Positions 1 to 64,000 of a stretch of DNA of 64,000 bases are shown here, piece after piece. Made by a program: the position numbers and the translations under genes. The first letter of the stretch is position 1. Each line of letters starts with the position of its first letter. The notes below the pieces were generated by a model. The model saw nothing but the letters and a program-made list of their open reading frames with translations. It searched no databases and had not been told where the DNA came from. Origin of the DNA: Pezizomycotina sp. ARF18 (Eukaryota > Ascomycota). The stretch spans positions 263,968 through 327,967 of the forward strand of contig AZLU01000011.1 in assembly GCA_002224055.1 (NCBI GenBank). Direction: 5' to 3'.

Positions 1-3000
1 TCTATAGGCATCGAGGTGATGCTTGTATAGCTGAGAAGCAAGAACTTCAGCTGGAGATATCAAGTTCTCAGCTGGAGATGTTAAGAAGATTACGACGACA
101 AGGCTCTGCGAGCCGTCGAGGCAGATTGCATACATTATATCAAGATTGTAGCATCGTCAGTTCATTATATATAGCATCGTGTATTCCCTCAGTTAGAATA
201 GTCAGTTCTGTAGTCAAATCCACAAGTTCGATCCCATCCTACATTATTAGATATAGCATACATCTGCGCCAGCATATCCATTTTAAACGTGATTTGAACC
301 CCTTCTCCAAAGACATCTGTTGACGCTTTTCATGTTTCCGGGTTCTCATAGGTGATCCAGACCTCCGCTACATCCGCTAATTATCAAACCATCCCAAGCT
401 TGCATCTGAAAGACCCCATACCTACCCAAATTGTATGACTTTCAAGCCGACACTCCGGATTGTTAAAGTTCACTCAATATTGGGCCCCAATGAAGGTTAT
501 AAAGGCTTTATCATATGAATCTCCGGAGCTCTTGCCTTCATAGCAGTACGGCGGGTTTGTTTGAAGCTTACTGGTCGTCAACACGATGCCTGTAGGCTAA
601 AAGTTCATCCATAGAAGTGGCGTTTGTTCGCAGTGTACCAACGCCATTTCCCTGGTCTTGTGAAGATACTATCGATCTTATTCAGTTCCTGTATCAAGGC
701 CCCTTTACAAATTGTATCGATAACTAAATCTCATAATGGTTTATGTCAATAGTTTTAAACAAATATATCGCACTCTACATCTAATCAACGAGGCGACAGT
801 TGCTACTGGATCTGAGCTTATGGTTTTCCAAGTTACTATCGCGGCGAAATTACGCACATCCGAAGCGGAACTCGGATTCTTATAGTAGGGTGAGCTAATC
901 ATACGAAGACTAACGTTTATCAGATTAGTTTACGGACAGGTTTTAATAGGCTTGTATCCATTCTGAAGATCTCCTGCTTACCCTTCTTTGATAACATGAC
1001 GCGTTAGCAAACAAGATATTTATGATCGGTAGTTTCCATGGATAGTCGTTGAGGTTAGAGTTGCCTGCTGTAGAAAGGAAGAAATTTCCAAATCAACAGG
1101 ACAAACTACTGCGGTGTCGGGAATGATCGAAAATGGCCTTACAGCTTAGCTTTATGCGTTTGCCTCCAATTATTTATTAGGTGATAATTGGTATCCACCA
1201 ACGATTAGGGACACGGTTATGTCCATGCAAAATTTTATCGTTTTCTCCGCACTTTCAGAGTTACCGCGAGAGCGCTTCAGACCAGTATTTCCGTTGAATA
1301 GGATTCGGAGCAGTTGCCCTTCTGATTAGCACTTCCCTAGGCTTTTATGTTACACTTTGTAGCTCATTGACTTTACACGCAATAGCTGGTTTCTGATCTA
1401 AGGGAGCTGCAAAACTGTTGGCTCAAACTCCGGTTAGCTTTATCCCTCCTGCCTTATAAACCGAATCCATTGAGAGAGCGAAACTTAATTCCGTCATAGC
1501 TTTGTCCTACGTTAGACTCATATATGTGGAATGCTTCTATTTAATGTGGTGCGTCGAGGGATATATGAGTCTGTGGAGCGAACCACTCGATTTCCCATTA
1601 TGTCAAAAGAGCAGCGTTACTCAAATTGCAAAAGGACGCATGCAGAACTGTTTCTATCGTCATTTCAAACCCTTTATCTTTGTCAAAGTCCTCGCGTCTG
1701 TTCTCAGGACTGGAGGGCTTTACCGATTATATGTCCGTCCCTGACAACTCGAGGGACACAAAACTCCTCCTTAATAAAAAAATTATGTCCCATGAGAACG
1801 TGACATAGAAACCCGTGGGCTTCAAAAAAATCGTGGCCATGTAACTCATATTGCTGTGTCAATCCGGGCGGAGATGTCCGCTACTGGATTAGATCCAGCC
1901 TGAAGCTCTGCTCCGCGTTGCGGAACCGACCAAGACCAGGCGGCGGACGCAACGGTCTGCTTGAGGAGGATGTTGAGGGCATAGGGAATTTGACGGCTAT
2001 GTCTTTGAGTCCTTTAGTCGTATATACTATGCTCTTTCCGCGAACACCATCATGTTATAAGCGGATTACGGTCATTCACTTGAAGTTCAACCTAAAAGCG
2101 AGCCTTCTCCATCGCAATCCCAAACGCTGCAGCTCGTACTTCCTGGCCATTCTGCTTCCAGACCCAGAAGACCGATTCACGTAAAAAGCAGCGAGGCCAT
2201 GGTTAATGGAGCTACTACGAGATGGTAGGTAGAAAAAAGAAGAAAAAAATTGTCAGTGTTGAAAATAAAATAACAAAAAAAAAATGACGAAAAATAAAAA
2301 TAATGAATAAAAAAAAAAAAAGAAAGAGAAAAAGAGAGAGACGTTCCAGTTTTTGGAAGCACTAGTGATCACGCAAGGGAAATATAGACCGATGAAATAG
2401 TTAACGAATTCTCTCAAAAATCTGCAATAACCCTCACAGCCAGGTGGGTCGCAGGCTCAGGCTAGCTCGAGGGATACCCCCAGAGTACGAAATAGAGGCA
2501 TGGTAGGTATGTCATGAACATGGACCTTCGAGCCTACTAAAACCTCAGCTACTTGGTCCACAGGACTTGCAATCATGAGGTGTTCGAGGTGGGTCAAACC
2601 TCAACATGAACGTCAATGGCCAGCGCCGTGTGACGCACCGGACCGTACTGTACTTGCAACCTTTCGTAAGGCGCATTTTTGATTTCGGAATATATTGGAC
2701 CGCTCCCGTGATAATCATATCCTCCTGCGCGCTCCTCACGCTGCGGACATATGTTCCGTCATACTAAACTTATCTTCAAGTTATAATACGAGGTCAATCC
2801 GGTCTACTCCGATGGCGATAACTCTTCGCTGAGTTCCTCTGAATTCTTCAGTTTTTCTAAATCCTACAGGCTTAGAACACGAGTTTTTGATGCCCAGATG
2901 ACTCTTTCCCCTTCGATTAGCAGAAAAGGATCATATTCAATTTCAGAAACGCAGACCGGAGCCGGTGATACCGAAAAGGACCTATTATATCATTATAGAG

Positions 3001-5940
3001 GCCGCACTCTTCGGTCCCTCAACTCGAAAGGTAAAGAAGAACCCTGCAACATTTTTCGTTTCGGTATTCTTAACACTGTTCTCGCCTCACGTTATAAGAT
3101 CCTGACATATATTGTCCGAGAACAATCTGCATCAGCGGGCCACACGTCGCATCGACCTTCTCGAAGTTCCAACTTGAAAATTTGTGACCCGTCTCAATGT
3201 TCATACCCATATCACCCGAAGTACTATACTTCCGAGTCTCCAAGACCCCGGGACGTCCCACCGCAACCAGTAAAATAACTACCCTAAACATGCAGATCCG
3301 GAAGCAGCCGGGGAAGGCTAGTGAAGCTTCCAAGCTGTCGGTAGTTACACCTGTCAAAACAAGTTGCATATTATAGCTACCGTGTTGATGTCAGAACTTG
3401 AACCCTTTTTCGTGAAAAAAGATCCCTATGTTTTAAATTCGTTTTTGGTGCGGAAAACCAGAGCAGCGGAAGCTAAACCCTTCATCTGACAAATGTAGCT
3501 AGCTTTTCCGCGAGTCTAGCTTTTCTTGCGCGCCTTTCTCTCAGCGGCTCTATAGTAAACCTCACCGCACATGGCATCTAGAAGTTCTTGACTAACTACC
3601 ACGTATAGGCACCTAGAAGCTTGTGACTAAGGGTCATCATTGTAACTGCAGCGCTATATCGAATCCAATTGGTCCTTATACACTATCACGATCACTGAGA
3701 CTACATCCTAGTCCTTTCAAATACGAATTCACAATATTTCTTGAATTACATTATACTTGCAGGAAAGCTTTCAGTTAATATATCAATCTTATATAGCTCA
3801 TGATATATATAGCAGCTAAAATGTCAATTCATAACGTCCCTGTCACAAAAAAAAAATTCAAGGCCCCCTTGCCAATTCACCGAATAAACAAGCAATTCTT
3901 TCGTCTCGTCATTCGTCATCGGAAGCTTGAGTCCCATCGTCAAAAAAAAAAAAAAGAAGAAAGAAAACAGTTCCTGGTCGCGGAATAACTTCCAGATCAC
4001 GACCTTTTTCGCTTTCGATTCAGCGAACATTTATAAAACTCGTGACGTCCGGTTCCCGGCGACCGGTCCCGCCACGTCTAGCACCCCCAATCCAGAATTG
4101 AGGAAAGAATTATTTTTTTTTTCTCACGAAGCAACAAAAAGTTAGTTGTTAGTCCGCCACTTATAAAATGCATGCCACTTAAAATGATACGTCAAAGAAG
4201 TCCAAAAACGTTCAATAAGATCTTGCAATTCATGATCAGACGAGGGAAAAGCAAAACAACCCGTCGGACTGAAAAAGAAACCACGATGTCAAGTCCCTCT
4301 TATGATCATACGAGAATCAATCAAAATCAATCAAAAAGAAAAAAATTTTCATCTTTACTTGTAAGTATTCGACTTTATTACGGAAAGAGGAAAAGAAAAG
4401 CTCAACTAACCTTTTAGACGAAACCGGCTGTTAAATGTCTTAAATAGGTAACTGTAAGGATGATCCCATCGGGGCACCGGGTCGTTCTCGCCAAAATACC
4501 TTAAAAAAGAAAAATTGTACAGTACATACTTGGTCTATATTTCTTCGCTGGTCCTTTTTAAAGATAAGTCTACTGACATAACTAACAGTAAAATAAGTAA
4601 AAGTAAATGCATAAAGAACCCTGCCGTACTTTTTCTAGGCGTGTTCTAGACAACGCCACTGGACAGTTCGAATTTTTGCTGTCCTAAAACGAAAGCTGCT
4701 TAAAGTTATAGGTAGACTGTTCAAAGTTAAGGTGGAGCTCTGCTGGCACCATTCCTCATGAGGTTAAGCTCGTATACGTAAGGCAATTTCTTCGTACACT
4801 TGGACTTTTATAAACTACAAGTCAAAGCTTCCCCCACTTTTCCTTTTTTTTTTTTTTTTTTTTTTTTGCTTTGCTGCAGGTCGCTATCTTGTTACTCCAA
4901 TTTTGCTCTGGAATAGGACTAGGGTTTCAGGCAAAAAACGAGGAGGGTTCGTGTTGAAATTTCGAACATACAATAGGAGGCACACTAGTTTGACGTGTCT
5001 TGCATGACATGATGTACAAACGTTTATTCTCTTATTAGCAAGAAAACAGCTAGAAGGCAATCAATCAAGCGAAAAAGAACCCACTAATAATAAAATGAAG
5101 TGTGGAGGAGAGGGGCGATGGTTAACTGGCTGGATTTTCGTGCTAGCCCCTTATTTCTGTTGATTTTCTTGATTTTTTAGTGTAAATCATGTCCCTGTTC
5201 AAGATCCTTATCGTGAATTTTATGATGTTTTTGGTGTGTTACGGGGTTCTGACGCGTACAGCTACGAAAAGCTGTTAACAGCTTCCCAGTCACAGATCAA
5301 ACTCAATATGTGAGCTATCTCTATTATAAGACGTCAGTTAATTGTATAACCAGGGTATTTTTTGAAACTAGCTAAATTTGCGATCTTTGTTTAAGTAGTT
5401 ACCTAAAGAGAAGCCTGGTTGAGGCTTGAAGCTTGAAGCTTGGAGTGGGCAAAAACAAAACGTATTCCGGATTTGTAGCTAGATCTTACAACTCTATAAA
5501 TACATAAGATAATTTTGGGACATATATCGAAATTCGTCCAAAGTCGTGAAAAAGATCGAGTTACTACTCTATGCTAAGAAAAAAGACACTTTTTTTGGTC
5601 CTTAAAACGAAAGAATGATGAAAGAATGACTACCTAAAGCTTTAAAAAAAACATCCCAGAATCCCAATGAAACGTAAATCATATCCAAGAAATAACGGAA
5701 AGAACAAATGCAAAATAGCGAGCAGTACCATGTACTGTATGTAGGAGGATTTTAAGAGAGCGGGGAACAATTTCGTCAATAAACATTAAAAACTAGTTCG
5801 TGATCATGGCGGAAGACGATTCGACTGGATATTAGAAACTCATGACGGCCGTTAAGTGAGTCGAGAAAAAAAATTAATAAAGAATAGCAAAGGATATCTC
5901 CGCTTTTGTTACAAATTGCGCTTGTTGTGGTTCTATTTTC
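1..5940. other. gene-poor 5' region, no recognisable gene
   Basis: I find no frame on either strand that resembles a known family or forms a convincing spliced gene. Several open frames of 80-126 codons exist (for example 2898-3278 plus and 3070-3369 minus, which overlap on opposite strands), but none has recognisable motifs. GC content is moderate to about 3.4 kb, then the DNA becomes AT-rich with A/T homopolymers, including a T24 run at 4844-4867. It could hold decayed repeat DNA, but I see no terminal repeats or transposase motifs to support that. Confidence 0.5.
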
Positions 5941-5990
5941 GGGCTCCTATTTAGTATGAGCATACGGGGAGGGCGGCGCGTCGTTAATTA

Positions 5991-6575
5991 CTATTCGAAT
6001 GTCTTTTCGTACCAGACGCTGTTGACCGTATAGCCCATGTCTTCGAACATGGGCTCTGGGCGCTCGACTTCCAGGCTCTTCCAGCCCACCTTGTTGTAGA
6101 ATCCTGTCGCTGCGAGATTGTCGACGAATACATGCACGACGGCTTTCTCCATCTTGAGGTCTTCCCTCAATGCCTTCTCCCGGCGGCCATGAGGACCTTT
6201 CCGACACCCTTGCCGCGCATTTGGGACTGACGAATATGTAATATACCTCGCCCACGTTGTCGCCGGATGTAGCAAGGTCCTTCGTGGCCTCGTCCCGCGG
6301 GCCGATTTCGATGAACCCGGCAATCTTGTCGTCGAACAGCGCGACCTTGAGCTGGTGGGATGGTGGCAGCTCTGCAAGGTGCTTCGTCCACCGAGGTATC
6401 TGGATCTCGGTCGTGTAGGGTCCGGTCGAATTGGGAGGGAAGATGGCCCGTAGGCGTGGAGCGCGGATTCTGCGAAGATCGCTGCGACTTCTTCCGCGTC
6501 GGATGGCTTGGAATCGCGAACGAGGATCGTGGAGATTCCCTCGCCGTCGGCGTCGTCGAAGGGACGGGAAGACAT
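5991..6575 (-). CDS. GNAT-family N-acetyltransferase (frameshifted reading)
   Basis: Predicted acetyl-CoA-dependent N-acetyltransferase; the substrate cannot be told from sequence. The ATG at 6575 opens a frame with an N-terminal GNAT strand-helix pattern (ILVRDSKPSDAEEVAAIFAE, about residues 17-36). The frame then changes near 6440, passing through a segment ending GEVYYIFVSPK and the acetyl-CoA-binding motif A, RGKGVGKVLM (Q/RxxGxG/A pattern), before returning to the first frame for the C-terminus (VVHVFVDNLAATGFYNKVGW, the usual beta6-beta7 'GFYxxxGW' element). It ends in YEKTFE and a TAG at 5991. Length (about 190 residues) fits a single-domain GNAT. At least two single-base indels are needed to join the parts, as in other genes here. 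A (GT)n-rich stretch lies upstream. Confidence 0.8.
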   Translation of the reverse strand: MSSRPFDDADGEGISTILVRDSKPSDAEEVAAIFAESALHAYGPSSLPIRPDPTRPRSRYLGGRSTLQSCHHPTSSRSRCSTTRLPGSSKSARGTRPRRTLLHPATTWARYITYSSVPNARQGCRKGPHGRREKALREDLKMEKAVVHVFVDNLAATGFYNKVGWKSLEVERPEPMFEDMGYTVNSVWYEKTFE

Positions 6576-6702
6576 TCTAATTGCGATGGGGAGGGCATGA
6601 AGAGGGGATTTTAAGATTGGGGTTTTGCGGGAAGAGGTATCGTGGAGAAAAGTGAATAGATGCAGAAATAGCGCACCGAGGTATTGAAACTCGCTGAAAG
6701 GC

Positions 6703-6783
6703 GTGTGTGTGTGTCGCAAGTTTCTTTTTGTCGAGCGAGCAGGAAAAGGTAGCAGGTGTGTGTGTGGGCGTGTGTGTGTGTGT
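6703..6783. repeat. imperfect (GT)n microsatellite
   Basis: Two blocks of GT repeats (about 6702-6714 and 6754-6783) separated by about 40 nt lie 130-210 nt upstream of the GNAT start codon at 6575, so they fall in its likely promoter or 5' UTR. On the gene's sense strand this is a CA repeat. Confidence 0.85.
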
Positions 6784-6879
6784 GGTAACTTCCCCAAGGG
6801 CAAAGGTACGGTGCGAGAAGTGGAGAGAGAGGTGTGGGTGCCCCAATCGCTGCTGAGAATGCAATGCAAACAAGACCGA

Positions 6880-8170
6880 TGCTGATCGAGTGGCCCGGAA
6901 ATTTTTGTGAACGAGTTATAAAAAGTAGAAAAAGTGCTGAAGAGTACTCTTTTGGACCTTAGCTTTTTCTATATCTCTTTCAGTATAGCAATGGAGAAAT
7001 CTCTATGCTCTTTCCTTTCTTAAAAAGTCGTCGTTCGATCTTTTTCCCAATGGTCCGAAAAAAGTTTGAAGCTAAGAGGTCAACCGGTCAGATTTAAAAG
7101 CATGAGATAGATCTGACCATCGTCGCTCTGATAGATGTGTATGAGCGATTTTTATAAGCAAAAAAATTTTCCCCCTTTGCCTCTCAAAAAGAAATTCAAT
7201 TCTTTTTTCTGGATCTCCGATGTTTTTCGCTTTAGTTATTGCGTTGTCCGACCCTCGCCAACGCAATCCATGACAAAAAAAAAAATAAAATCAAAAATTA
7301 GTAAAATGCAAGAGCCCCCATGCAACGTGTTTGACTGTACTTTTTTTTTTTTTTTTTTTGAAAAGGGAGTGCGGGGCTCAGAATCCGGCAGGAGCTAGGC
7401 AGTTCTCTGCCTCCTCAACTTCTCTCTCCCCTTTTTGCTTGCCTGCTTTGCTTTTGCTTCATTTTTTCTGCATGTGTATTTGGTCTTTTTTCCCCTTCTT
7501 CTCAAGCGAGGAAAGAAAGGAAAAAAAAAAAAAAAAACGAGCTCTGGTCTGAGCTCTTCGACGCCGGGGGTAAAAACCAGGCCAGCAAAGCTCTGGCAAA
7601 CGACCCCGATTCGATGCACATTGCGCACTGATAGTTCCAAACCACGTGCAAAGCTCGCTTGTGAAAAACTCGCATTTTTAAATGTAAAATGACTGAGGGT
7701 GATCGACTGACTATTCTCAATGCCGCTCGCTCGAATCCCAACCCATGTCGAGAGCCGAGCCCAGATATTGTATGTCGACATTATGGCGTATTGCGCTAGG
7801 GGGATTGAATGGGACCTGTAGTGAACTTGGAAGCAGAATACCCTAGCAGGGTATTTCCTGGAGTTGCGTAGTTCCAGAAGAGACCGGTGTTTCGCCGTGG
7901 TCTTCACGCAGCAGAGCTCCCGCTCGAACCCGCCGAGATCCGTATATTCCTACGTATTCATCATAGTACGCCGGCAGAATTAGCCCACAACTGCAACCCC
8001 CCAATACGCATATACCAGAAATCGCAACTCCAGCCAAGGGTTGCCAAACATCACCACTTCGCACCCCCCATTGTTCAGAGTTCACATACCTTCCATGCAG
8101 GACGCAGGTGCCGAAACAGATGGAAGATTTTCGTGCATCTTGGGAAAAGTTAACCTTAAGCGGTCGTTTG
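6880..8170. other. intergenic region with A/T tracts
   Basis: Intergenic DNA with poly(T) around 7340-7359 and poly(A) around 7519-7536. Open frames of 80-170 codons here run through homopolymers and overlap on opposite strands. A minus-strand frame at 7843-8085 has a short hydrophobic, Cys/Gly-rich stretch but no recognisable family. I do not call a gene. Confidence 0.4.
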
Positions 8171-8171
8171 T

Positions 8172-8944
8172 CTAATTATCGCACAGCTCCGCGATCACTT
8201 CTTTGTACCCCAGGCTGTTGAAAACACCGAGATATGCGCAAAACCCGAAGGTCAGCCAGTGCAGAAAGCTCTCCTGTTCCTACGTCTGCGGGAATACTCC
8301 TTGGGGAAATCGTAAGCTGAAGATAGAATGAAATGCGGTCTATCGTCACGATAATGATAACAAAATCAAGATTCAGTCTGACCATGCATAGTAAATCAGC
8401 GAAGGGGTCAAAATTGTACTTAAGGCGTGTTCGTAAAAAGCGCTCGGCTTCTCGAACCCAAAGATAAATCGCATTATGTCTTTGAACTGTGAAGAGAAGC
8501 CTAAAACATAAATAATAATAAGAATGACAATTAAAAATCAAAAATTAAAATTAAAAAATCAAAATTGACAGGAGGCAAAAAGAAAAGTTAAGAAATGAGG
8601 AAATCTTGAGGTGAAAGCGGCAGCGAGCAACGACAGAGGGTTGTCATTGTATACTTACTATTTGAATTATCATCCATACCCAAACGCTTCTCTACTATAT
8701 GTGGCGGGCTTCGACTATAGTAAGAACGTGTCAATCGATGTTCTTTCGTTCTCGTTGTCCCAAAATATCGTCAGTTCGTCTAGGACAAGGGTTGAAAGTA
8801 AAGCAGGTGAGGTTGACATGAACTCACCGCTTGAGCTGCAGAGATATCACGCGGGCATCAGAGCTCTGTTGAAAAGAGGTATTAGTAGGTATTCCCTACA
8901 GCTTTGTTGTGAACTTCGGTCGCGGAAGGACGCAAGTCAACCAT
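8172..8944 (-). CDS. small multi-exon gene of unknown function
   Basis: I recognise no family, but the minus strand gives a spliced reading with good signals: an exon from ATG 8944 to 8900 (MVDLRPSATEVHNKA); an exon 8865-8828 bounded by CAACAG and GTGAGT; an exon 8714-8659 bounded by CTATAG and GTAAGTATAC; an exon 8500-8383 after TTTTAG (containing DIMRFIFGFEKPSAFYEHAL); and a last exon from about 8316 to TAG 8172 (containing ESFLHWLTFGFCAYLGVFN and ending VIAELCDN). The middle junctions keep phase. Problems: the first intron would be only 34 nt, although it has a perfect TACTAAT branch site, and the last exon needs one frameshift near 8285. The product would be about 130 residues with two aromatic-rich hydrophobic stretches, perhaps membrane-associated. 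The start is uncertain. Confidence 0.45.
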
Positions 8945-8949
8945 GGTCG

Positions 8950-9201
8950 GAGAAACGACAGGAATGGTAGGTGTATAGGTACCTTGGGTTGACCGGAACG
9001 TTGCCCAACGATTGCTAAAGTTTGATGAGTGCATTAGTAAATCCTCGGTGATTGGAGAGCTGCGGGAGATCTCATTGCAGCCATGTCACCGCCCAAAGGT
9101 AGTTGGACGCCATCCGTACAAGACTCTCTTGTGCGTCGTGTCATCGTATTCCGTCTTCTCATATGTCTCCCTCCATTGATAACATCCAGTTGTATCGCGA
9201 C

Positions 9202-9234
<33 letters not shown>

Positions 9235-11960
9235 GAAATATTATTCCCTTGCGAGCTCGATACGCACGGTTTGCGTTAAACGTCGTTGCCAACTAAACTT
9301 TTCCACGTGCTGTCTCAACGTCCGATCGGAGCTTCTTTCAGGTCTTTGGGAGATATCAGCGAAACGGAACGCGAAGACTCAAAAGTGCCTCTGTGTTGTA
9401 CACATGGCGTCTCTTTCTTAGCCGCCATTCTCGTTCGTTCTGCTTCTAGTCCCACCACTTCTCCCTCTTTCCCCGTCTCAATGCTCTTCCTCTTCTTTAC
9501 TTTCTGTTGGGTTTCGATTTTTTCCCACTTCAGATTTGAGTCTTTTCTGTCTCTCCTTTTTTCCCCTGCATTCGGGTTTCTTCTTTCATTCAGTGATCGT
9601 ACAATCTTAAAAAAAATGTGCCTCAAATTACCAACTTCCGATGCAGGGCCTCCACTCGATCTTGTTTTGGTTCCGATCGAGTTTCGCAAATGATATGAGC
9701 GTCGCCGCAGATTTTCGTGCAATGCCAGAGAACCTGAAATACAAAACGCAAAGCAGCCGATTTTTTGGATAACCTGTGAAATGGGGGAATTTGGACGACA
9801 AATTTCCCATGAAATTCGATGGAAGAATTTTATATCCTGCATAACCCCCACGAAAATCACTGCAAAGTTTGCTTCCTTCTTCAGAGTTCGCAATGCCAGA
9901 ACCGGCATAATGGAACTCTTAGCGTAACGTCACGGGTTGAGGCGAAATTCTGGCGTCCTTCGCAAAATCCGGTGCTGTCTCGGCATATGCGCAACGTCAG
10001 GGATATTGTAAGCTTACAGATGTACTTCTGCAAGGCCTCGTTCTTTTTTTTTTTTTTTTTTTTCTTCTTCTTTTTGTTTTGAAACGGGGAGGTCGATGCA
10101 CAAAACCCTCCAGACGACCGAACACAGTCATTATTTCCCGCAAAAATGCATCAGAACCCGGGCGGACACTGGCGCCGCAGATTATCCGCGACCGTCCAAT
10201 GGTGCCTCGACTCGGTCTCATCGGCATATAAAGTTCGAGCGTGGTGTAGTAAAAGAGCCAGTCGCGAGACACTCCGGACGTGTGGGGCTAAAATGTAAAC
10301 ATAAGCCTCAGCCGCCACCCTACGGAAACAAAACGAGTGAACGAGAAAGGAGAAAAACGTGGGGGGAGGGAGAAATCGGAAAACAAACCACGGTAACCTT
10401 GAACACTACGGAGGAATAATTTCCCAGAACCGGTCCGTGCCGCTGCAGGCTGCAGGCGGGAGCTAACTCTCGTTCCCCAATATTGCGAAAGGTCGGAATC
10501 ATATCTCATTCGCAGAAATTCGTCACTGGCGGCGCCAGAAACGCAGATGTAGGATGATGGAGAATAAGAAACATGGAGGTCTCTCTTTTTGGATAAAAAT
10601 GATGAAGCAGACCGAAAGGATTCGATGGATATGATGTCTTGATCGATTCATGTAGGTACCTTCAGGCAAGTTCGGGCAAGTTCGGGGCAAGTTCGGGGCA
10701 AGTTCGGGCAAGTCCAGGCAAGTCCAGGCAAGGATATGTGGGGTATTATGAGGTTCAAGAAATTGAAAGGAGTTGGTGAAGTTGAAAAGTGGATACTTTT
10801 GAAGATTGACGATAAAGTCCAGTAAAAGATAAAAGGGATGATGGTAATAATATAATAAAATGAAATAAAATTGCAAGAAAGGAGTAACAAATTCCAAGCA
10901 GATAAACAAAACCGTCATGTATTATTTATTTTTTATTATAGTCAAAAACGGAAGGAGCTATCGACAAAAAAAATCTAATAAATAATTAAATAAAATAACT
11001 TAAATTAATTAAATTAAATATCGTGAGAAATAATTGTCAAAACAAATCTTCACGATACGATAACGATGTCTGTACGATAATCAGAATTGAAATTCAAAAG
11101 AAACAACGCATAAAGTACCAAAGGTACTTACTGTAGTACCGTGGTACCTAGCCGAGCTATATCTTTGATATTCCTTTTAAAAGATGATTACTCATGTTGA
11201 TACCAAACGTCACGAAGTATACGTGGAACGGCTTCCGTCTCGACCGAAAAGGGTAAAGACGTTGGTCACGCCTTTTGCAATGTATTACGATAGTCGAATG
11301 AATAACCAATAACATTTTCAAAACCTCTCGACCATGGATCGTACGACTGGTACCCCGGCTCCTACTTCGGACCGTTGAAGGACTCCCTCCCGTCGACCCA
11401 GAGCTCCAGAAGTAATCTTGAAAAAATTTCATTAGAAAGAATATGAGCCTTTTTCGAGCACCACGCGTGCCAGTTGATTCGGAGTTAAAGGGGTGCTAGT
11501 TAAAAAAAAAAAAAGAATGATCTTTATTTGCCAAGGACGAATGGATATGATCTTGATCGCAAACTGGATTAAAATCAAACGAGTCCGGAAATATTACCGA
11601 GCTTTTTTTTGAGGCTTTTAGTGCTTCATCATGTCGATGGATCGTGGGTTCGTGTCGGGCGATGGTAGACATTTTGAAACTTCGAACTTCTTTCCCGTTG
11701 TATTTTCGTGCAAAGTATGTTTGACGATGTGTTTTTTTTTTTATAACGTAGTATATCTTAAACTTTTAACTCGTCCAAACCTTGTTATATAAAAAAACCA
11801 GAAAGATACTCATGGCGACAGTTTCGACTTTTCTATATTATCCCATACCCTTCTCCATCTTCTCATAGCTGCTCACGCTGTTGCGCAAATCCTGAAAAGC
11901 TTGCAGATACTGGCAATATCCTTCATCTTCCTCTTTTTCTTTTCCGTAGTCACCTCCTTC
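8950..11960. other. intergenic region with long poly(T) tracts
   Basis: No family is recognisable. It contains T31 at 9203-9233, another T-rich run at about 10044-10062, a minisatellite at 10661-10732, and a very AT-rich stretch at about 10840-11130. A 197-codon minus-strand frame (9315-9908) lies over a pyrimidine-rich plus strand and is rich in Lys/Arg/Glu; I treat it as fortuitous. Around 11100-11155 are several short GGTACC-like palindromes. Confidence 0.4.
10661..10732. repeat. 10-11 bp minisatellite, seven units
   Basis: Seven consecutive units of 10 or 11 bp with consensus TTCGGGCAAG: positions 10661-10670, 10671-10680, 10681-10691, 10692-10702, 10703-10712, 10713-10722 and 10723-10732. 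Units differ by one extra G (two copies) or by TTC/TCC and CGG/CAGG changes. It sits in non-coding DNA. On the minus strand an open frame crosses it as Leu/Pro/Thr/Cys-rich repeats, probably by chance. Confidence 0.9.
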
Positions 11961-11968
11961 CGTTGATC

Positions 11969-13769
11969 TTATATCCCCAACTCCTTACTCGCGAGAGCTG
12001 CTCCCTTGATCCTGTTCCTGATCTTCTGGAACGCGATATCCCTCGCAACATCTGGACCACCATGCTTCGGCTTGACGTCGATACTGAACGGGCTGAAACC
12101 GCAGTCGTCGGTGGCACCCAAGCGCTCCTTGGGATGTACCTGGCTGCCGCGACGAGCTGCTGGCCACCTCCTCCGGAGACTCGACTCTGGGGTTGAGAGG
12201 GTTGATCACGCCGATGAAGACGGTCTGTGGAAAGAAGGCGAGTTAGCTCTTTTATTCCCTTATTCTCTGCTAATATTGACTCTTTTTTTTTTTTTTTCCT
12301 TTTTTGAGGCCGCCTCGTTCCAACTATCGTCTGCAAGCTCGAAAAGGCGCTCTAAAACGGAGAGCAGGCGGCAAAGATATGGAGCTTGATATGAGAGGCA
12401 AATCGTTGGGTAATGCTTCAGCGGAGTGTTTGGGCTGGTTGCCTGGAATGGCTGAGCGTGTTCGCCACAGAGCTTGTAGACGTATTCTTTGTCTTTTTCA
12501 GATGCACTATTTTTGATGTATTGGTATATTAGCACAACAAAATTGGCTAAATATATTTAATTTTCTCCGGCGACTTCTTGCTATGCAACCTATTTATCCT
12601 CATTAATAGGACCTTTTTTTTTTTTTTCTTAAAATTGCCTGTCTTACCATTGAACAAGGAAGTATCCCGCATTCAGCTTGAACAAGCTCGGCAACAGTTC
12701 CTTATAATCGACTCAGCGCTATGAACAGAGTCGCAGTCACCTATTAGTGTGATAAATAAGATTAGTTTTGTCTTGCTAAGATAACTCCCCCCAAGTTAGA
12801 GAACACCCCTTCTCTCATTCCTTTCCACTTTACTTTTGGTGAACTTTACCTCCCGGACAAGTATGAACCCCGATATCCTTCCTCTCCTCCTCACTAAAAG
12901 TATCCAGCATCCTATTACACAACCCAATAAACTCCTGCAGCTTCTTCATCCCGTCCACGGATTCCTCGGATCGTTCTTGCACGCCAACCTCCCCTCCGTG
13001 AAATCCATACTAACCCTCTTCGCCCCCGCCGCAAAGCAACCTTTAATATCCTTCACGCACTCGCCGACTAAATCGTCGTAGAACTGCTCCTTCGTGTAAC
13101 CCTCGAGCGCGTCTTGGGGTCGATGGGGTACAGGAGGGAAAGCATGGACGGTGCGATGACGGCTTGCTTGAAGTTGGCGCCGGATGGGGCGGAGGCCATG
13201 GATTTTTTGAGGTAATCGTAGGCGTAGTTCTTGTAGCGGAAGGGACCCTTGACGAGCTTTGGGAGCTGGCGGTGGTGGCCGTCGTCGAAGATTGCGAAGT
13301 AAGCTCCGGCGGGCGCGAGGCCTTCGGCGAGACCGGTGCCGCCGAGGTGTCGCTGTCGAATAATGATTGGATTAGGCATTACAAAATACAACCTCCCGTT
13401 CTCAATGTAACGAAACGATCACGAAGCGAACAGCGCAATAATAAGTGCGAGATATAATTGTGACTTACGTGAGAGGATAAGTCGCGAACGAGCTAGCGCG
13501 CTGCTCGCCGTCGCTAATTATAGGGCTACCAGTCTCGCAAAACGCTTCATTGAGTCGATGCAGGCCTCGTCCTGCAGCTTCTGTACCTCCTCGAGAGAGA
13601 CATTGCCTTTGTCCAATGCTGCAACTGCTTCCTGGAGCTTGACGGGCGAGGCAGGCTTCCGACGGGTTCAACTAAAGTAGTACATGACCGTCAGTGACTT
13701 CAAGTTCCAATGGATCAAGAGGTCCCCCAGAGCTGGAGGGGAACGATGGCATCTACCTGGAATCGGCAT
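11969..13769 (-). CDS. cobalamin-independent methionine synthase-like (MetE/UROD-fold) protein
   Basis: Homologue of the C-terminal catalytic half of MetE, like bacterial YxjG/YxjH; it probably transfers a methyl group to a thiol through zinc. Start ATG 13769 (MPIP) joins the next exon as VEPVGSLPRP. Exons, from signals and homology: 13769-13757, 13671-13469, 13352-12850, 12740-12648, one from 12506 (3' end unclear), and 12224-11969. Family blocks: SPIISDGEQRASSF, RHLGGTGLAEGLAPAGAYF, VSMDFTEGRLACKNDPRNPW, the zinc-ligand HTCPGG-DCDSVH junction, VFIGVINPLNPRVESPEEVA, and a frameshifted TDDCGFSPFS. The TAA is at 11969. At least five indels are needed; in CGCCCG near 13645 and in two places near 12125-12155 one C is missing. 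Length (about 370 residues) matches the single-domain family. The downstream intergenic spacer is AT-rich. Confidence 0.88.
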
Positions 13770-13774
13770 CTTCA

Positions 13775-15955
13775 GTATAACTTGGTCACTCGTCTGTCCG
13801 TGACTTTTCGTGCTAGTGTAGACAAGATTGTTTCAGAACGAGAACCGTGCTTTGGATAGGCGGTTGGCGTAATTTCAGTCCAAAAAATTGAATAGCGAAA
13901 AGGAATTTGTAAGGTATTATTGAAGGATAAAAGATTTTTCGAGTCGTAGGAGATGAGGGGTAACAATATAATTAAAAAATACTATAAATTTGGTATTATC
14001 ATTGCAAGCTAAGAATAATAGGCCTCCATTCCATTTTCATCACACTTTTTACTTTCTCCTGCTACATCTCATCAACTCCACCACAAGATCTCCACCAGCA
14101 ATTGCCTCATACTCTCTCTCACGCGTTCTTATTTCGCATCAACACAGGCTAATTTTGGATCGCTTTATCGCCGAGTTCACCGGCATTGCAAATCTCTCTC
14201 ACCCCAGTTCGGGGAACGTGCGCAGGTTAGTGCCTCCGAGTCCAAGTTGTAAAAAAAATCCCCCCTCTCATTATGCACCCCGCAATGCAGCTCCCAGCTC
14301 CACGCCTACACGGAAAAGCTAACCATGACGATGGAGTTAGCATTTGTGTCTAACTGCACGGTACGGTGGCTACTAAAGACGGAATCGGAGGCGGAACTGC
14401 CGTCTCGTCAAACGGGGTTCCAGCGATTCCCTTTAGAATCTCACGGCGATTGTAATTCTGGTCCACTGATTTACCGCCAGACGAGGTCACCGCTTTGGAT
14501 GAAACCCCCCACAGAAGCAAAAGTCGCAGTCTGGTTCAAGGCATTTTTCCAACCTCCAGCCAAGCGGCAGAGAGCCTCGATACACGAGGTCACCAGCATC
14601 TGCCATGACACGTCTCTTTACTTTTTTGCCGAGAACGTTGTAGCATTTCCCATCAAAAAGAATATTGAGCAAGGGTAGCATTTTAAAATATAGCATCTTC
14701 GGGAACGCTGGGTCTCATTTCGCTTCAGTTACGGGATTTCCATTTCCGGAGCATCGTTGCGGAAGCGAGGTTTGGGCCCTGGGGGCATGGAGATTAGAGC
14801 GAAGCAACAAATTCAAACTCAGCCCTCTAGGGTTCGATGCGGCATGATAATCTTCCCGTGTGGTTGAGGACGGATCAGATGCTTCTCGGTTCCTGACATT
14901 TGGGTCTTCTCCCTCGCTATCATGGTTGCATGGCATGACATTCTTTACAATGGCGAAATCTCTTTTTGGCTGTGCGGCGCGGCTTTCAACGGAGATTCGC
15001 GGAGTCATGCTAAGTATGGAATGTGCTGCACCACGGCGTATAGTGCTGGTTTGTACAGGGACGATTATATACGAATCGGCCAACTCCTACAGCTGAAATT
15101 GCTGGAATCCACGTATTGGATTGAGGCGCAGTTCATCGGAAAGCCACAAGATCTCAACAGAAATCGCCACATATCGAATAAATTTGACAGCAAAGCAAAG
15201 AAGCAGATTTCCTCTACACCTACATTCGAAGAGAGGGGTGACGGCATGCTTTGAATGGCTCACAAAAAGCTCTGCAGGACTCCCGAGTACATAAAAAAAA
15301 AAAAACCTGCTTGAAAAGCAAATGTAGGACCCTTTTTCCTTCCTCCCATTTTGTTTCCGATATCGTTACACTTGTTCTAGACGAGTCAAGGCATTCAATC
15401 TCGTCGAGGCATATTTCTATTCGAAGAGGCAATTTTGCGTTTAGAGGCAAATTTGTATTTTATTTAAAAAGCGGGGCGAGCTCCCGAGTTTCGTTTTCAT
15501 CTTTTGAGGACTTTTTTCTTTCTCGAACAGCAAAGCTTTTTTATTCCAATGCGACGTGTCACTGAAGCATAGGAACCAGCAATCCAGGCGGTTAGTTTCT
15601 TTTCACAAAAGTACCTTACAGCAGAGCATAAAAAAACTAAGAAGGTATTGTTGTCATTCTCTCCTCTCTGGTTCGTGAAAGTATTTCTTTGGTCGAATTT
15701 CTTTGTTGGAAGTTTCATTTCTGCGAGGAAAAAGTATACTAATTATAGCTCAAGCGTTTAGCAGACTTTCTTCCAAGGAGCATAGAACTTTTTTCTGCAT
15801 ATATATAGTTTGCAGAGCTCCATCTTCTGAGAACATCGAATCTCTTACTCCTGCAAGGCCGCAGATCTTGCATTCCTTCTATCTGAGATCACATCTCCTC
15901 CACTTTATACCCCTTTTATAATATTTTCCAGCAAGAACAAAAAAAAAAAAAAATA
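13775..15955. other. spacer between divergent genes, no supported gene
   Basis: About 2.2 kb between the minus-strand MetE-like gene and the plus-strand DUF3824 gene. It has open frames on both strands, such as 14325-14678 (plus, 117 codons) and 14715-15083 (minus, 122 codons), with ordinary composition but no recognised motifs and no clear splice structure. One could be a small real gene; I cannot show it. A pyrimidine-rich stretch and a 14-A run sit just before the ATG at 15962, consistent with a promoter and 5' leader. Confidence 0.35.
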
Positions 15956-15961
15956 CAAACC

Positions 15962-17162
15962 ATGTCGTCGAAGCACCACCGACGCCGCTCTCCATCTCCG
16001 GACTCCTCCGATTCCTCATACGACGACCGCCGTCGCCACCGCGACCGCAAATCCGATAAGCACGAAGCAAACTCATCCTCCACCCGCTCCTCCAAACCGT
16101 CCCGCAAGGATGGACCCCCGCAGCAGCGTTCTTACGAAGAAACCTTCGGCACATATAACATTCCCGGCGCAACGCACCCCGCATCGGCCATACCGGCCTA
16201 CATGCATGGACCGAACGTCCGCCCGCAATCCGACCGCAGCTCCTCCGACGACAACATAAAGTCCTCTCGGAAGGACAAAGACCGCCGCGATCGAGATAGG
16301 GATAGGGATAGGGACAGGTACGGCAGCGGCTCCGACCGCGACGATAGGAGAGCCAAAGATGACCGGCGGGACGCAGACTATCGCCGCGAACGCACCCACA
16401 ACCGCGGCCGCCGCTTCTCCTACTCCGACGACGAAGAGTACTACGACCCCCGCCGCGGCGGCGGCCACAGCCGTTCCCGCGAGGACAACTACGACGAGCG
16501 CCACCGCGGTTCCCGCCGCAGGCAGTACGAGTCCGACAACGAGTACTCCCGCTCGCGCTCCCGTTCGCGCGACCGCGTTAGTGGCGGAAGCGGTGGTAAA
16601 TCCGCGCTGGGCAGCATGAAGCCGATCGTGGAGGACGTGCTAGCCGCGTTCGGCCTCGTCAACGCGAAGAACTCCCGGGAGCACGGCGAAGCTCGTCGCG
16701 GTCCCGCGATCACCGCGACCACCGCGACCGTGACCACCGGGATTACTACGATGACAGGGATAGGGACCGTCGCGACGATAGGGATAGGGCCGGTGGAAGC
16801 GGAGGCACGAGCGCTAGGCAATCGCAGGCTCTAAGGGCCGCCATCATGGCGGCAGCGGCGGAGGCGTTCAGGCAGCGTAAGCAGCCCGGAGGTTTCACGC
16901 CGGAGAGGATACTCAAGATCGCCTCCGCTGCCATCGCTGCGGGCGGCTTAGACGCGATAGTAGCGGCGAGGGGTCCGGTCAGGGTTCTACGCGGCACATT
17001 ATCGAGAGCGTCATCGGGAAGGGAAGTAGTTTACTCGGCGGCGGAAGTAAAGACGGGCGGAGGGAGAACGGTCACGGAAAGAGCAGGAGCAGTACGGGTC
17101 TAGGTGGGTTACTGAGGTCGCTGACGGTCAGCGAGAAGGATCGCGATCGTGATCGGAGGTGA
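15962..17162 (+). CDS. DUF3824-type Arg/Ser/Asp-rich (SR-like) protein
   Basis: Function unknown; the family is fungal, with an RS/RD-rich disordered body and one or two short hydrophobic Ala/Gly helices. The ATG at 15962 has a good context (ACAAACC before it). Residues 1-220 are rich in RS, RD and RR dipeptides, with a (DR)n run near residue 115 and a conserved SYEETFGTYNIPGATHPASA block near residue 55. Near residue 225 is GSMKPIVEDVLAAFGLVNAK. The frame changes near 16690 to continue an RD/HRD tract, then LRAAIMAAAAEAFRQRKQPG and ILKIASAAIAAGGLDAIVA, the DUF3824-like helices. A second frame change near 16975 gives STRHIIESVIGK and a C-terminal LRSLTVSEKDRDRDRR before TGA 17160-17162. About 400 residues. 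Open antisense frames reflect the codon bias and are not genes. Confidence 0.8.
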
Positions 17163-17193
17163 TCGGAGCTCTCCATAACGTTATCGTCTTAAA

Positions 17194-17194
<1 letters not shown>

Positions 17195-17227
<33 letters not shown>
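17195..17227. repeat. poly(A) tract, 33 nt
   Basis: Uninterrupted A33, 33 nt after the stop codon of the DUF3824 gene. It is the longest A run in the window, followed by A32 at 42263-42294. It could be a 3' UTR element or simply one of the many A/T slippage tracts of this genome. Confidence 0.95.
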
Positions 17228-17228
<1 letters not shown>

Positions 17229-20200
17229 ATGACGATCGGTTGAGATGTTGCGGAGTGTTTGTTTATTCTGTTGAGCGAAAACGAACGCGAGAACGAAACG
17301 AGGCGCCAAAGCGTTGTGAAAGTCCGAAGATATCTGTTACAGGGTGGTCTGGTTTATTAGTTTTTCAGTTTTCAAAGCTTTTCATCTCGCATCTTCTACG
17401 AAACGCATTCGTTTTTTTTCTTGTATTTACGATATTCTCTGCTTCCGTACTATTCTGGATACAACCCAACTTTTCGGTTTACGAGCTGCGATTGCAACTC
17501 CTGTTTATATTGCTTGTTTGTCTTCCTTTTGTTGTATATCTTCGGTTTTTTGCACAGTCTATAGTATTTCCCCTCAAACCCTTTTGACCCGATAACGTCC
17601 CAATACGTATTACATTGCAACTCACTATCGCTACTAGCACTAGAGATCGACTCCGCATGCATCTGTCTACACCTAAAAAGTTTATTATCTCGGTTCGCAT
17701 TTTGACATGTAAATATCGAACTAAACACTAGCTCAATAGAGCTGCCGAAAAAAATGAAAGATTAAAAGGCTATTCTCTTGATCAGCTTCCATTTTGTCGC
17801 CAAAGTCGTTAATCTTCATCTGAACGAACGTCATCGTCCATTACAGAGTGATACATCTGAAAGTCGTGATACAAAATATCCCCTCATCATGAAAACGTCA
17901 TAAGCAGCAAGGGTATTTTGCCCAATATCGGAAAAATAACGGTCGTGCTTGGAAGTTCTGCGGCTAAGCGTAAAATATTGCTCTCGATTTTATTTTATTT
18001 TATTTATTTATTTATTTTTTTATTTCCCTCTACAAAAGACGGAATCGGCCGAGCGATTTTCCAGCTTGCAAACTTCTTTCAATTCCCCACACCACCGCCA
18101 AAATACAACGAAGCGGCCAAAGCGGCCATTTCTCCTCCGTCGATCCATTTCCTTAACGCCGTCTAGACTCTCGCTACGGACATCCATGATCAATGCAAGA
18201 AGCTTGGCTGAGGATGGAACGATAACATTCACTTTCACCGTCTGCTTTCCCTGCAAACTGCACTGCTTACGACGTGCAGGAATTCGGGTTAGCCAGCTCG
18301 CTCGTGAGGAGAAGGATTTGAGGCAGGAAAGGATGCAGATACAGAGAGAAAACCTGTCGATAAATTCTCCGGGTAGGCAATTGCAAGTATTCTTTTTCAA
18401 GTTCTTGTTTTTTTCTAGCTGCTTTGCTCAAGTGCAATTGATGCTTCCGATGTAGCTTCGAATATTTGCATGATGAACCCCCGCAATTGCAGAGATAAGA
18501 ATTGTCCGAAATCTTCAATTCAACACTCACTGATACCATCTTCTGTTTTATCACCTGTTTAGTTTATTGCAATCGCCCATGTTGCCTGCTGGAGGCAAAC
18601 TGCCGAAACGAAAACCCTAAAAAAAAAAAAAAAAAAAAATCGGTCAAGATCCCTATCGTTCAAGACGTGGCGTGATTGAACACCAATCGCCTCCTCAATA
18701 TCGAGGGAAGGCTTTCAGCTCAAAATCTCGCCTACTTCGACATCCATGTTCGTTTATTTAACGTGCTGTCTTGCTCGCCAGATAAGACAAAAAGGACACG
18801 ATTGATTAAGAAATACACTGTCAAAAGTCTGCATTTTTTTTTTTTTTTTACCCCGCAATTTTCGATTCGAGGGGTGATAAAAGAAAAACGATAGCGGTGC
18901 AATTGACAGTTCACCACTCTTAAATTTTTATCGCTGCTGTCGTGTGGTGGTGGTGGATTCTGCAAGAACATCCAAGGATGTTCGGAGCTATCAAACCGCC
19001 GTTTGCCGCCGGGCACTGAGGAAGAGGAACATTGAACTGAAAGAGGTTTATTTTTTTAATATGTATACTTTTACTGACAAGTATTTTTTTTTTTTGACCT
19101 GGCAGTTTTTCTCACGCACCGATTTTTCATCACTTTTATTAATATTTGATTTCTGATTATTAGGCATGTCGATTGTGAAAAAAAAAAAAAAAAAAACCCT
19201 CCGCGGCCGAACAGACTTTGTCGCCAGGTCTTCCTGCACCACATCCAGTCATCGAGGGCGAAAATTTCTTTCTACGATAATCGTTTTGGTTTTCGTTTTT
19301 CATCTTTCCTCGATCTTTTGTTGTTAGCGGTATGAAATGATCGGCTGAGGGATACGGGCACGATTGCAATTGAACGAAAAAGACAAGCAAGATGCAGCTG
19401 CATGGACACACGAAAGTACGGAAGATCTGCTTCATTTTCTATGCAACACGGAGGCTCTTATACTTTTTGTCATTGAACTCCAGCTCTCGTGATCTTTGAC
19501 CCAGAGGAAGAAAAACTTTTCATTCCAGGTGGTATTTCTAGAAATTTGATAACACCTTGTGCCTATCTTTTCTTCGAGTATTCGCGCGCAAAGGTTAATA
19601 TTTCTTTTCGTTGTCACACAAGACTCGATCGTGAAATGTGGATTGGGGATCTTTTTTGGTCCCAGCCGTATGGACCAACCGATTAATATTCAAACTAAAA
19701 GCTTTGCTCTCCTAAGCTTACCAACGATCCTGGCTTTCTCCGCAAATTGATACTCCTTTTCTTTTTTTTTGGAGGGGGGGTGCAAAATAAGTAAAGAAAA
19801 AAAAAGGAAAAAATAAAGGAGATATTGTTATTCCGTTTTGGAACAAAGAAAGCTCTAGCTTTTAAACCACGAAGGGCAAGTTTATCCCCAACAGATTTCA
19901 CGGTGTGGGATAAATTTGAAATCACTTTACTGACAGGAGTCGAAAGCGAGATAGGTTACATCATAGGTAATGGCTACTCAGTCAACACTAATTTCTTTTA
20001 TGAAATTGGTGGTGATTTGGAAATTGGTGGTGATAAGTGTGATAAATATCCCCCCTTATTTAGGGGGGTTCGTGTGTGAACCGAGAATAACGATACAGGC
20101 TTTTTCTGAAAGAGACGGAGAGAGCCTTTTCACGGTTTTTTTTTTTTTTTTTTTTTTTTTTAGTGTGTCCCCCACCCCTGGTCAATGCAGCCGATATGGT

Positions 20201-20516
20201 TGGCAGGAAAAACTTTCCCACACACAGCAAAACTCCAAAGAGTCCAAACCCATCACTTCGGGTCCGTCGTATTTACTTTTTTCTCCGTTAGTGCTTTTTA
20301 ATTGCTGATCACCTTTGCTTTTTGCTGTGCTTTACTTCCGCTCGTGTGCTGCTTATTTCGTTGCTTTGCTAAGTAGACTGTAGAAAGCGTTGCTTACCTC
20401 TTTTTTTTTTCCCCTTGTCGTTGTCTTTTATTTTCTCACCCCCCCTCCCCAAACTTGGCAGGCTTTTTTTTTTTTTTTTTTTTTAATTTTTGTTTTGCTT
20501 TTCTTACAAAGCTGTG

Positions 20517-20539
20517 ATATATATATATATATATATATA
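20517..20539. repeat. (AT)n microsatellite
   Basis: About 11 perfect AT dinucleotides in non-coding DNA, about 710 nt upstream of the gene starting near 21250. Confidence 0.95.
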
Positions 20540-21249
20540 ACTCGAGGGAGGACGAAACCGTCCGTGCCAATGCGAAAAAATAGCTATCACATCCTACGCT
20601 ATTCGTTAAGAGGGAGGAAAACAGCCTTAAGTCTTGCTGTGCTTTCCCCAGCCGTTCGGTTTCCATTATTTTCTCCTCAAAACGGAATAGAAAAAGGCTA
20701 ATGTAAGGAATCAGAACAATTCTCTTCTCTTGTTGCAGAGAAAGAATGCTCATTCCTGGATATTAAAAAAAAAAAGAAAAAAGGGAAAAAAAGTGGGATT
20801 TCGAAGACGCACTGCCGCAAGCATCCATACAGTCACTCCACCACCTGGGACAACACAACACCACCCTTCTGTTGTTAACAGCCTTATCCCGCACTGGACG
20901 AACAATTCGACCTGCAGCAGAAAAGAAAAAAAATTTTTTTTTTCTCCCGTTGGACAACCTGGCGAACGAGGACCACGTATCTCATTTGTTGTTAATCTTC
21001 CTTTTATAAAAAAAAAAAAATTTTTTTTCCTTATAGATCGACCAGTTATATTTCATTTTTTAAATTTTTATATATAAAAATTCCGTTCGGATTCTTTACT
21101 GCAATCCTTGAACATATAAGGGATATCTAGCACTTCGTTTATCTATCCCGTCTCTTCTCTCCTATCGATACACCTCCAAACAACAAGGATATCTCTTCTC
21201 TCCTATCAACAACAACCAACAAAACCCGACAAGCCCAAATATCACATAT

Positions 21250-21878
21250 ATGGAATACATTACTGGATCCGTCACGATGTTCTTCAAACACCCATTCTTC
21301 TCGACGGTGATGTTCCTGTCCCTATCCGCTACGTACTCGAACGCAAACCACAACCGGTCCAACGACCCTTACCTCGTACGGCCGCAATACCCTACGGCCA
21401 ATTTACCTTCCACCGCAACATCGGAAGTCTCCATCCCGCAATTACCGCCGTCGAATTCATACTCATGCACGACGCGAAGAAGATATTAAATTTCGTCGTC
21501 CGATCGCTGGACGACGGCGGCCGAGGAGCAAGTGCCGCGGACTACGTCGGCGTACGAATACAAATACTACGAAGCCGCAGCTGAGCCAACGGCGGTGTCC
21601 GATTTACGGCGGGCGGTTCACAGCGTTGAAAAGTCCGCGCTGACGGAGGAGGATTGGGGCCGGATACAGCGACTGATCAAGAGTATCATCGACGAGTACG
21701 GCCATCCGGAACCTGAAGCGGCCGAGAAGCCTGCTACACCGTCGAGGAGCCTACCGCTGAGATCGAAGAGGAAGTCTTCGAGGACGTCCTGCAGAAGAGG
21801 ACGCCCGGCCAGGTTATGGCTACGTACATGGCGGGAACGTTCGTCGCATACCACGCCTTCTCACTACTATTCCTATAA
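21250..21878 (+). CDS. unknown protein (frameshifted reading)
   Basis: Not recognised. An ATG at 21250 begins a Phe-rich hydrophobic stretch; a second frame over the same region continues as HPAITAVEFILMHDAKKILN and FVVRSLDDGGRGASAADYVG. A third reading from about 21530 gives SDLRRAVHSVEKSALTEEDW and RIQRLIKSIIDEYG. A final frame change near 21740 gives EIEEEVFEDVLQKRTPGQVM and YMAGTFVAYHAFSLLFL before TAA 21876-21878. The hydrophobic C-terminus could be a tail anchor. The joined product is about 200 residues with two or three single-base indels. The 5' leader has two copies of TCTCTTCTCTCCTATC (near 21151 and 21192). GC-rich, regular composition across all three frames supports a real gene; the start is uncertain. 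Confidence 0.5.
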
Positions 21879-21884
21879 AACATA

Positions 21885-24870
21885 TCACCAAAAAAAAGTT
21901 TTCCTACATATAATTCGGGTTTCTTTTCTTTGTCGGTTTTCTTCTAGCGTGTTCTTCCATTTCATTCCTTAATTCCTTTGTTGAAAAAATAACATTTCTT
22001 GTAATACATATTTCGTTTTCTCATATTTCCTTTCAGCCCTTTTTTTTTTTCGCATTATCACTATAACGACCGGAATATCCTCGCACAAACTTTTCTTACG
22101 GAGTTGCCTTACCGCAATTACACAATACTCGAGTCTCACCTCAGGCTTTTTTTTTTTTCTTTTTTTTTTCCCTCTCGGACGGCCGTTACATCCACATTAC
22201 ACTTGCACAAAGAAGAAGCGTAATGCACTGCACTACTTTGCACATTGGGGCGACCCAGAAAAGCCCATCATCATTCATCATTCACCGGTGTAAATATCCA
22301 TTTTCGCATCTTTCTCTTTTCTCTTCTAAAAAAAGTAGCGACTCTTTTTTTTTTTGCTTTGTATGGGAGGTTACATTTGCTTTACTCTTTTTTTCTTATT
22401 CACTTTGTAAATAATACTAGTAGTACATCTTCGGCATTCATTTTTTTTTTTTTTTTTTCCTTTACTTTTTTCTTATTTCTTATTCATCTATACACTACAC
22501 TATAAGACAGAACTCCTCAACATGAGTGATCAACTTGTATGATAACATCTTTACATATAAAAAAAAACTGCTTGGGAAAAGAGTATAAAAAAAAAAAAAG
22601 CAGTTCGGAGTCCAAAAAACAGTATCTTTGGACAAATAACAATAAACAAAAAAAAAAATCAGAATAATACCAAGAAACAATTGACAACTTTATCTTCCTT
22701 TTTGCTGCTGCCTCGATGATTTTTGACGATCAATGATTTAATAACTTTGTGAAAGTTTTTAAAACCTCCGTTGCCGATCTCGAAAACAAATATTATCGAT
22801 AAATTAATTACCCCCCATTGACCAACAGTCTCTATCTCAATCTCGATAGAGTGCTCTTCGAGGTGAGGGGCTTTTTTTTTTTCGATATTAAGGGGGGGGC
22901 TGGAGGCTGCCAGTACAAGCACAGATAATAATATTACGTACCCGTGAACAATTTCGGAATCCGGGAAAGGTTGAACGATCACACAGCCGGGTTGGATAAA
23001 AGTGGGCAAAGTGGGAAAAGAAAAAAACCCACACTACTAACATGTAACAAAGTGTAACAATCTTCTCATGTTTTATCGGGAAAGAATACCCGCGATAGTT
23101 TATATATCCCTTTTTTTTTTAAGTTCCGAATGGACAATGTTTTATCATGTATGCACAAGACAAGACGTACGTTTGAAACAAATAGCCGTTTAAACTTGTT
23201 TATTTATCATCAAAATATAAAGCAGATAATTAACCGGAGATAGGATGGAAAAATTAAAACGTATTTGGGCATTAAAAGTATTGCGGCAGCTTCCTGAATC
23301 TTGAAGAAGATATACCGTACCTGTTTCTCTCCATTTTTTTTTGATAAAATGATCGCGATATAGGCTATACAATATATTAATTATATCAGTTTCGCAAATG
23401 CGTTCCCGCAATCGTAGCCTCGCTTTGCGTATTAAAAAACGGCTGTGGCGCTGCTGTTCCTGCTCTTCCCGCCGACACGATTGCCATATAAGACAGGATC
23501 TTCGCTTTAGGCTAATACGAAACCATTGAGTTTCGGGGAAAAAAAAAAAAAAAAAAAAAGCTTCTTGAGCCTTGCGCGACTGTTCATGAAGTAAATAACC
23601 ATCGCAATACGATCAAATTCGGACCGTAAAGCACGGTGTCTTCCATTTGCAAATCCCCGGTTTCATTCCTTTTTACACGTGTTAAATTGATACAGAAAGA
23701 TGTGAGAAGATAACACTCGGAATATCATCCGAGAAGGCTTTATAGGCGCCGTATTGTTGAATTTTGTGTCGAATAAATGAACGGTTTGTGTTCGATGATC
23801 TATTCATAGCCACAAGAATAGAAATTATAAATACCGGAGGACGAAATTTTTTTTTTTTTTTTTTTTTTTTTTGATGAATACACCCTGGGCTCTGAAATAA
23901 TACGATATACCGTTACTGAGACGGTCGAATTGGTCTCGACCCTAGTGAAGGGTCAAACTTAAAAAAAATAGGCGCTAGATACGGTGTTATATATATAAAA
24001 CTAATAAGCGCGTATCGCGATATATGGTTTGGAAGACCGCTGTTAGCAAAACACGAGCAAACTTGTGGGGAAGAAGGAAAGAGACCACTCATTGAACGGC
24101 ATGTATAGGAAAGAGGTGACCCTTGTAGTATTAGTTTTATATGCAAATCTTTACCTTTTGGAATATCAGGCCAATATTTTTGCAATCGTCGGAGATAAAG
24201 TAGTATAACTAGAAACATACAAAAATGTTTGCTTCCAGCAGTAACTCTGGCCGGCGATTGCTGTAGTTGAAATCGGCGCGAATTCGAAACCTCGTTCAAG
24301 CAAAAGATGCTCCAAGCCTTTCGTCTTCCAGAGTAAACGCTCAACAGACGCATGAATCGAGAAGTAAACTCACTTTAGGAACGGTAGCAAACCTCCAGCG
24401 CACTCTTCGAAAAAAAACCAACAACGTCTATCGCGTTGTCAAACGTATTCGAATCAGAGAAAGTTTTGATAAACCTCGAGCTATCGGCGGTCCGAGCGTC
24501 TGCCGCAAATGCATTGTTATCTTCGAGCCACTAGCAGTTATCACTCCGCAAACCCTAACAAAAACAGGGAAAACCGCGTGGGGTGGAGCCGCAAAAAGCA
24601 CGTTTGGCAAAAAAGCTGATGGAAATGCACAACATACTTTCGCAAGAGTAAAAAATCTCCACGGGGGCAGGCAGCCTTACCCTTACCCGCCTCTTCACGG
24701 CTCTTATTCGGATCTTTCTGATGGCTTCTGGACGTTTTCAAGGAGCTCAGAACAAGCTACCTTCTCAGTCCTCGAATAGATGCCGCCGCAAAAGATTTCT
24801 TGTTGTCCGAGTGCACGCGTTACGACGACTGTCTCTTCCGAAAGCCCCCTGTCGTTCACACCGTAGGCGG
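21885..24870. other. AT-rich spacer upstream of the NLR-like gene
   Basis: About 3 kb of AT-rich DNA with T18 at 22441-22458, A21 near 23540-23560, T26 at 23847-23872 and many shorter runs. A 170-codon plus-strand frame at 24267-24779 ends just before the NLR-like start at 24876; it is basic and has no recognised motif, and may be leader sequence or chance. I see no other gene. Confidence 0.4.
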
Positions 24871-24875
24871 AGAGA

Positions 24876-27800
24876 ATGAAGCGAACGGCTTCGAAGTCCT
24901 CGAAAGCCTCGCGGCTCTCTCTTGATTTATCCGGTTCTGAGAGGCTTAAGAAATTTCTGAGAAGATTGAGCACGGGCGGAGCACCGCTGACTCCAGCCGG
25001 GCAACCGAAGTCGCCCACTACCAGTTCTATCGCGTTCAATATTTCGGATAACGATAATTTAAAGGACGAATCACCTCTAGAAAAATCAAACGTCGTCCAG
25101 GATTCTCCGGATGCCCAAGTTCTTCCGGAGAAGTCGACTGAACCCGCATTTTCAGCAGAGTCGCGGTTATACTGCCGAGTCTTCATTCAATCTCGAACCC
25201 CGGAAAACGAGCAACACGCGACTCTCCCACACCTCACGATCGGACAAGCCGCTATCGAGAATGAAGTAATCGAGTATGACCGCACCGGTTTATCCCAAAA
25301 TGACTCGATAATTGGATTGTTGACTAACCGTGTTTAAAAAAAAGAAATCAAGAACCGTCCCTTTGGGCGAATGCAATGAAGCATATTCCGGCGAGCGACC
25401 GCGCCATCCTCGAAACCTCCGGGCAGGTCGCAAAGCCGGAAGAATTGATCGCCGAGACCTACAAGGCCCGCGAAGCCTGCATCGAAAGGCAGCTAAACTT
25501 CCGATGGCGCGGCGAAAAGTTCGCAATGCGGGATATTGCAGAGAAGATACTGGCGTGGGTTCGGAAGTTCAAAGAAATCGGCGATGTCGTCGTGCAGATT
25601 GACCCGATACATGCCTCTATACCGTGGGCGGCCTGCCGGATATTGATGCAGGTAAGAACCCCCGTTATATACATTTTTGGGAAAGGTACTTCAGCAGTAT
25701 AAGAAATAGCTAACACTGTAAGCAAGTGCGGCCTAGCGGATACCGAAAACCTGGAACAATACTTTCGGGATCGAAAAGTCGACGAATATCATCGGCAGAT
25801 GTGCGGTGTATGAAAGGCTGTACCTTCCTGCCAAAGATCACATCTCCGTAGTGCTCAGGAGCCATCTTGTCGAAGTATATGCCGCCGTTCTCCGGTTGCT
25901 GGTATGGGGAAAGAAATATTTCTCAAAAAGCACCGCAGGTAAATTGCTCCTCTGTGGCCGGAACCGGATAGGCGGCTTCGCTAACTTCTTTTCGTTAGTA
26001 AGAATCACTACAGCGGTCTTCCAGGACAACCTCGTCAAGATAATGGAGGATATGGATGACCGGCAAAGGTAGTCTTGAAGGATGTAGCGGTCATTGAAGC
26101 CGAATGTACGTGTAGGCAAAATCATAGTCCATACCCGTTATCTATGCTAAGATATATCCTAGACCGCATACTGAGAACCAGGATATTTCGGAGAAGCTAC
26201 AAGGTTTAATGTTTGCACTCTTCCTACGAACACAAGAGGCTGAGGAGCCTTTTAGAAGAATTCACGCAGCCAATAGCTCGTATCGACTTTAGAATCGCAG
26301 CCATGGAAGCAACGCATAGAGGTTTTGCCACCCCTGAACCGACTGGATAGAGACCGGAAGATGCTGAAAATTGAAACCGATAGAAAACGAGAGAGCGATG
26401 ATTTTGAACTGGCTATCGGACATCGAGTACGAAAAGCATTATTACAAAGCCCGAGCGGGCAGATCGAAGGCACTTGTAAGTGGTTGACAGGGCACGAAAA
26501 ATTCAGAGAGTGGCGGAGCTCTATTTCGTCCAGCATTCTCCTCCTCCGAGGGGATCCCGGCACCGGGAAATCCAAATTAACAGCGACCGTGACGGAAGCT
26601 TGCCTGGAGCATAGGAGGGATAATGAGAGCCAGGAGGCAATAGCTTACTTCTATTGCGACCGCAATGAGCGGGACAGGACGATGGATCCTGAGAAATATT
26701 CCTCACACTACTCAAACAGCTTTCGTATATCGGGGAAGGTGGACCTCTGCAGCCACTGATAGTCGATGAATACCAAAAGAGGAAGAACGGGGTTTGCTTC
26801 GAAGCATCCGGAGTTCGATCTTTGCGTTCATATGATAATCGTCTCTCAGAACTATATCCGCAGACTGTAATCATCATTGACGCCTTGGACGAAATAAATC
26901 CTGAGATTAGGTTTGATGTAATTGATGGTCTTCGAAAGATCGTCGAGCATCTTGCGGCCTTGTGAAACTGTTCATCTCGAGTCGGAACGAGGAGGATATT
27001 CTAGCTCAATTCGAGGATTCGTCATTCATTACATCACACGAGTGATAACGGGCACGATATCGATCTTTTTGTGGATGTCGAGTTTGAGAATTATTTTGCC
27101 TCAAGAAGAATCCGCTGGAAAGTGGATGAGGGGCAGAAAGCCGAAATAAAGCAGTCCCTGAAGAGCAGCGCACATGGCATGTTCGTTAGCCCCTCCTTAC
27201 ATTTTAGCATATCGCTTTAATGTTCTGATCTGAACATGGAAATTGACAACTCACTTAGGTTTCTGTGGGTCGATTACCAACTCAAATCGCTTTCAAAATT
27301 ATCCCACCCGACGAGATCCACGACGCCTTACAAGGGCTGCCAAAGGGCTGAAAGAATCGTACGATGTATTATGGATGCTATACACCAAGAAGAAGGTCTT
27401 GGAAGAGCTGTCGCATTTGCTGCTCTGAGCTTAGTAGCTGGAGCCAATACTCCTCTTCGCACTGATGAGATGGTGAGCTGTATTTGGTATCCCGGAATCG
27501 AAAAGGAATTCAATGTTGATACGATCTTGGGAAGTGCCACGGGCTCGTTGTCTTAGACCCGACCTGAGGGTCGTTAGATTTAACCACCTCTCATGCCTAG
27601 AATACTTAGAGAAGTACCAGTCATTCCTCGTTGAGCAATCGGCCACTAGTTTCCTCGCCTCTTGTTTGAAGCTCATGATGCAGCCTGAACGTGCGACGAG
27701 CCCTCCCCTGAAGGCTATTTTACAGTATGCGACGGAGCAATGGATCGGCTTGACACAGATTGCTGTCATCCAGGGCGTTGAGGAGAACGCAGAAATGAGG

Positions 27801-29444
27801 GAACTCATAAGATGCTTTCTTGCCGAGCATCTAAACTTGGGAGATATCTGGTCCCCGACAATAACAAGGGCCTCCGCTCTGGATATCCGCCCGCCCATGC
27901 CGGGCAACGCGAATACAAAGATATTCTCCATAACACCTCGTGGCGAAAAACCAGATCCCTTCCTGGCTGCTGCATTCTTGGTCTGCTCGTTCATTTTCGA
28001 GGATGCCGAAACGTACGACCTGAGCCTGACAAATAGCTACAGCGAATCTTTGCTGGAGATCGCCTGCAGTATGGCCATATAAAGGTCGTTCAAAACTTCT
28101 AAAGGATGGCGCGGACCCAAACCTTGGGGAACGCTGGTGGTCGAGCGCCCTTAGTGAAGCGGTTCTGCATACCACGTTGAGATTGCAGAAATGCTGATTA
28201 GCCAAGGTGCCGACGTCAACCTATTCAATCCTATAATAGTTGCAATATCTGAGGGCTACCTCGAAATGACGAAGCTTTTGCTAGCAAAAGGTGCTCGAGT
28301 AAATGATACCACGAACAAAAGAATTTTGGGGATTGCCTCCAGGTAGCGAGCTACTACGGCCAACTACAGATTGTAGAGTACCTCATCGACAATGGCATCT
28401 GTAATGTTAATGCCCCACCCTCCGGAATCTATGGGAACGCGCTTCAGATCGCCTGCGTACATTCGGGCGACACGTCTCGCGAGGTTCGCTGAAATGCGCT
28501 ACTCATATTATCGAAACCCTGATAAATCACGGCGCGGATTGAACTGATGGCGGTTACCATGGATCTGCACTGCAAGCGGCGTGCGCGGACAGCCTTAGTA
28601 GCGAGAACGTTGCAATAGTTCGTTATCTTCTCCAGCGTGGCGCTGACCCTAACCTGGCTGGAGGCTATTACGGAAGCCCGTTACTTGCGGCGGTACACTG
28701 CAATGACTCCGCGGTTGTCCGTCTACTTCTTGATGCGGGAGCGGATCCGAACATCCCGCGAACAGACGGGCCTTGTACAATGCTGTTAGGAGAAGGAGAC
28801 ACGAAATCGCAGAGTTCCTTGTGGAAAGCGGCGCAGACTGCATGCCTTAGGCGGGGCCATTTAGGTACTCCAATTCATGCTGCTGCGCTAATGCTGACAG
28901 CAGATGATAAAAATCTTACTTTCAGGGAATGCGAATGTGAACTCTTGGGACTGGATTTGTAGGACGCCGCTGCTAGTCGTTGGGATTAGTACAGTCGTCG
29001 ATTGCGACGAAGCAGACACCTGTAAGACACTCCTTCGTCTGCATGGTGCCGAAGGTTCTGTTGTAGCTGCACCTAACGCAACGTCTAGAGACTCTCGGCG
29101 CGAGCGGGGGTTACGTTCCTGGCAAGGCGGTGGCCGGCAAAAGGATAGACGACACTGAAAAATTCTTGTGCTTGGACTTGCTGGGTCGGTGTCTTTTGCT
29201 CTGCGGGAATGACGACAGGGCCGCTAAAGTTTTCGCTATCACAAGTCGCTGGTCTGCGGCAATAGCGAAGGGCCTCCAAGGATACCATCGCATGTGCTGC
29301 GTCGCCTGCATGCAGGACAATACCTCACTTTGGCCGCGGTGGGTCTGCAGGAGCTGTGTCCATGTCATCCTGTGTCCGGATTGCTACGGCAGTTCAAGCT
29401 ATCATCAATACCTCTCCCAGCTGCCAAGGGCTGCAAAGAAATAG
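24876..29444 (+). CDS. NACHT-ankyrin NLR-like STAND protein with C-terminal ZZ-like zinc finger
   Basis: Predicted signal-transducing NTPase of the fungal NLR-like class (heterokaryon-incompatibility and immunity-type proteins). Order: Ser/Lys-rich, probably disordered N-terminus (24876-25340); conserved pre-NACHT helical region (LWANAMKHIPASDRAIL, RDIAEKILAWVRKFKEIGDV, then GRCAVYERLYLPAKDHISVV after an intron near 25652-25722); NACHT with Walker A GDPGTGKS (26550-26573), Walker B VIIIDALDE (about 26867-26893) and KLFISSRNEED; winged-helix-like region (about 27260-28080); ankyrin repeats (28085-29060, e.g. AEMLISQGADVNL, VRYLLQRGADPNLAGGYYGS, VRLLLDAGADPN); C-terminal CVAC-CRSC-CPDC finger (about 29296-29386) resembling a ZZ domain; stop TAG 29442-29444. 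About 1450 residues. Ten or more frame changes are needed, e.g. one A missing in KVVQ-LLKDGADPN near 28093. This could be sequencing error or a decaying NLR. Confidence 0.85.
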
Positions 29445-29449
29445 CCATC

Positions 29450-30378
29450 AGTTTTTTGAGGTGGTAGATCCTGGCGGAGAACACGAAGCTCTTCTGGATT
29501 GACGTTTCCAGAATGGCTGGAAAACCTGAGCGTGGAGTATGAAAGCTAATCTTATGTCCACGGTTTCGATTGTTGCCTATAGATGTTTTTCTCTCTTTTT
29601 TCCTGTTTTTTTCGCGTGGAGTTGCGGTTGGCTGGCTTTCCTTCAAGTTGTTAGTCTTTTCGAATTCATTAGCGTACTAGTATCCATGCATTCGCTCCAT
29701 AGTTGGTACAAATTTTTTCTCTTCCTCGCGATGGCGAAGTCTGCTTTCTGTCGTCCGATAACTGCTTCGGTCTGATCTACGAATTGAGAGTGATGTACGT
29801 GTATGTCGGCCCTCCAGGAACCACTTCTCCGGATTGCTTCCTAATTGTGTGTCGATATCGCTAGATGAAGAAAGCGAGTGTTTTTATAGCCGAAGATCGA
29901 TAGTGGAGAAAATAGAAACAAGAGTGATTACCCTGGATGAAGATAGTCGGTAAATCATACTCACCAGCCTCTCCTAGACGTTGAAGCATGGTTCCCAATT
30001 CTCTTATTGAAACGAAAAATTCGCCGAAAATCTCCCAGCTAACCTTCTTTTCACCTCGATCGGCCCCTGCAGAGGCTACGTGGCTGCAGGGACATTGCCT
30101 CACGCCGAGCACTCGCTCATTCTTGAATATTTCAAATGATGAGTGCGTTGCACAGGAAATAGCTTCATTGCAAATCATGCTTTTTTTGTCCATATAATGT
30201 TTCAAGGCTGAGCCCGAGCCTTTGCTTCTTTCCGCCGCACAAGTGAGCAAATTCCGCTAGCCGTTGTGACCCGGGCGCAATGGATTTCCAATTGCCAGTG
30301 CTTAAAACCATGAATGTCTCCGAGCTCCATTTTGAGCAAATTCTTTAACCAAGGACAGAAATACCCTTCGGATGATAC
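29450..30378. other. spacer between NLR-like and rhodopsin-domain genes
   Basis: About 0.9 kb. Short open frames exist on both strands (for example 29539-29775 plus, hydrophobic, and 29861-30250 minus), but they have no recognised motifs. It probably holds the 3' UTR of the NLR-like gene and the promoter of the next. Confidence 0.4.
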
Positions 30379-30381
30379 AAG

Positions 30382-31531
30382 ATGGCGACATCGTATTGGA
30401 AATATGAACCATTCCCTTATCATATACCGTTCATAACTCTATCGTCTTTTTTCACAATCATTGTGATATCGCTCGTCGCAGCAAGATGCTATATTAGATT
30501 AAGGATTGTTCGCTCGTTCGGGCTTGACGACTGTAAGTTCCATCGGTGGCTGCTATCTCGGTGATGAGAAATCGAGCTAATTGTCGGCGCAACAGACCTG
30601 ACCGTATTTTCGTTGCTACGGTAATAAATTGTGCTCTGATAATATACCTCTCCGTGGAAGAATCTGAAGATATCATCATGCGACAGAGTACGCTTACAAC
30701 ACTGTAAGTTAGTATAAGTATCTATTCTAGTTGACTTGAAATTATTGCTAACGGTATTCAAAGCTCTCACAAACCTTAGCGTGCACCTTATACGTCCAAA
30801 ATACGTTCGCCAGGACCTCCATCATCTGCTCTTTCCGACGATTTCTGCGCGTGAGTGCGTAATAGCTCGATTGACAACGCTAGTCCTCGTTTTCGTGCTC
30901 GTTGCGTTATGCGTCGTAACGATATATTTCACGGCGTTTGGATGTCGACCCTTTCATGTATTGATTTACACCAAAGCGTTCATGCGTAAGTCCGCAAGGG
31001 TACCTACAAATGTCACGCCCCGAAATCGTTTTCTTTATTTCTGGATTCCGAATTGCTTGCTCGACTTTTTCATCTTTTTCCTTTCTGGCTGCTAACCAAG
31101 CGTTAGTACACTTTTTTTTTTTTTGTTTGTTTGTTTTAGGGCTTTTCCGCTGACATACCTCGTCGCTCCTAACACAGACGCCTGAGAGAAAGACCGCTGT
31201 GGTTTGTATATTATTTTCGCCTTCGTGGATTGTAAGAACCTTCTGGTATAATATGCGTGATTAGGTAGCTGGTGCTAACTACTCCTTGTCCCTTTCTAGA
31301 GCATTGGTTATTAGCGTCCTTCGCGTCATCCTGACAATCCACCTCATGCACGGCGTGAAGTATACCTACTTCATGCTTAGCCTTCTCCTATCCATCCTGG
31401 AGTGCAACTTCATCGTCATCGCGGCTGCATTGCCAACGATGCCGCCACTGTACCGCAAACTGAAGCAAATGAGCGCGTCGAAGAAGAGCACCGACGGGAC
31501 GCCAACACTGACTCCTCGCAGGAGCATGTAG
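30382..31531 (+). CDS. rhodopsin-domain (PTH11/SAT4-type) integral membrane protein
   Basis: Predicted multi-pass plasma-membrane protein of the fungal rhodopsin-domain family, which includes PTH11-like receptors; ligand unknown. The ATG at 30382 gives a first membrane segment and the family hallmark RLRIVRSFGLDD (about residues 39-50), ending at a GTAAGT donor at 30533. A second exon (about 30596-30703) holds VATVINCALIIYLSVEESED. The third (about 30736-30986) covers VLVFVLVALCVVTIYFTAFG and CRPFH, where the family has a conserved C-x-P. The last (about 31300-31531) contains SVLRVILTIHLMHGVKYTYF and ILECNFIVIAAALPTMPPLY, the typical final helices, then a short Lys/Ser/Thr tail and stop. At about 280 residues or less it is short for the family (350-450), so an exon may be missed or one helix reduced. 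It lies about 0.9 kb downstream of the NLR-like gene on the same strand. Confidence 0.75.
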
Positions 31532-31534
31532 TGG

Positions 31535-32300
31535 GAGGCCGGGAAGGGGTGAGCTGAGAGGGAACCACGGCCGTCGAATCTAGTTCAAAGGAGGAGGTAC
31601 ACATAGATACTGAGGCGGATAAGATCGGTCGAGCGGTATGAGAAGAGGACTTGCAACTTCGAGACTGCAATGAATGGATACGTATCAAGCTTCTTTTTTT
31701 TTTTGTAAAAGAAGTCAAAGTCTGAGGCAGCGATTTGTGTGTAGTAGTATATCTTTCACTTTGAATCTCATGAATTTTTCTTCATGTCCTTGAGTCTGCC
31801 GAGCGTTGTTTTTGTGAACTTGGAAGATAGCAATGAGATGCATCAAAGCGAATTCTTCTGATGAGCTGTAACAGGGTCGTTGAGAGAGGAGAGTGAAATA
31901 TATGGCTAGTATTTTTTTTTTTTTTTTTTTTTAGATAGTGGTGGCCCTCACATTCCTACTTCGGATTATTTATATTCAACAGTACATTGTCCATTTCTAG
32001 AATACTACCAACAATTTCTAGAGAATCCTTAAGTATTCTACCCCGACTGCCTCTCAATCTCTCCAAGTCATGAGAATGGAACTTCTCATCTACGCGCGCA
32101 AAAAATTTCGATCTTTAAGATCGCAGATACGAAGAGCCACATCCGCGTCAAGTACTGGCTGGCATACGGAAGGTAGGAAACGCCTGTCACAGCTCTTCTG
32201 AAGGAAGCCGGCTAACCACTTCTCCCAGGCTCCTCTAGCTTCCCGCAACGGGTAAGCTTTGCACTCGCAAGACCAATCGAGCAAGCCGGCTAACCTGCAG
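31535..32300. other. spacer, poly(T) tract and AT-rich DNA
   Basis: Contains T22 near 31911-31932 and AT-rich DNA with no supported gene. A 64-codon minus-strand frame at 32090-32284 has Cys and Trp residues but no recognised motif. Confidence 0.4.
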
Positions 32301-32347
32301 ACCCGTCAACCTCCTAACCTCCACTGCGTCTGCCATATCCTCACCAC

Positions 32348-32860
32348 CATGCCGCCACCACCACCAACACCCACCCTCCCTCATACATCACCCCAACCAA
32401 CCCCGGCCTCCTACCCGGCCTCTACCTAACCCCCCACATCCGCGTCCTCCCCACGCGCCTACCCAACACCAACTGCTGTACCGCACCCCATACACCAACA
32501 CAACAACAACAACACAACAACAACAACAACAACTACACATTCGTTCTCCGCGCGTACAAAGACGCCAACTCCGCCCTCTTCTCAGCGTCCACCATGCGTA
32601 ACGCCATATCACCTTGCTGCACCGGCATCCATACCTAACGCCGGGTGTGGCTGGGAGTGCTATACCAATTCTACGGATATATATGGGTTGGGAGTCATGG
32701 CGGAGTGTCTGCAGGGATTGATTAAAGTGGACTATTCCGCGTTTGGCGGGGAAACTTGGGGAGGGGGAGAAGGGTATTAGTTGGATTAGGAGCGAGTGGA
32801 GGACGTACGAGCAGGTACAGGAGGAGAAGCTGAGGATGTCGTATTGTGTTGTGGAGGGTT
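32348..32860 (+). CDS. possible Cys-containing, Asn/Gln-repeat secreted or GPI protein
   Basis: Not recognised. From a Pro-rich start near 32348 a second frame gives PTNPGLLPGLYLTPHIRVLP, then a Gln/Asn repeat encoded by CAA/AAC triplets (about 32499-32535), then YTFVLRAYKDANSALFSAST and ISPCCTGIH. After a frame change near 32630 it continues AGCGWECYTNSTDIYGLGVM and AECLQGL; a further change gives WIRSEWRTYEQVQEEKLRMS and CVVEG before TAG near 32860. The Cys pattern (CC, C, C, C) and Asn-x-Ser/Thr site suggest an extracellular protein, but I see no signal peptide, so the 5' end may lie upstream. A frame downstream to 33056 is hydrophobic and could encode a C-terminal membrane or GPI segment. 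Start and end are both uncertain. Confidence 0.35.
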
Positions 32861-33494
32861 AGGGGGTTTTGGGTTGTGTTTTTGGTTGTGGTGTTGTTAT
32901 GGTGGTTTTGAGGGAGGTGGTGTGACTGTAACTGTATTGGAGTCTGTTTTGGTTTTGGATTGGAGTCTTGGGGTTTTGCTTGTTTGGAGTAAGGAGGAGG
33001 ATGTGGAGTATATCGTTTTGAGTGCGTTTTGGTGTATTGATTATGGCGTTCTTTGACTTTGTGATCACGACAGAGGGGACAATCGAATAACATGAAGAAA
33101 TGGAAAATACATCGAAGGTGTAGGCGTTAGACTGCCAATGTAATATACCACGGCAGGCGCTTCAAATCTGGGAGTAATACAAATGAACAAATGACAAGCT
33201 GACAACTTTGTGGAAACATATCTCGAAATAATGAATGTGATCCCATTAGAAAAGATAAGAAAATCGTATCATTACTATCCATTGTTTACCTATTGAAAAG
33301 CGGGAATAGCAAGTAGAGCACCTGGAGTTTTTTTTTTTTTTTTTTGTTTAGGAAGGATACAAATATAAGTGGGCGTTTGTCCTGCGCGAGAAAGGACGAA
33401 AAAAAAAAAAGGAGAAAGGAAAAACGGAAACCTATGAAACCAATAACTTGAATCTGGAGAAAACAAAGAGAGGGGAAGAAGGGAGTAAATATTT

Positions 33495-34463
33495 TTAGAA
33501 GCCACCGTCGAAACCACCGTCACCACCATCAAAGCCGCCATCCCGAACCCGTCACCCCCGAAGCCATCCCCGATCGCATCTGCCACCAGCAGACCGCCGA
33601 GAGACCAGCACCAGCACCTAACGCCAACCCGGCGCCGCCTCCGAACCTACTCCTTCCTTGCTGCTGCTGCTGCTGTTGAGCGTACATCGGCTGTGGCCCA
33701 TACCCCGGCTGTGGCCCGTATCTCGATCATACCCCTGCGGCTGTTGCCCACCGTAATAACCCCTGCGGCGGTCCGTACGCGCTTGCGCCCAACCTGCTGC
33801 TGCGCTGGTAATACGCCTGCTGCTGCTGCTCTGCTCGTAGTACTGCCTCTGCGCCTGCAGCCTCTGCTCCTCCATCGCTTTCTGCCTCTGTAACTCCGCT
33901 ATCCGCCTCTGGTGCGCTACTCCTCCTTCGCCGCGTTCTCTTCCTCTTTGCGTTGGGCTTTTAACGCTTTTTCTTCCTCTTTACGTTCTTTTTGCGAGGG
34001 GGTGCGCCGAGGAGGGCGGAGAGCCGCGGTGGTGGGAGCCGCCGGAGCGGGGGGATTCGGAGGTATACGCGGCGGCGGCGCGTCGGAGGAGGAACCGCCG
34101 GGCCGTCTCTCGAGCTGCTTGTGCTCTGCCGCTTAAATCCGCTTTCGAAGGTAACGGCGATGCTCCCTGCGCTGTTCTGCGGCGGAAGCGGGATCGTTTG
34201 CCGACGGTTCGCTTCGCTGAAGGGGTTGTTGATTGCTTGGCGGCGGTATGTACTGTGTTGTTGTGTTGGAAGGAGGCGGAGAGGAGCGGGTTGTTTCGCG
34301 ATTCATCGTGCGCTGCCCGTTCCATTTCGTCCGTCGAGGGGGTGGACGTATATCGTCCTCGGGGTTCCTGTCGGATGTCTACCCATATCGGCACTTGCTG
34401 CGGGTCCCAGTCCTCTATCCACCCTTCGGCACGGACGGTTGTCCTTCTTCGCTGCTCTGTCAT
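33495..34463 (-). CDS. WW-domain protein with Gln-rich middle and Gly/Asp-repeat C-terminus
   Basis: Fungal WW-domain protein; WW domains bind proline-rich peptides, partner unknown. From ATG 34463 the N-terminus reads RAEGWIEDWDPQQ, then, with indels, WVDIRQEPRTIYVHPLDG, matching a WW fold (first Trp, central aromatics, final P). The middle is Arg/Pro/Ser-rich with a frame-shifted 'INNPF..NRRQTIPLPPQNSA' segment. A Lys/Glu helix and a poly-Gln tract (QQQQQQ encoded by CAG, near 33660-33680) follow. The C-terminus, in another frame, is LGGLLVADAIGDGFGGDGFG followed by GGFDGG repeats and TAA at 33495-33497. This order (WW, Gln-rich, hydrophobic Ala/Gly helix, Gly/Asp/Phe tail) is usual in the family. 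About 310 residues; several indels are needed. The start is 592 nt from the divergent 2OG oxygenase start, so they may share a promoter region. Confidence 0.7.
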
Positions 34464-35055
34464 TGTTTGTGCAGAGTTTGTGGTGATGCTGATGAAAGTC
34501 TTGATATGTCGTGAGATGAAATAGTAAGAGAAAGAGAAAGAAAAGAAAGAGAAGAGAAAGAAAGAAAGGAAAGGCTGAAGAAAGAGGGTGACGATATTTA
34601 AATGGCAAAATGGGCAAAAAGCAGGTGAGACAGGCTAAATAATAATAAGGGTTCAAAGTGTGGCTAATGTAAGGGCGAAATTGGCCTAGTCTTGGCAATT
34701 ACGCAAGCACCACCAACAATAATTTATTGGCCGGTTGGAATCAAAATGCTTGAAAATTAGAGAGGAGCGCAGCCACTCCTTTCAGCTAAGCCACTTCTAC
34801 TGGAACTTTCTTTCCCCGGACCGATTTCCTGCTATACAACCTTAAGGTATCACGGACATTACATATATCGTACATCGTCACTTGTTTCTTTTAACTCCGT
34901 CTCGTACTCGGAGGAAAAGGGCATGCGAGGGTTACTGAAAGTCATTTACCTAACAAATCTCCTCGCCGAGGTCTGTTTTTCTTTTTGCTTAATCTTTCTT
35001 ACTTCCCTCTTCATCGATTATCAAGCTCTGCTCCTCCAATTCCAAATCCAAAAAA

Positions 35056-36147
35056 ATGTCCGGCTCCACCGCAGCAGCGATGGAGGAAGTCCACGACGAC
35101 GACCTCCTCCCCATGATCCACCTAGAAGACCTCTACGACGACCCATCAACTCTCTCCTCCGTCCTCGTAACCCACGGTGCCTTCTACCTCCTCGACCCCA
35201 CTCCCTCCGGCTCCTGGACCGCCGCATCCCGCCTCTTCTCCCTACTCCCCGAAGAAAAAACCAACCTAAAACACCCGAAAGGTCTGCAGATCCCGGTTAC
35301 AACTCCGATCCCCGCTCCGGCCGTGAATGGTGGGATCTAACCCCCGAATCCACCGACGGCTGCGCTGGTCCGCAAACGACGACAGCTTCCGCGACGAAAC
35401 GAAGGGTTACTTCTCCGCCGCTGTAAACTGCTCAGTGCGCTAACGGAGGTGCTGAGGGATACATATCCAGCTATCCCCCGCCAAAGCGTTAGAGCAGGTA
35501 TGAGTACTATGCGTCTGCTGCGGTATTCGAAGTCTCTAATTCCACCACGGAGAACCCGCACGAGCCGCCGCCTACGCCACCGGAGGTGTAATGGCGGAAG
35601 ACACGGAGGGTCGAGAGAAGGATATGAGAGAAGCGAACGCGGCGCACCACGCGCAGACTAGCCGCATGCAGCCGCACACCGACCACGGCGTTTTAACGCT
35701 CATGGACGCCGATTCGAGGGGTTATACGTGTACGGTCGGACGGACGTGTATACGCTGCCCCGCCGGTGAAGAACGCGGTTATTGTTTCGCGGCGGATAGT
35801 CTGTGCTGGTGGACTAGGGACGAAGAAGACGGGAAGAGGATACTGCCGGTTCCGCATGAGGTTTGGATGACGGGTGAGCAGGAGAGGATGAGCCTTGCGG
35901 TTTTCTTCAGGCCGAGTAATGATGTTGTCCTTTACGATTTGAGTAAGGTGGAGTCGACGGGTAAGGTAAAGGGAAGGAGAAGGCGGAGGAGAAGGCGGAG
36001 GAGGAGGGTGAGGGAGAGAAGAGGAGGAATGAGATGACTTACGGAAGGTGGAGCTACGAGAAGGGAAGGATAAAGGGCAGGAGGTGCTGGCTCATCGGGA
36101 GAGACCCCTTGGGAGATTCACAAGCGACGACTGTCGCCGATCAATAA
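35056..36147 (+). CDS. 2OG-Fe(II) oxygenase (isopenicillin N synthase-like)
   Basis: Predicted non-haem iron, 2-oxoglutarate-dependent dioxygenase of the isopenicillin N synthase/gibberellin oxidase type; substrate unknown. The ATG at 35056 follows an A-rich leader. The N-terminal DIOX_N-like part reads LLPMIHLEDLYDDPSTLSSV and LVTHGAFYLLDPTPSGSWTA, then, after frame changes near 35285 and 35365, REWWDLTPESTDG and DETKGYFSAAVNC. The catalytic part has MQPHTDHGVLTLMDADSRGY with the HxD iron ligands (His codon 35675, Asp 35681), the second His in VPHEVW, and the 2OG-binding Arg in ERMSLAVFFRPSNDVVLYDL. A further shift in an AAGG-rich tract near 35968 gives a Lys/Glu-rich tail, MTYGRWSYEKGRIKGRRCW, and TAA 36145-36147. 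About 360 residues, normal for the family. It converges on the GNAT gene 122 nt downstream. Confidence 0.8.
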
Positions 36148-36268
36148 AAAAAAAAAAAAATCTTATTATTAATTCTCAACGCTAGCGTTATTCAATGCAG
36201 CTATATACCTTTATAACAAAGCTTGTACATATTTATCCGAACAAAAGCACAACATTATTCTCTTATTT

Positions 36269-36946
36269 TTATCCAGGATTTAAAGCATTCTCCGTCGTTT
36301 TCACCACCGGTCTCGGTTTCCGTATCATAAACACCGTAGTATCAACCTGACTTTCCCCCGCCCGCACGGCACCGTCAAACCTATCCACCTCCTCCCACCC
36401 GAACCTCCTATACAGCTCAAACCCTTTATCAGAAGCCTCAATATACGCCTCCAGCCATCACGATCTGCCAATTCCAACCCCCACTTAATCAACATACTCG
36501 CAGCCCCCTTCCTCTGAAACTCCGGCCTCGTCCCAATAACCTCAAAAAATAATGCGGTCTCTCCCCCATATCTCCTTCCTCTTTTTAATCAACGTCTCAA
36601 AGTAATCTTTACAATCCGCCGCGGTGATTCGGGAGGCCAGGATACGTCGGGTTCCAGTGGTCGTCTATTTTGGTGATTCCGTTTATGGGACCATCCATTT
36701 GCAGAAGGCGATTGTGTTTGGTTTTATACCCCATGTAGGGTCCAGGGTTGAGGGTGTTGAGGGGAGATTATTTTGAGGAAAGCGAGCGCGGGGTCGGAAT
36801 TTCGAGGGTGTTCATGTTTATGGACATTGCATTGTGGAGGGACGCGGGGAAGAGGTCGAGAAGAACTCGTCGGTGAAGGCTTTGAGCCAGATGTCCGAGA
36901 CAGAGGCTGCGTCGGAGGTGTCGCAGGGTTCGAGGTGGAGTGCCAT
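36269..36946 (-). CDS. GNAT-family N-acetyltransferase (second copy type)
   Basis: A second GNAT acetyltransferase, not closely similar to the one at 6 kb. The ATG at 36946 gives LEPCDTSDAASVSDIWLKAF and TDEFF, the usual start of fungal GNATs that begin with a 'D..R/A..I...AF' helix. After several frame changes in the middle, motif A reads VIGTRPEFQRKGAASMLIKW (Q-x-x-G/K-G-A acetyl-CoA loop), followed by GLELADRDGWEAYIEASDKG and FELYRRFGWEEVDRFDG, and a C-terminus VDTTVFMIRKPRPVV. The TAA is at 36269-36271. About 220 residues, as expected. At least four indels. Convergent with the 2OG oxygenase. Confidence 0.8.
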
Positions 36947-36949
36947 TTG

Positions 36950-38180
36950 TAGAATGATTAGCGAAATCGCGCGGATGGTAGTGAAAAGTAATTGAATTGA
37001 TTGAAAAGTGATCCGAACTCGATTCACGACGAGGCCTTGGAAGCTGAGAACGGGGCGCTTTATATAGATATCGGAGACCTCTTATAAGCCTTTTTTGACA
37101 AAACTAGAAAATTATCAGTAAGATTGAAGCCATTTGTTTGAATGATATCGATAAACCGCAATCGAGCAGGGAAAGAGCAATCGGCCTCCGGAACCTTTGC
37201 CTTATTCATACGGCGAGAATGAATCACGAATGCATTTGTGAGACCCGCCATTTGATGACGTGAGTCATGGTCACGATGTTCCGGAAGTGGTGGAGCTTTG
37301 AACGTCGGATTATCGAGATACCCGTTGCGATCGCCTTGAGTGGGGATATGATCAGGTCCCGCAAAACGAATTAAAAAACTCACTCACTAACAATGTCCCT
37401 TCATCTTGATGCTCTAGAATTGATTCTGTTTCGCGAAAACATCTATACTTCGTATCACGGAAACCCACGGAAGCGCAGCATCAAACTAATTCTCTCCCCT
37501 CTTCCTGTATTTTCGACCACGACAGAATGTTCATTCGCCGACTATTACTACGTCACGGAAACTCACGGAAAGTATCACGAAGCTCCTGCCACTGACATAA
37601 GCACAATGTATCTTCGCGTAACGTTACGTGAATGCCACAAGCCGCGTCCATTGACCTGACGCGCTTCAGTGCAGACTGGTCTATAGCTCCACGACATGAA
37701 ATTTTAATAAAGCGAAAGGACGAAAAATATTTTCCCATTGACTATAAATACTCTATCTAAGTCCCAACCTCTCCTTCAAACCTTTCTCTTCTTTCGACTC
37801 TTCCACATTCCATTCTCATCAATCAATCAATCAACCAATTGGCTAGAGAGACTTCATCCACTAATTATAACCATTTGGTTCTATTTTTTTTTTAGCTATC
37901 TCCTTTCTCCAACGTTCTCTCCTTATCCAAATGGTATCCTTCCACTTCTCATCATCATGCTTCTGCATCCATTACGCTAGGCCAGCTGTCCTCTCGCTTG
38001 GATGTTAGCCGAGTCACATCCTTCCTATAGCTGCCCGTCGTAGGGTAGGCAAATAAACAAGACATCCCTGAAGATTAGACCAGCTTTTCACACACAGATG
38101 CCGGTCTATCGCGCTAGAAAGTTTATGTGGAATCCTCCCGCTCCAGCATTGGTATTACCGGTCTAGATTCTAATGCTTTC
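36950..38180. other. spacer, no supported gene
   Basis: Mixed-composition DNA. Open frames of 88-107 codons at 37060-37383 (minus) and 37393-37659 (plus) show no motif. Around 37525-37590 the plus strand has short repeats of 'cacgg(a)aa' type. The region probably includes the promoter of the minus-strand GNAT gene. Confidence 0.4.
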
Positions 38181-38189
38181 CAATTGTCA

Positions 38190-38690
38190 AGTAAGTCTAG
38201 GGGTAGTACTGAACTGGAGTGATTTCGGATGAAGAGTCTTTCCATCTACCACAGTATCTGCGGAAGTCATCCGTGCAGAATTCTCGGCTCCTTTCAGATC
38301 CATGTCGGCAAAGTTTTCCGCACATCGTCGTCTAACAGCTCGTTAGCGATGTTCGGACCCTCCAACTTCCGGAGGGCCTCCATTCCATCGCGTTGTCCGT
38401 CTAGGTTCAACGTTGATCCTCCTCTTATATTCTGTTCCTTAATACAGACGAAGTTATCAAGAAAACATCCCACTATCCCGCAAACCGCGCAAACCTCGAT
38501 CAGTATATGGGAACCTGCGCTGGCGATAGATGAAGGCGTGATCTTGTCGGTTCCATCTCGAGGAGGAACTTCGCAAGATCAAGGAGAACGAGTTGCCTGT
38601 GGGAGCTATCATCCGGACATCTCACTCGCAGTTCCGACTTCGCTCTGGTCTCCATGTACAGCTCCCCTGCTGCGATCACGTTAATAAGGT
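38190..38690 (-). CDS. coding-like fragment of unknown function
   Basis: Not recognised. On the minus strand an uninterrupted 80-plus-codon frame (about 38565 down to 38315) contains ITPSSIASAGSHILIEVCAV, CGIVGCFLDNFVCIKEQNIR and GMEALRKLEGPNIANELLDD. A second frame upstream reads NVIAAGELYMETRAKSELRV, and one downstream reads ADMDLKGAENSARMTSADTV. The composition looks protein-like and the pieces follow each other, so this may be one frameshifted gene or the remains of one. The opposite strand also has a long open frame (38229-38684), which weakens the call. No start or stop can be set. Confidence 0.28.
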
Positions 38691-38699
38691 ACGTTGGCG

Positions 38700-40200
38700 G
38701 TAAATCAGCGCCAGATCATCCTTTCTACTGGATATTTTCTGTCTCAATCTATTTCCTTATACTTAATAGGAGCCTTGCTAACTGCGGAAGATTCTCATTC
38801 TAGCCTTTCCTTTCCGCCTTTCTTTCGCCTTCTCTCCACTCCTTGTCCCTTTTTCTTTCCTTCCCGTCCTTCTTATGCCCTTTCTTTTATTCTATTATTT
38901 ACTTATCCTTTCCTTTTATTGATATCGCACTGTTCACAACAGAAGCGGCAGCGCGCGGATGTGGCCGGACAAACACTCATAGTTACCTGGACACGACGTT
39001 GGGGACGATAGAACAAAGAATCATAGCAAGGAAGCAACGCTTCGACGATATTCTTGGCATCTTGATACTACTTAACCAAAGACATAAAACCGTACGAAGC
39101 CGGATACATATTCTGGGTAACCCAACTGGAACTTGAACCATAAAGTATAGAGACAAATTTTTCATGGTACAAAACATATTAACTCAGATGGCATATGCTA
39201 TAACTGCTGGCTCTCTGATGGCACGAGATACGTAACTGCCCGCGCCAAAACTAACATAGTATCGAAGCGAAGGAAGCCCTACGGGGAAAGTTGGGAAACC
39301 ATTGCCGGAGAAAGTGGAAGTGTATACTTGATACGCGGGGTTTCAAACTTTAGGTATTTCTGGGACAAAATATTCCAATAGCAGCTCCGCTATCCTATAC
39401 ATAAGTTATTCCTGGGTTCTGATTCTATAAAAAGACTCCTACAGGCAGCCTATCAAATAGTAGTGATGCATAACCTTTTCTTCCTTAGTTTTCGCTACTG
39501 CAATGATATAATATCAAACAATGATTACCCTTTTCTTTGGGCATAGTAATAAACTGTTCAAGTCGATTCCCTCAGCTTAATCAAGCTAGTAAATAGCCCG
39601 AGTTTCTTATCATACTGGTCACTTCGCTAGTATTATCTGAGGCTTTCACTCCAGGTATAGTCACCGCGACGGCAGAGCTGCCATCGGGGACTCCGCCCGT
39701 CGAGATCCCGGAAATCCCGGGGTTGGAGAAAAAAATAGTTTGGCTAGGCATATTTTTCGTGACGTATGGATAATAGGGCTGCACCAAACCCACTTTGACC
39801 GCCAAAGCCCCACCTACTGCCAAACTTGCATCCCGTGTGAAAGTTATCGGGACATCAAGTTCAAAGGAAAACAGGATTGTTTAAATTTGATAGTGATTGG
39901 TCAAACCGCAGGAACCGCACGAATTATAACACCCAAGAGTGGTAATGTCCAAGACGTCCTCGATGGACTGGCTAAGAAATTGAACTGGAAAGAAGAATTT
40001 TAGTCTCGGAACGCGTGATAAACCTCAACCATACGTTTCCCAAGAAAGATGGACCGACCTCTAACTATGTTTTGAGGAACTTCGCATCAGGATAGGGACC
40101 CAAGGATCAAATAAAGAGGCCTTGACCGAGACGAACGCTTACCTGAGTGAGTGGTGAAAACAAGAGAAAACGATACCGACATGTTCGATTATTATTTTTC
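38700..40200. other. unresolved region with weak coding signals on both strands
   Basis: AT-rich to 39.5 kb. Between 39581 and 40003 both strands have coding-like frames: minus 39823-39581 (hydrophobic start, then ISGISTGGVPDGSSAVAVTI) and plus 39740-40003, ending RIITPKSGNVQDVLDGLAKK and LNWKEEF. I cannot choose between them and recognise neither. Confidence 0.25.
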
Positions 40201-40369
40201 CATAGAGTTGGATAGACTTTCTTAGTACTTACACATCTTCAAGATGAATACATCGAACCATATCTTACTACGAACTTGCCCCGTCACCCATTCTTGGATA
40301 GTTGGGCGACAAGGTTACCAGAACCCCAAAAGACACGCCACCGGCGACGATGCAAAATCCCCATTCCCC

Positions 40370-42190
40370 CAGAGGTTATCACGAAGGGATTCTACTCCCC
40401 AAGTCCGGAGGATGCTTAATACTGTATTGGTTAATATCGATATTATTATAATCTTCCTGGTCTATGCTGAAAAACGAGTTACTCATCTCCGGCTTTCTCA
40501 ACGGTACGGAGGCTTCGTCGAACGAAATTTCGTTCCCTGGGATTGGACACGAATGACCTAAAAAACAATACATAAGAAGTCACGAAAACAAATTCACAGT
40601 CAACCTCGACGATACCGACGTCAACAATTCTTCTTTCATCCAATATCTGCTACATGTGGTTTACTGTTACGCTTTCCTGCTAAACCCCATGTACACATAA
40701 GTCACACTCGAGCAGCCTCCGGACGCCGTTTATTCTCATAATTAAGCTGAGATTTTTGAAAGAAACTATAATCAAGAGATGATCGTTCTTTCGCTTCCAT
40801 TATCCGACGCGGGACAAAGAGGGTTGCCATAGCGCTAACCGGGGTTTGTTTCGCCTCATAGTATTCCCGGAGATCATGCTCCAGCAAACCGCCGCCGATC
40901 TGCATAAATTGCTAGACCAGTGGGCATCCAGAAGTCTATGTGTCCAGATAGGGGACAAGCAAAGGTCACCTCATGATATCTAAGCCATAGTTAAATGTAT
41001 CTTAGTTAAACTCGCTCCTTCGAATCGGAGGTGGTGATGAAGACGAGGAAGTGGCAATGGCGGAGTCGGAGGGGTTAAGGAGGAAGCTGACGACGGTAAC
41101 TACAAAATAAGCGGCGATATCAAAAAGGAGGCTAAAGCCAATACGTCGCGCGTTATAAAACTTAAGCACTGTGCGGCAGAGATGAATACGGTCCTTTCAA
41201 GATAGCACTTAAAAAAAAAAAAAAAGAAGCATCACCACAGACAATCTGATGGAACAAAAAAAAACAGGCAACTTGAAAAACGTCAGTCGCGTCATCCATA
41301 CCACCAGATCTAAACGAAAAAAAGTCCCGAGAAGCATGGTACACCTCGTCCCAGATCAGAAAACATCGCAGACACGATAATCTAGATTCAGGAGTAGAAC
41401 CGTACGATAACATTAATTCCCAGTTTTCCGACAATGAGGTTCTTTCCGCTATCTTATACATCAACGAAACAGACAAAACGCAACAGGCACGGAGGTCTCC
41501 TTGCAGTCTGATAACCAATCTCCCTGTATTGAATCCAGAAGAATACTATAAACCAAATCAAACTCACAAACCCGTGGAAACACCGTGGATACAGTTTCCA
41601 AGGAGCACACAACAAAAACATCAGTCCCCTTCGAATCTAATATTACCAGGGTCTAAATCAACAGCCTTGAGGAAGCCGCGATATGTAGTATCCCGTGGTA
41701 AACCGTATGATACCAGCAGTAATTCCCCATCGCTGACAAAAATGGGGTTTGCTTCTTATAAAAACAACTAACGCATAAGTCCCAGTAGTCCAAGAAGGCG
41801 AGAGGACTGCGCTAGAAAACAAACGAGAATGATAAAGAGCAGAAGGAAAAGTTACGCGATTACGCAGACCACTAAGAAACAATCTTTGAACTTTTTTGCT
41901 ACGTCTATAGACACAACTCGACGTCTTTGATCGCCAGATAGTCCTCGGGGTGCACCAGCAGGCTTGAGTTTCGGTATAGCCTCTCATTCGCCAGATCCAC
42001 GAACGTTTGGTTGACATGAACGCGAAAACTTACTCGGTCCGATGAAACGTAAATGGAATCAAAACCCACAAACCACCCGAAACTCTCTAATAAAACGCTC
42101 TACGAAAAAATCCAGGAGCCCTGTCACGAAGAAATGCCAGTCACCTGCGAGTCTGATAATCACAGTCTCGCCCTCAACGAAAAACAATTT
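40370..42190 (-). pseudogene. scattered minus-strand coding-like fragments, possibly one decayed or heavily frameshifted gene
   Basis: Not recognised. Reading the minus strand 5' to 3': near 42130-42020 a frame after a TTTTTTCGTAG acceptor gives SVLLESFGWFVGFDSIYVSS, then FRVHVNQTFVDLANERLYRN and SLLVHPEDYLAIKDVELC. At 41518-41162 is a 118-codon frame; at 40905-40702 GGGLLEHDLREYYEAKQTPV and MEAKERSSLDYSFFQKSQLN. Near 40650-40560 is ILDERRIVDVGIVEVDCEFV; and near 40560-40385 GNEISFDEASVPLRKPEMSN. A stop interrupts the reading near 40650, and no family motif is visible. The pieces may belong to one or more genes. I label it as broken because I cannot give an intact reading; consensus errors would also explain this. 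Confidence 0.3.
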
Positions 42191-42260
42191 TGTATAAGTA
42201 GTCAGTCTCGTAAATAAATTTGTATTGTTCGTTATTCCTTATGTATGTACGGTATACTAC

Positions 42261-42262
<2 letters not shown>

Positions 42263-42294
<32 letters not shown>
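42263..42294. repeat. poly(A) tract, 32 nt
   Basis: Uninterrupted A32, about 290 nt downstream of the GH55 stop codon (which is on the minus strand, so the tract is T-rich on the gene's sense strand). Confidence 0.95.
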
Positions 42295-42296
<2 letters not shown>

Positions 42297-42583
42297 CTAA
42301 CTAAAAACCAAAGAAAAACAATCCAATTGAGATCCTATTGATCCTTATTTTTTGTCCAATTCCAAATATGTATTGTAGAAAAGTAAAACAATCATCGTGA
42401 CCATGCATCAATTCCAATTTATGTAAGAAGGTTATGTAAAGTATGCCATCATTCCAATAAGTGGTAAAGAGTAAGAGCTGAACAATTTGAATCCAAACCA
42501 AACCTAAAAAGAGAAGCAAAGAGGTCTCAAACCATTCCTATAGCAATATTCAATTGTAAAATAAAAAACCCTTCACATACCCT

Positions 42584-45500
42584 TTAATTCCCCTTCGCAA
42601 TCAGCGCCACAACGTCTCCGTAAACGCTCGGGATGCCAGTATGTGAGACCCCACCGTTAATGACCCCGTTGCTAACAAGCATGGTCGCCGTCCCGATCGT
42701 GTTCAGATTGTACAGGACGACATTCCTATTGGTCCGTCGAGGCTGACCATGCTCTGCTGGCATGTCCTGGGGTCGATGCAAGACTGGCCGTAGTTGGAGA
42801 AGAAGCTGTACAGGCCCGCGCCGTAGACAGGATGTCGTGGCTATTAACCACGCGCAGGCCCCAGGCCATGTAGCAGCTTTCGCCGGAGCAGTTCGAGAAC
42901 GTGGGGTCCTTCAGGCTGGACTGCGGAGGGAAGACAGCCGTCGAGCGCGGGCTTGGCGCCATGTATGGAGTTTCACTCTGGAATAACGAGAAGATGAATT
43001 AGTATTACTTTCACTTGAATGAATAGAAAATAAAGTGTATCGTACCTGAATCATGCCCGCAAATACATTCGCCGCATTGCTAAATTGGTAGTTGTACAGC
43101 TGGTTGTGTTCAGCAGCCGTCCCATAAAGCCAAACGGGTCCGTTGCCTTCAACGAGGAGGCCGCGACCGGAGTAAAGAGAGATCTGGTTGTGGCCGGAGC
43201 TGTCGAGGTCGTGGTCGGATGTCCAGAACCAATTGTTCTCGCAGTAGACGGACCCACCAGAGGTGATATGCACGAGCATGAAAGCCGTAATGCAATTAGG
43301 GTTGATCGGCGTCGGCGCGTTGGGATTCTTGTACAGACATTATCCTGTTGCCTGTTCCCGCGGGACCCTCCAATCCTAACGTGTACGTCCCACATGCCAT
43401 TGCAGCCTTGAGACTTCTGGCGAGGTTCCACTCGATGCCGACAGCGCCAGGAGCGTTTCCATTGGATGAAACAATGAGATCAGACAGCTCTACACATCCG
43501 ACGGCACCCTTCTGGCCAACTTGGACGATCGGTTGAGGATTCGACGTCGTCTGGAAGTTTCCCCCAAATCCCATAATGACGCTCCACGCTTCACCGGTAA
43601 TTTTGACGCCTGAAAGCTCATGTTAGTCTCAAGATTTTCTAACAAGAAAGGACTTCTCTTACCAGAGGGAATCACAAGGGTTCTGCTGATCCTGTAAATG
43701 CCATGATCCAGGTAAATAACTTTGCCATTGTTAACGTTCGCGTTTACCAAGTTCTGTAAGCACTGCAGTCATCCGCGTTCCCGTTGCCAGCACATCCACT
43801 ACCCTTCGCGCTCACAATATTACCTGCCGCAAGTTTCTCATACTGCGGCCTCGAGGACTCAAAGATGGTGGCAGAATTCGACCAACGAAGCGACTGCGGC
43901 TTCTGGGGGACGTAGCTTGAAGTCCCATCTTTGGGGAAAGAGGTTCGCGAGAAGTAATTGGAGGACGAGCTGGCAGTATACTCTGCTCCAGTACCCACAG
44001 CTGGACCGTGCCAGCACCAGCACCACCAGCTAGGGTGATCGAGTTGTCTGGAGACTTGACAATCTGGGCGACATTGGTCCAGTACAAGTTGTCGATGATG
44101 AGCGAGCCTCCGCCAGAAGGAGTGGTGCTTGTCGTGCGAGCCAACTTGATACCGATGGGCGTCGAGTTGATCGTGCAATCCAAGAGAATCGCGGAGCCAA
44201 CCTGGACGGGGTTTTGGCTTGCCTGCCCGTTGCTCAGGTCGATGCCGACACCGCAGTGGTTAAACTGAGCCGTCTTGAAGGTCCCTATATTTGAATGTTA
44301 ATTAGATAACGGATGAGAGTAAGCGGATGACTTACAAGCCCAATCCCAAAGCATGTTAATGCCGGTTGCGCAATTGTTGAAGACAAGGTTGCGGGTCGTG
44401 AATTGTTGGTTTCCAATGGTCATGCCAATCTTGCCTCATTGAACCTCAAGTCGGACAGCCAGCCGCCGGAACCGTTTTCCATGAAAATGCCTAAGGTTAT
44501 GTCAGATTTCTGACCAGAATATTGGGGATTGATGATGGCGTTGTATTTTTACCTTGATGCTGACTTCCTGTGCCAAGGATGAAGCTAAATTTCTGTCAGC
44601 TGCGGTCTGTTCACAAAGTTAGGGTTCGCACTTACTCAATGTTGAACAATGAGGTAGCTTGCGCGACCTGCCAAGGATACCAGTGATACCGCTGCCGGGC
44701 CCACCAGTCTGCAGCAAATGTTAGCGAACCATTATACTTCTCTTATGCTTTGTCATTTTTCTCTTGAAAGAACAGGGGCTGCGAGATTGTTAAGTCGTAC
44801 CAAGTCAATGTAGAAGTTGCGGACGGCCTTGAAAAAGTCTGCTCAATAATTAAAATCCGCATCTACTCTACTAATAGTGTCTTTATCGGAGACTCACTGT
44901 TCTGGTTCGTGTACCTAGATAAAAGGCCGTTAGCTTCATGATACTTAAACTATAAAAAAGACGGCATTACAGGGAGCTTACCAATTGACACCTCCTGGTC
45001 CATACGGATCTATTTGAAATTTGATCAGCTTCCCACAAATATTCAAGAGATGTAGGATGAAGTATGCTTACTAGAATCCAACACAGCTATCCCTGGAAGT
45101 TCGAGCTAGCCTTGAGCGTCGGCCTGTTCGTAACGCTACCGACCAGCTGGGTGTAGTAGTATATGATGATCGGGGTAGAAACGACGTACGTCCCGGGAGG
45201 GAAGTAGACGACAGCCGGCGAGACCGTGCTCGAGTCGCAGCCCTGACCGCAGCGGGCACCTGAGGAAATGGCAGCGTTGATCGCGGCAGTATCGTCGGTC
45301 ACGCCATCACCTGAGAGTACAATCGTTAGCCTTGAAATTTTCCCTCCCACCGGAATCTGAAGCTGTTGTAGTACATACCTCTAGCACCAAAGTCCTTGAC
45401 GTTCCTGAAAACCTGGTAACCCGCGCCGGAGGGATTGTAGGGAGCAGAGCCGCGGTGGGGGATGCTGTTGAGCCAGAAGCCGTCCGCTACGCTGACCTGA

Positions 45501-45680
45501 GGGGTAAAAATATTCTGGTCGACCTGGCGTTCGTAGACGAGTGCACGCGACCTTGAGATATCTGCGTAATCCGGGGACTGGATGTTGATCCTTGCTGCTG
45601 CTGGATAGGCGAGGTGCTGCACAGGGGCAGACCGGCTGCCAGCAGCGAGATTATTGTGGTGAACTGCTGGAGCAACCCAT
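42584..45680 (-). CDS. GH55 exo-beta-1,3-glucanase, secreted
   Basis: Glycoside hydrolase family 55 enzymes degrade beta-1,3-glucan (laminarin, fungal or plant wall glucan) outside the cell; the fold is two right-handed beta-helices. ATG 45680 plus one missing G gives a good signal peptide (MGLLQQFTTIISLLAAGLP). The mature part begins after APVQHLAYPAAARIN; then FWLNSIPHRGSAPYNPSGAG and YQVFRNVKDFGARG lead into GDGVTDDTAAINAAISSGAR, the first pectate-lyase-like repeat, then YFPPGTYVVSTPIIIYYYTQ, DPYGPGGVNWYTNQ, TGSQHQGIFMENGSGGWLSD, and GVGIDLSNGQASQNPVQVGS. The second helix has NGKVIYLDHGIYRISRTLVI, WDVHVRIGGSRG, CYMAWGLRVVNS and a C-terminus ending GIPSVYGDVVALIAKGN before TAA 42584. Many short exons with GT-AG introns lie between 43.0 and 45.4 kb, and several indels. 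About 800 residues, normal for fungal GH55. Confidence 0.9.
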
Positions 45681-45699
45681 CTTCGATTGCTTTCGGAGG

Positions 45700-47780
45700 G
45701 GGTAGCACAAGGTTAGGTAGGTCCTTTTCTTTCCTTGATGCCGATGTCGATGATAAAACGCTGCTGTCAGAAACAAAGATGCAGGATAGGATGTATTTGC
45801 GAAGAAAAGGAGGTGTAGAGACTAAGGTTAAAGCTTAGAAGAGATGGAAGTGGCGTTTTGACGTTCTTTTTAAATTAAAAAACAAAACCTGGGTTTTGGA
45901 GATCTTCGATGAGGGATATATAAGTATAGTATATTTCCTTAGGTACCTTTGGTCTAGATGTACAGATGATAAGAGTAGTGAGTGACCGGTCAGTGGTCGA
46001 CGGTCGTTATTGTTTCTGAGTGGTTAAAGGTCGGCAGTTGATGGCAAGTGGTGGTGGAATTTATTTTATTAGCATTTTATTTTATTTTATTTTATTTTAT
46101 TTTAATTTTTCCATGGTCCCCTTACGGTCCTTCCTCCGAAGTCCCTCTTCCCCCCCTTTTATAATTTCGAGGAGAGGTCACGACCTCGACTGCCAACCAG
46201 GTCAGCAGAACAGCCAAACATTCCTACCAGTCCAAACAAAATGCCAATAAATCGAAAACAAGCACTGCAACAATCACTCTTTGCCTCCCCATGCTGCCAT
46301 TTTCCATAGCTCTTGTTCTTCTTCCTCTGCAGCAGGCAAGGGTACTTCGCATCTATGCTAGAGGTTACATGCATATACAACTCGTGGCGTTTTCCTGCTT
46401 TTCTTGGTCTCGTCCATCTTTTTTTCGTCCAATCTCGCGTTCGGCGTCGACCGCTTCAAGGACTAGCTTCAAGCACCTGCAGGCGCAGCAGAAACATCTC
46501 TGCCATTCCTTACCGATGCGTCTCACATTCTCGACGTCATGCATTTTTCTTCCGATGTCAAAAAGTTGCGCCTTTATCCGTATCCCGCGTCCTTGCATCC
46601 TGATTCCTTGTGTTACACCAAACTTACATCTCTTTGAATGTTTCAAAGGGAAAAGGTGCAGTGTTCTTCGGTCGCACATGAGATATTTCTCTCAAGACAG
46701 TTCCTTTGAAGACGTTCATGATCTTCATCTCGAGTCTACCAGCGAGTTTGAGGCCATGCCTCTTCGAGTGGTCTTCCTCCTGCGACCATGGGAAGAATTT
46801 TCACGGAGACGGCAGAGACGCTACCTACCCGGTCGGCACGGTTAAATTCAAGCTCGAAGAAGAGGACTTCGACTCCTTCCTTGAAGGCCTAGGCTTCACG
46901 TGCGAAGTCGAACGGCAACGAAGAAAACCCTCACATGAAGAACATTTCACATCGTGGAAACCTGGGGTATGCGAGAGGGAAGGAAGTTGCCGTCACCATC
47001 TTCGCACTACTTACCTCGAGACAGACGATCGGGGCGGCCGACCGTTGCAAGGGGTGGGAAAGTTGACCGCAGAGTGAAGACGGAAAGCAAGATAAAATAC
47101 CTCGCATTTTACCTCGTTATCCCGTACAGTACATGGTCGTGATCTCCAAGTCAAATTTCCAGGGATCAAGGGCCGGAGCTGTTAAAACTGGGGGGGAAGA
47201 CAGTATGCAGCAAGGGCAGGTGGTGTTCGGCTGATCATAGCGGGCTGCAGGTTTGGGTTCACGCGACTTTCAAGGTTTAGGCCATCTGGAAGAAAAAGAG
47301 CTCACGTTCGCCAAAGACCAGGGCACCTTTGGAGGATTCCTCTCGCCAGCAAATATTGTATCGAAACGATCTTGTACTCTGCTTGAGTATTTCTTGCCAA
47401 TAGGCCTACTACTTTATACTTCTATTTCGATTCTATATTTGGTTATGTACGCATACGATATCCTATACGCATGCTGGTAGAGGTGTTTTTTTTTTTTTTT
47501 TTTTAATAGCGGCTCTAGTAATTTTTCGCTTACAACCTGCCTTCGTGGGTTAAAGGGGGGAGAAGGGTTTGATGACGAGCCTTTTAACGTTTAATGGCCA
47601 CCTTTCCTTCGGGCCTCGGCACAATAATCTGCAGTTTACTTAGCACAGCCAATTTTTTTTTTTTTTATGCCGGCGCAGAAACCACCTTCGTATCACGATT
47701 ATTTTTTCTTCACGACAAGCATCTTCCTTCACCCTTCAATTCATCCCCTTACCATCCATCCATAATTGAGATTGAATCTA
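45700..47780. other. spacer between divergent GH55 and thioesterase genes
   Basis: About 2.1 kb. A (TTTTA)n repeat lies at about 46059-46105. Between 46291 and 47142 several long overlapping frames exist: plus 46291-46845 with a hydrophobic start, plus 46706-47077 with EEEDFDSFLEGLGFTCEVER, and minus 46365-46679. None has a recognised motif, and no two join cleanly. A small gene here is possible. T20 lies near 47486-47505. Confidence 0.35.
46059..46105. repeat. (TTTTA)n microsatellite
   Basis: Imperfect pentanucleotide repeat of TTTTA/ATTTT units, about 380 nt upstream of the GH55 start on the other strand. Confidence 0.85.
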
Positions 47781-47785
47781 CTGCC

Positions 47786-48970
47786 ATGGCCGACCACGCA
47801 CCCGCCCCAGTGATCGAAGAGATCGCCGTCAGGCGCACGGGACCGGGAACCTACGAGAACGCAAAACGCCTCTACAGACCGATCTTCGCCGGGAGTATAC
47901 GGCGGTCAAATCCTCGGCCAGGTAAAATAAAAAAAATCTCCGCTACCATCCGGACTCTCCCTTATGCCCCAATTCTCGATCTGAACCTAACATCGCTAAC
48001 AAGTTCATCGCGCTGTTCCGTAGGCATGCATGGCCGCCTGCGCCGAATCCGTCTCCCCAACCCTCGCCCTCCACAGCATCCACTGCCACTACATCAACGG
48101 CGCAATCGAAAACCACAGTGTAACCTACACTGTAACAATCCTCCGCGACTCCTCCTCCTTCGCAACCCGCGAAGTAAAAGCGACGCAACTGGGAAAACTA
48201 ATATTTACCATGACGGCGTCCTTCCACAAACCCGATAACGAACCGAAAGTTACTTATTCCGGTAGAAAGTTACCGTCGAGCCATCCGAGTGTGGAGAGCA
48301 TGACCCGAACGTTAATATTGGTAACAGGTGTTCGCGGGCTGGCATCCGGACGATAGAGCGTCGGAAAGGCCGATGGAGTGGGTTACCAGTGAAGACGACT
48401 TGGGGTATTTGGTTAGGCATTATGGGAAGAAGAGGGGGATGAGGGTTATATTGAGGGCGAGAAGAAGGTGCTGAGGCAGTGGGCGAGGTGTAAGGGTGAT
48501 TGGAGAAGGAGAGCGACTGGGTACATGCGATATCGATGGCGTATGTAGGCGATACGTTCTCGTGCATGTTCGTGCCGATTATTCATGGGTTTGATAACGT
48601 ACGGAACTCACTCCTCTCTTGCTTCTTTTTTACGACGTACTGAGAATCGTATTGGCGCTAATTGTGGGATTGAAATGCAGTTGGAATGGATGGTATCCCT
48701 CGACTTCACAATCTACTTCCACAAGCGCAACATTCGCGCGGACAATGGTGGGCCGTCGAGAATACATCCCCTGGGCTGCCGACGGCCGCGGCGTCCTCGC
48801 CATGAAGTGTGGGATCACGAGGGGGATCTATGCTGCACTATGATCCAAGATAAGTATCTCCATCCGTACACGGAAATATGACTCGGGGATGGGGCTTGTA
48901 AGCTGACGTTGACGCACAGGGACTATACCGCGGCCCGGCGCCGAAGAAAGAGGGCGGTTCGAAGTTATAG
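47786..48970 (+). CDS. acyl-CoA thioesterase (TesB/ACOT8 type) with PTS1 signal SKL
   Basis: Double-hotdog acyl-CoA thioesterase II, hydrolysing acyl-CoA to fatty acid and CoA, probably in peroxisomes. ATG 47786; N-terminus VIEEIAVRRTGPGTYENAKR and (one indel) YGGQILGQ, ending at an intron 47922-48023 with a CTAACA branch site. Exon 2: ACMAACAESVSPTLALHSIH, YINGAIENHSVTYTVTILRD and SSFATREVKATQLGKLIFTM, the conserved hotdog strands. After frame changes: FAGWHPDDRASERPMEWVTS, then MVSLDFTIYFHK (the 'SLDHTIYFH' catalytic-region motif), NTSPWAADGRGVLAMKCGI and ITRGIYAAL. A final short exon from about 48920 encodes GLYRGPAPKKEGGSKL and TAG 48968-48970: the last three residues, SKL, are a canonical peroxisomal targeting signal. 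About 350 residues. Several indels. The donor of the last intron (near 48850) is not a clear GT. Confidence 0.85.
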
Positions 48971-48974
48971 ATAG

Positions 48975-49850
48975 AAGGAATAAGCTTATGATGTTTTTTG
49001 TTTACTTAGAACGGTTAAGATATTATAAAAAATAGAAAATACCCGTTTGATCTATTAGAGTCTTTTCAAGATCCATACTGGATTCAGTGATGTCTAGCTC
49101 CGCGGAGACTGAGAGCATCACTTCCACAACAGGAGCTCGCCTTGCCGCTCAGAATATGGCAACTTCCGTCTACCCTCTCCTAAGGCGAAGCCGTTCAGCG
49201 TCTCAAGGACGAATGCGGCAATACCAACCAGATCGCAGCTTGCCAAGTTGAAACCGACCCTTTTTTCTCGTTTGTGTTACGCAGGATTGCAGATTTAAAA
49301 TTACCACAAACGAGACAAGGAGGAACATTCTTTTGCGAACAAATTCTCAGCGAACGATGTGCCGTGATTTGTGAAAAAAGACGCCAAGGACGCCGATGTG
49401 GCGAGTCAAGTCAAGACGCCTCCCCTGAGCCGTTTTCAGCCCATCGTTTTTTTCGTAGCGATATTCCGATGCAATTTTTTTTTTTTTGTATATAATCTAA
49501 TGAGCTCCCCTGTTTCCAATATTTTCTGTTTAATTCTCAATGATATCGACGTCCTATACGTGAACGATTCGACACGACGTTCACTGATCACCTCCTTAAA
49601 ATCACTTATCATTCGTTGAAAGATTGGGATATTGTTCGCTCTTGAATTATCCATTCATTCATTTCCTTAAAACCGTCTCCCCGTCCGTTTATTCGCTCAC
49701 TTATCTAAGACTATTCATTCATTGTCCCCCATCCCCTCGCAATGTCACCACCACTTCCCCCTTGGAACGAAACGTGGTACTGGCCCGTAAAAGCGCCAAC
49801 GCAGCGACGGGATATGCATGTTCCGTCGGCGAACGGATAACGTAGTGCAG
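48975..49850. other. spacer, no supported gene
   Basis: AT-rich after 49.25 kb with a T12 run near 49477-49488. Short open frames at 49274-49495 and 49371-49619 lack motifs. A plus-strand stretch from 49742 (SPPLPPWNETWYWPVKAPTQ) could be 5' coding sequence of the next gene but could not be linked. Confidence 0.35.
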
Positions 49851-49859
49851 TGCTTTCAA

Positions 49860-50756
49860 AACCCGCGGCGTTCTGTTTGAGGAATCCTAATGATGTTGAT
49901 TATTGTTGCAATGAGTATGGAAACCCTTCCCTTCGTTGTGGGTTGATGTAGGAGGGTGTTTGGTGGGACGATAGGGGAGGTATTGGGTGATGGGTGCGAG
50001 GAGATTGATGCTGATGAGGTGAACCTTGTAGGAATTGTACGCATTATCCGACGCTGCAACCGGATTACGGTGGCACTGTGCCTTGTGGAGGTATTTAATC
50101 TTTCTTTTTCCCTTCCCCTTTGCCTTAGGTATACAGACATCGTTCCTCGTCGAACGAATCTCTACTTGTATGAGCGCGACGCAGACTCCGGCGAATTCTG
50201 CTCCCAGAAGCCTCCTGCATAGACTCCCTCTGCCACCTCAAGCTCATCAACGCCACAACCCTCGCGACACTCCGGCGGATAAACGTACCCTTCGAACCTA
50301 TCAAAAACCACAAGACACCTCATCATCCCCCTCCCCTTCCCTTCAACTAACTCACAACTCTTCATCACCCTCACCGACGTCAACGCCAGACTCGCCGCGC
50401 GCAACACTTCTCCACACCACTAATAGCAGGTATCGTCGCCGTCGTCGTGGATTATACTAGTAGCGCTCGCGGTGGGTGGGGTGCGCGTGTACAAACGGAG
50501 ACAAAAGACAAAGGTAGGAGGAGAGGTGGTGGTAGTGCTGGTTATAGTACAAGTGGACCTGCGGAGATGCACGCGGATAATTATTACGGCGAAACCGAGT
50601 TATACGGAACTCAGCGGCGAGAGTAAACCCGGTACGCCGGTCCACGCCTCAAGGGTATAGTGCACCGGCGTATGGAAACCAAGTGGCAGGAAATATGTAC
50701 GAGATGCAAGGGAGCGCTCCGGGGGAGGGCACGGACAAGTTCACGAGCTGCCGTAA
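49860..50756 (+). CDS. single-pass membrane protein with Cys-rich ectodomain and ELP tail
   Basis: Not assigned to a named family, but the plan is that of fungal Mid2/WSC-like type I membrane proteins. Upstream is a Cys-rich piece, AFCLRNPNDVDYCCNEYGNP followed by SLRCG (49863-49935). Near 50100 a GTATTT...CCTTAG intron can be placed. The ectodomain continues as TNLYLYERDADSGEFCSQK, SCIDSLCHLKLINATTLATL, and SQLFITLTDVNARLAARNTS. The membrane segment, across frames, is LIAGIVAVVVVI then LVALAVGGVRV, followed by basic YKRRQKTK (stop-transfer). The cytosolic tail is Gly/Tyr-rich (SAGYSTSGPAEMHADNYYGE, SAPAYGNQVAGNMYEMQG) and, with one G removed, ends GGHGQVHELP and TAA 50754-50756; a terminal '(V)HELP' is common in such fungal proteins. 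The start is not resolved. At least six indels. Confidence 0.5.
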
Positions 50757-50759
50757 CGT

Positions 50760-51240
50760 CATGAAAATTGTATTTGAGAATACTCAAGTAAAATTCATCC
50801 ACGTAATGTTTTTAACGCTACTCTGCCTCCGCGTCTGCGTCCGCACCGAACGTAATATCACAGAGCTCAGCGCCTTACTACTCTTCCTCAAAAATCTCGG
50901 CGTGGCTTCCTGCAAAGTCTGCTCATACACGACTCTTTCCTAGTACCATCCTTCTTCGCAAATTCCGAGTCCACCTGTCCCAAAAGCTCCTCGATACCAG
51001 CATTCCCATCCTCATCGTTCTCTTGATCGTGTTTCAAGAAGACTCTCCCTAGGCGTATATCTCCCAAATCGATCCTATCCTATAACTCTCCAGCACCCCT
51101 TCGACCTCATGCTCCTCGCCGGGGTACAGTCCGACATCCTCAATCGGTCTTCAACCGCGCCATCAACCTCACTGGCTCTGGGGAGAATCCTCCCCTTCTG
51201 GATTGAACGGGCGGATAAGGTCCCTCGCGAGCGCGACGTG
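50760..51240. other. convergent 3' spacer
   Basis: Between two converging genes. A hydrophobic plus-strand frame continues to 50943 if the indel before the HELP stop is ignored; I read it as out-of-frame extension. Nothing else is seen. Confidence 0.4.
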
Positions 51241-51245
51241 CTCGT

Positions 51246-51600
51246 CTATGTGCTGCGTTTCTTTATGTTACCGGAGTCCGGAACGCAGTACACGACTTTG
51301 AAGCCGACGTCCTCCGGCCCGATTTGCTTTTACCTGCCCACTTGGGCACTTTACACGCAACGGGTTTTGATTTGTGGCCTTTTCGGTGCAGATTTTGCGG
51401 AAGTTGACTTTCGTGGTTATTTTTGGAAGTACTCCGGGATCTTGACGGACCAAACAGGCGGAGATGGCGACGCAGGTGAGGTGGTGATTTTTGCGGCCGT
51501 CGGCGAGAAGGAAATCTATGTACTCAGTCATGTAGAAATAAGCGAACGCAGGTGAGACTACGAACGCTGCGAACGCGAGGGCTGAGAGGGGGAAGTGCAT
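51246..51600 (-). CDS. small secreted Cys-containing protein, effector-like
   Basis: No family recognised. The ATG at 51600 starts a clear signal peptide, MHFPLSALAFAAFVVSPAFA, with likely cleavage after AFA. The mature part contains YMTEYIDFLLADGRKNHHL, then TCVAISACLVRQDPG, KVNFRKICTEKATNQNPLRV and KCPSGQVK. Removing one A from an AAAA run near 51335 gives KQIGPEDVGFKVVYCVPDSG and a stop after NIKKRST (TAG 51246-51248). That makes about 118 residues and five Cys in the mature protein, one possibly unpaired. Without the correction the frame ends as an Arg-rich tail at 51268. Small size, signal peptide and Cys content fit a secreted effector or similar extracellular protein, but this is inference. 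The gene is divergent from the flavoprotein gene (628 nt between starts). Confidence 0.55.
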
Positions 51601-51604
51601 GGCT

Positions 51605-52225
51605 TTCTTGCCTGCGAAGGTTTTTGTAAATAAAATGAAATCAACAGTTTCATTCGCTCACCGCGGGAGGAATCAGAGAGGTTTTAAATGTGCAAGATGG
51701 ATTGAGAAGTTCTTCGAGAATTGCCTCTGTCCCAGTCAAGCTAGTCAAGAAATATCATTAATCTCAAGCATTGAGATGCTGTGTCTCAAGGGCCGTGAGA
51801 AAAATGGAACACGATGACGATGCTCGAGACCCTGACAGTATTCTGTTTCTTCCAAAACTCAAATATAGAGCGAAGTTGAGAGGTTAACAACTAGTCTGTG
51901 GAAACGCCTTGGCAAAGGATGTTCGTGATATTCGCTGGCGCCGTGTGGTTGCTCAATACAATTTAATCTATTCCTTTTTCCTTGCTTTTTTTTCCGCTGC
52001 CATGCAAGGGATCAATCATCAACCTTGCCCGGAAGGGGAGCCTAGCCATCAAGGGATGTGGAGCTCACGCGTTATTTTTCCGTATCCATGTCGATCAACC
52101 TAAAAGTCTCATAGCTGAACTCCAAAACTTATATTTCCCCTCAACTTCTGCAACAATTCTTACCTCGTCATCCTCCCTCCAAGTCACCAAGTCACCTAGT
52201 ACTTCCCACAGCTCACGTATTATCG
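51605..52225. other. divergent promoter region
   Basis: Spacer between divergent starts at 51600 (minus) and 52228 (plus). A plus-strand frame runs open from 51982 into the downstream gene, but the family N-terminus (LEVPLPKAH) begins just after the ATG at 52228, so I place the start there. No clear regulatory motif is identified. Confidence 0.4.
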
Positions 52226-52227
52226 TA

Positions 52228-53087
52228 ATGGCAGCTCAAGCGCAGCGTCTGGAAGTCCCTCTTCCAAAAGCACATCGGGCTGCTAGCAATGCCACTCCAC
52301 GCTTCACCCTCGCGACCGTCTCAATCAACCGCCATCATCCCTCCAGCCACGGCCACGACCACATCCGCAACCTCCGCCTCCGCGATGAAGGCATTATCAA
52401 TCCACGCGTCCGTTACGCCGCGCTCCCGTATCCTCCTCTTCCGCGGCTTCTACGGCGAGCTCAGCCCTACGCCGTACAACAAAGCCCCGCTCATCCGGAA
52501 GGGCTAAGCTCCGACCTCCTAACCTACACCACCGACACCGCATGCACAAGGTATCCCAGCTCGGCGGCGAAGGCTGCGCCGATAACGCCGTCGAGGCCGT
52601 TTTCTGGATACCCAAGCAAGGCACCGATAACCCGAACATCGGTGGCAGTGGCGCATCAGGGGTCGGTCCGTCGTGCTACGAAGACCGCAGACGAGGAGAG
52701 CAAGTCGTTCATCAAGGAACGGTTACGCGGAGACAAAAAGGAAGCGTTCGATGTGGATAAAGAGACTACTGCGCACTTTGGGAATGTTAGTCCGGTTATA
52801 CAGAAGAGCTTCAAGCAACCCATGCCGGGAACGCCGAAGGAGAAGGGAAATTCGAACCCCGAGTGGGGTTTGGGGATGAAGTAGACGGATTGCATGACAA
52901 GGTAGCGAGGGAGAACTTTAGGGTGGCGGTTATTGAACCCAGGAGGGTAGAGGTAGTTGATCTTACCGGCCAGGCGGCGGAGAAGTGGGTTTGGGTCAAG
53001 GCCGGATCAGAGGAGGAGATAGAGGAGGAGCTGCAGGAGTACGGTCGGGTCGAAGGCGAGTGGAGAAAAGTAGAGCTGTATCCTTGA
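52228..53087 (+). CDS. pyridoxamine 5'-phosphate oxidase-like (Alr4036 type) FMN-binding protein
   Basis: Family of flavin-binding split-barrel proteins related to PNP oxidase; a true PNPOx activity is not assured. From ATG 52228: LEVPLPKAHRAASNATPRFT, then, in a second frame, PPATATTTSATSASAMKALS, VTPRSRILLFRGFYGELSPT and NKAPLIRKG (the family's 'R.R..VFRGF...L' strand). Then SDLLTYTTDT, MHKVSQLGGEGCADNAVEAV and FWIPK; ADEESKSFIKERLRGDKKEA, FDVDKETTAHFGNVSPVIQK and SFKQPMPGTPKEKGN ('AHFGN.SP.....F..PPPGTP' is diagnostic). The last part, one frame over, is DEVDGLHDKVARENFRVAVI, EPRRVEVVDLTGQAAEKWVW and GEWRKVELYP, then TGA 53085-53087. No intron is needed. About 285 residues; at least four indels. 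Confidence 0.85.
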
Positions 53088-53089
53088 GC

Positions 53090-56000
53090 AGAGCTCGAAT
53101 ATACATTCGAGTAGTAGCCTGCGGTTAGCGTCTTTGCAATGTATAACACGATACTCGGCATAAGATTTTGAGATAAAGCATATACACATGATCGGGGATA
53201 CAGTGAACTTGAAAGAGATTCCAGGCGTGATCTGCCAGGACACGGTGATGTTTGAGAATGTCTTTGGCTTCTCCAAGTATGTGTGATGACTACCTGTACA
53301 TCTACGAGTGTTCATGCAGTCGTTTTTCATTATTTCGTAAATTTTTTTTTTCTCTATAGGGTAGTTGCTGTCCACCATGCCAAAAAATAAAAATAAATAA
53401 ATATTTTAAATAAAGTATTTTTTCTCTTCTCGCAAGTATCAACTTGAAACTCCCGATGACGGTACACTTCAACATCTCCATCTCAAGGTCAGGGTCCTTC
53501 GACTCGAGACAAGGTTCCCGATAGCCCAGAGCTTATAAATGAAGATACTCGGTTCAATGTCGCACACTGGCAGGGTCATGACATCTCCTGATAATGACGA
53601 GGCCTTCCGCATCTTCGGCTATACTCTGGGTAATAGTAGCGTACAGTTTCGACGACTCGCCACCTCTCTTCTAGCTTTTTCGCTCTCCGGTGCTCGCTGG
53701 CGAATTCACTTACACATTTTATCGACTTCGACATCTATATTCAAATTCGAATAGCCATTCCAGATAGTCGCCGACAAAGTTTCCCTGCAGAACGAGAAAG
53801 ATCCTTGGAACAAAGTCCCTCCAAAGCTGCAAGTCCATCTCCAGGCGAGGATCCTTTTTATTTGCTCTCGGTTGGGGCTTTCTACAAGAACCTCGCACAG
53901 ACAGTCTCCGGCTTCCGACATCGCGAGGAGGCAAAGCGGAGGCGAAAACCGTTAGAACGCAACACGCGGCAATGGCTTATTATGGACACGAGTTGATGAT
54001 TTTAGAGTCAGTTCCTCCGAGGTAGTGGGTTGCACTTCCAGTTTCTCTTTTCTCAAGCACACCTTGTTGTAAAGAAATCGCACAATGGGCAACGGTTGTA
54101 ATGTTATAACTTAAATATCTGATGAGAATACCCCTGCTAGGCTTTCAAGCTTTCCTGGTCCCGCCAAAGGGTCCTTTTAGCCAGAAGTGCTAATGGATGC
54201 GAGCCCTTTTTTGTTAAGTCCATTAGCTAATTGTCAAATTGAGGATTCATTAGACGCTCCGCATACCATCAAAAGAGATAGACGAGCAAAGTACGAGGAA
54301 GTCACGATCGATCATCTACGCTTCGCTCTTGCCTTTCTCATTTCGTCATCGCGCGCTCGACCAGTATATTCTTGCGGCATTTGACTCCGAGATAGTTCCG
54401 ATGCAACGGTAAAGCAACTGCCAACTAGTGTTCTCGGAATGCAAATGTCTCTCTTGGTCTTTTTGTTTCCTCCCTTCTTTTCCCTCCTGCTCCGAGTCCC
54501 CCACACTCTGCACTTTTAACGTCCTGTGGAACGCCTAGCTCCGAAGAGGGTCCAGCGCTAATGTTTCTTCGAGCAGGGATCAAACACGAGATACCACGGA
54601 TGGGCTAAATTTTTCCAGTTCAGCTCCAAATGTTCCTCAACATTTCCATGATTTCCCTGGAGATACAATCATGAAGCTTGAGGTCTTTGGTCCCCAAGGA
54701 AATGTCTTAAACCATTGCATTGGGAAGACTTGTCACGATCAAGCTTCACATCTAAGCTTTCACTTGGAATAATTGAAGCCGTCGGCGCCGTACCGGTTCT
54801 TGGATACCAGAAACGGGTTGAGAGCTCGAGATAGAACGCAGGTTTTCCGATGGTTAGGAAATACAAGTTCCCCAAGGATGCCGTCGATATTCCGAAACTT
54901 TAAAACATATAATCCTATTATCGACTATTCACTCCACAATACAATAAGCACATGAACTCACGACATTCCGCACGTCCAGGGAGACCTTATCCTTGTTTTA
55001 CAAGTATATCGTTGGGGAAGAATCTGGAGCTCTTTTCTCAGAAGTGCAGGGAACGCTGGTCATATCGTGCCAATAATGGCCAAGGTCTTAGCTGTCATCC
55101 TGGTAAGGGACTTCCCTGTTTATCTCCTCTCAAGTCTTATCAAGCATTTTGATTTGGCTACTTGGCGCACCAAACCGCTTGAAATCGCCCTTTTCGTCCA
55201 AAAAAAGGCTGCGTCTGGGCACTCAAACCGCGCCAAATAGATCATGATCGATCATTGTTTGTTGAATTCTCTTTCCTAAATTGAGCTAGTAAATACAAAT
55301 CCAACCAATAGAGCGGCAAAATTCCTTACCGCAGCAGGAAAGTCAAAAAAGCCTTGGGGAAATGTTTTGCCATAGCTATGCAGAGCTTCACAAATGGAAA
55401 CGGGGGCCGAAAAAAAAATCGTGGGTAATTTCGACGACCCAACACTCGGTAGTCTTTGTTTCTTTGGTGTAGACCGAAGAACAGACATTGGTATCTAAAG
55501 CAAGGTCAATACGCCACAGGATCCGTGCACGAATGAAATTGCGGGGAACATATCTGCAGTTACAGTAGGTAAATATCCAAATTTATCAAGTCTTCCCAAA
55601 GAAGCAGGACACGATGATTTTCAATCGCTTACAGATCGTAAACTTAACGGTGCTCTTGCTTTCACCTCTGTAAGGCAAACCGAAGGCTGGGAGGAAGCCA
55701 GATACGGAATTCAAATAAATACAAGAATTTTGACACATCATTTGCAACATTCATCGTCATCACGATGATTTGAGAGGAACGCAAGCAACTATGAATAGCC
55801 AGGCGAACCAATCACGTCTTCCTGGACCGATGCGATGCGCAAAAAAAAAAAAAAAAAAAAAAAAAAAGATACCTGGCTGATCAATGCAGGGGACAACTAG
55901 CTAAAAACTGATATCGGAAAATACCATTCCAAGGAAGGTCTGGGGTTATGGATCGCTTGGGATTCCCTTTCCACTCTTTCCGCACTAGCAGAGGATCTAA

Positions 56001-59000
56001 CTACTAGAGCTATTTCACCAATCCAATGGAGATAATTTATGGTTTTCCACGAGGACCGAAATAATAGCTAAACTGATTCGAGAACGGCGGCTGTGGTAGC
56101 CCGTGTCCTTGTTCTGCGAAACAATGATGGCTCGAAGCTCTTTTTCATTTCTGCTCAATGGCGCCGTAGGCCAAGGTTTCCCCGCCTTTAGCCCTGATAC
56201 AGGGTGATATAGGTGGGTTTTCAATTTTTCATCTCTATCCCTTTCGAAGGTGCCACGAAGTCTCAAATTATAGGTTGCTGCCTGATGTTGAATACCTCAG
56301 ATGTCTTTTTTGATAATATTACCAATAGCCACTTCTAGCTAGATTCGTGTTAGTGTACACAAAGAGTACCGCACCCTTACCAGCAGGGAATATACACAAA
56401 AGAGATCATTCGGGCGGCAGGGGTCCCTTACGCAATCGCGACTACATGCCTTCCAATTCGCCACCGATTTCGAGGGGAAAATTATGTTAACAGATATGTA
56501 AACATGTGTTAGCGGCGAATGTCATTGCAGCGAACTGTATTCGCGCTTTTCATTTTTTGGGGAAAAAACGTTTTGCAACCCGTCCAAACATTTTTTCTAG
56601 AAGGAAAAGGGGAATTCTTCCGAAAATTTAACCAATTTTAAAGAGGACCAATGGGGCTGGCCTATCATCTCGATTCTTGAACCCAGGGGGTTTTTCCGAT
56701 GCCGCCAATCATCTCAGCCCAATCACTTCGCTATTCCGCTAGTGTTATCAGCAGCAAGGCCAACTTTGTCAACTTACTTTCAGTGCTGAAGCTCAATACG
56801 AAAGACAAAACCGCTGATTCGCCGCAGTCATGAAGGGCCTTCCGTGCTTTTTTCACTGGCTTTTTCCACCGGTCTTCCAGAAACTCAAAGATTATTAGTG
56901 GCGCTCGTGGAAGCTGTCTAATAGCGAGCTCGTCTCTCCCGTATCCCAAAATTGCTCCTTACTTTTTGTCTTCTGTGGTCTTGGCTCTTGGAATATAATA
57001 CCAAGACGCGCGACGGAAATTGCCTTTCTATTGCAATATACTAATTCGGAAGGCAATATTATCACACTTTTTCCCCAGTTCTCAGGTTCCGGGCTCTTAT
57101 TCGACCTCGATAAAAAGTCAATTCGAACAAAAGGAATTTTATGACGGGAACGACTAAAATAGAAGATAAGGGATAGGTTAATTTGCAAGATTAAGCCAGC
57201 CGACGACATGGCATTAAAAAGCAATTTACCGGCGACGAAATCAAAAATCAGACGAATTGTCGTTCTTTCATTCTCTCTTTGGATTTCTTTCTCTGGTTCA
57301 TTAATTATTAGGTTTCCCCTTGGGAGAAGGAATGTGGAAAAGGCAGAGAAACAATCAGAGATAAAATCAAGGGAAAAGATACGCGAGAGTTTTGCCTTCC
57401 CCTACAACTCAACGCCGGACGTCGGCTCTAGGTGCCTCGGCCAGGATGCCACCCACGACAGAATTGAAGCCATTCGGAAGGAGGGTATGAAAAAAAAAAA
57501 AAAGGATAGCGCAAGTACCTTAATTCATCTTTCACTTTTTTTTTTTTTTTTTTTTTTTTTTGGCTCCTGTGGTCGGGCAAAGTTACTTTCAACTCTTTCG
57601 TCAATTCTAATGGTGGAGACCGAGCTTCCCGTTATCAACTTATCGAGCTGAATCTATACTCTACCAAGAAAAGAAAGGGTAAAGAATTGAAAAAAGGTTA
57701 ATTTCTCTTTCTCTGGCAGGTCACTATAGCTCCTGAGACTTGATTAAAAAAATAAAAAAGCTTTTTTTTTGTTTAGCGATGTCCTTACTCTTATAGAAGG
57801 GAGCGGCCGGTGAGCAGGCTACCGCGAAATACATTATATCCAGGAAACGGTTAACTTGCATGGCATGACTGCTCTCCATTATACTTTTTCGTGGCCGTCC
57901 TCGGTGGCACTGCACAGCGATAGAGCAACCGAGAGACCTTAAAAGTCTCCACAAATGGGCGAAGGAGAGAGCACTACAAGATCGAGGAGAAGAATAACTA
58001 ACTCTCTAGGTTATGGAGAATACTTTCCCCTCCTCCTCATAAAGGAATGGCTGTTATCCCTGCCTTTTCAACGGAACAGCAGCTACTGTGCGACATTGTC
58101 ACGCAACCGCGGAGATCTGGAGGTCTCCCTGCGTTGCAATTGGTGCTTGCGTCGCTGATTGGTTGAAACTTCACATTTGGTGACCAAACGTCCGTCGTAC
58201 TAGTGGATCATTCGTAAAAAAAAAAGAATTGATGAAAAAAACAAAACCTTACGGTGAAAAAGAGGGAGTTTGGAAATTCTGTACAGTTGCCATCCTGGAT
58301 CTGCCGCGCAATAATGGCTGCAATTTACGAAAATAACCTCGATGGCGGCCAGTCCTTTCAGTCGAATAACTGGAGGTCCAACCGTCGAGAATTTTTATTT
58401 GCTTTTGGCTATAATTTGGGAGTGGCGTCGGCCGGCCCTGGCAGCTCCACAGTCGGTTACAGAAGGAGACAAGAAGGAGGTTGGTAAGGAAAGTAGGAAG
58501 GACAGGATATCACCCAAAGATAGCAGCGGTAACACCACCAACAGGGTCCTCCCTTTTTTTCTTTTTTTTTTTTCGGCTGGAGAACCTGCTAGATCAGCAG
58601 CCCGATGAATATCGTCGATAAGCTCCATTTTTCCAAAAATTTTAAATAATATATTCGATTTTTTTAATTTCAATTTACTCTTTGTACCTTCTTCTCTTTC
58701 TTTTGTTGCTTCCTTTTCTTTTCTTTTCTTTTCTTTCTTTGTTCCAATTGGCTATACTTTCCTTGTTTTCTTTTTCCTTATCTTTTTGTGAATTGGAATT
58801 GGAGAGAGAATGGTCTGTTACGATACCTTTGATTTGTATCTCTTTCGTTGATTCCTCCCAAAAAGAAACGATGGTGGGGAATTGCGAATTCACCCTTCTT
58901 CTTCCCAAGTCCCGGTCTGCCTGTCATATTCATCGTGGACATAAAATAAGTCGAGATCCCCCTCCTTGTGTTTCTTCTTTTCCTTTGTTTCTTGGTTTCC

Positions 59001-59105
59001 TTTCACCAGGTGTGAGTTGTTTTGTTTATCATCTCTCACTCACTACAGAACCAAAAAAAAGCCAACATTTCTTTTGTTTCGCCGGATCTTCGAATCCAAC
59101 CATCC
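53090..59105. other. 6 kb region without a supported gene
   Basis: I see no recognisable family. Features: A27 at 55841-55867, T26 at 57536-57561 with an A13 run just upstream, and a T-rich leader at 58670-58790. A minus-strand frame at 53719-53934 (LEMDLQLWRDFVPRIFLVLQ) and a plus-strand frame without start codon at 55500-55795 (KYPNLSSLPKEAGHDDFQSL) look mildly protein-like, and a 147-codon plus frame at 57208-57651 crosses homopolymers. None could be extended into a gene. Confidence 0.4.
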
Positions 59106-59108
59106 AGC

Positions 59109-61579
59109 ATGGTTGTGAACCAACGTAAGTCCTCGGAGACCCGAGGCAACCAGAACAATGAAAAGATCGTCGACGTCGCGTCAAATCCCTTGGTATGACC
59201 ACATCCAGTGTTAATCGGCTGGAAACAACCTCAGGGCCTTCTCCACGTCCACGAGTGGGACCCGAATCTGCCCGAGGGAAGAGGAACTCCGTTCAGGAGG
59301 CCCTCAAGACCCACGATGTCACTACCGAAGTCGCCATCGAGCAGCAGCTCGAGGAAGATTCCCCGTACCGGAAGTCCGCGCCGCCGTGCGCAATTGGATG
59401 ACTACGATGCCCCCGAACACCATCCGTGCTTGGACCATCGGTATGGTCATGGGTACCATTGGCTCTGGCGTTAACATGTTGCTTTCCTCCGTGACCCAAA
59501 CTTCGCCATTTCCTCCATCGTCGTCCAGCTGATTGCGTACCCCATTGGTGTCGGTTGGGCCAAGGTTATGCCCAACAGGCAATTCGAAACCTTCGGCCTC
59601 AAATGGAATCTCACCCCGGCCCTTTCAACCTCAAGGAACACACCGTCATCGTCGTCATGGCTAATGCGCCTACGGTGGTGGGGTTGCTTACTCCACGGAT
59701 ACCATCTTGGCCATGCAGGTCAGGTACGGGCAGTTCTTCGGTTGGGGTTCCAGCTCCTCGTCACAATCTCCACCCAGTGTATCGGTTACGGTATCGCTGG
59801 TATCTGCCGCAAGTACTCGTCTGGCCCGCCGCAATGATCTGGCCTGCCAACTTGGTCAGCACTGCCATGTTCTACGCCCTTCACGATCACTCGCCTTCTG
59901 ACCCGTCCGTTACCAATGGCTGGAGAATTTCCAGGTATAAGTGGTTCCTTTACCTCATGCTTGCTGCTGGAATTTGGTACTGGGTACCCGGAGTCCTGTT
60001 CTACATGCTGTCGTACATAACCTTCCCAATCTTCATTGCCCCCAAAATGTCCTCGTCAACCAACTCTTCGGTCACCGCTCTGGCTTGTCTCTCATCCCCT
60101 TACTCTTGACTGGACTACAATCGTCGGTTTCGTTGGCTCCCCAATGATTCCTCCCTGGCATGCTATCGCCAACACTATGATCGGTATGATACTCTTTTCT
60201 GGGTTGCGTCGCTGGTGTCCACTACACTGGAGGCTGGTACGGCAAATACCTGCCCATCGGCGGTTCGGGATCTACAGCAACAAGCAGACCAAGTACAATA
60301 CCTCCGCTATCCTTACCAAAGACTTCATGCTTGATTTGGAGAAGTACAAGAAGTACTCTCCGCTGTTCATCTCCACTTCCTTGCCATGTCCTACGGTTTG
60401 TCTTTTGCTTCGATTTCTTCCCTGATCACCCACACGTACCTCTACCACAGGAAGGAGATCTGGCAGCGCTTCAAGGCTTCCCGCGACGAAACCGAGGACG
60501 ATATCCACATGAGGATGATGAAGCGCTACAAGGACGTTCCATCCTGGTGGTACGGTGCCCTCTTTCTCGTCATGTTCGCCCTCGGCATGGTGTCCTGTGT
60601 TTACTACGACACGCATCTGACGTGGTGGGCGTATATCTTCTCCCTTGTCATTGCCTTTGTTTTCGCCCTCCCCATCGGTATCATCCAGTCCATCACCAAC
60701 ATCAGATCGGTCTGATGTCATTACCGAGTTTATCATCGGGTACATGCAACCGGGACGCCCTCTTGCTATGATGTTGTTCAAGACCTACGGTTACATCACC
60801 ATGGCTCAGGTCTTTTCTTCGTCCAGGATCTGAAGCTCGGCCATTACATGAAGGTGCCGCCCGCGTGCTCTTCTGGGCTCAGACCATCGCCACCATCTGG
60901 TGTTCCATCGTCCAGATCGCCACCATGAACTGGGCCCTCGGCAACATCAAGGGTATCTGCGAGGATGACAGCCCAGCACTTTACCTGCCCCAACGCGGCC
61001 GTCTCTTCAACGCCTCGGTCATCTGGGTCTCATCGGACCCGCCAGATGTTCTCCCCGGGAATGGTCTACTCCAACCTCATGTGGTTCTTCCTCATCGGTT
61101 TCTTCGTCCCCATCATCTTCTTACTACGCCGCGAAGAAGTGGCCCAACAGCTCCGTCCGCTACTCAGTGCCCCTGTCATCTTCGGCGGTGCCGGCATGAT
61201 TCCGCCTGCACCCCATCACTACCTGAGTTGGAGTATCGTCGGGTGGATCTTCCAGAAGTGGATCAGGAACAAGTGGAGAGGATGGTGGTCCACCTACAAC
61301 TACATTTCCGCCGCTGCTCTCGATTCCGGTAAGCCTTTTTTTCTATCCTTTTTCTTTGTGAAGTTCGATGTCGTTTTGAATCCAGTTGCTAATGATAATT
61401 TTCCCTTGGTGTAGGTCTTGCCATCGCTACCATTGTCATTTCTTCGCGCCCTAACGATGACGATATCGAACTTGACTGGTGGGGTAACACCGTCATAATA
61501 CACCGCTCGACGCGACCCCGATCAAGAACGTCCAGATTACCCTCCCCAAGGGCGTTACCTTCGGTCCTACGTCTGGTAA
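59109..61579 (+). CDS. small oligopeptide (OPT family) transporter
   Basis: Proton-coupled oligopeptide transporter of the OPT family, at the plasma membrane, importing tetra/pentapeptides or related compounds such as glutathione. ATG 59109; intron 59193-59234 (short, 42 nt), then LHVHEWDPNLPE. The OPT signature SPYPEVRAAV is restored by one missing C near 59366. Other blocks: NTIRAWTIGMVMGTIGSGVN, NPGPFNLKEHTVIVVMANA, DTILAMQVRYGQFFGWGFQL, WPANLVSTAMFYALHDHSPS, SPMIPPWHAIANTMIGM, FASISSLITHTYLYHRKEIW, ITEFIIGYMQPGRPLAMMLF, QTIATIWCSIVQIATMNWAL and RMFSPGMVYSNLMWFFLIGF. An intron at 61329-61414 (branch GCTAAT) precedes GLAIATIVI; the C-terminus is KNVQITLPKGVTFGPTSW, with one T missing before TAA 61577-61579. 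About 780 residues and 14-16 membrane segments, as usual. At least eight single-base indels. Confidence 0.93.
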
Positions 61580-61584
61580 TCGTT

Positions 61585-63990
61585 TCGGGCTGTTTTTAAC
61601 ATCGCCCAGTTCGTGTTGTCGATCGAAGATGTTTTGTTTGTTTTTCCGTTTTTTCTCGTTTCTTGACGAGTAAAGTTCCTACAAAAACCTTTCAAAAGGA
61701 ACGATATTTTTCTTTTTCTTCTGTTAATACCTTTCCATACATTCCTTTTCTGTGATAAACTGTTTATTATTTATTTTTTTTATGAGATATACCCCCTGAA
61801 GACGTACGCCGCCATGTTTCGTTATTTTTCCTTATGATTCTCTTTTATATTTATTGTATGCATTCTGGAAATGTGTGCTGGACGTCTCATGGATGAAATT
61901 CTTTTTATGCTATTCTTTTCTTCATTTCCTTTCGTATTTTATTGGATATGGTATCGATCTAGACAAAAAAGACCTAAACGTAGAATACCAATAAAAACAA
62001 AGACTTTATGAAATAACTAAATACCAATAAAAACAAAGACTTTATGAAATCCTAATTCTTTCCTTTTCTCTTTCGTGCGATGAATGTGAATAAGTAAAAA
62101 AATTGGTCCGACGTACCTTTTATATTCAGTAAGACATGGAAACTCTTCAAGACTCTTATTTCTCCCTGGAGAGCAACGCTACCGAGAACGCGACAGGGTC
62201 GATGTTCTAGAGATCGTAACCTCCTTTGTCGAGTCTAAAACCGAGATCGCCGTAGGCCTTCGCGAGTAGTGCAGGGCAAGCTGATATGTGAATGGGTGTG
62301 AATGTATTACGATATGTTGGATATCGAAACACTCTTCATTGAAGCTCATGAAAACCGAATACTGAGAAATTCCTCCGTAGTTCCAATCGGGCGACTTCTA
62401 ATATATATCTCAATAATGATCCTCTTGTGACTCTCTTCCAAAGATATTCCTCCACAAGAAAAGAAGTCGGAGAACTTCTTATTCTTCAATTTCTTTCTGT
62501 CGATTTTCATCGCAGTTCGCGAATTTCCTTCGTAGGAAATATATGCGAGCCGTCGGAACTTCCGAGTAAATCTCTAGGATTGATGATTTAATAGACTCGG
62601 AGCCTCTTTATATCACTGAAGCATTTTCGTATTCATAATTCGAAATAGGGAAGAAGAAACCCTCTAGAGTCAATGGATGTTCCGAGAACATGATAGTCAT
62701 GCGTGATAACATTCGGAGTTTTCCGATGAAACAGATCGATAAGACTCGGGAAAAAAAAAAAAAACAAAGGAAAAGGAAAAAAGAAACAGTCGACTTTCTA
62801 GTAATCAGTACTTCTGGTGAGCTGATCTCGATATTTATACAAAATAGAAAACCATACACATTTCCAGTACGTAATCATCTACTATATAAAACAGTAAATG
62901 AAAATTGCAAAGAAAACCGGTAAGATTATTCTTCACACTGCCACGCGACAAATAAGTATTCACAACGCGTCTCCATTTGCAGGGGTTCATCATGAGTCAA
63001 GGGCGAAGGGTGGGTTAAGTACGTGCCTAGGATATTCTACTTCTCTCGTAAAATATAAGCTTTCCTTGAGTAACTGTCGGCAGGTCTTACCCGCCGAAGG
63101 CTGCTCCCAATCCGGCCAGGATCCTGAAGAATTTTTTCCCCGCCTTGCGATAGAGTTGACATCCGAAACCTTCTACCAGCCACCTTGCAAAAATCGGTAA
63201 TTAAAGCTTGAAATTGAGAAATTGTTTCTTTGAGTATTCTTTCGAGTGTATTCTAGCCAGCTGCTTTCCTAATCCAGTGAGTTGAGATTGCGATTTTGGG
63301 GTGTTCTGGAAGGTATCGATTGTTGAGCGAATGTGGGAGTAATCTTCGCCACCGATGGACTTGAAGATGCGGAGAATTAGATCTTGAACCTTCCTCTGGT
63401 GAGGTCCCGTGGGTGTGAACAAGGGTCGCTGATTCGTTCTAGCATGAAGAATTTGGCACTAGATATCGGTATTAGATAAGTATCTGAATTCGAAGCTATA
63501 AAATTAACTGCTGGTCGTGAGCAGAACACTCGCTATATACCGTGCGCGTCGTTGCGTTGAAAATAAATCCTCTACGTAGGATAAATACTTGTCCCTTGAA
63601 AATCCGTCTCAAAACAGGAGGAAAAACCTTTTTTTGAATATAAGCAAGCATTCCGGAAGATATTTGATTATAGTGAAATTGATTGGGCAGTAAAGGTATA
63701 GTCTAGGACTAGATATTATTGGCCACTTCATCGAGGCGGAACGTCGAATTTGATCCAATCAAGACGTCAAAGTTGAGCAAGCCTAAAAAAGCCGATATAG
63801 CCCAGGGAATAGAGGAAGTGGGAACGAGCGAAGAGTACTGAATAAAATATAACGTTAATAATTCTCATGTTATTTAGAGCTCAACTTAAATCACACTCGG
63901 AGAACGAGCCAAAAAAATAGATGAACTGTACTTACACTTGTTGGGTATAAAGCTGTTCTTCTTGACAACCGCCATGCAAATACCCGCGAT
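61585..63990. other. 3' spacer and unresolved right end
   Basis: T-rich 3' UTR-like DNA follows the OPT gene, then a direct repeat (61984-62050). Further right, a minus-strand 73-codon frame (63422-63201: SIGGEDYSHIRSTIDTFQNT, then SQSQLTGLGKQLARIHSKEY) may be the 3' end of a gene. Near 63977-63938 (minus) an ATG with MAVVKKNSFIPNK before GTGTAAGTACAG could be a first exon. I could not join these, and recognise neither. Confidence 0.3.
61984..62050. repeat. 31 bp direct repeat, two copies
   Basis: Two identical 31-nt copies at 61984-62014 and 62020-62050, separated by 5 nt, about 400 nt downstream of the OPT stop codon. The unit begins AATACCAATAAAAACAAAG. No inverted repeats flank it, so it looks like a small tandem duplication and not a transposon scar. 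Confidence 0.9.
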
Positions 63991-64000
63991 GTCGCTGCAT

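What the first reader, a model, noticed from the sequence alone, without database searches (positions are those of the whole stretch)
24876..29444. NLR-like gene with NACHT, ankyrin repeats and a C-terminal ZZ-like zinc finger
The best candidate for an unusual system. Walker A GDPGTGKS, Walker B VIIIDALDE and the pre-NACHT helical block place it among fungal STAND NTPases. Ankyrin repeats form the sensor. After them comes CVAC-x(n)-CRSC-x(n)-CPDC, like a ZZ finger, in the position where a ligand- or partner-recognition module could sit. The N-terminal effector region (about 150 residues) matches no effector domain I know. A C-terminal finger after the repeats suggests a second recognition surface.
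Basis: partly seen in the sequence, partly recalled or inferred. Interest (0 to 1): 0.75.

Follow-up and report, generated by a model that had tools for sequence, protein, structure and literature searches.

The report
Fungal NACHT-ankyrin receptor with zinc finger
This is one of many immune-receptor-like genes of what looks like a filamentous fungus, with a nucleotide switch, ankyrin repeats and a zinc-finger-like tail; receptors of this general build are already described, so it is an ordinary family member, read here through an error-ridden assembly.

Summary
24876-29444 (+) encodes, in pieces over three frames, an unannotated N-terminus, a pre-NACHT block, a NACHT-type NTPase (NPHP3_N, 3.8e-17), ankyrin repeats and a six-cysteine finger at 29298-29384. 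The finger most likely belongs to the same gene: its open frame has no ATG before residue 76. The frame breaks are probably assembly errors: all 5 HSP70-type loci that I laid out (of 7 seen) show abutting frame changes too, so gene decay cannot be judged. The Cys spacing is ZZ-like, but the finger does not match the Pfam ZZ profile. One other locus (contig C276) shares the pre-NACHT block and the finger, which there passes the ZZ cut-off by 0.4 bits, and shows no NACHT or ankyrin. The genome holds 102 NPHP3_N matches. A 2025 survey of Sordariales NLRs (PMC12258605) already reports C-terminal ZZ fingers, and treble-clef fingers next to canonical repeats, and suggests that they are sensors. New member of a known kind; low interest. 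The compact C276 gene is the only mildly unusual lead.

The parts
24876..25337 (+). N-terminal piece: basic start and probably disordered linker, no known domain
   Evidence: ORF; no Pfam family at E<=1; residue composition
25328..25702 (+). Pre-NACHT block, first part (contains DPIHASIPWA; the end of the coding part near 25650 and an intron after it are inferred)
   Evidence: ORF; no Pfam; matches on contigs C276 (35%), C69 (29%) and weakly C15 (E 0.045)
25737..26072 (+). Pre-NACHT block, second part (assignment by position and recall)
   Evidence: ORF; no Pfam
26277..26759 (+). NACHT-type NTPase, first part with Walker A GDPGTGKS
   Evidence: NPHP3_N PF24883 3.8e-17, 63.4 bits against cut-off 24.8
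26693..26965 (+). NACHT-type NTPase, second part with Walker B VIIIDALDE
   Evidence: NPHP3_N E 0.011, 16.4 bits, below the cut-off, profile positions 118-150
26966..28082 (+). Post-NACHT region in several frames
   Evidence: ORFs 27221-27556 and 27477-28082; no significant Pfam; the 27221-27553 piece matches two other fetched NLR loci weakly (E 2.4e-4 and 0.003)
28090..29010 (+). Ankyrin repeats spread over three frames (outer limits by eye)
   Evidence: Ank PF00023 2.3e-10, 1.8e-12 and 6.1e-6 in the three frames; 1.6e-11 in 28543-28959; the last piece 28898-29155 is weak (E 0.099)
29160..29290 (+). Linker between repeats and finger, possibly helical
   Evidence: TPR_7 E 0.12 only, not significant; low-confidence helices
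29298..29384 (+). ZZ-like six-cysteine finger C-x2-C-x12-C-x2-C-x5-C-x2-C
   Evidence: Cys positions 78-106 of the piece; relative L056
29391..29549 (+). Probable C-terminal tail in other frames, up to the stop at 29547-29549
   Evidence: three-frame reading, inference

Best explanation
A fungal NOD-like receptor of the NACHT-ankyrin class. Inferred working: at rest the NACHT ATPase is held closed; a ligand or an altered partner protein binds the ankyrin array, with the C-terminal ZZ-like finger as a second protein-binding surface; nucleotide exchange then drives oligomerisation, which brings the N-termini together and triggers a defence or incompatibility response such as cell death. Shown here: presence and order of NACHT, ankyrin and finger, the large number of related NTPase domains in this genome, and conservation of the finger's Cys in one relative. 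Inferred: nucleotide binding, oligomerisation, zinc binding, the recognition role of the finger, and any cell-death output. The many frame breaks are most likely assembly errors, so whether the gene is intact is unknown.
For: NPHP3_N 3.8e-17 and Ank; 102 NPHP3_N matches in the same genome, not merged into genes; six-Cys pattern once in the window, in 0 of 200 resamplings; a relative on C276, ranked first after the window itself in a genome-wide search with the pre-NACHT block (2.7e-10), that also carries a finger (tblastn 39% over 38 aa, E 0.007; pairwise blastp 9e-5; 11 of 5000 Cys-fixed shuffles) which passes Pfam ZZ (21.8 against 21.4 bits). Published fungal NLRs: zinc fingers in 57 NLRs, 52 C-terminal, 17 of ZZ type; 16 treble-clef fingers next to canonical repeats (PMC12258605 section 14). 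Frame breaks also in all 5 HSP70-type loci laid out.
Against: No single open frame. The finger itself has no ZZ hit at E<=10 and alone gives only E 0.45 to 0.85 for its four best chains of solved structures (MTF2, MIB1, p300, CBP). No homologue for the finger at E<=1 or for the NACHT part at E<=0.001 in the protein database; I suspect poor fungal coverage but did not test that. The tblastn match of the finger was made in 63 fetched loci, 13 of them brought in by the ZZ search, so that set was enriched for such fingers. Structure models are too poor to show a fold (mean pLDDT 42.4 and 48.7).
Confidence: 0.8

Rival explanations
1. A decayed NLR pseudogene: the reading frame is truly broken, and the finger and repeats are relics.
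For: Pieces lie in all three frames, with 48 stops in one frame read from end to end; many other NPHP3_N matches also hold stops; fungal NLR families turn over fast (recalled).
Against: All 5 HSP70-type loci laid out are broken in a similar way, with frame changes less than 40 nt apart from the next piece once per 268 to 928 bases; the window has only 15 stop-to-stop frames of 200 aa or more in 64 kb; no RIP-like composition in the gene (composite index -0.54).
Confidence: 0.15
2. The finger belongs to a separate neighbouring gene or is a chance Cys cluster.
For: The finger lies in a different frame from the last ankyrin-like piece.
Against: Its frame has no ATG before residue 76, immediately before the finger (a start in another frame cannot be excluded where the assembly has indels); same strand and directly adjoining; pattern in 0 of 200 resamplings; six Cys plus other residues shared with a locus that also shares the pre-NACHT block.
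Confidence: 0.05
3. The finger is an integrated decoy copied from a host target protein instead of a standing binding module.
For: Extra domains of fungal NLRs have been discussed as integrated decoys (PMC12258605).
Against: No other copy of the finger in the genome at E<=1, although that search is insensitive (it also missed C276); the same survey treats zinc fingers as likely sensor domains and names kinase domains as the good decoy candidates.
Confidence: 0.08

Closest known systems
Fungal NLRs with C-terminal treble-clef (mostly ZZ) zinc finger next to canonical repeats, Sordariales survey, PMC12258605
   Same: NACHT-type NTPase, C-terminal canonical repeats, C-terminal treble-clef-like finger
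   Different: Here the finger misses the ZZ profile; the gene is broken into frames by the assembly; no recognised N-terminal domain; the text that I read does not say which repeat type the ZZ fingers adjoin, and whether this gene is T-NACHT in their sense was not tested
ZZ-type zinc finger (PF00569; solved ZZ-bearing chains named include dystrobrevin, sequestosome-1, HERC2, CBP)
   Same: Cys spacing C-x2-C ... C-x2-C-x5-C-x2-C; weak matches to MIB1, p300 and CBP (E 0.61 to 0.85)
   Different: Does not reach the profile; the last two zinc ligands could not be placed because of frame changes
HET-E-type incompatibility NLRs of Podospora anserina (HET-E described in passages of PMC9815663)
   Same: NACHT switch with a C-terminal repeat sensor
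   Different: HET-E has WD40 repeats and a HET domain; neither appeared in the Pfam scans here

Membership tests
Fungal NLR (STAND NTPase, NACHT type) | NACHT/NPHP3_N NTPase domain with Walker A and Walker B | tested here: met
   NPHP3_N 3.8e-17 over the curated cut-off; Walker A and B readable in adjoining pieces; the Walker B piece alone is below the cut-off, and PF05729 NACHT itself is only E 0.18
Fungal NLR (STAND NTPase, NACHT type) | C-terminal superstructure-forming repeats | tested here: met
   Ank PF00023 over the cut-off in three frames
Fungal NLR (STAND NTPase, NACHT type) | Recognised N-terminal effector or signalling domain | tested here: not met
   No Pfam family at E<=1 for 24876-25337, 25328-25699 and 25737-26069. 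Not required of every member: of roughly 36,000 fungal NLRs over 90% had an N-terminal extension and only 57% of those were annotated before (PMC9815663 passage)
Fungal NLR (STAND NTPase, NACHT type) | One intact open reading frame after splicing | tested here: inconclusive
   Frame broken here, but also in all 5 HSP70-type loci laid out, of 7 seen
ZZ zinc finger | Score over the PF00569 cut-off | tested here: not met
   No hit at E<=10; not in the genome-wide list of 13. The relative on C276 passes, 21.8 against 21.4 bits
ZZ zinc finger | Cys pattern with C-x2-C pairs and x5 before the third pair | tested here: met
   Sequence of 29067-29441; alignments. The ZZ pattern is recalled; it agrees with the aligned MIB1 match
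ZZ zinc finger | Last pair of zinc ligands (His/Cys) after the third pair | tested here: inconclusive
   The tail after the last Cys seems to change frame; candidate Cys and His are seen in different frames
ZZ zinc finger | Binds zinc | not testable with these tools
   Needs expressed protein

The most novel reading that the evidence does not exclude
The finger and the pre-NACHT block form a matching pair of ends within this fungus's NLR family: a full-length NACHT-ankyrin receptor (this window) and a compact partner on contig C276 that keeps only the N-terminal block and the finger. The compact protein could be a truncated helper, inhibitor or bait that pairs with the full receptor through the shared ends.
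Probability: 0.08. Interest if true: 0.5.

Novelty: new member of a known kind. Interest (0 to 1): 0.15.

Why it matters
It adds one more, poorly assembled, example of a C-terminal treble-clef-like finger on a fungal NLR, in line with the published suggestion that such fingers are part of the sensor end. If the compact C276 gene is real and expressed, it would offer a simple way to ask what the finger does apart from the NACHT switch.

Tried and rejected
Pseudogene reading: considered first because of the frame breaks; lowered after the HSP70 comparison, in which I laid out 5 of the 7 contigs with matches and left out C44 (2 matches) and C10 (1 match). Separate-gene reading: held unlikely on the position of the first Met. 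RIP: composite index of the gene -0.54, not RIP-like. Protein database searches with the finger (125 candidates, none at E<=1) and the NACHT part (276 candidates, none at E<=0.001) found nothing; I take this as poor fungal coverage, untested. Paralogues by DNA: only the locus itself. Finger by single-sequence genome search: only itself (E<=1), and the C276 finger only itself (E<=10); each missed the other, so the finger count in this genome is a lower bound. The match of profile A1 to ZZ domains in the PDB is circular, because two of its three rows lie in loci brought in by the ZZ search; I do not rest on it. The structure models were too poor, so no fold search was run. L060 (contig C36) has a ZZ-like finger just under the ZZ cut-off (20.3 bits), but its likeness to the window finger does not exceed the Cys pattern (1417 of 5000 shuffles); dropped as a relative. 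Regex scans for the finger: over all 63 loci then held found the window itself (L039, L040), L056 and L060; over 38 distinct loci (40 entries, two given twice; 153,831 bases with the repeats counted) found only L064, the same C276 gene. Most of the NPHP3_N loci reach only 1.5 kb past the NTPase match, and 6 were extended by 5-6 kb downstream; a finger broken by a frame change would also be missed, so absence elsewhere is not shown. My crude ankyrin regex gave 0 in all 7 loci tried and was not used. Of the 13 ZZ matches none lies within 20 kb of an NPHP3_N match (compared by eye). The middle piece of L056 has no convincing likeness to the window's pre-NACHT second part (E 0.055 over 9 residues) or to the finger piece (E 2.2). 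NCBIfam gave only matches far below the cut-offs.

Full report
What is in the sequence. The window is part of contig C11 (263968-327967) of a 46.36 Mb genome in 408 contigs. Between 24876 and 29444 on the + strand there is no single open frame, but open pieces follow one another in all three frames. Searched piece by piece against Pfam, 26277-26756 is NPHP3_N (PF24883), 3.8e-17, with the Walker A GDPGTGKS; PF05729 NACHT itself gives only E 0.18. The piece 26693-26962, in another frame, carries VIIIDALDE and a weak continuation of the NPHP3_N profile (E 0.011, below the cut-off). Ankyrin repeats are found in all three frames, with best matches between about 28.17 and 28.84 kb (Ank 2.3e-10, 1.8e-12 and 6.1e-6). 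The piece 29067-29441 holds the finger CVAC-x12-CRSC-x5-CPDC (29298-29384). A pattern of this kind occurs once in the window and in none of 200 Markov-1 resamplings.

Is the finger part of this gene? Its open frame begins right after the repeats, on the same strand, and has no Met before residue 76, which lies just in front of the finger. A separate gene read in this frame would have to begin at the finger. Because frames in this assembly are unreliable, a start in another frame cannot be excluded. The reading suggests that the protein goes on past the stop at 29444 in other frames (HQFFEVVDP, then PEWLENLSVEYES, stop 29547-29549). That extension is inference.

Why the frames are broken. HSP70-type genes of the same genome, expected to be intact, are broken in a similar way. 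Their PF00012 matches lie on 7 contigs; I laid out 5 (C49, C70, C303, C3, C208) and left out C44 and C10, which have 2 matches and 1. In all 5, successive pieces change frame with less than 40 nt between them, 2 to 6 times per locus, or once per 268 to 928 bases. Other changes in those loci leave room for an intron and were not counted. The 64 kb window has only 15 stop-to-stop frames of 200 aa or more. The breaks are therefore most likely indel errors of the assembly, and nothing can be said about whether this NLR is a pseudogene. The gene shows no RIP-like composition.

What surrounds it. Within about 10 kb on either side (14801-24799 and 29501-39499), read in six frames with stops as X, the only Pfam match at E<=0.001 is a 2OG-Fe(II) oxygenase at about 35648-35914 (+). 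I see no sign of a multi-gene system, with the caveat that broken frames hide domains.

Relatives. The genome holds 102 NPHP3_N matches at E<=0.001 (several can belong to one gene), many with stops. A genome-wide search with the pre-NACHT block 25328-25699 finds, besides itself, contigs C276 (2.7e-10), C69 (3.3e-9) and, weakly, C15 (0.045). The C276 gene (L056, L064, minus strand) also carries, some 400 bases further on, a finger with all six Cys (tblastn 39% over 38 aa, E 0.007, in a set of 63 loci of which 13 came from the ZZ search; 11 of 5000 Cys-fixed shuffles score as high). No NACHT or ankyrin part is visible between them: none by eye, no NPHP3_N match on C276, and no Pfam family in its other two pieces. 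Its finger passes the Pfam ZZ cut-off narrowly (21.8 against 21.4 bits). The window's own finger does not match ZZ at E<=10, and alone its best solved chains are MTF2, MIB1, p300 and CBP at E 0.45 to 0.85. So: ZZ-like by spacing and by its relative, not a member by the profile.

The N-terminal region. The first piece of about 150 residues matches no Pfam family and is rich in disorder-promoting residues (0.56). What follows is the pre-NACHT block that has relatives in other loci. I see no new effector domain; a short signalling motif in the disordered part is not excluded and was not searched for.

What is known. PMC12258605 (passages, section 14 in full), a survey of Sordariales NLRs, reports zinc fingers in 57 NLRs, 52 of them C-terminal; 17 are ZZ; [quoted passage not shown] The authors hypothesise that zinc-finger and SPRY domains act as sensor domains and may be additional canonical C-terminal domains. 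The architecture of the finding is therefore in print in its essentials. PMC9815663 (passages) states that over 90% of about 36,000 fungal NLRs have an N-terminal extension and that only 57% of those were annotated before, so an unannotated N-terminus is common. Of the other papers in the search listings (20 of 67 shown, none found, 11 of 11, 10 of 22, 10 of 54) I opened none.

Limits. No homologues outside this genome were reached. Single-sequence searches of the own genome are insensitive, so the number of fingers is a lower bound. The structure models were poor (mean pLDDT 42.4 and 48.7), and I ran no fold search on them.

Verdict. A NACHT-ankyrin NLR, most likely of a filamentous fungus, with a ZZ-like C-terminal finger; a member of a large family in the genome and of a published architecture. 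Interest low; the compact C276 relative is the only thread worth a further look.

Noticed in passing
L064 (G000:C276:7500-16500), minus strand, about 8350-6760: A compact gene with a basic N-terminus, a related pre-NACHT block and the same type of finger, but no visible NACHT or ankyrin part between them; a truncated NLR or an assembly deletion.
   Followed up: partly
HSP70-type loci on C49, C70, C303, C3, C208: Abutting frame changes in housekeeping genes: the assembly seems to have many indel errors, so claims of pseudogenes or frameshifts from this genome should be distrusted.
   Followed up: yes
window 5947-6968 (-): A GNAT-acetyltransferase-like protein that seems split over two frames: one piece gives Acetyltransf_1 E 0.0017, just below the cut-off, the other gives no hit; the split is by eye.
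   Followed up: partly
window 59495-60109 (+): Fragment of an OPT oligopeptide transporter (PF03169, 9.2e-17).
   Followed up: no
window 35648-35914 (+): 2OG-Fe(II) oxygenase fragment (3.7e-5); a 100-aa piece around it scanned alone gave nothing at E<=0.01.
   Followed up: no
L060 (G000:C36:210680-213799), minus strand: A protein with weak TPR-like stretches (E 0.055 and worse) and a ZZ-like finger just under the ZZ cut-off (20.3 bits).
   Followed up: partly
window, e.g. 9203-9233, 17195-17227, 42263-42294: Many long runs of A or T, up to 33 bases.
   Followed up: no
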